In this document: in pieces, positions 1 to 64,000 of the stretch
Position numbering within the stretch: position 1 is the stretch's first letter
How the letters are laid out: every line of letters starts with the position of its first letter
Source of the DNA: Harmothoe impar
Lineage: Eukaryota > Annelida > Polychaeta > Phyllodocida > Polynoidae
Reading direction: 5' to 3'
Length of the DNA stretch: 64,000 nucleotides
Assembly: GCA_947462335.1 (NCBI GenBank)
Contig: OX381710.1
Span: 57,730,842 to 57,794,841, forward strand
Notes under the pieces: generated by a model
The model's input: only the letters and a program-made list of their open reading frames with translations
Told to the model about the DNA's origin: nothing
Database searches by the model: none
Position numbers and translations under genes: made by a program

Positions 1-1728
1 TATGGCTATTTTGGTGAATGGAGATATAGGTACTAATATGTGGTGCACAAGGCGCCACAGGTGTAGTACTCACAGAGATTTCGATCACACGGCTAGAGAC
101 TCGGAGGGACGGAGTCAGTGACGGAACCAGAGGGTGGGGTGGGCAGGAGGAGGCCTGGTGGCTGGAGGTCAGGGAGATGTGAGGCCCAGAGAGTGTCGGG
201 CCCCGAGCAGAGGGCAGCAGTGGGAGTTGTGGCATTGGCTTGGTTAGAATAAAAAACCTGGTATTAACTATTCTCTTGGTGTTGTTATGTTACACCATTT
301 TCTAAATGTAGGAATATTGTTGGAATCATCTTCATCTAGCAAAACATTATATAGTACTTATTGTAGCAGAGAAAATTCGACATGCTCTGGTAATTATAAT
401 TGTCCAGGTCTCAGACTCGAAATCCTGCTACTCAGTATATAAATAAGTCAAATCTGATGTTTCAATCTGCTCCTCCAACTTCTTTGTTTATGTGTTCTTA
501 ATTATCGCTACACTCTCCCCCTTGTTAGCAACAATTCCCTCCTCACTTTTATGTAGGACTTGAAAATTGACAATGTTCTGAAACCTGCTCCATTCGAGTG
601 TATTCAGAAAGAAAAAAAAAGAAAGTTGTTTGAAATGTATACCTTTTACTCTAGAATCGCTTTGTATTGATAATGGACTATAAATATGCCACATAGGTAA
701 TACATACTTATTTAAGGAATGACAACATGATATAAAATAGTCCACATTCTAAGACAAGGGAGGGCAGCAATGTTATTCAGGCTAACTCTACTCTGCCTAC
801 GGCTCAGTCATTTATTGATGCACTATAACTCATAGGTTGCATGTTTATGTCCCATGCTGGCAATTTGTGATATATTTATATAGCTGCGTGACTGTAATGC
901 CTGCCACATCACTCTGTAACTAGCTCTATTCTGGATTCCATGGAAACTATTTTGTATATCAAACACAGCTCATTTGATATTGTCGGAATATCCGGTGAGA
1001 AAATATCCTTCTGTTAGAAGTGTTGGATTCCACATTCTTACCTTGTAAAGTTGGCAAGGTCGTTTTAGTACTTTGGAAAAGTAAAGTTTCCGCAACTCTC
1101 CCCTGGACGGTCAGTTTGGATTCATTATCTGATTATGGAATCTGGACATTATACTACAACTGGTTCACAGTTTGAAGTGTACTCTGACTTTTTATCTATA
1201 ATGACATGCGGACGGTCATAAAGGATGTTTAAATTGACTTACTCAGATGGATTTGGTCGAATCAGGAAACCATTACGTAGTGAGTCTGACAACGTCTACA
1301 CATAGTGCAGTGTGTAGGGCCTTATTGGTCTTATTTCACTGAGACATCTAACTTGAGCAGAGATCGGTTTTAACAAAAAGGACTATCCTTTCCGAGTGTA
1401 AACGTAGCTAAACGGGACGAGGGCATCAGACTGAGATACCCCTATCTATCAAGGAATACCAAATGCCTGAGATAATGGAGACACCAACGTATGTCGAAGA
1501 GTAGATCAGTGCATAAGGACTACACGACCAATCGAAGACACCAAATATACACTTTCATAAACTCCATAATTACTAGAGCTGCTGCTGGGAGGGATATGTA
1601 GCCTTTAGGTTGAGTGCAGAAAGATAACCTGCCCGAGGAATCTGCTGAATAGTTGATGCTGTTTCACCATCGCTGTAGACTGGCACTGTGAAACTAGCAA
1701 AATTATACCTAGGCATACATCAATTACG
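1..1728. other. Upstream flank, no gene recognised
   Basis: I see no convincing exon here. Bases 100-240 are G-rich and GC-rich, the rest is AT-rich. Short open frames, for example on the - strand at 488-745, have no recognisable domain and look like chance. The stretch just before 1729 should hold the promoter of the AA15 gene, but I find no clear TATA box or other diagnostic element. Confidence 0.5.
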
Positions 1729-17221
<15,493 letters not shown>

Positions 17222-19506
17222 CAAGTGTGAAAGCCTGGGGTGGCATGAGTGTAATTATAACCGGATATTGAGGTTGGAGAGTCGAAAATGTAACTGTTGA
17301 TGTTCATACTACCTATAGTTATTTTCTCACCTATATTCTAAAGAGAGGGTAGTTTTTAAGCACCTGTACGAAGATGTATGTAAATAAGATAAAACAATAA
17401 TTAAAGGTTTGCGATGAAAGTATGGATTCAGTAGATGATATACAATGTATAAAGCGGATGTGTATAATCTTCTTTTGTACGTTTGTAAAGGTTTGTTGTT
17501 TAATTGGTTGAGCTCGGAATCTATCCATCAATTGATGAACTTGTTAAATATCAGTTGGTGGTATCTTCTCTAAACTCGTTTTTGGGTTGAGTAGTATAAT
17601 TAGATATTCAAAACGGACCACTGATAAAGCCTATAGCTTCTGGTTACTGATCCATAAACCCCTGTAATATTACAGGGGTTGGGTGTAAGTTGTACATTTC
17701 CAAATAATGCTGGCTGTCCACCAGGTGTGTCGTCTGGCTGTAGTACTCTCAGGCAAAGACAGGGGTCGCCACCACCGTCCAAGTTGTGAACGCCTGCTGC
17801 TGGAGTGTCACCTGGTGGAGTGGACAGGGGGGGCAAACTGCAGGCATGCCGTCCCACTGGACACTAGGGCCTACTAAGGGACTGTAATACCCATGCTTTG
17901 GTCTACAGGTGTGGAATAAATTCCATAATGGTGTAATAGTACCACCTCTCATAGTTGATAAATGATACATTCCCACCGAAAAGAGTGCCCGCATTGTGTC
18001 TGAAACAAGCTAGAAGCGTCCCATTGTACGACAATAGAGACGCTGTCCAACGCTGCCTCCTTTGGTATGATGCAGAGATTACACCTTTTGGTAGTCATAG
18101 GAACGGTTTTGTTTATAACCGTTGTGTGGTATCATTTACATTCACACATCACACTATGAGTAATGGTTCATAATTTATATGGTCATACATTTCCAAACAT
18201 AGGCTCTCCCCTCGGAGAACCAAGGCATTATTACAGAACTCAGTGATAGTGGAATCATTATAAATTTCTCAAAACTAAAATGTATTAGGCACAAAGAGAA
18301 ACATGTATCTGATGAGGCTGTAACGTGGATTAATTGCCACATTTGGTAGTATTTCAGTTTCTTAGGCATGCTGAGCTGGGATTCGGAGTTTCTAAATCTA
18401 TGAGCATGATGGTTTAAGAGTTTTCCCTAGTAGGTACGAGTAGGTGGCGTCTGTGCAGTGGATACCTCCTCCCCCCCAGACCCATAGCCAGTAGAACTGA
18501 TCCCGGTGTGTTCTGCTCTATCGATAACAACACGTACTGCTTCTGTAAACTATTTGAGTTCTTCTCCATACCTCTGAATACATTTGATTGACCCATAATT
18601 CGAACTGTTGTTGTCCTCTCTCATTAGCAAGGCAACCTTCATTACGAATAACCATGTATTAGCAAGATGATTATTTGATATACTCTATTAAAAGACTGAA
18701 AGAGATGTCTGAGACGTGTGTTGTATGTACTGTATATATGTAGCTGCCAATGCAGATACATGTATTAAAACTCACTATTCACAAACGCCACTCCTCACCC
18801 CCAGCCCTATATCTATACAATATATGAGTGTGGCTCTTCTCTTGCTCCACTCTAGTCCCTCCTCTCCCAGTCTCTTTACCCCTTGTGTAGTTACTGAGTC
18901 AAGCCCCCCTTTCTTCCCCCCTCACTCCCATGTCTGCAGTCCGAAGTCGAAATAATGGAAACAATACATTTTAAAAGAGAAAAAAAACCCACCCAGGTTG
19001 GCCCCTGTGTATACACAGAGTGGGAAACTACTGCTGAGTCCTACAGTAGGGACAGGGAGAGCTACTAGGTGGCGCCATAGGACGCATGGGTGTGTGGTTT
19101 TGTGCACGTGGGGATTTCCAGAGGGGAGGGAGACCCCCTGAGAATGTGACCTATTATGAGCCTAATTTTGGGATTTGAATAAACTCATACAACACTTTGA
19201 TAGCCAGGGAAATGCCAGCCAAGAGTAAAGGATAGTTGGCCCGGCTGAGCTTAGTTTCCTGCCCCATATTACATATTTAATGCATGTGTATATTAAACAT
19301 AGCAGAAAAGTAATTAATTATGTAATGGCTTAGGAAGGCTTTATAACTGGGGTCTTCATATATGTGTTTTGTATTATATTCCTGAATTCTAGGATTGCAG
19401 GATGAGGCGTGTTGAGGCGGTGTGACATAGTAATGTTGGTGTCTGACTATCCATGTATGGTCTTTAGACAATGGTGTGAGTGAGTGTTTGCATCTAAAAC
19501 TCCAAC
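17222..19506. other. Spacer after the AA15 gene
   Basis: It probably starts with the AA15 3' UTR. Between about 17600 and 18600 the - strand shows overlapping open frames in different phases with Cys/Trp/Pro-rich composition, including a QWDGMPAVC segment that recalls the end of a sushi (CCP) domain. Frames are interrupted, so at best this is a decayed coding fragment. The remainder to 19506 shows nothing recognisable. Confidence 0.3.
17657..17680. repeat. 24-bp perfect palindrome around TAATATTAC
   Basis: A perfect inverted repeat with 8-bp arms (AACCCCTG and CAGGGGTT) closing on TAATATTA. The nonamer TAATATTAC is the nick site in the loop of circular Rep-type DNA virus origins. No Rep-like frame is seen nearby, so this may be chance. 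Confidence 0.5.
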
Positions 19507-19514
19507 CAAATATG

Positions 19515-19735
19515 TGCCTCTACATGGGTAAAATTCGACACAGGCGACACGGCGACATGGCCCTTTTAGGCCATTTTAAAAATCGACGGACACAGGAAAA
19601 TTGGGGATAAAAATCGACCCACAGGGGGTTTTCTCTAAGTTCTTATATACCTAAAAATCGACACGATTCCACAGCCCTCCTGCTTAAATTCGACACGGCG
19701 ACACGGCCAAAATTGTGGGTACCCATGTAGAGGCA
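19515..19735. mobile_element. hAT-like MITE, copy 1
   Basis: The terminal inverted repeats TGCCTCTACATGGG and CCCATGTAGAGGCA bound a 221-bp element flanked by CAAATATG and CAAATATT (7 of 8 match). The interior has repeated CGACACGG units. A second copy at 29521-29732 has a perfect 8-bp duplication. Confidence 0.8.
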
Positions 19736-19751
19736 CAAATATTATGCATAA

Positions 19752-20170
19752 GGGGGCATCCATTAATTACATACACATGATATTGCCCAAATTTAACTAC
19801 CCCTCCCCCCCTGTTGCAACAAGTATGCATTGGGACTACCCCCCCCCTTGCATACATACTCAAATCACTTGGACCAGACACACACACATAGGCTATCTAC
19901 ACAGGGAATTGATAGGTTGCTCAAGAAAAAAAATGAGATTTTTGGTTGGGTATTTGAGACCAAAAATCTAGTCCAAAACGACCAGAAATATAGTAAAATA
20001 CGACCAAAAATATAGCAATAAAAACAACCAAAACCACCCCTAATTCGTACACCATGCATATGCCAGTATGGCTCTGGACTCTCCCCCCCCCGTACGAATC
20101 TGGTTTACGCATTTGGTCTAACCCCCCCCCCCTCCCCTCCTTGGTGCATATGTAATTTATGGATGCCCCC
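19752..20170. mobile_element. Harbinger-type MITE with TAA duplication
   Basis: The ends GGGGGCATCCATTAATTAC and the complement of GTAATTTATGGATGCCCCC bound 419 bp, flanked by TAA on both sides. Three-base TWA duplications are typical of PIF/Harbinger. Non-coding; the interior contains C-runs and an AAAATATAG-type repeat. Confidence 0.75.
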
Positions 20171-20249
20171 TAACTAGAATGCGATTTTGAATGGGTCATC
20201 TGCATAACACCTGTGACAAATACCTTGTGTTCAATATTGCATAAACTAT

Positions 20250-20720
20250 TCCCTCCTCCAGGGTGTCCCAAATAACCCTTATAGTACCCAATCTCTCCTC
20301 CAGAATGTCCCAAATAACTCCGATACATTGTAGTACCGATCGCTCCTGGAGGGTGTCCCTAAAAACGCCTATAGAACCCGATACATGTACCTCCTTCAGC
20401 AAGATATCTCTCCTCCAGGGTGTTTGGTTCAACCACTATGGCACTGAATCTCTCCTCCAGTGTGTAAAACACACTCCCTATGGTACCAGATTAATCCTCA
20501 AGTGTCTCCAATTTAACCCTTAACATACTCCCTCCTCCAGGGTCTCCCATCCAAACCCTGTGGTATATTTCATATCCTCCTGGGTGTCGAACACAAGCCC
20601 TATGATGCCTAATCACTCAGCAAAGACCTTCTACCACTCCTATGTTGTGCCTAATGCCTCCCATGCTCACCAAATAGGTGCTCTTGTCCCTCCTCCAGGG
20701 TCTTCAGCAGTCCTCCAGTG
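20250..20720. repeat. Degenerate minisatellite (CTCCTCCAGGGTGTCCC)
   Basis: About eight to ten diverged units, 40-60 bp apart, share the core CTCCTCCAGGGTGTC followed by an AACCCTATGGTACC-like segment. Open frames across it are not convincing genes. Confidence 0.6.
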
Positions 20721-21350
20721 CCTTTCATTTTGCCCATATTATTTGTATTCTTCTCCCAATGACGCAATTGTCCTCCTGTTCATATATATAGTATATTTTC
20801 AATCAAATCCCTAACTGTCATGTCACATGATAAAGTGAACTAGTTTGACCAGGTCCCAAATCACACTTTCAGAGAACAGGCACACTACATTCTATAGTGC
20901 AGAAAACTGATCATGTCCATCATTCCGAATTCAATTTTTTCAACTTCTACCCATGCTAAAAACAAAAATGAAAGTGATTTAGAATATGTTTAACGGGCAG
21001 AAACAGTTATAATAGGAATTATAATTGTTGAATGCATCTTTATTTTCTTCTCCTGTCCCTACTGTAGCCTACAGTCCTTCTCTCACCTGTCAGGTAAATA
21101 TAAACACTCCCATCACTCCTACCACCCTGACACCCCACCACCACACCCCTTAACCCTACCAACTGGTGCAGGTGGGTGGGACGGACTCACAGGGACTCAG
21201 CAGTTACTCAGGAGGTGGCTCGACCAGGCTCGGCCAGACTCGGCCATGTCTAACATTAACAGTAAGTACTGTTTCTGTACAGCAGATACTGGGGGCAACT
21301 TTGGTTCCAGTAGATTGTGTCAGCTTATGTATATTTACAGCACATATATA

Positions 21351-21387
21351 CTGTACAGTAACAGCAAAATCTACTGTTACTGTACAG
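21351..21387. repeat. 14-bp inverted repeat hairpin
   Basis: CTGTACAGTAACAG at 21351-21364 is exactly complementary to 21374-21387 with a 9-nt loop. Similar CTGTACAG/TTTGCTGT pieces recur at 21255-21300 and 21990-22080, so this is probably a small degraded transposon. Confidence 0.55.
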
Positions 21388-21413
21388 CAGAATTAATTGT
21401 AAAACCAAATCCG

Positions 21414-21887
21414 AAGGCCCTGGGTTCGCCTCCCAGTGCTGATGATATTTATAATCATCCATGTGAGGGAAAAACAAATTTTAGGTGGATGTAGGTAAAA
21501 CAAGAGAAGTGGCTCGACCAAGGATTGAACTCACAACCTGTGATGTTGGAGACGGGCCCTGATCCGTTGCGCCACAGAGGGGGTGTTACAAACATTCATA
21601 TTGGGATATATCTCTACTCTACTTCTCAACTGATTGATTATGATTAGTAAAGGTCTGGGGTTCGCCTCCCAGTGCTGGGGATATTTTTAATCATCAATGT
21701 GAGGGGAAAACTAATTTTAGGTGCATGTAGGTAAAACAAGAGAAGTGGCTGGACCAAGGATTGAACTCATGACCTGCGGTGTGGTTGGAGACAGACTCTG
21801 ATCCGTTGTGCCACAGAGCCAGTGTTACAAATGGTCATATTGGGATATAAGCTAACTCTGCCATGTCTGTATTAAATGAGCTACAGC
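21414..21887 (-). repeat. Two tandem tRNA-derived SINE-like units
   Basis: Units of about 240 bp (21414-21648 and 21649-21887) are about 85% alike. Read on the - strand each begins with a tRNA-like head: box A TGGCGCAACGG and box B GGTTGTGAGTTCAATCC in the first unit. The other end carries a second T-arm-like segment on the + strand (CTGGGTTCGCCTCCCAG). A third partial head is at 21908-21950. Internal pol III boxes make these SINEs or tRNA pseudogenes. Confidence 0.6.
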
Positions 21888-23389
21888 CTTGTTGCTAAAG
21901 ATCCCTAATGAGAGGTGGCTAGACCAAGGATCAATCCCACGACCTCTCGTGTACATATTACAGGGAAAAGTGCTGTAGATATACAAGTCACTACCGTAAC
22001 AGAATTGTTCATGTACAGTAAAATTTGCTGTATTATTCTTTACAGCTTAAGTACTGTACATTTTGCTGTTCACGAACAACAACTTTTTACAGTGTAGACC
22101 GAAACGTGCCAGCAGTGGAGCCTTCTGGAGGGATGATTTAGTACGTAATAGACAATTCAACATTTTCAGTCTAAATCTGAGATTAAGGCTAAGCCTATCT
22201 AGAAATAATTTACATGTATTTCTTCCTTCATTTCATCCTCATATACAGGATGGAAACTGTTATGATATTGGGAATATTTGCGAAATTCTAAGACAATATT
22301 TTCTTTTAAAGAGTCAGTCTTGAGAAAGAAACAACCACCACAACCTTTTGAGAACTCACATTGTTTAAATTGCCCATATTATTTTTACCACAATGATACT
22401 TAGAATGCCAGGGTTTTATGATGGTGATGGGGAGGGACCAGTGAGTCAGGGGTCCCCAGCCCAGTCTGTTCATCTCAGGGGTATTTAAGAGGTGGGGAAC
22501 CTGGAGAAAAACTAGCTGGGTTCTGGTGGTTATACATTCACACTGGTGACTGCTTATTATTGGAAGATAGATAATGTCAACAGTGTTTAATACAAGATTG
22601 CCCTATGGTAAAGTAGTTGACGCTGTAAGCATCTTCTCCTTTTTTTTCTAAAATGAGAGAGGGAAACACAAGAAAATAATTATATTATTGTGATGAAAGA
22701 TAAGCCATGTTAACATAAACATTCTTAATTACAGTGGTTACCACCATGGTTCTATGTTTCTAGTTTTACAGGTTACCTGACCCATGTGGTAGGGTCAGGA
22801 AACCAGATTATTAGGGGACCAGCTGCTGACGATATGATTTGGTACAGACTGAGTAGCCCACTTAGAGGGGGGAACAGATGAGCAAGTGTACACCAGAGAT
22901 ACAAGTGTGTATACAATGGGTATGCAGTTGAAATGAGTTGTCCCCGCGGTGGTCATACCCTGTAGGAGCTGCCTCATACACTGTAGGTACACATGCTAAT
23001 CACACTTAAACATGAGCTGTTATGAGCAGTTGTACACTGCACCGGATAGCTGGATATGTGCATCTATGCAGTGCGACAAAGAAGTGGCTGTGGAGTCGTT
23101 GAGGAGTGTACATTGGGAGTACCAAGTGGTGGACAGATATTGGAGAACTGCTGTTATCACGCTGAACCCATAGGTAAAATGGCACATAGACATGAACATG
23201 ATAGGATACTTCACGACAGTCTATGGGGTTTCTGTGAATTCTGTGTTCAATGAGCAGCAACTGGTTAGGCCTGGGATATAGACTATACAGGATTCTTCAT
23301 GTGCGAGAATATAATCAATGCTGAAAGCTTGGGCTCAAATAATCCACAATAGAGATTTGTTGTGCAAGCCCAGCAGTTAGCAGTTTACT

Positions 23390-23770
23390 CATTTGAAATT
23401 AACTGCATTATGGTGGCCTGAGAGGGTCAAAATAAAAATTTAAAAAAACGAAATTAACATTCAAGAAAGAATTAGTGTCAAAGTATGAAATTTTATTGTC
23501 AAAAGTGATTTAAATTTTGAAGATGGGCGATCTGTCGGTCAGTCTGTCAACTTATGCAAAGCATCTTATGGTGAGAGGTAAAGGGTGTATTGTCCGTTTA
23601 CAACTATGTTACACTATACTAATGTGGTGGCTGTACCTATAATTTCTAATACTTCTGCTGATTTCCTAGCATGCATAGAAAATGTGATGAACTGCACAGC
23701 TATGGTCAGGAAGCAATATTAGTTTTAGGGGACAAGATGGCTGCCACATTAGAGTGACCAGCTAGCTGTA
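23390..23770 (+). repeat. Left copy of an inverted ~400-bp repeat pair
   Basis: Homologous to the reverse complement of 25230-25640, with shared blocks such as TTACTTCTGCTGATTTCCTA-like and AGAGGGTCAAA. Identity is roughly 75-80% with indels. Together with its partner it brackets the miniature LTR element at 24318-24868. Confidence 0.65.
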
Positions 23771-23884
23771 GCCTACAGGTAGTCGCTCCCCTGGCAGCTG
23801 GTTGTGTTGAACTGTATAACGTTAGACTAGCCAAGGACAGTATGTACATTGATATGAGTTCTTGACCCACATAGTGCTATAATG

Positions 23885-24047
23885 CATTATGTCTTTTGTC
23901 ATCATGATACATGCATGGAACCCTGGTGAATCACTCGAGCATCAGGCTAACCCTACACGTTTGATACACCGCTCTTTGGTTGTCATTATGCATGAATGCA
24001 GTCATGGGGAGTAGATTCACCAGGGCCATAATGACAAAGGACATTAA
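23885..24047. mobile_element. Small MITE with ~40-bp inverted ends
   Basis: The left end ATTATGTCTTTTGTCATCAT and the reverse complement of the right end match with few changes, and CCCTGGTGAATC is repeated in both arms. No clear target duplication. Confidence 0.5.
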
Positions 24048-24317
24048 AGCACTGTGCGGCCCTTAAATGGTTAAGCCCTGTGACGTCAATCCAATCCAGT
24101 TTAATGTAGACTTAGAGAAAATAAAATAGAGAGACAGGCCATTTTGGCCAGGATTATCATCGGGGGGGGGGGTACTTCGATCACCATAGTTTGCTCAAAT
24201 CTTTGGGACTTCTCCTAAAGTGCCGTCCTTGGTATACCAGAGGCTATCAAGTATCATTTTGTTTGACATATCCACTACAGTAGCAGGAAGAGTATGTCTG
24301 TTTTTTGTATATACATG

Positions 24318-24474
24318 TGTAACGGTCGCGGAAAAATCGTCTGGAGAAAGCGGGACTCGAACCCACGACCCCCTGACTCCGGAGCCAAGTGCTCTACCAC
24401 TGAGCTACTTCCCCGTCTGACAATCTAACAGCGCCGTACGTTACTGGGTCGGTTCGGTAACCCCTGCCCTTACA
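24318..24474 (-). repeat. TRIM 3' LTR (in - orientation), 157 bp
   Basis: Starts TGTAACGG and ends CCCTTACA on the + strand. It carries the tRNA-like gene at 24342-24414. It is 8 bp longer than the other LTR through an extra CAATCTAA. Confidence 0.8.
24342..24414 (-). tRNA. tRNA-like gene in TRIM LTR (copy 1)
   Basis: 73 nt. The acceptor arm GGGGAAG pairs with CTTTCTCC-side bases (TTTCTCC) with two G-U pairs; the D stem is GCTC/GAGC and the T stem GTGGG/CCCGC with loop TTCGAGT. Box A is TAGCTCAGTGG (24397-24407) and box B GGTTCGAGTCC (24353-24363). A TTTTT terminator follows five bases after the discriminator A (24332-24336). The anticodon arm pairs well only with an 8-nt loop (CTCCGGAG), so identity is uncertain. 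It may be transcribed but not act in translation. No genomic CCA. Confidence 0.65.
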
Positions 24475-24704
24475 CAGCTCCCCCAGCCTCTATCATGCCC
24501 CGTAGCAGCCAATGATAGAAGCTCACAGTGCCGAACCGATCCAGCCAATTTGTTGACTTGACTCCATGCTGAACTCCAACTGCCCGTACTGGGAACCAAC
24601 TCTTCACTACCTGCTCCTCCAACTACCAACCGCCAGCAGGTGGCCAATCCCCAGCAAGTTGGGATGCTCCAACCGTCTAAGTCAACCGTATCAGCGAGTG
24701 CGCT

Positions 24705-24718
24705 CGCTTTCTCCACCA
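24705..24718 (-). promoter_or_regulatory. TRIM primer-binding site
   Basis: On the - strand TGGTGGAGAAAGCG lies one base inside the 5' LTR edge. It is complementary over 14 nt to the 3' end of the LTR-borne tRNA-like gene with CCA added (CGCTTTCTCCA plus CCA). Confidence 0.75.
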
Positions 24719-24719
24719 G

Positions 24720-24868
24720 TGTAACGGTCGCGGAAAAATCGTCTGGAGAAAGCGGGACTCGAACCCACGACCCCCTGACTCTGGAGCCAAGTGCTCTACC
24801 ACTGAGCTACTTCCCCGTCTGACAGCGCCTTACGTGACTGGGTCGGTTCGGTAACCACTGCCCTTACA
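24720..24868 (-). repeat. TRIM 5' LTR (in - orientation), 149 bp
   Basis: Starts TGTAACGG and ends CCCTTACA on the + strand. It carries the tRNA-like gene at 24744-24816 and a T5 terminator at 24734-24738. Confidence 0.8.
24744..24816 (-). tRNA. tRNA-like gene in TRIM LTR (copy 2)
   Basis: Same 73-nt fold as copy 1 with one change in the anticodon loop (CTCCAGAG instead of CTCCGGAG). Acceptor, D and T stems, boxes A and B and the T5 terminator are unchanged, which suggests either recent origin or constraint on the pol III parts. Confidence 0.65.
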
Positions 24869-25229
24869 CATGTGTAATTACCCAGGGTTATGGTACCTAT
24901 TACAGCCTGTACACAACTACCTGCCCACCCCCACAGAAAGCTGTCACTTCTATGTTGGGGATTTGATGAGTGGCTAAGAAATTAAAAATAGAAATAGGGG
25001 GGTGGCAGAGTTTATGTTATAAGAAGGTATAGGGAAAGGGAGGGAAGAGACTTGCTGGGAAGGAAAAGTCAGCCGAGAGATATGGTGCAGGGATAGTCAA
25101 GGGAGGGGGATACTGATGATCGGGAAGGAGGGGGGCTGTGTAATTGTAGGAGAGGCATGGACATGTGAATAACACGTGTAATTCATATGAAATGGCTATG
25201 GAAATAAATTTCATTTTGCTACCACATGG

Positions 25230-25640
25230 TCGTTTGAATAATATAACTTGTCCCCTAGAATTACAAATGCTGCTTGCTGACCACAGCTGTGCGATTCATC
25301 ACATTATTTGTGCATGGTAGGAAATCAGCAGAAGTAATAGAAACTATGGGTACACCCACCACATTAATTAGTATATTGTAACACACTTATAAACTGATGT
25401 ACCCAATACACCTCTATACCTCTGGCTATAACCATTATGTATACCATGCTAAGAGATAGCTGTCATAAGATGTTTTGCATTGAGTTGACAGGCTGACATC
25501 ACCCATTTCAAAATTGATATCACTTTTAACTTTTGATTTCACACATCAATTGACCCTAACCGTTTTTTTGAAATGTGATTTTGTTTTTCGAATTTCACTT
25601 TGACCCTCTTGAGCCACAATACTCATTTGCAGATATAAAG
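25230..25640 (-). repeat. Right copy of the inverted ~400-bp repeat pair
   Basis: The reverse complement matches 23390-23770. It contains AGGGTCAAAGTGAAATTCG and the CTTCTGCTGATTTCCTACC block in the complementary sense. No coding sequence seen. Confidence 0.65.
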
Positions 25641-26154
25641 AAAGGAGTAAACCGGACACGTTGCCAGAGAAATACAACATCGACCATGTTCAAACAATGG
25701 AGTGGCCTAAAGGAGTATTAAGTTTAAAGATTTACCTGACAGTGACACTGACAAAAGCACGTACTTCTAGGATCACTTAATTGCGCATTGACAGTAGAAT
25801 AATCTAGGAGTCTCTCACACATGAGAGGCCTTCGTGGCGTGGGGCCTACTCTGGCAGCTGGTCTAGATTGTTTCGTGTCACTCATAAAACCTAAGCAGCT
25901 ATTATAATAACTGGGTGTATGCTATTATACATATATATAGTAGCAGTGAGTGTTAGATACAGGATACAGTGTGATGTATTGTTCTGTATGCAACACATCT
26001 CTGCGACATTCCATGAGCTATGTGAAGGCGATGCTAAACAAAGAAATGTGATGGTGAAAAATGCAAAACTTTTCTAAAGATGTACACTTTTCCCTCCAAA
26101 TTGGCTTAAAAGGCACCCCTTATCAAAAAAGATACCAGTGCCTCTGACCCAAAA

Positions 26155-27298
26155 ATGGTCCTTTTTCCCTGGAGTCGTGTTATCAAAAGGTCACTGGTAG
26201 AATGGCGTCCCCGTGGGTATGCAGACCAGTTGGAGCATGGACAAGATGGTGTGACTGAGGGGATGGGCAGTGTGAGTGGGTGGACAGAGGAGGGAAAGGA
26301 GCAGATGGAGGCAGGGTGGGACGAGGGAGAGCAGCTCAGTACTGACTCACCCGTCACCACTGAGTTTGTCTGTCCCAACCGGGCAGCCTCCCCTGAGGAA
26401 CTCGCTAGGCTGAAGATCATGACGCTGGCGGTGGTCGGGATGATTGGGTTTGTAATTGTGGCATTCATGCTGTTGTGTATGCTCTATAAGAATGAGAGGT
26501 TAATTGAAAGTCTACCAAAATTCAAATTGAAGAAAAAGAAGCCTCCAAAGGGGATGAATCTTGCACTGTTGGTAAATACAACATTACAGACAATCCCGGC
26601 AATCCGTGTCAGCCCTGGACCGGATATTCCAAATTTAGGCGGGGCCAGTCCTGGAGGGGCTGCTGCTGCAGCCTTACCGGGGTTTGGGGGGCCAGCCCAG
26701 AAACCAGGCAAGCATTTCCCTACACCAAAGAACATGTTGGTTGACGTGTTTCCAGCGATGCCCTCTGGTGGGCAGACACCACCCTTAGTACTGGTGTCCA
26801 GTGGTGATGTGATCCCCCAAGGTGTCATGGCAAACAAACACGCACCTCAAGTACTCGATACACTCGGCATCGTTGCTGGCGGTGATGCAGCCACTGCATC
26901 CCGATTCCCTGAAAAACCAAGTGACTATCAAAAACAGAGACAAATATACAATGACACTAACATGCGTCGCCACCACCCAGGTGCCATGGGGGGATCTCTT
27001 TATGGCTGCTCAACAGGACAGAACAATGCCCCACAGCCACACCAACTAGCTCCCAGGAATCTGGATGAAGAGAGCCAGTCTGGTGGATCCTGGTACTCAG
27101 AGGATACACCTGTGTCTGTGGCCAGTGTGGAGGACTTCAATGATGAGCGGAGAGACAGTAGCGTTGCATTCTGGGAAGATGATGATGAGTTCCATGCAGA
27201 GTCGCGGCGTGGAGCACGTGGGGAGAAAACAAGACACTCAATGAAGTCTCGAGATAGATTCTCAGACAAATACGGCAGTTCCATGGCCAGCAGGAAAG
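26155..27298 (+). CDS. Unknown membrane protein, large exon
   Basis: The open frame spans 26111-27306; the first ATG is at 26155. The donor G|GTGGGT at 27298/27299 lies inside a short degenerate repeat that continues into the intron. The unspliced frame would stop only two codons later, at 27304. Confidence 0.65.
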
Positions 27299-28329
27299 GT
27301 GGGTAAACCATTTCAGGAAAGGGTTGAGTTCACTTATCAGGAAAGGTGGGTACACCTATTCAGTAAAGATCATTTATTTTATAGAGATGAATACTATTCA
27401 GGAAACGTGAGCAAAACTTTTCAAGAAGGGCTAGGTATTTATACTTTGTTTTGGGAGTGGTGGGTATTTGTTTTGGGAGATTTGTATTGGGAGAACTAAA
27501 GTACTTAAGCATGGTGAAGGAATCATCTCACAGAATGTGGATAAATGTATTCAGGAAGCTGGTGAATACAATTCATGAAAGGTGGGTGAACATAGAGTAG
27601 AGGAATGGCAGGTGAGCCTACTCAGAAAAGGTGGATGTACGTGACCAGATAAGGTAATTAGATTCCCCCCCCTGAATCTAGAATTGGTCAGCCCATTATT
27701 GGGACTGCATAACATTCACAAAAAATAGAGCCAAAAGTGAGCCTAGGCTGCCTCCAGAATGACTCCGCTCTTTACTTAGAGGAGCCCTGGTTGATTAAGG
27801 GAGCCTATGTGACTCCCTGATTCACCTAGGGGAGTCACCTAGGGGAGTAACACAATTCCCTGGCTCACCTAATGGAGTCACATAAGGACCAGGGCTACGT
27901 ACCCCTTTAGAGGGAGAAAGCCTGGACTCTCTTTTGACTCTGTTTCTTTTCTCTTTGTATATATGATGTAATAAAATTTGACTGAACCTGAACATAACCC
28001 GCCCTCATCAGTTATTTTCATTTCATATGTTATGTTTTGTAAAATAGAGTGTACATTAAATCTTTCAAAGAGATTTCAATTGGTCCTTAAACCCTGGGCC
28101 ACTGTATATAAAGGGCTGAGTACCTGTCATGCCTGCAGTCCGACAGTTGCTGCCGGGGGCGCAACTTCTTTTTGCCTCTAACTCAATCCTGCATATTTTA
28201 TGCATTGGCACATGGAAAAGCATAATTCTTGTTATTCCCATTGTAGGTCAAAATGCGTCTCAAGACCAGTCTTCATCGCAGTCTGCCGCTCCACACGAAG
28301 TGTCCTATATGAGTGGGCGCTTCTGGTAA
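26155..28329 (+). CDS. Single-pass membrane protein, unknown family
   Basis: I do not recognise the family. A large exon (26155-27298) joins a short last exon (28247-28329) in frame through GTGGGT and TTGTAG borders, giving about 408 residues. Residues 1-87 are acidic with one Cys (FVCPNR). Residues 88-110 (IMTLAVVGMIGFVIVAFMLL and on) are one clear transmembrane segment, followed by a basic stop-transfer stretch (KFKLKKKKPPKG). The tail is Gly/Pro/Ala-rich then Ser- and acid-rich (FWEDDDEF), ending SYMSGRFW. This suggests an extracellular N-terminus and a disordered cytoplasmic tail. No signal peptide is visible at the ATG, and the frame is open upstream to 26111, so 5' exons may be missing. 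Confidence 0.65.
27285..27650 (+). repeat. Degenerate repeat TTCAGGAAAGGTGGGT across a splice donor
   Basis: The motif CAGGAAAGGTGGGTA, which forms the exon end and donor at 27290-27304, recurs with changes near 27310, 27340, 27400, 27555, 27580 and 27620. Several copies keep a GT after AAAG and could act as alternative donors. Confidence 0.5.
27783..27899. repeat. Palindromic AGGGGAGTCAC-type repeat
   Basis: GCCCTGGTT and CCAGGGC arms with TATGTGACTCC and GGAGTCACATA inside them form an imperfect inverted repeat, with CACCTAGGGGAGT twice in the centre. Probably a small MITE in the intron. Confidence 0.4.
28247..28329 (+). CDS. Unknown membrane protein, last exon
   Basis: The acceptor is TTGTAG. 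It encodes QNASQDQSSSQSAAPHEVSY then MSGRFW and TAA. The phase agrees with the large exon. Confidence 0.6.
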
Positions 28330-29512
28330 AGGCCGATAGGCTACTTCAAATAGAGACAGTGCATTCACTTAACAGTAGTCAGATTCCTTACATGAAGGTA
28401 ATATGAAAGTCACTCAAAACCGTCAAATTGACACTACCGAAATCTACGACATTGTGCCAATGGTTAATGCAGAGGCTAACCTGCTCTTGTGTTTAATATC
28501 TGTGGATTATATTAATAAGGATAGATATACTGACATGAATATACCCCCTCGCATCAGCCGATTATGATGTAACACAATCATTTATACTTGCTGATAAGTG
28601 TAAATTAATGTGGGTGAAAAAACTGGATGAAGCCAATTTAGACATGGTTTATTTATTTATGGAATTCTTTGTTAATATAACCTCAAAGATGGTGCTGCTG
28701 GGGATGACCATAGCCTCTACCAAAGGAAAACTATGTTGTCAGAACGTTTTGCAGGGAAGGTAATATTTGTGTGGCAGTAAAATAGGGGTGGACCTGTCAG
28801 CGGGCCATCAACCATACATGCCTCAATGGATCCACTTCCCAAAGTAGGTTCATGAACCTTTCCCACGGGTCCTATAGAAACACAGATAATCCGCCAAGCA
28901 TCAATAGAACATGGAAGTTAACAAGTTACAATTCCAAATCAATTAGGCTGCATGCCAAAATAATAGTTAATGTTCCAGTCAGAGACTTGACTCCCGAACC
29001 AGCACTGTCTATGTCTCTGCCCATGTGGATGTGATTTACTACCAATTTCGTGCCACCCAAACTCTATTAATCTATCGTGTTGTTATTTCATGTGTATAAC
29101 TGTATACTGTGTCTGTGCACAGACAATTTTATTTTGTGATAATTTGATGTGTTGGTCGATATACTCACCAAGTTTCATGGCTGACATATTAGAATTGTTG
29201 CTGTGGCAACTGTCCAAAGTACCCATACCTTAGTGGTGTCTTGCCGCACTATATCAGAATGTGAGTTAGGGTTATTCTGGGGGTATGAGGCCTAATTCCT
29301 TTCCCTTTTTATTTATTTTTGTTTCTGTGAAGAAAACATAATATTCCCCATGATTTAGGTAGCCAGGGTTGGTGCAAATTTGTTTTCTTTGTGTACTGAG
29401 GGTAAGGTGGGGAAACAGGTGAATTTTTATGTTTTTTTGTTTCTAAATATTTAGCAAGTTTTTCAAAAAAATTGTATTTCCATTAAAAAAGATGTTGGTA
29501 CTATTCAATACA
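28330..29512. other. Intergenic, nothing recognised
   Basis: AT-rich DNA after the membrane-protein gene. I see no exon with family similarity and no clear repeat. Its first part is likely 3' UTR. Confidence 0.5.
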
Positions 29513-29520
29513 CCTACGTG

Positions 29521-29732
29521 TGCCTCTACATGGGTAAAATTCGACACGGGCGACACGGCGACACGGCCCTTTTAAAAAACGACGGACAAAGAAAATTAAG
29601 AGATGAAAATCGACCTGCAGACATCTTTCTCTTAGTTCTTATACACCTAAAAAGTGACGCAGTGACACACTGTTTCCACCTAAAAAGTGACGCAGTGACA
29701 CGGCCAAAATTCTGACAACCCATGTAGAGGGA
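29521..29732. mobile_element. hAT-like MITE, copy 2, perfect 8-bp duplication
   Basis: Ends TGCCTCTACATGGG and CCCATGTAGAGGGA, 212 bp, flanked by CCTACGTG at 29513-29520 and 29733-29740. It contains a short internal tandem (CACCTAAAAAGTGACGCAGT twice). Homologous to 19515-19735. Confidence 0.85.
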
Positions 29733-29908
29733 CCTACGTGACACAATGTCCAATGCATGGTGTGGGTAAGAAACATATATATTGGATTACTTATGGTCTG
29801 AGCAGAGACACGAACCTATAGCTGTAGATATTGTAAACGAATTAATAAAATTAGAATTATTTTTATTGTGTCCTCATATTAGCAGAGGGTCTATCATAGT
29901 TATCATTA

Positions 29909-30278
29909 GGCCACTCAAAAAAAAAAGGTTTCTCATCACCAAGGTCTGAAAAATGTGACGAGGGAGGCTTTTTTTTTCTTTTTCTTTTTTTACTCGCGGG
30001 CTAAAATGTATAGGATGATGGACGTTTTTCATGACCAAAGTTCACATTTTAGTAGCTAAGAAATTATGGATCTTTAAAAGTAGAGAAAATATAAGTTATT
30101 TCTATCCCACTGCATTACTGGCAGTATTAGCTTTAATTTGATACCAAATGTCCCAATTATTTGACCATTTTTATCATATTTTTCATTAAAAAATTTGCAA
30201 AGAAAAAAAGTTTTCCTCAAAAGCAGATTTTTATGATGTGCGCGGTGATGAGAAACCATTTTATTTTTTTGAGTGGCC
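29909..30278. mobile_element. Harbinger-type MITE with TTA duplication
   Basis: The terminal repeats GGCCACTCAAAAAAA plus GGTTTCTCATCACC are mirrored at the right end (GGTGATGAGAAACC to GAGTGGCC). TTA flanks both sides (29906-29908 and 30279-30281). 370 bp, AT-rich, non-coding. Confidence 0.8.
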
Positions 30279-30448
30279 TTACAGACAGTCAGTTACGTGT
30301 GGGTTGTCCTATACAACCCCCAGAAGAAGAAATGCCTATTCTAGTAATTTGTGTATGTGTTACTAATGATGTTTGCCGGAAGGTGAGTACTGCTTCATGG
30401 TGAGAGAGGCTTGAGAGTGAGAGAGGTGTATCAGCCCTGTGGGCTCTG

Positions 30449-30496
30449 CATGATGCATGAATGCAATAATCGCCAGGGCTGTATTCATGCATCATG
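30449..30496. repeat. 14-bp inverted repeat CATGATGCATGAAT
   Basis: CATGATGCATGAAT at 30449-30462 pairs exactly with 30483-30496 around a 20-nt loop containing CGCCAGGGCTG. It may be related to the element at 23885-24047, which shares the ATGCATGAATGCA and CCAGGG pieces. Confidence 0.5.
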
Positions 30497-31242
30497 ACAC
30501 TAGATTCTCATGACACAATTAGCTGTAAGACCATCCTGACAATAAATAACTATATCAAATATGATGTTGGACAAAAATATGTAAACTGCATGTCTACTGT
30601 GTAATAGGATAGTGTATATGGATTCATCGACTGAATAACATGCATTATTGATTTGTATAATAGGGCCTCACTCAACTTCCCAACATACCCAGTCACCAAG
30701 CTCCACTTCCGGACTTTGGTAAATTTACCTTCACTGCTGCAGTTCTGTCCACACTGTAGGGACTATGTGGAGGCACAGGAGGCGTTTTGAATGTTGGATT
30801 ATCGATGAAGTTAGATGGGAGATGCTAACATAGCGGTGTTTGCATGTAAAGTGCATGATAAATATAAACAAGGACCCCCAGACAATGGGTGTTATTGGTT
30901 CAGAATAGCGCAACGGAGCATGTTTACTACATCAATCCATGAGCAATTTCATTAAAGGATGCTCGGATTTAATTGCTAAAGCAATGCAATGAGTCCTCTT
31001 TATAAAGCCTTGCTCACTGCCTACTTTAATTGTTTGCTCTCCCCTTTGTTGGGGGCTAAACTTATAAACCTCATCATATAGCGTTCTCCTTATAACTTTG
31101 CCTACCCCTGTGCTCTATCCATACATATCTTGCCTTGTTTGAATATTAGGCCAATCGAAAAAAACTTCCTTAATGTCTTCACTTCTCTCGGGTTCAATTT
31201 TCCATGGTACCCGATGTTCTATGGATCCAATTCAACGTGGTC

Positions 31243-32569
31243 GGGTAGGTTCACCACTTTCAACCGGTATGATCCATGTTTTTTCATGAGCTACCTTTCA
31301 GGTCTAACTGCTTCTAGAGTTTTTTGTGCATATCCTTCAGAATTGAACCAAACTTTAGGTATTGCTCTGGAGAGTAAAATTCATGATGTCTTACAATGCC
31401 ATATTTCAGTTTACCGTATTTAATTCCATGATTTATCAGAGTATTCAGAATTGCCCCTTTTCACCCTAAGTCAGCCAAAATGCACCTTGAGTCAGCCATA
31501 TTACAACCACCAGAAATATGTGCAATAAGCCAGTAATTTCCTGATTTTCATCAATGAATTGACTGACATGAATGCATGCATCATATATCAATATGTTACA
31601 ACTAGCAATAGAGAAGAAAACAATTTATTGAATATGAAATAATCAAGACAAAGTCAGTACTGTACCGCAGGGGAATACAACTGCATTATGAGCTATCAAT
31701 ACTAGTAAATATTACTTGTATGAGCAATGAGGACTAAATATAACATTATAGACATGCAGTATGGAGTTCTATCCCAATGGGCACAGAACATTAAATCAAC
31801 ATTGACGACTGGTTATCATTGTTGATTCAATGTTGTTTCAATGTTGATTCAATGTTGAACAGAATTTTGTGCCCACTGGGATTGAATATATTGCCGGCTC
31901 TGCCCCCTCAACCCCTTACCCCCCCCCCTTTTTGTGTTTCACCCTTGCCCTCTATACACTACACAAGTAGGCCTATACTATCCTTAACCCTGTAGTAGAA
32001 GAGGGTATTCAGGGAGGAGGAGGGATTCACAAGGGTAGGGGGAGAGGTCTTAGACAGAAATTGAGGGTGAGAGAATTCCAGGGGGGATTCCAAAGAAGAA
32101 AACCCCATGGTTGACTTAGGGTATGAGGTGGCTGACTAAGGGTGAATTCATGGCTGACTTAAGGTGAAATGGGTATACCTTACAAAATCAGTCCTAAAAA
32201 TAATTTAGGAAAATAAGTTTGTTCAATAAAGTCATGATTTGTGTAATCTAGATACGTATCCAGCTCACAAAACTGATCGACACTGTGTATGAAAGGGACA
32301 AATACTTCAAATCATTTACCAAAGAGTATGAACAGTGGAGAGATTTTCATTCTCTGTTTGTCAAAACAGGTCAAACAGGGGAACTTCTGACTGATTTTAC
32401 AATATGAAAAAGAGTGATGATGCAAATGCAATGTGCAGTATATCTTTGGAAAACACTTCAATTCTTAAATCAGTGGGAGTTTATTGTCACCAGATGCATA
32501 CTAAACTTGTAATTTCATGTCAAAAGTGGTTGACTCAAGCTATGAATTTGACTTAGGGTGAACCTACCC
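31243..32569 (+). mobile_element. 1.2-kb TA-type DNA transposon remnant, copy A
   Basis: Ends GGGTAGGTTCACC and GGTGAACCTACCC; right flank TA, left flank TC (decayed). Over its whole length it matches the reverse complement of 60476-61679. It contains repeated CCCTAAGTCAGCC units near the ends of its interior. No transposase frame was found, so it is non-autonomous. It holds a nested 108-bp element at 31773-31880. Confidence 0.8.
31773..31880. mobile_element. Nested 108-bp MITE (CCCAATGGGCAC ends)
   Basis: The inverted ends CCCAATGGGCACAGAA and the complement of TTTTGTGCCCACTGGG bound an interior of ATTGATTCAATGTTG repeats. AT flanks both sides. The related element at 60476-61679 lacks this insert and shows the empty site. 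Confidence 0.75.
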
Positions 32570-33058
32570 TACTCACTGCACCTGTATTTCCGTTCCCCCC
32601 TCTCCCCTCTCCCACAAGATCATTTCCAATATGTTTATCCCTGTCTGCCTCATTAATCCCCACCCATACCCGCCCTTACCCCGCCCCTTTCCTCCACGCT
32701 CTATATGCATGCCTTCCTGCCTCCCCTTCTCCTTCTTACGTGCTTGCTCCCTCTCATGCCTTCCAGTGACCTCTTCCCTCGTTCCCTCCTTTCCTGCTAG
32801 TCTCCCTCTATACACTGCCCTCTGTCTACACACATAGCAGCTATCCATGGCCTGCAATGCCTCACGGTGCGGAGGGCAGTCACCCAGATACCAGTGTGGT
32901 GCACGGTTGTCGCCTGTGAGCTGCTCAGGGTGGTGAGTTGCTATGAGCTACAGGCACCAGCCTAAAGCTTCACCATAGTCGGAAACAGCAAGGAATGCTT
33001 CAAAGGTAGATAGGAAACTGGAATTATCTCCCCGGAGTGTATTATTAATACAGCTATC

Positions 33059-33170
33059 ATGCAGAGTGAGGCCTGGATGGTACGGCTGGTGTGGGTACTA
33101 AGTGTGTACAGGGGTACACGGGCACAGGAGGCAGCAGCAGGACAGGACAGGCAGTCCGTGCTGGTTGTAG
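33059..33170 (+). CDS. Glutamate receptor exon 1 (signal peptide)
   Basis: An ATG opens a 37-codon exon with a hydrophobic stretch (MVRLVWVLSVY) and then RQSVLVV, like the first strand of the amino-terminal domain. The donor is GTAGGT in phase 1, matching exon 2. Confidence 0.65.
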
Positions 33171-36100
33171 GTAGGTACAGCGTGTGCACATTAAGCTCAA
33201 AGATGCATATGTAGGGACATATTGATCAGAATAGTGTGATCAGAGGTAACCGGGGCCAAATAGGAACACTTTAAACCTTAGATATGAGTGTACAGCTTAT
33301 CTGATTTATTTCTGGGAATTTTTCTTGGGGGGGGGGGCGGGGAAGGACATACAAATACCGTAAGAAATGTATAATGTGTACACACTAAAGTCTGAGCGAA
33401 TATATTGACCCATTGTTATGAATGCATATGCCCAGCTATCGCACATTTTTGGATTTGCTAACAATTCCCATCATATTTTAATCAAATGCAAGTGGTAAAC
33501 CATCTGCAATTCTATCATCAACCCCAGAAATGGACTCAGCGATCCCTCAGTAGCACCATTAAGTACTGGCTATATGATACATGTACAACTTTAGGTATTA
33601 CACGTAATTGAATAATTACATTGTATGATGATTTGTCCTTTTGTGGGGCAGCATAATCATGGTAAGAGCTGTGCCCAGTGTTTATAATCCATAAAATATG
33701 CCTGGGGGAGTGGCTAGCCCAAATGAAGTATATGGTTTATTGCTGGGCCAGAAGTATTTACACAATCAGATCAGATACAGGTCAGCAATAGGCCCATTGA
33801 ATGGTCGGATAAGGCCTGCACCGGCCACAACACGGGATCGGCAAAGGGTCCCACTGTCCCGGTCTGAGACGGTCCTCTACACATAGAAGGCTAACCCAAT
33901 GACATGTTCATGAAAGCTATGTTCCTCACAGAGAAGCCCTTTGTCCTACATTGTGATATCATATAGCAATAACTGCTATAACAACACAATCACTTGCGCA
34001 GTTCATGTCAGATGTATGGATAAACCATACTGCCTCTTAAGTGAGCGACGACATCGCCTTTCTTTGTGGAGTGGCGTTATCATAACATATGGAGGGACAG
34101 GAGATTGCAACCCAACATGTCTATATGGAGTTCATTAGTAGTGCGACATGGATATTGACAGGTCAAACACTCCTGCCTCAGAACCCTCTCCTACCGTTAA
34201 TTAACATGTAACGGGAGCTTATTGACCATGCATGAGTAATATAAAAGTAACTGCAACGAGTGCGGGTTTCTACACGTACAGAAGGGGAGAATGTCAGCTA
34301 CAAGTCAACAACCCCTGGTCCCCGGGGGGCCCTTATCACTCAATAACACCCTTATCCATCAAAATGATGAATTACAATTTTATTTAAACGTATATACAAT
34401 CCATTAAAGAACAAAACATGTTACGCTTAACAAATACCATTAGAATCAATTAGTATGCTGAGATATAATGATATACTGGTGCAATATAGATAGAGCTTCA
34501 CTCAAAAGTGACCTCGTCAGTTGCTATTACAAGAGTGGGGGCTTGTCACATTCTGTACTCTGGCCTCAGACATAATTCTAGCTGCCGTCAGTTTTCGGTT
34601 ATTCTTTCATTGGCTGAAATTACCAATGCCAAGTCAGCATGTCGCCAACCATTAACCACTTACCAATGTTATATCTGTATACAAATGTAATACCAATGTT
34701 ATGCCGACGCTATGCCAACCACTGATGCTCCCATTCACTTACAGCAGCAATAGCACGCCTACTTGCAACAACAACACGTTGGCTACTTCACCATCACTGG
34801 TCAATGGTACCTCACATGCCGACACTGTATTAACCATAAGTTCTAGCAAGGGCTACATCCCTGGTTCTAGCTTCCTCTACCCCACCTTCTACACACACAG
34901 AAAAGTGAGAGTCATTGTCGCTAAAACTACCCTCACCTGAGGGCACTGCCTGACTCTCAGGTGAGGGTAGTTTTAGCGACAATGACTCTCACTTTTCTGA
35001 GGGTGTATCCTCCTATCCTTCCTTCCCTTCCCTCCCTTCCCCTTGCTTCCTTGCTTTCCCTACCGCCCTAAACCACTCTAAGATCGGTTGAGCAGAAGTT
35101 ACCCCTAATTAAGCAATACGGAAATTCGAAAGTAATACTTGTACACTTACCAAGACAATGTAATATTTGTGACCAGGCGAGGGAAAAGACCCCTCCAGGG
35201 GGAAATTATTAATTAATGTTGGTGTCATAATCTTTAAAATAAGGTATTATGAGCTGAAAGGTTTGTGGGAATCTCTTTTCAAACATTGGTACATACCACT
35301 AACTGAAAATGGTAAATAAGCTCTAAATGCATTGTATCCCATAGTAAATAATGATAATTATGAAAAATCTGTTTATCTAGAAATAATGGAATAAAATTGG
35401 ATTTATTGGTCTAAATTTGCTTCTGGATGGAATTTCTGCGTTCTGTTTTCAGTTTTGGGTAACCGATGAGACATTTTGATAAATAAGGATTATTACCTCT
35501 AATTTGGCCTTCTGGGATGGTTTCCATTGCAACCAGAAAGTGCCATATGTGTGAATTCTTTCTTTTTGCATTCCAAATATAGAATGTTAGCATCAAGATG
35601 GAATAATTTCATGAAGATTATTGCATTCTACATAAAAAATGGTCCTAGAACATTTTATCATGTATCTTACACTCTTTTGCATCTATGGTGCCCCCTGGTG
35701 GCCAAAACTAGACCTAAAAATCCCGCCTGAAGGGATCTTTTGCCTAGATGGGTCACATTTGGTCAGTTTCGCGTTTCCTAGACTCGATCTGTAGTACCTA
35801 CAAATACCCACAACAAACACAGTAGTATGGGGCCAAGTGCATTTCAAAACTTTCTTTCAGCAGTTAGTTTAAATAGTTAATAGTTTAAATAAAAGATAGT
35901 GTGCCATAAAGCAGGGACTGTAAAAGGTCACACAGACATGATGTCACTTATCATATATGATTTGATGATTTATTTAGCCTTGGTCTACCTCGTCTTAGAC
36001 TAATGTCTATACTTGCCATCGCATGACACACACGTTAGATGGCACAAACCCGTCACAACGTGCATAGTTGGTACTTTGAGGATCCAACCCACTGACACAG

Positions 36101-39100
36101 GACTACGAGCTCAATGAGCTAGTCCAAACTGATCCGCTTGGTGGTCAACGTTTCGTCCACAATGGCGAACGAATGCTGTAGAGACTTACATAACCAATCA
36201 GCATACCTGACTAGTGCCCCGCGCTATTGTGATACGATCTTCACTGCTCCGGACAGAGTTCTAGCGTCCTCTCCCTCATATCCCTCTCTTGACCGAAACA
36301 CGTAACTAACAAAATTGATAAGGACCTCATCTTCGTCACAAGAGGATGGCAGTCCATATGTATGCAGTCATCCTAGGGGAAAGGTATACCTAGTTCATCA
36401 TTCATAAGGACGTATTTCATCATGTCAAAATATGAAGTAACCTTGGGAACTGGATAAAACTGGTGCTAACGGGATATTGGTTACTGCAGTGCTGGTATTG
36501 ATGAAATTTGAGAAATGCAGGTAATAGACCTAGACTATAATTATAATGTCTGACCATGCCCAGGCTGCACTCCAAATTTCATACAAAAATATTAATTAAC
36601 AACGGAAAATAGTGGTTTTTTTTAAACATGCTTCTGCCGTCTATTCTGCATAAGGCTGGTTTTCCAGTGAATTGTCACCCATGTAGCATGATGTACTCTG
36701 TGGGTGGCATTGTGAGTGCTGACAGGTGAGTCGGGGAGAGCTCACCTAGGTACCTGCCTCATCAAGCATTGATGGACCTGAATTGTCATCGTCTATAAAC
36801 TACGGAATAAAGCAAGGTATAGGAAGCTATGCCACAGTGCACACTCTTTGTTATTATCTTGGTCTAATCGTGTACTTATTCAGCTGGGGTTGATTAAAAA
36901 CCATATTGCATTCAGCTTTTCGACAGTGAAATATGTGAAATATCTGATATATGATATACATATACAACATTATATCTATTCAATCTAATGTATGTAGAAA
37001 TGCATGGGTCACAATGATGATGATGGTAACAGGATAATACTAATTCTCATCTGCCCCACATTGTGAGAGGGAACATGTGTGGGGTTATTGCTGGTACCTT
37101 TATGCTCCAACAGGCAGCACATACAGGGATTACCAGCCATGCAGATGACACCCATCTACTGCACAAACCCCTCTACAAGGACAACATGTTCACATCGCAG
37201 TCTATGCTGCCTCTTAGAATTCCAAGTCTTTCTACATTTCTGTCGAACAAAATTTTCAAATATATATTTATTGCAAAAGGTTTAATGAATATCCTTCGAA
37301 TGATAATTTTCAGTGGTTCAGATTTCTGTTCAGAGAACTACATGAATTGGCTTTACTGATATTCAATAGGTTACATGACTTAGTCAGTAGTGCCTGACCC
37401 AGGTTGGTCATATATGTTGTAAAGTACTTGTGCATCAGTCAAACGGACCAACTGATATTCAGAAATGACAGCAAAGTTTATAAGGAGCCTTTTCCAGAGT
37501 ATCTACACCTATAAGCCACAGGCCGAGACTGAGCCTGTGCTTGGAGGCCAGTAGTTACCTAGTAGTACCTAAGGGTATGCCAATTGGTGTTTCAGCCATT
37601 TTGTTTTTATTCATGTTGTAAGGAGTTTGGTCTTTGTTGTGAGGGTCCTCATTTACTGCATATTATTGAAACAATACATATTGTAAATAATATACACTTA
37701 TTGCTCTGAGAAAAACTCATACAATTTTCCTATCAAGTGGTATCAAAATGATACAAGCCCAGTGACCCTACTGAGGCCTGCTATATTAGAGCCACTACAG
37801 TCTGGCTTCTCTACTTCCCTATCCTAAATGAATCACCCTTATCTATGCTTCATATATCCCTTTATTATTGAATAAATATAAGAATCCACCCCTTTGTCCC
37901 ATTCAACTTGGTCCAGATTGCACATAATATGGGTCAGTTGAAAGATGATGGTCAACCGTCTAAGAATGATGTACCTTAATTGTTATAATCTTATAACCCA
38001 ACACATGACTACTCGTCAACCTGAACCTCAGTACTGAGTTCAAACCTGTGCCTATAAGTGGTCTGTGCATGTTGAAATAATCATAATTTCCAATTGCTTC
38101 ATACATTTGATATTTTACAATTCAAACTTACAATAGAGTTATCAGAGATATACGATATAAATTGGTAACCCTCTGAAGGATGTTGTTCTAGGAACATGAA
38201 CACCTGTTCTGTATGAAGTGAAATATGCATATGTATATACATCCACACTTCTACACATAATTCTTTGCAACAACTCTAGCAACTTCGTTCATGGGTTGTA
38301 AATGTATGTGATATATTAGTCATGTTGACCAACCCTGATACATCTATCGTTCCTAGAAATGAAAAGACTAAGGTTGGTTAGTCCGTATCAATGACTGACC
38401 TGACTAACTTGGGTTGGTCGTATAGGGAGCCAAAAATGACTGAGGAAGTTGGTCAGTACTGACTTAGGTTTCTAGCATAGAGAATATCCGTGTTCCAAAC
38501 CTAGATACATAGTTACAGCTCATACATATAGTCAGACTTATTGATCGTTCTCTGCTATCAATTCTGTATTCACAGCCTTTATATATGGTACACCTATCTG
38601 AGGGATACCCCAACATATGAAAGAGTCTATAACTCTTTCTGAAGTGAGCTAATCTTTGAAGTTTGAGAAACATACTTTAAACAGAACATAACACGCTCAT
38701 AGACCTCCCACATAGGGGAAGGGTAATCAACATAAAGTGTACTACAAGAGTAAGGCCCCTTTAAACTAGAAAGTTTCCACTACATCCCATACTTTTTACA
38801 AGGAAGCTTTGGGTCAAGGTGGAAATTGATAAGACTTCGAATCAGGAAAAATAGAGATACAACATTGGGTCACAGTTACTATTTGAGGAAAGGATTTTGG
38901 CATTATGTCCTTGTATTGGGCCAACATTGGAATGCAGATGATTGCACTATGCTAGACCATCGCAGTGTGCCCTTCGTGTTACGGGCCCAACATTGGTCCA
39001 ACATTGGTACATTAAATGAATCAAGATATTGAGCCAATATTTGAACTCTGATATAGCCAAAATTCCTGGCTATCTGGAACACTTAGTGTGCCCCTACCCT

Positions 39101-42100
39101 TCAGCAGGTGTAGAGCTTTAATGCAGCCAATATCTCTTATTGCTGGATTTGTGTAACTAAAGATTATAAACTCATCAGATTACTTATCAGAACCATGTTA
39201 TTTTCCTATCTTATTGTCTGTTACTGGTTAGACTCAGTAGTTCTCCTTCTATAGATGGTCTGCTGCCGTCCACATAACCCTGCGGCAGTCTATACCGTGA
39301 TATAACAGCATGTAGCTTGTGTCCCAGGTGTGTACACGGCCGGGTCTGCAGCATGGAGGCAGCTGCTGACAGACAGCTGGGAGGAGGAGCTGCTCGGCCA
39401 CACCCCACCCACACACCTCACACTGAGACCTGTCCTGTTAGAGAACCACTACCAGCTCACCTACAGGCACATACAGACAGGTGAGGGAGTTGAATATGTT
39501 ACACAGAAGGTATTCAAACAGGAAAATAAAGTAAAACGATTAATTTATTACTATTTGATCACAACAAAGAGAATACGCTGATCTCCTTTTCAAAACACTG
39601 TGTAAGTGTGCAAAGATGTTTCTTCTAATAACTATGTTCTTTGCCATTGCAATTTGTCATGGGTGAAATTACATGGTCAATTTAAATTGTCTTTTTTATG
39701 ACAACTGGCTTCAGAATATAGAGGGGTTTCATGTAATATCTCCATGTATCTATTTATAAGTGTATTCCAACTATAGGGCACTGTTATACATTTATATAAC
39801 TGTGCCTTCATAACCATCAAGAAGAAAACATGACATTTCGTTGCATAATGGGATTTCTACCTGGTTTCACATATTTCTTTATCAATTTTAAGCTCAAATG
39901 TGTCCAGCCTAAGGTGTGTATCATAGGGTGAATTGCATTAAACGTTTTTTTTGGGACCCCTCTAGTTCTGATTTGGGCAATAGGCCCCTCTACCTCCATG
40001 TTTCCCTATGCTGAAGAGGTAAGTTTTGTGACTTGTGCATATTGTAGAATAGGGTTTTTTTGAGGGGGGGGGGGACAAACATATTCAGCCCCCCCCCCCC
40101 CGCCCCCCTGCCCCCCCCCTCTCCTACGCCACTGTAATGTCCTCCACAAGGGCTGCTCGATGTGGGCACGGATCAGTTTCAAGGTGGGCTACCCAATATT
40201 AGTGGAGGTGGTGTTTGGACAGGCAAATTAATATGGTATAGTTCTGAACCTCGACATTAGATGGCCCCTACTATAAGGGGGTTTCCTCCAAAGCAGGATA
40301 TATTTTCCTTAGTACAATAAATTCGAAATAGATTACTAAGTTTTGGAATAGGTAATGATGAACAGATTTTCTAAACGTTTAGAAAGAAATGAATGTTCTC
40401 ATTTGAATGACCAAAATGAGCTTATCCAAGTATACCATAGACCCCATTCCAGTCACTTTCGGATTGCCTTAAATATGGGCAACTGTTTGCTGTAGGTAGG
40501 AACTGTGGGCATGACGGCCAATGAATCCCTAGATCAGAGAAATGTGACTTGTCTGCATGGCTCGAATATAATGATTATAGTTCACACTTATTCATAATTG
40601 AATTGGAATAATATGATTCGACCTTGGGTGCATTACTTAGCAGCACCTCGGATATGTTCACTCCCCTGGGGGGGGGGGGGTAGGCCCTGAAGGGGAGACA
40701 AAAAGATATTACAAAGAGTTATGACTGCTCAATAATTTGAAGAAAAACAAGAGATTTAGAAAAGATTTTTGGTGCCACATTATCAAATTTGGCAACCCAG
40801 CCAGGACCCCATCTTAGCTCACTTGGGTCCAGAGCAAAAGCAAACGACGAAACCTTCTGGTCTGAAACAAGGCAGCCAACTTAGGGCCACTTTGGGAGCT
40901 GACTGTGGCCCCACATTGGGCTACATAGTGTTTTCTACTAGGAATATTGAAGTGCGTCAATATATTGACTAAAATCATCAGAGGGATAGAGAGGTTTCAG
41001 GCTATTCTGTTGGTGAGAGCAGTGTGTGTACCCATGCAATTTAGAGATAAATAAACGTTCAGCTGGAGATGTCCAGGTCAGTAAGGTTATCTGGGACTGG
41101 GGACGCTCACTCTCCAAGCAGACCTTTGGGTGTGTGGTGGTTCGTAGTTAACTCTAGGTTAAAGAACAACGATCACGGCAGTTTCCAGGTGCGAGAATAT
41201 ATCGGTCTTTATTCACAAGAATAACAACTCCAGTTCCTTTACTAGGGAACAATCAGTGTAGAATCAATACACACATGTAAATCAGGTTTCTCTATAAATA
41301 GAGGAAACGGTCAGTATACAACTCTTAGCATACAACTCTGTCCGCACGGTTGGACATGTGAAGTCTCTCGTCAGTCGGGCCTGCACTGACTGCCCTCCAG
41401 GTAAACACACGGGTCTTATATAACACCGGCTCTTAGGTCACGTGGCCAGGTGGGTGGGTCGGCCGCCCACCTGAGAGCGGCACACGGTTACCTGAAGAGG
41501 ACCTGCGCCCTCTCCCGGGAACTGTGTGCACTAGCTCCAGGTGGAGAAGCCGAGTAAACAGACGTTACCCGGAAATACCGTGTATGAGATTAATATGTAA
41601 TATCATGCCCCTACACTACCCCCCCTAGACAAAACTAGGTGGTAACAAATATGTACGGTTTTCCTAACATATAGAAAACACTTTAGACAAACGTATTATA
41701 GTTATTGTCTATACAGTAACTTAGGGGCGTAACATATTATCACGACGATTAGACAAGCGAGATCAATGAACTCATTAAAATTTTATGGCATTACACTGTA
41801 CTAGCAACCATAATACATTTTCATACACACAATCGAACGGCTTGACACATTTCGATATGACTTCCTTATTAAGTTATTACTCGGTTATTAAAAAATGCGC
41901 GTGGGGCGTGTATATATTTAAGTTGAACAGAAAAGTTAATTAAAAACCAGTCCTGATAAGGACTCACAACCGCCAGCGTCTTACATTGATATGTGTTTTT
42001 AATGAATACATTCACACAATGGATAATAGTAACCACAGCCTTTGTTTGAGCTGGGTAGTCCGATTATATAACCGGAGACCTTAATACCTCTCGCAACATA

Positions 42101-45100
42101 TAACAGAGTCGACACACACGACAATACACAATGGTATAAATGTATGATTTACACATAGTCTTAACGACTGCACACACAGACTTTTTACGAGTAGCCACAT
42201 CTCCTAGCTTATCAGATCATACAATCTTCATATATAGCATGTTATGAAACCCGATTCATATGGTAAGTATGAAGACACCATATTGGAACACCTGAGGTGA
42301 TATGTATCACATAATAATGACTCATTTATATATTAAAAATGTTTTAATGAGTAACCTGGCAGTGTACCCGGAAACCCTTACAATTAAATATAGCTTACTG
42401 GTGATCTAGTTGTGGACAAGGTGCTCTCCGCTTCTAATAGACGAATGAGTAAGGTGCTCTCCTCTTCTTAATACTGTTTCTTGGATAAATATCACCCGAA
42501 GGTAAGTTCATATGTACATAGCTCGCTAAGTATCCCGTCCTCACTCCAGTAATGTTCATGACATATATAAATATAATCCGGCTGGAAACCACCAGTACTG
42601 TCCGTTTAACACGTAATCCTAGCTCCAGGAATGTTCATGATATATATAAGTAGAACTGGAACCACGAGCATTGTCTGTTTGACACGTAATCCTTGGACGG
42701 GAACAGTTTATAACACAGCATAATAGTATCAGGAACACATCATGGTAACGTATCCCAAAAGTTAGATTCAGGGACGTTAGATTAGTAGCTTCCCGGTGGA
42801 GTCCTGATTCCCCATCGGGTCGGCTATAGTTGAGAGTTGAGTAGTTAGGTAAGTCCAGAGCTTCCACGGAAGGTTCCCCCCGCGTTGGTCCATATGCATC
42901 TAAAAAGATGCCCCTCTTTCCCTTGAGAAGGGAAACCCCGTCATAAAAAAATTATGACGTCTGATTAACTGAAAGAACAATTAATCTATCCGGAAACTAT
43001 TATAGTTTCCTCCTCTATTTCTAAAAAAATTAGAAATAGACTCTGAACCTTCTGTTAGTATTTTAACCTAATGGTTCATCTCTCGCCCTCATTAAGGCAA
43101 GCGCGTGCTCAGCCGTGCCATCCCAGGTATCGAGAGTCACGCCAAACACCCCGTAAAATTTTACGTTCATATCTTGTAACCGTTTGGTTAACTTCTCGTT
43201 CTCCTGACGAACGAAACCTGCTGCGGCCTCAGCATTCTTCTGGCCTGTAGCAGCTTCCCTTGACTTTTTAGACAAGTAGTCAGCATTGCCGGCAGCGACC
43301 AATGCTTTCTCCTCCCTATGGGCAATCTTTAGACCATGCGTAAACAGGCCTAACATCTTGGTGTTGTATTCCACCGCTAGCTGTCGTTGGGACTCCTGGA
43401 ATTCTGTAACAATTCTCTGTCCCACCTCGCAGCTCGCCTTCTCTTCCCGAGAGAAGTAGTTAACTATCGGGACGTATTTTAATTTTACGCCACCGGTAGT
43501 TTCCGTGCGGGAGGTACCCGCGACTGGCTGGATGACAACCGGTTCCTGGCTTGCAGGAATCATGGGTTTTACATCCACTCGCGGTGCTTTAATAGCCGCT
43601 GCAGTCTTCGGGACAGTTATACCCCGAGGAGTCACCACTGAGATCAACGATTTGGGCTCAGTTTTCACGGTCAAACTCTCCATACCCCGGGTTGGGGTGG
43701 TGGGAGACCGGACGTCCCTGGGGGTGGGTTTTGCAGTTGTCCCCAGATGGTACGTCAAAGGCAGGGAAGCCTTTGTTCTGGTAGCCGGGCTTTCTTTAGG
43801 CCGGGCACCTCCACAGTCAGGTTGACTGGTGGCACTGTCTGAACTGCTCAGACGTCTGGTACGGTACTCCATGTTGGTAGCCGCCGCCGTATGTCCACCG
43901 GAATCACGTTTCCGATCTTTCCGGTCTGTATACAGCGGGTCTGGATACTCGCGATAGTATTCGCGACCTTCCGGGGCCTGATAATTCCCATAATAGGAAT
44001 TATCGAGTTCCTCCAAAGTGGATCCGGCATGTCTCCGTTTTGGTCCGGGAGAGACCGCAGGAGACCGAGAGCGGTCTCGGGCAGACCGGCTCTTTCCCCG
44101 GGAACCACCCCGGGTTTCCGGCTGGCGGAAACTACCGCCGCCTCTCCGAGAAGTACGGGTAGTGCATAACACCGTATACTCCTCGTCATTCATGGCGAAC
44201 TTGTTGCGTCCGTCCACTCTGGCTATCCTAGCTTTGAACTTCCCATCTGCGACTTCGCAGAAAAAGGGAGTTGCCGGCCGGATTTTAGCCTTCTGATCGT
44301 CCGTTAGTGACTTGTACTGGTCACAGACGGCATCATGTAGGGCATTCACACGATTGCGAGCTACACTGATTCCCATATTATGGCAATCCTTCATGTGGCG
44401 CATGAGCTCACCTCTACGGGGTTCTAGACACCCGTTGCACAGTTGTGACTCTCTACCTACTGTAATATCACAGTGGTACACCACACAGTGGTGCATGTGA
44501 TTCTCACAGAGGTGTCGCAGGAACCGTTGCTTTGTTACAAACACGGTTCTGTCGGTGCCTATCGTGTTTACACACGTGGCAAATGGGCACCAATTTCTTT
44601 CCCGTTGATTATACCAACGGGTGCTCGCAAAAAGAAGCTTTTCTTTCTGCTCCTTACTGTAGTAAGTTTCCGGCAGGATCCTGAGTTGATCTAGCCACTG
44701 CTGATAAAAAGCAGACGGAGGACGGTCCCGGGGTGTATTCCGGATCCAATCCTCATCGTCACTCTGACCTTTACAGTTGGTCGCGAGTGGACATCCAAAA
44801 TTGGTAGGGCCAATTGGACACTGTTCCCACGAATTGGGAATAAACACGCGGAACTTATTATTCGCGTTCTGCCAGACTCGCCTCATCACGTCATTAGGCG
44901 GGATGGGGTCCTCCGGGTCGTTTCCTGGTTCTTCAGCGTTAGCCGGAACCTCTCCCTCCTCCTCATCCGAATGAGCCGGACTACGGAGAGGGCTGAGACG
45001 AGCTGGGTTGATTACCAGCGCAGCCGCAACCGCGGCCGCAGCACCAGCTGCGGCGGTTACATCTGCCACAAGGGCCGGGGTAGGGACGGTGACGCCCGTG

Positions 45101-48100
45101 GTAGAGGGTGCTGGAGTATTGGCTTCGTTGGTATCCATAGCCTCATCCGTAGCTTCCACAGCCCGTGGAATGACGGGCTGTCCCCCGGAAGGTTGTTCCG
45201 GTAATCCTTCTGCTAACACAGAATCCGGCAAGTTAGCTAGTCTTGCCTTTTCGTTCCGGTGAGATTGACGTCCTCTCTCCTGGACAAACTCGTCCGACTG
45301 ATTACTGTCGGCCGAGCTCGACCGGTTCGAGGCCCCCCTCTCACTTTTACTACCGCGCCCCCTAGGTGTGGCTTTCAGCGCTTTTATTCGCGCCTTCTCT
45401 TCCGCACTGGAAGATCTGGTTCGTACTGTCCGAACCGCCTCATCCACCAAACAAGATATGGCAATATTCCGTTTGAGGTTGTGAGTATCCATGTAGGCCT
45501 CTATAGTGGCTACATCCAGGATGTACGAGACTACTCCCTGCATACTAGCGGCAGCAATTTCGTACTCCTTCCGGGTTTTCGGTTCACGGAGTTTCCCGAT
45601 ACGTGCCCGGTACCTGTTGACGCCTGTCAACAACATCCCGGCAACTCAACAATTCGGGTCTAGGGACAGAATTGGGAGTGCTGGCATTAACCGCTTTATG
45701 TCTGCGATATGTAAATCGAAGACAGCTCTTCGTAAGCAGTAGCATACGAGTAGTCCTTTTTGGAGTGCCTCCCAGTACACAAACCAGTCCGGGGGCAACT
45801 CTTCCTGCTCTTCCACTAATAGGAAGAGCAATATCGCCTGCCTTGTTAGCGGGTCAATCCGGTGGGGAGCTCCCTCCGCCGTGAGTCGTAGCACGTCCTC
45901 GTGCAGTTCCACTTCACGTCCATCGTAATTGGACATGAAGCCTCCTAGTGTGGGCACTGCCGGGCGGGGTTTTTCAACGTCCTCCGGCGGTTCTCCATGG
46001 TACAACGGACCCGGGTCCTGATACTCAGCTTCGCCGGTATCAGCTTGGCCGTCAGCTGGGCTGATGGCCTCAATGTCTAACCCCTCCAAGTAATTGGCGG
46101 CGACATTCGCAGGGCGTAGCGATGACTGAGAGTCAACGTCGACGTCCATTATTCCCTCTTGTCCCAGGAAATCCATAGATTCCTGGTCACCGAGGTCAGG
46201 TTGATTATCAACCACATTCCCTCCGCTAGCGGAGTCGCCCTCCTCAAGAGGGTCCACCTGTTGGTGGTCTGTCTCGGAAGACATGTTTGTCACACTCAAG
46301 AAAAGTGTTATTGATGGATTATAGGGGGTCCACCTCCCCACTGCAAGAATGGTCGTGTCCGAGCCCTCACGTCTGCTCTGGACCTCCTCTCAACCCCAAC
46401 TGGCGATTCCCGACGAGCCGCGTGCCTTATATACGGTGCGCCACCGCGCATGCGCAACCCCGCGCGCCCCGTGACCTAGTTCCTTGGAACCAGGTCACCC
46501 GCGCGTTCAATTGTAAACAGGTACCCTCATTCCACGTGTTAATCCTTACGCTCTATCAACTCGTCGAGAGTATCAATGAAATATATATGAATGGCATAAT
46601 AAAGCACATTCACCGGATTATCCGTCCATCACCCATGGGATCCTTGACAGGGGGACTATCACGATCATTCCGAGCGTACTTACTTCCACACATAACTGAT
46701 TACAACATTTAAATATTTAACAAGATTACAGGACACCACACTCGTTGTGTACCGGCTTAGGTTATACCGTCCCTAGCTAGGAACCGGGGACTGCGTCTTA
46801 TGTTTTTAGGCATAACATTAGACCTGGTTCTAGGACACGCCTTTTCTAGAGTGGATTTAGCCTTAACCACACCCTTCCGGGTCCTTTTCCCTTCAGCCAG
46901 CGAGACTTTATTAGCCGCCTTCTTCCCGGATCTTTTTGGGATGACGGGCTTATGCACCATTAGTTTCCGGGAAACCTCCTTCCGCGGCCTTCCGCGTTTC
47001 CGGGGAGGTTCCTTTACTAATTTCCGCTGTTCACTTTCCTCTATCAAAGTATCAACCTCCAACTCATACGAGTCCAGGGACAAATCTCTCCCCTTCCACT
47101 CTCTTAGTCGAGCTACATTAGATTTATACATCTTTCCCTGTAATGAACGTATCACTACAGTACTGTCACTTACTATGCGGGTCACCACAAAGGGTCCATC
47201 CCAATTACTAGCAAGTTTCAGAGTCGATAACGGCTCATGTAATCTTACTACCTGATCACCAACTTTGAATCGTCGCGGCTTAAGACCTAGATCATAGCCG
47301 GTCTTCTGCCAGGTGGCATTCTTCTGTAGTTCAGTTCTCACCAATTCATACGCATATTTGAATTGATCTCTTAATGACTCCACGAACATAACATGGCAGG
47401 GGGTTTCCGGGTTCATTCCTACCACCCCAAATACCAGGTCAGCGGGCATTATTAAATCCTCCCCAAAAACTAACAGATTCGGGGAACAGGAGGTACTAGA
47501 ATGGACAGTGCTATTATATGCATGACACACATAATCACACTGCTCATCCCAGTCGTCCATTTTATCATTCACCAGGGATTTTAACACCTGAATCAATGTA
47601 CGATTGAATCTCTCAACCATTCCATCACTTTGTGGCCGGTAGGGATTTGTTCTCGTCTTACAAATCGCCAATCGGTGACACATTTCCTGCCAAAGATCAG
47701 ATTCAAATTCCCGACCTTGGTCACTATGCATCATTAGGGGAACCCCAAGATGCAATACCCAACCTTGAACAAAAGCTTTTGCACAGGTTGCCGCCTTGTG
47801 ATCCGCTAATGGAAACACTCTTGTATACTTGGTATAATAATCAGTGACGACCATCATACAAGTATTACCCTCAGGGGTAGTTTTAAACCCACTGATTATA
47901 TCTATTGCTACTCGCGCAAATCTTACTCCAAACAACTCCTGGGACAAAGGCATTTTACCCATCCCAGGCCCAGGTTTGTTTTTACAACAATCCGGGCAAG
48001 TAGCAATCCATCTTAATAGATCACTACTCATCCCTGGCCAGTAATATCTCCTTTTCAGACGTTCCAGGGAACGCTTTTTCCCGAAATGTCCACTGGTCAG

Positions 48101-51100
48101 GTGTCCATGGCAATAATACATAACATCCCTCCTCATGCCGGAAGGTATTACCACTTGCCGGACTCTCCTACCGGATGGATTAATCTTCCACCGGTAGACG
48201 ATTCCGCTCTGGACCTCTAACTCTGCCCATTGAGCTATTAGCCTTCTCATTTCCCGGTTCTCCAGGGAAATCTCAGGCCGCGGGGGCCGTATCTTCCTAG
48301 GTAACAATACCAACAACCGGCTATGGTTAGGATCCTTTTCCTGGAACTTCCGGATGGTTCCCATGGACCACTCCAGAACCCCAGTTCCCTTGATCTCAAA
48401 GGGAATCCTTGCTCTGGCTATGACAGCCTCATGCTGACCACAGTCATCACAGTTGGTGTTTTCGCACTTCCTGATAGGACGTCGGGAAAGTGCATCAGCA
48501 TTTACATGCTTTATCCCAGCTCTATGCTGGATCTGACTTTGCTCCAAACCGAACTCGGAAAGGTGTGCTAGCCAACGTCCAATCATTCCTTCCGCATCTT
48601 TGAAATTCAATAACCATCTCAAAGAGGAATGATCGGTTCTTAGCGTAAAATCTGACCCCCAAAGGAAATGTTTGAACTTTTTAGTATAAACTATTACAGC
48701 CAACAATTCCCTTTTAGTGGTACAATAATTTCGCTGAGTCTTACTCATAGTATTACTAGCAAAGGCAATGGGAACCTCCACTCCGCCTTGGACTTGACTG
48801 AGGGCGGCCCCAATACTCTCATTGCTAGCATCTGTATCCAATACAAAATGACCATCCGGGGTGGGATACTTTAACACCGGGGTCTCCACAAACAACTTTT
48901 TTATTGCTAAGAAAGCTGTGTCCTGTTCCTTCACCCATGGGAACTCTTCCTTCCTATTTCCGGGAGTCCAGTGTGACAAACACTGGATCGGATAGGCTAC
49001 CCGGGAATACCCCGGCAGGAAATCCCTATAATATGAGCAGAATCCTAGGAAGGATCGCACATCTTTAGGACCCCTGGGGACCTCCCATTCAGTCACACTC
49101 CTGATCTTTTCCGGATCCGCCTTAACCCCCTCGGTGGAAATAATCCGCCCTAGGTAGTTAATATCCTTCTTAAACAGATTGCATTTCTTTGGTTTCAATT
49201 TGAGACCGTTAGACATGATTCGGTTTAAGACTTCCTCTAAATTACTTAAACAGTCCGCAAAGGTCTTTCCAAACACAATTACGTCATCCAAGTAAACTAG
49301 ACATTTCCGCCATAATAAATCACTTAACAGTGTCTCCATCATGGCTTCAAAGGTGGCCGGCGCATTACATAACCCAAATGGCATCACCTTATATTCAAAC
49401 AAACCGATATGGCTGGAAAACGCAGTTTTCTCCATATCTTCAGGCTTCATGCCTACTTGCCAATACCCGGACTGTAAATCCAGGGTACAGAACCATTCAT
49501 TCCCTCCCAGGGAATCAATCGTCTCATCTATCCTAGGAAGAGGATAGGAGTTCTTTTTAGTCAACCCATTCAGTTTCCGGTAATCAATACAGAACCGTAT
49601 GCTACCATCCTTCTTGGTTACCATACACACAGGGGAGGACCAAGGACTCATGCTGGGAACAATAACATTATCCTTCAGCATTTTCGCTATTTCTTCCTCA
49701 GCTACAATCTTCTTCTTGAGGGGTAATCTCCTATAAGGAATCTTAAAAGCGGGATTATCCCCGGTTTTAATTTCATGCAATACCTTATTGGTTCTCCCCA
49801 GGGGTTCCCCTGGGGCCGCAAAAGCTTGCCTGCATCTCTTCAGCATAGCCTTTAGGGCTTCCTGATCATTCTCATCCGTTATGGACGATCCTGTTAACAA
49901 CTTAGTTAACTCTTCATGCAATTCCTCTTCCCCTCCTTCTTCTAACCTCAGGTCTTGGTGGCTACCGGTGACTGCCTCCGCAAGTATCACTTTCCCAACT
50001 TCAGTGCCTTTCTCAAGATATACTGTGGAGTTTCCGGGGTTGGAAATGGGTGTCACTGTCCATCTGGAATTCCCTACTAGGGTATCCGCAGATTCCAATC
50101 CCTTCCGGGATAATACAGCCATATCCGGCTCGATTACCGCTAATCCTCTCTGGATTAGCCTCCCTGAACTGACTAACACGTCACAGGTCATTCCCGGGGG
50201 AATCTTCACAGTCTGTGCCACACTAGCGACACTACTTATCACTCTCAACTTACAGAGTATGGTCATATCATACGGGTATTCAATTTTCAACTTCCCACTT
50301 TTCGGATTCAAAGTCGCACCGAAAAGCGCCGCAAAATCCAAACCAAGAATACCATCATCTTCAATCTCAGCTATGGTCGGGGCCCAAACAAATTCTTTCC
50401 CGGCCACAGAGATTATCAGAAAAGTCTGTCCAAATGTCCTCATTCTGGTACCATCGGCCGTACAGGCGTTTACCCTCATTGTGAGGTTCTCACACATATT
50501 CGGCAATAAGCTGATGAATCTCTTAGAGACCATGGAGTGGCTAGCTCCAGTATCCGTAAGAAATTCCCCAGTCTTTCCTTGTACAGAACAGGAAACGTAC
50601 CACCTCTTCCCATCAGTTACTGAGGGATTCCTAGTAAACCGGTGAAGGTCACTATCAGTGCTCAGGTCGAATCCACATCCTTTCAGGTGTTCCAGACAAG
50701 GATGACCCGGGGGAAGCCTGGTTCCTCCAACCTTAACCAACTCTTTGGTTATTGACTCCTCTAAACTGGCACTAGGTTTCCCATACGCGCACCCCTGGGC
50801 GCCTGTTGTACCAGTCTCCCCAGCCTCATGGTTTCCGGGATGTACGGTCCCATCTCCCTTCTTGCTGGACGCATTCACTGCTAATGAATCTTCACCGCCA
50901 ACGTCGGTGATAATCTGACATATTTCCTCAGGGGTTACCGTGCTGCCATCCTCGGTAACCCCCTCTAATTTCCCGAAACCTCACTTCTTAAAACAGGTTT
51001 CTCTGCTTTGCATTCAGATGCAAAGTGCCCTTTGACTTGACACCTGTAACACTGGACAGTGTTACGATCGACCCTAGGGCGGCGCCTGGTTTGATTATCA

Positions 51101-54100
51101 AACACCTCGTTCATGCGTTTAATCATGGACTCCATTAAGGTATTAAATGAGTTTCCTGACGCATTTGTTTTATCCGGAGTGGTCGTCTCCGGGGTCTGGG
51201 TTTTCTGACTGGGTTCAGTCTGAGGCTCCCGAGTGTTGGGTTTCCGCGGGGTTTCCGAATAACCTTTGTTACTAGGAAGCTTCCCGGAAACTGGGGTAGA
51301 GCTAGATTTCTGTCGACCCTTGAATTTCAGGGCGTCTACTCTCTCCTCCCCTTCAGATTCCTCTGCGGAAGAATCGTCACCATCTAAGGAATGTTCAATT
51401 CCAGAGACGCGCTGTCCCCTATTAGCGGGTATCATACCAGCCAACAGTATTTTCTTCTTGTCATGTTGATCAATTGCCATGAACAAATCCGCTAGGGAAG
51501 ACCCAGCTTCCCAAGCTCTACCACAGACTTTAGCATGTTCAGGATCACTCAATCCACTAATAAATCTTACAAATAGGGATTCTATGTAATATTCAGCATC
51601 CCTACTCCATTCTGGCCTAGCCTGCCGCAATAATCGCTGCAATTCTAGCCCAAAAATTTTAGCAGATTCCTTTGGTTTCTGCGTTCTTCTCTGAAACAGA
51701 GTCCAGTGATCTACTGTCACCATTTTCCCAAAGGTATAACACGCTAATACTTCCAGCTGGTCGTATGTAGCCTCCGGCCCGTAAGTGTCCCTCCATTCTT
51801 CTACCACTATCTTACCCGGGCCGTCACTCAACCATATCACAAAAGCTCCCAAGGATTCCTCCTTGTTCCAGCAATTGTACTTACAATCATCTAAAAGGGA
51901 TTGATATTCCTCCTTCCAGGGTCGCAAACCCCTGTAAGGCTTAGTCACGCGTGCAGTTCTCTTAGCGGCATAATTAGAATGCACTAATTGACCTGACATG
52001 CGTCTACTCCAGGCCAGTAAGTCTGTACCGTCTTGACCTCTACGGGAGCAATCTAGTCCCAAATTACCTATGGCTGGGTCTCGATTATGTAATCGGTGTT
52101 CCGCCGGGGTCATTGTGACCCTTCGGTTCAAAGGAGTGTTTTTATGCACTGGATTTGACCTTCCCTTCGTTCTCCGCTGGGACCCCTTATTCAAACTACC
52201 CCTCGGCCTATTTTCAGGGTCTTTATTGGCTCCCGAATGTGTATCAGTGGTCGGAGGTGGATATGAATAAGTTGCATCCGGGCAATATCTATAATTACCC
52301 TTGCTATCATAATCTCCCGGGTTCCCATATTGAGCCGGGTCATCTCCCGAAAAGGGGTTCAATGAGCCATAACTATGGTTCACTACTTCATCTCGAAATT
52401 TATTTTTATAATGTCGAGACACTTCCTCCTCTGGAGACATTTCCCTGTTAACCTGACCAATACTGGCATGATTAACTGGTTCCCGTTCAAGAGAGTGCCC
52501 GGTGACATTCACTCTCCTTGAATCCTTCCCTCTGTTTTTATACACAGAGTCTTCCACATTCCTCAATCCATTATCATTAATAAATGGATCAAATTGAGGT
52601 AATGCATCCACCTTCCTAGCAGTAAGAGTGCTGTCCAGAACAGCTTCCGGCCCGATAGCTGGAACTTGTTCCTCCCCCTGCTGTTCCATTGCCTTCGACA
52701 ACTCACCCCGCAGGAGAGTTTTCCTGGCTTCCAGGGAACAGACAGCTTCCACCTCAGCTTTCCGTTTCCTTTCTAACTCTTCCGTTTCTTCCAGGATTTG
52801 CATCCTGGTAGATTCGTTATCCTTGACCAACTGGTCTCTGCCCTTCTCGAGCTCCTCTGTCCCCTTCTTCAGGACATACCATTCTCTAGAGTATTGTTTC
52901 AACTCCTTCTCATACTTCTCTTTAAGAGATTCGGAGTGTTCATTCTCCTTCCGGTTCTCAGCAATCTTTGCTTGAATCTTTTGGAATTCATGCGATTCCT
53001 GAGCAACCTTCTTTTTCATATCAACCGTTCCCTCTCTTCTATCAGAGTTCCCTTTACCCTCTGATTCTCAGAGAGGATCTCGTCCCTTTCTTTTACCAGG
53101 GATGTCAATTCCTCAGTCAATGCAGCATATTGGTCTTCCATTGACTGCTTGTCCAATCGGACATTCTCCCAGTAGAGGTCATCCTCTTCCCGAGCCAAAT
53201 GCTCGTCATATTCCCTCTGGAATCTCCCATCCCCTACATAGGGTTCTACCCAGGAAAGATCCTGCACTTTCCTCTTCTTCTGCTCTGGCTTCAACCCTTC
53301 CCCAGGGTCCATCCCTGCCACCTCCAGGCGAGTTGATTCCAACTCCCCTTCACTCAGCTCTGGGCCAGAGCCGCCCAGGCTACCACCGGTAGCCATTGTC
53401 TGTCCACTAAAGGACTGTCTGTCCACTAAAGGACTTCCTGTTCAGTATAACTCGAACATATTCCCGAACAATTACCTTGTTCTGCTACCTTTACTGCTAC
53501 TGGTCACGGCACCAGTGTGGTGGTTCGTAGTTAACTCTAGGTTAAAGAACAACGATCACGGCAGTTTCCAGGTGCGAGAATATATCGGTCTTTATTCACA
53601 AGAATAACAACTCCAGTTCCTTTACTAGGGAACAATCAGTGTAGAATCAATACACACAGGTAAATCAGGTTTCTCTATAAATAGAGGAAACGGTCAGTAT
53701 ACAACTCTTAGCATACAACTCTGTCCGCACGGTTGGACATGTGAAGTCTCTCGTCAGTCGGGCCTGCACTGACTGCCCTCCAGGTAAACACACGGGTCTT
53801 ATATAACACCGGCTCTTAGGTCACGTGGCCAGGTGGGTGGGTCGGCTGCCCACCTGAGAGCGGCACACGGTTACCTGAAGAGGACCTGCGCCCTCTCCCG
53901 GGAACTGTGTGCACTAGCTCCAGGTGGAGAAGCCGAGTAAACAGACGTTACCCGGAAATACCGTGTATGAGATTAATATGTAATATCATGCCCCTACAGG
54001 TGTATTGTGTAAGTACACCCATGGGAGCCTCTGCATGGAGCTGTTCCCATGATAGGACATGTAGTTGTAGATAATTTTCTAGCTTGAGGAATATAACTTG

Positions 54101-57100
54101 CGTCATTATAGGTAGCACCCTCCCCCTTATAACCATGCATCCATGTGCATCCATAACCTACAACCCCCATTACCCCATACTGACCTTGTTTGTACAGATG
54201 TAATTGAGACTGGTCAATCGTCAGGACAATCTGTAGGACTCTGGCAAATCGATCCTTACCATCAATTATGTACTGTACCATCAATGTCAATGTGTGCAGC
54301 TCGGGGTGTGCTGGTGGGAGCATTGCCAGTTATATTTGGTGTTACCGCTTGATGCCCTAGCAGATCAATATGGATGACAGTGATCCAGGTCGGGGCGGGG
54401 GGGGGGGGGTGAACCTATACATACATACACCAGGACAGCCAAGGAAAAAAGGCCCTCCAAGGAAAGTATCAATTCTGGGTGGACAATTCCAGTGGAAGAA
54501 CACCTACAACCCTATATAATCAAAATTATTATGCTAATTATCAAACATGGTAACTTTGTCATACATTTGGTCAGAGCGTTTAATATCTGAATAGTATTTG
54601 CACTCTGTTTTCAGCATTATAAATCTTTATCAGGCCTTATCATTACTCCATAGGGAATGCATCACTGCCTAGCTAACAGAAAATGTTTCGAACACGTTTT
54701 AAAGCTCTTAGAAGCCTCTACCCAGCTAACAAATGTTTTCCAAAACATATGAAATATGATTTCAACCGGAAATTCTTCTGAATGACGTAGTTAATAATTA
54801 CATTACATGAATACAAAGGAGCACTCATGTTTTTCTCCATCGACGGTTTGCCTTACTATGTTTGACTTAACCTCAGTGGTGAACAATCCTCATGAATATT
54901 TGGCCATGATATTCACACAGGCTTCTGTTTGAATCATGTATACTAGTCCCACAGATACATAGAAACACAACATTCATTCCCATATAGGCCTTTGGGGCGA
55001 GTTGAACCAGCAGAGAAATCCCTTCTGCAGGTATTTCTTTGCCTTAGTTCAAGTACCCACTGCCAAGGACCAATCAAAAGGCTCCTCTCATGTGCGGATG
55101 GTAGTTCCGGCAAGGATAGAAGGTGTTGATAGCTATCTTTCGGACAAAACTGACAGTGAGGGCACGATATTTGACATTGACAGCAATAAAAACAATAAAA
55201 TAGAATTTAAAAAAATCATTTTGGGAAATTGGACAAAAGAAAATAATTTTAAATCATTTTTCGGTGACTCTCCTCGGACACCGTACCTAACAGTACTCCT
55301 GTCTCATACAACATGTGCCGGGTTTGTTTGTTCTTGTCTTACAAATCATGACCACTCATGTCATATCTAACTCCTCACCAGCCCTCAAGACGCTGAACAA
55401 GCTGCACGTCACTGTCCTGCTTGGACCTCACAATGAGGCTCTGCGTATTGCCGCCGCTGGTGCCGACATACCGTACGTCATTGTGACGCGTCTGATGACG
55501 TCACCTATATTGTCACCACACGTCCAGAGATTCAGCCGTCATGAAGACATTACGTCGGGTGGGCAGGAGCTGTACGTCTGGCCGTCACAGGGGACACTAT
55601 GTCAGGCAGTATGTGACGTAGTCATGACGTACAAATGGACGCAGGCAGCTGTACTATATGTAGACGAAACAGGTATGAAGAACTTTATTTCTAAAGATTA
55701 AGTTTTTATTTGAAGTGATTTCAAAGTGCAAACATCTGAGACACAGTTCCTTCAAGCCATTGATTGTCTTATATTACCTTATATTCATCTAAAGGACAAT
55801 TTACTTGTAAACAAAATCATGGCTTATGATAGGCCATATGTCACCGATGGACTGTGTGATCCAGGTTTATACACGAAATCGAAGAGTGGTACATTATATG
55901 TCTACCTATATAGATAGTCATGACTTAGCCTGGAGAGTTCCGTAAAGATAAAAGAATCAGAACAGGTTCCCTGCATTGAGACAAGAGCCTGCACCTTTAT
56001 ATCAAGGGCATGTTGCGTTCAGCTATACGTATGACCTTTGACCCACAGGCTTGCAGCTGATCGGTCAACTCATGTCAAATGAGAAGCTGTTGGTCCGCTC
56101 GTGGCGGCTCCCCTTGGATGGTTCCCAAACTACGATACGAGATCACCTCCTCTTTATCCGGGAGATTCAACTTCGTCAGATCATTATAACAGCGGAGAAG
56201 TTGGTCGTGGAGGTCATACTGGAAGAGGTAGGTCAACCGGTAGATGGTTTTAGAGGTTATACTAGAATGGATAGCAATACCATTCGGGTTTAGTTGTTTC
56301 ATTGTGTTTATATTCGTCATTGGTCTAATGGTAACAGCTGCACCAAAGGTGCCGGGTTGTATCTCTACAACAACGAGGTGCCTGCATACTATGGGTCCCA
56401 ATACGACCCACAGTATCCAGATTCCAGTTTCAGCATCTGTCAGTCAGTGTTATACATGATGCATGGATGGTTATGACTATTGGACCCTCCCGAATCATCT
56501 GCTGCAGCATATTGTGCAAGAAGTGCTGGTACACGTCGGAGCCTTCCCTACCTAGTTCATGCACGTGGCTTCATGTCCAAAAGTGAGGTCTGTTTCCCTA
56601 TGCATGGTATACGATAAATGCATCATACTGAATGAAGCCTATTCTGTAGACTGTTCCAATGAGCGAGCAGCGAAAATCTACAAAATTGTGCATAACAAAA
56701 TGTCCTTGTCATTTTTAGCAACTTTTTTTTTACTAGATTCACTGGGTCTGTTCCTCTTTCTGCCACTGCTAATGCTCCAATTGCGCTGCAGTCGGCCCAT
56801 TCCAAGCCACTATCAGTACATTACTTATTCACAGACTCATGTGGCTTGGTAGTCACTATCTGTGCTAAGGCCCATCACCTGGACTGATGGACCCATACAT
56901 GATAGAAACACATGGGGTGATGATTGATGCTGAAAGTATATTACAGGCCGATCACTGCACTGTCACAGCCGAAATACGATACCAGGCTTTAGATATTCAT
57001 ACGCGGAGTGACATTGGGACATCGATAACAATTATAATTATATGTGTTACTTAAAATATGATTAGAGTGGTGTGTGAATATCCTCATCATCAATTTCAGA

Positions 57101-60100
57101 TACGTCTGCATTGTTATTCCCTTATTCTCCTATAATCTGATTATCCAAATGGAACCTGTGCTACACAACTGATATGGGGGGATTAAGTTAGCAGTCTATA
57201 ACACATCTTTAATATTTTCGTTATATCACTCCAAATATCCCATCGGTACACATGACTACCGGCCAACCTATATCAAGTAGGCCTATACTTGTTATAATCT
57301 ACAGGGCATTTACGTGTGCATACTCCTGTTTACCACAGAGTTAATCAGACGAATAGACAGTATACAGACTGCCTGCCTGAAGCCCCACTTGCGATAAACT
57401 ACTCACGTCTGGCGTCTGTCATCAGTGTTAAATTGAACATCAAAGTATCTAATTTGAGAGGTAGGAGAATGAGATCACCAGCATTAGCCATTTCCCATTA
57501 TAATGATGGAAGCAAACCTGTTATGGAAATAATTTTTTTTATACCAATAGGTTTACGCAAAATGTAATGTAATTATGATGCGTGCACGCGCATCCAGGAC
57601 GCACTTTTAAGCCAATTCTAACTTCAGCCATTAAATATCCAACACAACTAGAAAGCCATTCAGGTGATACAATACGTATTATACAGTAACTATAAGGCTG
57701 GTCCAATGCGACAAACAGAGGCTATGGAATGGTGCGTTTTGATCAGGTTTGAATAAATAATACAAACACACCAAAAAGTAACAGCATCACACAGTGTTCT
57801 ATAAAGGGAAGGTCAGCAGATGTACCACGTGGTTGCGGTTACAACTGTAATCTGGTAATGGGTGTACCAGCGGCTAACATGTTCAATAACTGCAAACATG
57901 ACTTACAAAACTAAATAGCCAACTAACTACTTTTACTGAGTTTGAAAGCCCCGTTGATTTTATTTTCTAAATCACAATGAATAATAGTGCTACATACAAT
58001 GCATATGGATGACTCATCGGAGTCTGGACCAAAAACTAAGTACGTAATATCATGGCAAAAAACCGTTATAAATAACCCAAAAAATAGAAGCAATACCTCC
58101 CCGTGATGCCTTTTGTGTCTGTTGGCCCTTAGAGGGATAGATACCTGTTCGAGGTTACTATGAGATTTAGACTACGCCCGATCCTGTTTAAAACCATAGA
58201 AACTGAGTTAACGGTATCTATCCATTTAGATTTACCTCACATCGAAAACAGAGCACTGCGGGTTCTACGGGATATTTCAGCTTCCTCATTGGTCAGTTTA
58301 ATCATTGTTAGTCCCCCTGACGGTCAGTATCTCCTCTCCCTGTTCTGTCACCTGACCGTCATGTCACCTCATTGGCCCCATAGTGATGCCGTGGTAGTAG
58401 GGCCTTTGAATAATAGATGACAGCACACAGTGTGCTTTAGTCTGTGATAGTATTTAGTATTTAGGGTGTACTTGAGTGTGCAGAACTGTGTGAACAATGT
58501 CCAGTTCGAGCACACATGTATAGATATACATTTACTAAGATAAATGAACTGTGAAGCGTTCAGCGTTGCAGTAATCATGTGAAAGGCAACTTTCCAATAC
58601 TGGGACCAGTATTGCACGTTGAATAGTTCCAGTCCAACAGCAGCTTCAATATTATACAGCAGCCTTTAATAGATAACCGTGTCAAGGGGTCTTAGACAAA
58701 GGCGCAAATAGAGGTCGATTGGTTGACATGATTGCATCCAATTATAGCTCGACACAGTTATATAATTTTGGGTTTGGTCCTACTGTTTCAGTAGTAACCA
58801 TTACTGAAACAAATCAGGGTGCGCTGTTGACATGAGTGATGGTCTGCCACCGTTAGTTCTCCTATGTAAATCTTACTGGGTGGTTAAAGTCCCAGAGGCT
58901 GTATGCTAACAAGCCGTGTGGTTTCCTGGTCATGGTTCCGTTCTGCAGCCCCTGATGTCATTATGCTGCCCACACATTGACCCAGTGTTTACTCTGCAGG
59001 CCCTGAGACTCAGCATGATGTCCGCCCACTACAGCTGGATCCTCGCCGACCCGGTAAGTGCACTTCTCATAGCTGCCCATGGCAGGGACTGTACAACGGA
59101 TTACATTTACAGTAAGTTAATTCGGGAGTAAAATTATATTGCAGATGTATTTCTCAGAGGGCTCTAATTGCCAACTGTATTGAGACGGATTGAGGCACAC
59201 TGAAAAAGCAAACCTGTCTCCAGACTTGTCTAAGTGACTGTCATGAAATAAAGGAGCCAACAGTTGTCTAACCTATCAGGTTACCATCCCACAAATAGAA
59301 TCTGGAGCTGGCAAATGTCTGGTTTTGGGCTGGCACATGCCAAGTGGGTCCTCTATCTCCAGCTAGAAGACCCGCATTCTTATCACTTGGGTTTTTAACT
59401 CGTTTATTTTATGACAGTCACTTAGAAGACAGGTTTACGTTTTGAGTGCATCCACAGGCATAGTATCCCTGAAAGAAATGCCAGACTAGAACATAGCAAA
59501 TTTTGGCTGTGCAATGCACTAGTGAGATTTGATGAAAATAAAAGCAAATATACATGTTCTATTGCTTATTACATGACATATTTGGGTTCTACTATTGCAG
59601 TTGTCGTACGGAGTGGACTTATCAGGCTATAACTACACCCAGGTGAACCTATCCGTGTTCCACCTGGGTCCTGGACAGTCTGACCCCATCCTGACCTCAG
59701 CTGACCCCAGGCTGACCTCAGCTGACCTCCAGACCAGGCTGGTCAAGGACGCCCTGACCTTGGTGCTCACAGCCTCCTTGTCGTACAGCTCCCATAATGC
59801 ACGGCGTGAGTGTCGGGCACCTCCGTGTATGGAGCATGTACTGGGTGCACAACTACACACATACTTAAGAATGGTAGGGTCGAGTGAAAAATGCAAAATC
59901 GAAATGACACATACTATAAATAAGCACAGTTAATCTCCTGATGGCTATTCATGGTATGATAAAAGCCGTGACTATGATATTTAGAATTTGGTTTACAATT
60001 TTTACCTCTAAATGTCCACATTGTGTTCAACTTGCAGAATGCTCCATTAGAAGTTAACAATGATCTAGTTATGCATTAATCATAACAATAAACACTCCAT

Positions 60101-63100
60101 CACATTACTACAGTATTTACTTTAACCTGCCTATTGACCTTCTTTATGACATTGCTGCCTGTACTCACCCTCCAGGAGCCGGTGAGCGGTCTGACAGGTA
60201 CTCTCATGTTTGGTAGCCATGACAACGCCAGGGTCAATGTGTCACTCAAACTACTCACACTCACAGAGAATGGACTCAGACAGGTCAGTTTTATATGATG
60301 CCAAATGGTTTTGGCTGTGTCTCTCAATATCGGGCCAATGGTAACGTCTTTAACTGGGTGCCATCCTTGACCAGCCACCATAATTTATTTTGAAAAAGAA
60401 TATTTGAAAAAATGTCTTCTTTGATATGTAAGAGATAAAATGAAGAAAGTGGTGGTGGTAATATCTTCATTTATAGGGTAGGTTCACCCTAAGTCAAACT
60501 CATACCTTAAGTCAAACACTTTTGACATGAAATTACAAGTTCAATATGCATCTGGCAACAATAAACTCCCACTGATTTAAGAATTCAAGTGTTTTCCAAA
60601 TATAAACTGTACATTGCATCCACATCATCACTCTTTTTCATACTGTAAAATCAGTCAGAAGTACCCCTGTTTGACCTGTTTTGACAAACAGAGAATGAAA
60701 ATCTCTCCACTGTTCATACTCTTTGGTAGTTGATTTGACGTATTTGTCCCTTTCATACACAGTCCCGCTTAGTTTTGTGAGCTGGATATGTATCTAAATT
60801 ACACAAATCATGACTTTATTGAGCAAAATTAATTTCCTAAGTTACATTTAGGATTGATTTCATAAGGTATACCCATTTCACCTTAAGTCAGCCATGAATT
60901 CACCCTAAGTCAGCCACCTCAGACCTTAAGTCAACCATGGGATTTTATTCTTTGGAATCCCCTCTGGAATTCTCTCACCCTGAATTATTGTCTAAGAACT
61001 CTCCTTCTACCCTTGTGAATACCTCCTCCTCCCAGAATATCCTCTTCTACTAAAGGGTTTAGGATAGCAGGCCTACTTGTGTAGTGTATAGAGGGCAAGG
61101 TTGAAACACAAAAAGAGGTGGGAAAAGGGGGTAAGGGGGCAAAGCCCCTGATATATTTAATAGAAGTCCATATTGCATGTCTATAATGTTATATTTAGTC
61201 CCCATCGCTCATACAAGTAATATTTACTTGTATTGATAGCTCATAATGCAGTTGTATTCACCTGAGGTACAGTACTGACTTTGTCTTGATTATTCAATAT
61301 TCAATCAATTATTTTCTTTACTATTGTTAGTTGTAACATATTGATATATGATGCATGCATTCATGTCATCCAATCTAATCAGGAAATTACTGGTTTATTC
61401 AACATATTCTGGTGGTTGTAATATGGCTGACTCAAGGTGCATTTTGGCTGACTTAGGGTGAAAAGGGGCAATGCTGAATACTCTGATAAATCATGGAATT
61501 AAATGTGGTAAACTGATATATGGCATTGTAAGACATCATGAATGTTATGCGCCAGAGCAATACCTAAGGTTCGGTTCAATTCAGAAGGATATGCACAAAA
61601 AACTCTAGGAGCAATTAGACCTGAAAGGTAGCTCATGAAAAAACATAGATCAGACCGGTTGAAAGTGGTGAACCTACCCTATCTCTACTATAAACCGTTT
61701 TCTGTCAGGCGGCCGATTGCACCTGGTCAAAGAAGGCACCCAGTCAAAGACGGTCATATTGGCCTGATCTGGTGAGACACAGCCTGTTGGTAATGAGGGT
61801 GAGAGTTAAGATCAACGTTTGAGTAACCATGTCCCCTTACGCAATTGCCTGTCTGTAGATAAGGCTATAGATTGATACATCACAATTTTTGGTTGAACTT
61901 TATTTGGTCAAACAGTTCAATCAGTAGGGCTTACATTGTGTATCAGAACAAAGCAATGGTCATTATTTCTTCATTCGCAGTTGGATTTTGTCGCGTCATT
62001 TTATTTGGTATCAGGTGAAATTATTCCTGGGAAAATATGCTTGGCTAACTTTCACTGGAGAGTGTTATTCTCTAAGACTGTTTTATTATATATTTTCATC
62101 ATTTTCCTTGTCATTTTCCTTCTCCTAGATTGGAGAGTGGTCATCCTCAGGAGACATGTCTAGTGAACGCCTTGTGTTGGAGAGTGCTGGGAGGCTTCAT
62201 ACAAGACAATCACATTACGTGGGACCCTACCCTCTAGGACGGGACCCCCTGAACATTGTCTTCATGTTGGTACGTTGATGTAGGGAAGCCCTGTGTGTGT
62301 ATGTGTTATATAGGACCAGGATGTCAGAATTAGGAGCCTTAATGATGTAACTGCGCTCTATATATATCGTCATTCAATCTACATCAGATTGGTTCAGATT
62401 GAGCTTTGAGATTTGAGAACGATTACAAAATTGCGCCTCTCATAATAAGCCCATGTGAAAGGTAGACATGATATTGATCGGTCACACCAGATCTGATCAA
62501 AATTAGTCACAGGCAACTGTAACAGAGACTATCTGATTTAATCACTCATGGTTTTAGATTATACCCAATACAAGGTTATAGAGAATATAGAAAGCTTCAC
62601 TTCACACGAAGATTAGTGTACAAAGCACTGGCATCTTAATTAGACAGATCCGACTACTGACCTACTCACATAGTGCATAGTAACATCTATCACAGTATTT
62701 TTTTTGCTTAAACTTAGTATCCCAGCTGGTGTGGTGGCTAATTTATCTTTCTTGTCATCATGAACATGATGGTAATGGATGTTTATCCGTGTTTATGAAT
62801 GCTAGAACATCAAAGTCTTGCGGTGCCTCATTCCCCGGGAAAACTGCCATATAGAGATTAAATTTCATTTCCGCTCATCTAGATTACATCACTCAGATTC
62901 GAAGTGATTTATTTTATGTATAGAACGAGAGCCCTTATGGTTAAGCATGGAAAGACTATTTCTTACACGGGCGTGATGAAACTGGATCTCATTCTCCACG
63001 GTTACGTCCTTCGTGGTGACGTCATCAAAATTGCCATGAAACCAATATTGAAATATCGTGTTACTGGGATTAATCAATCATTACTTGATTTGAACAGAGA

Positions 63101-64000
63101 GATCCTCTCAAATCCGTCCAAGAAACTCGTTGTTTGGGCGGATTACGGTGGACCTCTGTCTGTGTCGCACTGGGGCCAATTGATCACCAAGCCATATTTA
63201 GCTTGACAGACTTAAAATCGACAGCTTGTGACAGGCAGAATCATTTGTAATCTTAGTTACAACATATCCTCCACCTCATCTCTCCTCTGGTATTCAGGAT
63301 GCTCCGTTTGTTATGAAGAAACGGGATTACGAGACAAGACAGGGTAACGACCGCTACGAGGGCTTCCTGGTGGATCTCATTGACAATATAGCTCATTCAC
63401 TCAACTTCAAGGTAAGAGCAACAAGGCAAATGTTTCAAGGGAGTCGTAATGTTACATACTGTTCTCCATCTAGCTAGTCTCATCCATTAGTGTACATCAA
63501 GATTAGACCGTACCCGTTGGCACCTCGTATCATTCATGGATGGATGTGTTGAGACTTTTGTCTGCTTTGATACATTTGTCTGATCTCAAAAGAGTGATCA
63601 ATGTATGAAACGTCATGCCGCATACGAGCAACTCCAGTCCACTTCACATCAGTGATTGTCACAAGGTAGCTGGTGGCACAAACTGGTGGGGAATGAGGGA
63701 ACCAGACTGCTGGTATCTTGCATTTGATTAACAGAAGCAGAGGTAGCTTCCGCAATAAGTAATGATGAATAGAGACAAAATGTTCAATGTTTGGTTTTGT
63801 TAGATAAAAATGTGATATCTAATTTTGAAACGTTTCTGCCAACCTTCACTCTGGTCTTCATTTGAACATTTTTAGAATCGAAATATGAAACATTATCCTG
63901 TATAGTGGACGCTGGTGTACATTTGTTCATGGTCTGATATTAGTTTATGTCTCTTTGTGTTTTTCAACAGTATAACCTTTACGAGTCACCGGATGGTAAC
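33059..64000 (+). CDS. Ionotropic glutamate receptor, kainate-like (partial, 10 exons)
   Basis: Subunit of a ligand-gated cation channel of the plasma membrane. Ten exons (33059-33170, 39328-39480, 55382-55672, 56049-56227, 59000-59053, 59601-59873, 60176-60283, 62129-62269, 63298-63411, 63971-64000) join without phase conflict into 485 codons, cut by the window end. The first exon gives a signal peptide. Exons 2-8 give the amino-terminal domain, with landmarks YKWTQAAVLYVDETG, ALRLSMMSAHYSWILADP and GLTGTLMFGSHDNARVN then IGEWSSSG. Exon 8 ends in PLNIVFML and exons 9-10 (DAPFVMKK, NDRYEGFLVDLIDNIAHSLN, FKYNLYESPDGN) start ligand-binding lobe S1, closest to kainate/AMPA receptors. Pore and glutamate-contact Arg lie beyond the window. 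Intron 2 carries a full LTR retrotransposon in antisense. Exon 1 is the least certain. Confidence 0.9.
34892..35005. mobile_element. Foldback MITE, TA target duplication (copy 2, full length)
   Basis: 114 bp flanked by TA (34890-34891 and 35006-35007). Near-perfect arms of about 37 bp run from GTGAGAGTCATTGTCGCTAA inward to CTCACCTGAG. The spacer is about 13 nt. Copy 1 is at 2888-2982. Confidence 0.8.
36075..36128 (-). repeat. Possible tRNA-derived SINE head
   Basis: On the - strand TAGCTCATTGAGC resembles box A and GGGTTGGATCC resembles box B at tRNA-like spacing. The rest of a SINE was not delimited. Confidence 0.3.
39328..39480 (+). CDS. Glutamate receptor exon 2
   Basis: The acceptor is GTCCCAG. 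It encodes GVYTAGSAAWRQLLTDSWEE through LENHYQLTYRHIQT. The donor is GTGAGG, phase 1. Assignment rests on phase and position. Confidence 0.7.
40063..40121. repeat. G-run/C-run inverted repeat
   Basis: A run of about 11 G is followed 15 bp later by about 32 bases that are nearly all C with single breaks. The - strand has four or more G-runs and could form a quadruplex; the + strand can fold G-run on C-run. Confidence 0.7.
41133..41615 (-). repeat. 3' LTR
   Basis: 483 bp. In - orientation it starts TGTAGGGG and has a TATATAAG box (41415-41422) and an AATAAA signal (41208-41213), the expected U3 and R marks. Confidence 0.93.
41616..41628 (-). promoter_or_regulatory. Polypurine tract
   Basis: On the - strand CTAGGGGGGGTAG directly precedes the 3' LTR, the expected primer site for plus-strand DNA synthesis. 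Confidence 0.75.
41629..43062 (-). other. Retrotransposon 3' non-coding spacer
   Basis: 1.4 kb between the last frame and the polypurine tract. It is AT-rich and non-coding, with a diverged internal duplication near 42540-42690 (repeat of TCCAG-AATGTTCATGA-ATATATAA). The end nearest the frame carries a cluster of hairpins at 42917-43039. Confidence 0.6.
42917..43039 (-). promoter_or_regulatory. Cluster of four strong hairpins in the 3' UTR
   Basis: Four perfect stems follow each other: 42917-42935 (TTTCCCTT, 3-nt loop), 42939-42959 (CGTCATAA, A5 loop), 42992-43010 (GGAAACTA, 3-nt loop) and 43015-43039 (CTATTTCTAA, A5 loop). A weaker 6-bp stem lies at 42963-42986. The block starts 24 nt past the last stop codon. 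Loops of A5/T5 and equal spacing suggest RNA structure rather than chance. Confidence 0.7.
43063..45636 (-). CDS. Retrotransposon 3' ORF, Cys/His-rich, unknown
   Basis: 857 residues from an ATG at 45636. Not recognised. There is no signal peptide or membrane segment, so it does not look like an envelope. The N-terminus is charged and Ser/Arg-rich, then Ala/Pro-rich. A Cys/His-rich core (about 44270-44830) contains CPLATNCKG, CPFATC, HLCENHMHHCVVYHC, CNGC and HMKDCH, like several zinc-binding knuckles. An Arg/Ser-rich region and a helical C-terminus (about 43070-43450) follow. It could bind nucleic acid. It shares its frame with the upstream ORF, separated by one TGA (45646-45648) and three codons. 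Confidence 0.7.
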   Translation of the reverse strand: MLLTGVNRYRARIGKLREPKTRKEYEIAAASMQGVVSYILDVATIEAYMDTHNLKRNIAISCLVDEAVRTVRTRSSSAEEKARIKALKATPRGRGSKSERGASNRSSSADSNQSDEFVQERGRQSHRNEKARLANLPDSVLAEGLPEQPSGGQPVIPRAVEATDEAMDTNEANTPAPSTTGVTVPTPALVADVTAAAGAAAAVAAALVINPARLSPLRSPAHSDEEEGEVPANAEEPGNDPEDPIPPNDVMRRVWQNANNKFRVFIPNSWEQCPIGPTNFGCPLATNCKGQSDDEDWIRNTPRDRPPSAFYQQWLDQLRILPETYYSKEQKEKLLFASTRWYNQRERNWCPFATCVNTIGTDRTVFVTKQRFLRHLCENHMHHCVVYHCDITVGRESQLCNGCLEPRRGELMRHMKDCHNMGISVARNRVNALHDAVCDQYKSLTDDQKAKIRPATPFFCEVADGKFKARIARVDGRNKFAMNDEEYTVLCTTRTSRRGGGSFRQPETRGGSRGKSRSARDRSRSPAVSPGPKRRHAGSTLEELDNSYYGNYQAPEGREYYREYPDPLYTDRKDRKRDSGGHTAAATNMEYRTRRLSSSDSATSQPDCGGARPKESPATRTKASLPLTYHLGTTAKPTPRDVRSPTTPTRGMESLTVKTEPKSLISVVTPRGITVPKTAAAIKAPRVDVKPMIPASQEPVVIQPVAGTSRTETTGGVKLKYVPIVNYFSREEKASCEVGQRIVTEFQESQRQLAVEYNTKMLGLFTHGLKIAHREEKALVAAGNADYLSKKSREAATGQKNAEAAAGFVRQENEKLTKRLQDMNVKFYGVFGVTLDTWDGTAEHALALMRARDEPLG
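45646..46341 (-). CDS. Retrotransposon 3' ORF, acidic, unknown
   Basis: The open frame starts at 46341 with GTG; the first ATG is at 46284 (MSSETDHQQVD), giving 212 residues. It is acidic and probably disordered in its first half, then more hydrophobic (LTRQAILLFLLVEEQEELPP). It ends SLDPNC then TGA, in the same frame as the 857-residue ORF. A 7-bp hairpin (45615-45632) lies 13 nt after the stop. 472 nt separate it from the pol stop. Function unknown; it may be the N-terminal part of one longer protein made by stop-codon readthrough. Confidence 0.6.
   Translation of the reverse strand: MGRWTPYNPSITLFLSVTNMSSETDHQQVDPLEEGDSASGGNVVDNQPDLGDQESMDFLGQEGIMDVDVDSQSSLRPANVAANYLEGLDIEAISPADGQADTGEAEYQDPGPLYHGEPPEDVEKPRPAVPTLGGFMSNYDGREVELHEDVLRLTAEGAPHRIDPLTRQAILLFLLVEEQEELPPDWFVYWEALQKGLLVCYCLRRAVFDLHIADIKRLMPALPILSLDPNC
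46757..50878 (-). CDS. Pol polyprotein (protease, RT, RNase H, integrase)
   Basis: 1373 codons counted from a GTG at 50878; the frame is open upstream into the gag overlap, so it is probably made by -1 frameshifting, not by its own start. Protease DTGA is at about residue 109. Reverse transcriptase has FCIDYRKLNG, LPRIDETIDSLGG and YLDD at about 529-532. RNase H begins near DTDAS (681). Integrase has the H-H-C-C zinc site (925-964), then Asp 993, Asp 1053 and Glu 1089 with D-35-E spacing, and a GPY/F-like segment (NWDGPFVVTR). The tail is basic. No stop or frameshift is seen inside, so it looks intact. Confidence 0.95.
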   Translation of the reverse strand: MNASSKKGDGTVHPGNHEAGETGTTGAQGCAYGKPSASLEESITKELVKVGGTRLPPGHPCLEHLKGCGFDLSTDSDLHRFTRNPSVTDGKRWYVSCSVQGKTGEFLTDTGASHSMVSKRFISLLPNMCENLTMRVNACTADGTRMRTFGQTFLIISVAGKEFVWAPTIAEIEDDGILGLDFAALFGATLNPKSGKLKIEYPYDMTILCKLRVISSVASVAQTVKIPPGMTCDVLVSSGRLIQRGLAVIEPDMAVLSRKGLESADTLVGNSRWTVTPISNPGNSTVYLEKGTEVGKVILAEAVTGSHQDLRLEEGGEEELHEELTKLLTGSSITDENDQEALKAMLKRCRQAFAAPGEPLGRTNKVLHEIKTGDNPAFKIPYRRLPLKKKIVAEEEIAKMLKDNVIVPSMSPWSSPVCMVTKKDGSIRFCIDYRKLNGLTKKNSYPLPRIDETIDSLGGNEWFCTLDLQSGYWQVGMKPEDMEKTAFSSHIGLFEYKVMPFGLCNAPATFEAMMETLLSDLLWRKCLVYLDDVIVFGKTFADCLSNLEEVLNRIMSNGLKLKPKKCNLFKKDINYLGRIISTEGVKADPEKIRSVTEWEVPRGPKDVRSFLGFCSYYRDFLPGYSRVAYPIQCLSHWTPGNRKEEFPWVKEQDTAFLAIKKLFVETPVLKYPTPDGHFVLDTDASNESIGAALSQVQGGVEVPIAFASNTMSKTQRNYCTTKRELLAVIVYTKKFKHFLWGSDFTLRTDHSSLRWLLNFKDAEGMIGRWLAHLSEFGLEQSQIQHRAGIKHVNADALSRRPIRKCENTNCDDCGQHEAVIARARIPFEIKGTGVLEWSMGTIRKFQEKDPNHSRLLVLLPRKIRPPRPEISLENREMRRLIAQWAELEVQSGIVYRWKINPSGRRVRQVVIPSGMRRDVMYYCHGHLTSGHFGKKRSLERLKRRYYWPGMSSDLLRWIATCPDCCKNKPGPGMGKMPLSQELFGVRFARVAIDIISGFKTTPEGNTCMMVVTDYYTKYTRVFPLADHKAATCAKAFVQGWVLHLGVPLMMHSDQGREFESDLWQEMCHRLAICKTRTNPYRPQSDGMVERFNRTLIQVLKSLVNDKMDDWDEQCDYVCHAYNSTVHSSTSCSPNLLVFGEDLIMPADLVFGVVGMNPETPCHVMFVESLRDQFKYAYELVRTELQKNATWQKTGYDLGLKPRRFKVGDQVVRLHEPLSTLKLASNWDGPFVVTRIVSDSTVVIRSLQGKMYKSNVARLREWKGRDLSLDSYELEVDTLIEESEQRKLVKEPPRKRGRPRKEVSRKLMVHKPVIPKRSGKKAANKVSLAEGKRTRKGVVKAKSTLEKACPRTRSNVMPKNIRRSPRFLARDGIT
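50931..50974 (-). promoter_or_regulatory. -1 ribosomal frameshift signal between gag and pol
   Basis: On the - strand the heptamer GGGAAAT (50974-50968) is in the right phase (G GGA AAT) and lies directly before the gag stop TAG (50967-50965). After a 5-nt spacer a perfect 9-bp stem GGGGTTACC/GGTAACCCC with a 14-nt loop follows (50962-50931). Slipping one base back gives GGG AAA TTA and enters the pol frame exactly. Confidence 0.85.
50965..53019 (-). CDS. Gag protein with coiled coil and CCHC knuckle
   Basis: 684 residues from ATG 53019, the structural protein of the particle. Residues about 1-115 are strongly helical and charged (coiled coil). A disordered Pro/Asn-rich part follows, then a retrotransposon gag (capsid-like) segment around YDQLEVLACYTFGKMVTVDH to FVRFISGLSDPEHAKV. 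Near the C-terminus is one CCHC zinc knuckle (CYRCQVKGHFASEC) for RNA binding. The start overlaps the upstream frame as ATGA. It ends at the frameshift site. Confidence 0.9.
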   Translation of the reverse strand: MKKKVAQESHEFQKIQAKIAENRKENEHSESLKEKYEKELKQYSREWYVLKKGTEELEKGRDQLVKDNESTRMQILEETEELERKRKAEVEAVCSLEARKTLLRGELSKAMEQQGEEQVPAIGPEAVLDSTLTARKVDALPQFDPFINDNGLRNVEDSVYKNRGKDSRRVNVTGHSLEREPVNHASIGQVNREMSPEEEVSRHYKNKFRDEVVNHSYGSLNPFSGDDPAQYGNPGDYDSKGNYRYCPDATYSYPPPTTDTHSGANKDPENRPRGSLNKGSQRRTKGRSNPVHKNTPLNRRVTMTPAEHRLHNRDPAIGNLGLDCSRRGQDGTDLLAWSRRMSGQLVHSNYAAKRTARVTKPYRGLRPWKEEYQSLLDDCKYNCWNKEESLGAFVIWLSDGPGKIVVEEWRDTYGPEATYDQLEVLACYTFGKMVTVDHWTLFQRRTQKPKESAKIFGLELQRLLRQARPEWSRDAEYYIESLFVRFISGLSDPEHAKVCGRAWEAGSSLADLFMAIDQHDKKKILLAGMIPANRGQRVSGIEHSLDGDDSSAEESEGEERVDALKFKGRQKSSSTPVSGKLPSNKGYSETPRKPNTREPQTEPSQKTQTPETTTPDKTNASGNSFNTLMESMIKRMNEVFDNQTRRRPRVDRNTVQCYRCQVKGHFASECKAEKPVLRSEVSGN
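53016..53426 (-). CDS. Short gag-leader ORF overlapping gag by ATGA
   Basis: Open from 53426 (GTG); the first ATG is at 53396, giving 126 residues. The second half is a charged helix (YAALTEELTSLVKERDEI) that runs straight into the coiled coil at the start of the gag frame. Its TGA (53018-53016) overlaps the gag ATG (53019-53017). It could be translated with gag through reinitiation or a -1 shift, or may be one gag frame broken by a small indel. Confidence 0.65.
   Translation of the reverse strand: MDRQSFSGQTMATGGSLGGSGPELSEGELESTRLEVAGMDPGEGLKPEQKKRKVQDLSWVEPYVGDGRFQREYDEHLAREEDDLYWENVRLDKQSMEDQYAALTEELTSLVKERDEILSENQRVKGTLIEERERLI
53502..53514 (-). promoter_or_regulatory. Retrotransposon primer-binding site
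   Basis: On the - strand TGGTGCCGTGACC begins one base after the 5' LTR; TGG pairs with the tRNA CCA end. I could not assign the tRNA. Confidence 0.7.
53516..53998 (-). repeat. 5' LTR
   Basis: 483 bp, differing from the other LTR at two positions that I found. It is the promoter LTR for the - strand transcript, with TATATAAG at 53798-53805. Confidence 0.93.
53999..55381. other. Receptor intron 2, part after the retrotransposon
   Basis: No exon recognised. A 122-codon open frame at 55002-55370 has no family similarity. There is a G-run near 54400. Confidence 0.5.
55382..55672 (+). CDS. Glutamate receptor exon 3
   Basis: The acceptor is CTCACCAG. It encodes LNKLHVTVLLGPHNEALRIA through YKWTQAAVLYVDETG, a clear amino-terminal-domain core. 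The donor is GTATGA, phase 1. Confidence 0.88.
56049..56227 (+). CDS. Glutamate receptor exon 4
   Basis: The acceptor is CCCACAG. It encodes LQLIGQLMSNEKLLVRSWRL through IIITAEKLVVEVILEE. The donor is GTAGGT, phase 0. Confidence 0.88.
56228..58999. other. Receptor intron 4
   Basis: Mostly featureless. An open frame at 58136-58420 contains LTVSIHLDLPHIENRALRVL then SLIIVSPPDGQYLLSLFCH, whose hydrophobic pattern is reminiscent of exon 4 of the receptor. Flanking splice signals are poor and in the wrong phase, so I do not call it an exon. Confidence 0.35.
59000..59053 (+). CDS. Glutamate receptor exon 5
   Basis: An 18-codon exon, ALRLSMMSAHYSWILADP, the segment that in kainate receptors precedes the TTLDL motif. 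The acceptor is CTCTGCAG and the donor GTAAGT. Confidence 0.88.
59210..59436. mobile_element. MITE with CTAAGTGACTGTCAT inverted ends
   Basis: AAACCTGTCT ... CTAAGTGACTGTCATGAAATAAA on the left is mirrored by TTTATTTTATGACAGTCACTTAG ... AGACAGGTTT in parts on the right. 227 bp in the intron between receptor exons 5 and 6. No clear target duplication. Confidence 0.65.
59601..59873 (+). CDS. Glutamate receptor exon 6
   Basis: 91 codons from LSYGVDLSGYNYTQVNLSVF to CMEHVLGAQLHTYLRM. An earlier GTGAGT at 59806 is in the wrong phase; the donor at 59874 keeps the frame into exon 7. Confidence 0.85.
60176..60283 (+). CDS. Glutamate receptor exon 7
   Basis: 36 codons, EPVSGLTGTLMFGSHDNARV then NVSLKLLTLTENGLRQ, the conserved GLTG segment. 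The donor is GTCAGT. Confidence 0.88.
60297..61790. mobile_element. MITE split by a nested 1.2-kb transposon
   Basis: The arms at 60297-60377 and 61690-61790 are inverted relatives (shared GGCTGTGTCTC, CTGGGTGCC and TTGACCAG, about 80% alike). The element at 60476-61679 is inserted between them. A related copy with local 18-bp amplification is at 3588-3765. Confidence 0.6.
60476..61679 (-). mobile_element. 1.2-kb TA-type DNA transposon remnant, copy B
   Basis: Perfect 13-bp ends GGGTAGGTTCACC, flanked by TA (60474-60475 and 61680-61681). Matches the reverse complement of 31243-32569 end to end, without the nested MITE. Non-coding; lies in receptor intron 7. Confidence 0.8.
62129..62269 (+). 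CDS. Glutamate receptor exon 8
   Basis: 47 codons, starting IGEWSSSGDMSSERLVLESA and ending PLNIVFML, the linker into lobe S1. The acceptor is TTCTCCTAG and the donor GTACGT. Confidence 0.88.
62270..63297. other. Receptor intron 8
   Basis: No repeat with clear ends and no exon recognised. The open frame at 62904-63206 is about 100 codons with no family similarity and no fitting splice signals. Confidence 0.5.
63298..63411 (+). CDS. Glutamate receptor exon 9 (S1)
   Basis: 38 codons, DAPFVMKKRDYETRQGNDRY then EGFLVDLIDNIAHSLNFK, matching the family EPYVM...GNDRFEGYCIDL pattern. The donor is GTAAGA. Confidence 0.93.
63971..64000 (+). CDS. Glutamate receptor exon 10, cut by window end
   Basis: The acceptor is TTTCAACAG. 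Ten codons, YNLYESPDGN, continue S1 and run off the window. Confidence 0.85.

What the first reader, a model, noticed from the sequence alone, without database searches (positions are those of the whole stretch)
24318..24868. Miniature LTR retrotransposon whose LTRs carry a tRNA-like gene matching its own primer-binding site
Seen: 157/149-bp direct repeats with TG...CA ends, a CATG target duplication, a 245-bp non-coding interior, and in each repeat a 73-nt tRNA-like gene with boxes A and B and a T5 terminator. The primer-binding site (24705-24718, - strand TGGTGGAGAAAGCG) is complementary over 14 nt to the 3' end of that same tRNA with CCA added. Known: plant Cassandra TRIMs carry a 5S rRNA gene in the LTR. 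Inference: this element could make or recruit its own primer by pol III. The LTR copy lacks CCA and has a genomic-type terminator, which argues for a captured tRNA gene rather than copied primer. I do not know of an animal family like this.
Basis: partly seen in the sequence, partly recalled or inferred. Interest (0 to 1): 0.92.

Follow-up and report, generated by a model that had tools for sequence, protein, structure and literature searches.

The report
Mini-retrotransposon carrying its own tRNA-like primer
A tiny, multi-copy animal retrotransposon carries in both of its end repeats a tRNA-like gene whose tail exactly fits the site where its own copying should start, and no ordinary host tRNA gene that I found fits as well, so the element may bring its own primer instead of borrowing one.

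Summary
24318-24868 (minus strand) is a 551-bp LTR element: LTRs of 149/157 bp, CATG target duplication, no recognised coding, a tRNA-like gene in each LTR (Rfam tRNA 54 bits), and a PBS complementary over 14/14 nt to that tRNA plus CCA. The kind is known: Helenus, tRNA-bearing TRIMs (Kojima 2024). But that paper reports no complementarity between LTR tRNA and PBS. Here it is shared: 39 of 39 readable PBSs in 40 compared copies. By pattern count the genome holds 251 LTR-PBS junctions with this PBS and none with the PBS that sampled host tRNA-Ala(AGC) (12/14) would imprint. All 65 hits with this tRNA 3' end (two patterns; contexts followed by GA not covered) look element-derived by eye; none is a stand-alone tRNA gene. 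A few loci keep LTR-PBS followed by reverse-complemented LTR tRNA and U3 (once another family's PPT and interior), joined through TGG: fossils of a copied LTR-encoded primer, or of strand transfer misled by the same complementarity. Best reading: a Helenus variant primed by its own LTR-encoded tRNA-like RNA. Not shown: RNA, CCA addition, priming. Host species unknown.

The parts
24314..24317 (.). Target-site duplication, CATG (beside 3' LTR)
24318..24474 (-). 3' LTR (157 bp), TGTAAGGG...CGTTACA
24332..24336 (-). T5 run, pol III terminator-like, 3' LTR
24342..24414 (-). tRNA-like gene in 3' LTR (8-nt anticodon loop, last 11 nt CGCTTTCTCCA)
24475..24719 (-). Interior (245 bp), no recognised coding
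24475..24488 (-). Purine-rich tract GGCTGGGGGAGCTG next to 3' LTR (putative, imperfect PPT; read by eye)
24444..24544 (-). Strong predicted RNA hairpin enclosing the PPT and the start of U3 (z -4.3)
24705..24718 (-). Primer-binding site TGGTGGAGAAAGCG, complementary to the LTR tRNA-like 3' end plus CCA
24720..24868 (-). 5' LTR (149 bp)
24734..24738 (-). T5 run, pol III terminator-like, 5' LTR
24744..24816 (-). tRNA-like gene in 5' LTR
24869..24872 (.). Target-site duplication, CATG (beside 5' LTR)
41133..53998 (-). Separate Gypsy-type element of the kind that could mobilise the TRIM (same LTR start 9/10, 1-nt C spacer, 4-bp TSD); its own PBS is different

Best explanation
It is a Helenus-type TRIM (a non-autonomous LTR retrotransposon, probably moved by Gypsy proteins) whose LTR-encoded tRNA-like RNA is its primer for reverse transcription. 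Inferred cycle: (1) pol III starts at boxes A and B of the LTR tRNA-like gene. Stopping at T5 gives a short pre-tRNA of about 87 nt; read-through to the T5 of the 3' LTR gives a roughly 489-nt genomic RNA that ends in the same tRNA-like structure. (2) Normal tRNA 3' processing and CCA addition turn CGCUUUCUCCA into CGCUUUCUCCACCA, on the short RNA or on the 3' end of the genomic RNA. (3) This 3' end anneals over 14 nt to the PBS of the same or a sister RNA and is extended by a Gypsy reverse transcriptase. (4) Plus-strand synthesis copies the primer end back into the PBS, which keeps PBS and LTR tRNA matched. Shown: anatomy, copies with differing target duplications, a near-uniform PBS, zero count of the host-Ala(AGC) type PBS, and no stand-alone tRNA gene among the 65 hits examined. 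Inferred: transcription, processing, priming, partner.
For: 14/14 match. In 40 compared copies (window plus the 39 other full-length hits; 1778 first-look candidates, only 40 scored, two short partial matches not used): 39 of 40 PBSs readable and all 39 exact; of 76 LTR tRNA 3' ends read, 74 are CGCTTTCTCCA; 34 of 40 have matching 4-bp flanks, in 22 sequences. Host tRNA-Ala pattern: 232 hits; ARAGORN on 30 of these loci found 39 tRNAs, 31 of them Ala(AGC), of which 26 would give PBS TGGTGGAGAACCCG (12/14), 2 give 11/14 and 3 are printed with an extra base; Ala(TGC/CGC), 3 genes, give 11/14. Whole-genome pattern counts: 251 of CGTTACACTGGTGGAGAAAGCG, 0 of CGTTACACTGGTGGAGAACC. T-arm plus CGCTTTCTCCA not followed by G: 45 hits; followed by GC, GG or GT: 20 hits; all 65 read, all judged element LTRs or LTR-derived fossils. 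Fossils: T-arm+CGCTTTCTCCACCA occurs at 4 loci, each joined to an LTR. L082 (window's family): LTR-C-TGG-reverse complement of LTR nt 1-133, flanked by CTAC/CTAC. L080 (same place as L064): 199 nt identical to its own LTR. L083: a different family's tRNA, U3, PPT and interior, 369 nt. L163: a junction with the PBS lengthened to 20 nt matching LTR tRNA+CCA (by eye). The LTR is a complete pol III unit; no TATA or poly(A) motif in the element.
Against: No RNA data. The fossils can equally arise if the plus-strand strong-stop PBS mis-anneals to the LTR tRNA of a genomic RNA, or snaps back on itself; L165 shows a switch of that sort. L064 also holds a second inverted LTR piece (106 nt) and no matching flanks; L083 shows no matching flanks. 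In L081 (same place as L068) the copied tRNA differs from its own LTR tRNA (58/66). L157 has this PBS beside an LTR tRNA ending that does not match it. The host tRNA search did not cover genes followed by GA or with another T-arm, and few host isotypes were sampled. tRNA-Ala could prime with 10 contiguous pairs. PBS (0.18% minor letters) and LTR tRNA 3' end (0.23%) vary less than U3 (1.1-1.35%) but the tRNA end not less than the interior (0.23%) in this young sample. The anticodon loop is irregular. T5 in the 5' LTR should stop most pol III before the interior.
Confidence: 0.6

Rival explanations
1. Host primer, captured relative. The primer is a normal host tRNA (tRNA-Ala or an unseen isoacceptor), and the LTR tRNA-like sequence, used only as a pol III promoter as proposed for other Helenus, happens to descend from the same tRNA type.
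For: The Helenus PBSs described by Kojima fit host tRNAs. Among 28 recalled human tRNAs, Ala is the nearest both to the PBS and to the LTR tRNA-like sequence. Host tRNA-Ala(AGC) matches 12/14 with 10 contiguous. The window's own Gypsy PBS matches recalled human tRNA-His at the same 12/14.
Against: The PBS shares two bases with the LTR tRNA that sampled host tRNA-Ala(AGC) lacks; the host-Ala(AGC) form of the junction counts 0 against 251 of the LTR form; none of 65 hits with this 3' end was judged a stand-alone gene.
Confidence: 0.25
2. Leader hairpin self-priming. The 11-nt inverted repeat between the LTR tRNA 3' arm and the PBS works as a fold-back structure in RNA or DNA (as in self-priming elements) and the CCA match is incidental.
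For: A perfect 11-nt inverted repeat lies across the LTR-PBS junction; L064 and L082 are what snap-back of plus-strand strong-stop DNA would leave.
Against: TGG, the complement of an added CCA that the LTR does not encode, stands one base after the LTR in all 251 pattern hits (the pattern asks for it) and in 39 of 39 readable copies; L083 copies another family's sequence, so it is not an intramolecular fold.
Confidence: 0.1
3. Two tandem tRNA genes or a composite repeat, not a retrotransposon.
For: Two near-identical tRNA-like genes 402 bp apart.
Against: 34 of 40 copies have matching 4-bp flanks in 22 sequences, and termini are TG...CA.
Confidence: 0.01

Closest known systems
Helenus (tRNA-bearing TRIMs; Kojima 2024, PMC10886601; parts 1-4 of 6 of the text plus the figures/tables section read)
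   Same: TRIM under 1000 bp, tRNA-like sequence with boxes A and B in both LTRs, PBS and PPT, 4-bp TSD as reported for animal Helenus, probable Gypsy partner.
   Different: Kojima could not find complementarity between LTR tRNA and PBS; here it is 14/14 and shared across families of one genome. The PBS is Ala-like, a type not among those the text lists for hymenopteran, vertebrate and bivalve Helenus (Lys, Leu, Trp, Arg, His, Ile, Pro, Glu, Ser).
Cassandra and Ajax (5S-rRNA-bearing TRIMs; from the same paper)
   Same: pol III gene inside the LTR of a TRIM.
   Different: 5S rRNA, not tRNA; Cassandra transcription is said to end in the 5S sequence of the 3' LTR with an 18-bp overlap; no link between LTR RNA and PBS stated in the parts read.
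Artificial PBS plus matching engineered tRNA-like primer in MLV vectors (Lund 1997; seen only as described and cited in passages of PMC3185771; the paper itself is not held)
   Same: A PBS matching no natural tRNA can be served by a matching supplied primer.
   Different: Engineered, primer supplied in trans; here it would be natural and carried in the LTR.
Self-priming LTR elements such as Tf1 (named in a passage of PMC6934838; mechanism recalled)
   Same: The element's own RNA provides the primer.
   Different: Tf1 folds its 5' end back (recalled); here the candidate is a 3' tRNA-like end with CCA.
biv-TRIM of bivalves (PMC6934838: outline, one section and passages seen)
   Same: Animal TRIM.
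   Different: No unambiguous PBS; no LTR tRNA gene mentioned in what I saw.

Membership tests
Helenus | TRIM: two LTRs, under 1000 bp, no coding capacity | tested here: met
   551 bp, LTRs 149/157, interior 245 bp; the one 121-aa open frame has no Pfam match above threshold
Helenus | tRNA-derived sequence with boxes A and B inside the LTRs | tested here: met
   Rfam tRNA 54.1 and 53.9 bits; boxes read
Helenus | PBS after 5' LTR and PPT before 3' LTR | tested here: met
   PBS one base after LTR; GGCTGGGGGAGCTG before 3' LTR, an imperfect PPT judged by eye
Helenus | 4-bp target duplications (animal Helenus) | tested here: met
   34 of 40 copies
Helenus | Reported property, not part of the definition: no complementarity between LTR tRNA and PBS | tested here: not met
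   14/14 in the window; 39 of 39 readable PBSs in copies
Helenus | Sequence relation to a catalogued Helenus family | not testable with these tools
   Repbase and the paper's supplement not available; host unnamed
Helenus mobilised by Gypsy | Shared PBS or internal sequence with an autonomous Gypsy | tested here: inconclusive
   Window Gypsy shares LTR start (9/10), C spacer and 4-bp TSD, not PBS; no tRNA-free LTR seen beside this PBS in 25 of 28 hits with next base G or T; other next bases not examined for this
Self-primed element | No host tRNA matches the PBS as well as the element's own RNA | tested here: inconclusive
   65 of 65 hits judged element-derived, but GA contexts and other T-arms not covered
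Self-primed element | Element RNA shown joined to nascent cDNA | not testable with these tools
   needs RNA work

The most novel reading that the evidence does not exclude
The genomic RNA itself ends in a tRNA that is matured and CCA-tailed by host enzymes, and that 3' end primes reverse transcription on the PBS of the same or a sister family's RNA: a tRNA-tailed, self-priming retrotransposon lineage whose PBS is continually rewritten by its own LTR. L082, L064 and L083, where the copied stretch carries U3, and once PPT and interior, upstream of tRNA-CCA, would be its fossils.
Probability: 0.3. Interest if true: 0.92.

Novelty: new variant of a known kind. Interest (0 to 1): 0.8.

Why it matters
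LTR retrotransposons and retroviruses are taught as depending on a borrowed host tRNA. A natural element that encodes a matched primer would remove that dependence, explain why these families keep a tRNA cloverleaf with an irregular anticodon loop, and give a reason for tRNA capture beyond a pol III promoter. It also means that many 'tRNA genes' predicted in such a genome would belong to a mobile element. The question is directly testable with small-RNA reads.

Tried and rejected
Tandem tRNA genes: rejected by termini and target duplications. Copied-in primer tRNA as the origin of the LTR tRNA: a primer copy would be antisense to the element and carry CCA; the LTR gene is neither. The window's Gypsy as primer partner: its PBS is different. 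Special conservation of PBS and tRNA 3' end: below U3 but much the same as the interior. L001/L002: viral contigs sharing one 17-mer, with other short hits to the tRNA part; treated as chance, not relatives. Other viral and prokaryote scans gave no relative. Paper text search for PBS strings listed 20 of 60 papers, none of whose titles concerned such elements. In one search an inverted-repeat shuffle count let arms overlap (75 of 1000); redone without overlap (34 of 3000). In one search two of 31 junctions (L047, L048) are a 3' LTR beside a CTGG target duplication, not PBSs; of the other 29, 18 match exactly, 9 differ by one, 1 by two, 1 by three. That sample was partly chosen for exact PBS or exact tRNA end, and its text match missed L157. 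L070 (3' LTR followed by 22 nt of primer-like copy) sits in a locus where the expected 5' LTR is not found and is given little weight. Among the 65 hits, L061, L073, L074, L075, L077, L078, L087, L094 and L135 are degraded or cut and show only one recognisable side; they were assigned by eye. tRNA isotype of the LTR gene: not assignable.

Full report
What is there. The stretch 24318-24868 reads, on the minus strand, as LTR (149 bp), one C, PBS TGGTGGAGAAAGCG, the rest of a 245-bp interior that ends in a purine-rich tract, and LTR (157 bp), between two CATG duplications. The LTRs differ by 4 substitutions in 149 bases and one 8-nt gap. A 121-aa stop-to-stop frame crosses the interior; Pfam gives it one sub-threshold hit at E 0.18. 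Each LTR holds a 73-nt tRNA-like gene that Rfam's tRNA model scores at 54.1 and 53.9 bits against a threshold of 29. The four stems can pair, with some G-U pairs; box A and box B are intact; the anticodon loop has 8 nt; a T5 run follows a 5-nt trailer. RNAfold's minimum-energy structure of the 5' LTR gene is near the cloverleaf, that of the 3' LTR gene is not. I found no TATA box, no poly(A) signal and no other T4 run on the sense strand. So each LTR is built like a complete pol III tRNA gene. A product ending at T5 would be about 87 nt; a read-through product from the 5' to the 3' LTR about 489 nt (the start point 5 nt upstream is assumed).

The match. The last 11 nt of the LTR tRNA plus an added CCA are complementary to the PBS over 14 nt. 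No other place in the 64-kb window scores above 11/14, and 5000 shuffled interiors never exceeded 12/14 at the PBS position.

The kind. A paper search found Helenus (Kojima 2024, PMC10886601). I read parts 1-4 of 6 of the text and the figures/tables section. [quoted passage not shown] Animal families make 4-bp duplications and show PBS similarity only to Gypsy elements. The window element meets these criteria. The same paper says that no complementarity between the LTR tRNA-like sequence and the PBS could be found, and concludes that the LTR tRNA does not contribute to initiation. This element is an exception to that statement. Searches for Helenus, TRIMp3, tRNA-like primers, self-encoded primers and LTR tRNA genes listed no other description of it; only the listings were seen, and searches listed 25 of 42 and 15 of 123 papers.

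Copies. The window lies in an unnamed 1.51-Gb genome of 736 contigs. The element search met 1778 first-look candidates and scored 40. I compared the window with the 39 other full-length hits. In 34 of 40 the 4-bp flanks agree, with 22 different sequences; two differ by one base; four do not match, and in two of those a terminus was not found by my text match. The PBS was readable in 39 of 40 and exact in all 39; of 76 LTR tRNA 3' ends read, 74 are CGCTTTCTCCA and two carry one change. In 36 copies both LTRs could be compared: 16 have no substitution between them and 12 have one, so the family was active recently. PBS (0.18% minor letters) and tRNA 3' end (0.23%) are about as conserved as the interior (0.23%) in this young sample.

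Other families. A search for the tRNA T-arm plus CGCTTTCTCCA not followed by G gave 45 hits. They reveal a second family with LTRs about 690 bp apart (LTR 223 bp in L064, start TGTAGGGGCACGG), a third with a different tRNA body (CAGGTTACGTGATCTG), and others with CAT-type loops. All keep the same tRNA tail, but these searches asked for that tail, so this is not an unbiased sample. Where a junction was read the PBS is the same, apart from decayed cases. L157 is an exception: this PBS stands beside an LTR tRNA ending that does not match.

Is there a host tRNA that fits? The 45 hits were all read (30, 13, L082 and L083), as were all 20 hits of the complementary pattern with next bases GC, GG or GT. 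By eye all 65 lie in element LTRs or in LTR-derived fossils; nine are degraded or cut and show one recognisable side only. None looks like a stand-alone tRNA gene. Genes followed by GA, the usual context of the element itself, could not be separated, and genes with another T-arm were not sought. The host's tRNA-Ala genes, the nearest isotype by a recalled human panel, gave 232 pattern hits, 100 of them listed. ARAGORN on 30 of these loci found 39 tRNAs, 31 of them Ala(AGC). Of these, 26 end so that the PBS would read TGGTGGAGAACCCG, 12/14 to the real one; 2 reach 11/14; 3 are printed with one extra base. Three Ala(TGC/CGC) genes reach 11/14, and the five others, of four isotypes, reach at most 8/14. 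In LTR elements the PBS is copied from the primer during plus-strand synthesis (established knowledge), so a host-Ala primer should leave its own letters. By pattern count the genome holds 251 junctions of the LTR type and none of the host-Ala(AGC) type; the 251 were not read one by one.

Fossils. The T-arm plus CGCTTTCTCCA followed directly by CCA occurs at four loci, each joined to an LTR end through one base. In L082, from the window's family, an LTR is followed by C, TGG and the reverse complement of LTR nt 1-133, identical in all 133 nt, and the whole is flanked by CTAC on both sides. L080 (the place of L064) shows the same in the second family over 199 nt, but a second inverted LTR piece of 106 nt follows and the outer flanks do not match. 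In L083 the copied stretch comes from a different family: its tRNA is 59/74 identical to that of the adjoining LTR, and the 369-nt copy runs on through U3, the PPT and the interior; its flanks do not match. In L081 (the place of L068) the copied tRNA is 58/66 identical to its own LTR tRNA. L147 and L165 are further, degraded or rearranged cases, and L163 is a junction with the PBS lengthened to 20 matching nt (read by eye). Under the primer reading, the primer was an LTR-derived RNA with U3, or more, upstream of tRNA-CCA; an end exactly at the U3 start is where RNase H cuts beside the PPT (established knowledge). The competing reading is that plus-strand strong-stop DNA, already ending in the PBS, annealed to the LTR tRNA of a genomic RNA or of itself. 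That also ends at the U3 start, and L165 suggests that such switches occur. Both need the PBS/LTR-tRNA identity; only the first shows priming.

Partner. The window holds a separate Gypsy-type element (41133-53998) with protease, RT, RNase H and integrase domains, LTRs differing at 2 of 483 bases, and a CACC duplication. Its LTR starts TGTAGGGGCA against TGTAAGGGCA in the TRIM; both have one C before the PBS and 4-bp duplications. Its PBS is different, 12/14 to a recalled human tRNA-His. If a Gypsy of this sort moves the TRIM, the TRIM does not use that element's primer. Of 28 further PBS hits with next base G or T, 25 were seen in context (20, five in earlier loci); all have this LTR type upstream, but 131 bp of context does not tell a TRIM from a longer element with tRNA-bearing LTRs. 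Three were not fetched.

Verdict. The element is a Helenus TRIM by definition, with a feature not reported for Helenus: the LTR tRNA matches the PBS, in many copies and several families, while the sampled host tRNA-Ala does not match as well. I put 0.6 on the LTR-encoded RNA being the primer, 0.25 on an unseen host tRNA or tRNA-Ala, 0.1 on a fold-back role of the inverted repeat.

Noticed in passing
window 41133-53998 (-): Gypsy-type LTR retrotransposon with long open gag and pol frames (LTRs 2 of 483 bases different) and two extra ORFs downstream of pol, one of 860 aa, without Pfam match.
   Followed up: partly
window 24444-24544 (-): Very stable predicted RNA hairpin (-47.8 kcal/mol, z -4.3) whose 14-nt arms (one mismatch) join the interior to U3 and enclose the PPT; an inverted repeat of that quality appeared in 2 of 300 shuffles.
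   Followed up: partly
L157 (G000:C6:17320340-17320470): Same PBS beside an LTR whose tRNA-like ending does not match it: a family or recombinant that may be primed by another family's RNA.
   Followed up: no
L165 (G000:C21:18707620-18707750): Antisense interior and PBS joined to the LTR trailer, then LTR end, PBS and reverse-complemented tRNA: looks like a template switch at the shared 11 nt.
   Followed up: no
L127/L128, G000:C14:63581422 and 63590078: Two nearly identical tRNA-bearing LTRs 8.7 kb apart in the same orientation with the same following bases (ACATGTTTAG); could be a segmental duplication or a larger element with tRNA-bearing LTRs.
   Followed up: no
G000:C11:47271000-47388000: Dense array of tRNA-Ala pattern hits, nearly all identical and on one strand.
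   Followed up: no
window 5075-5464 (+): Fragment resembling a DDE_Tnp_4 (Harbinger-like) transposase: HTH_23 above Pfam's cut-off, DDE_Tnp_4 below it.
   Followed up: no
window 31243-32571 and 60474-61679: Two inverted copies of a repeat, about 90-91% identical.
   Followed up: no
window 55291-55701 (+): Possible receptor ligand-binding exon (ANF_receptor, weak, E 0.0058, below Pfam's cut-off), consistent with an animal host; no solved-structure match.
   Followed up: partly
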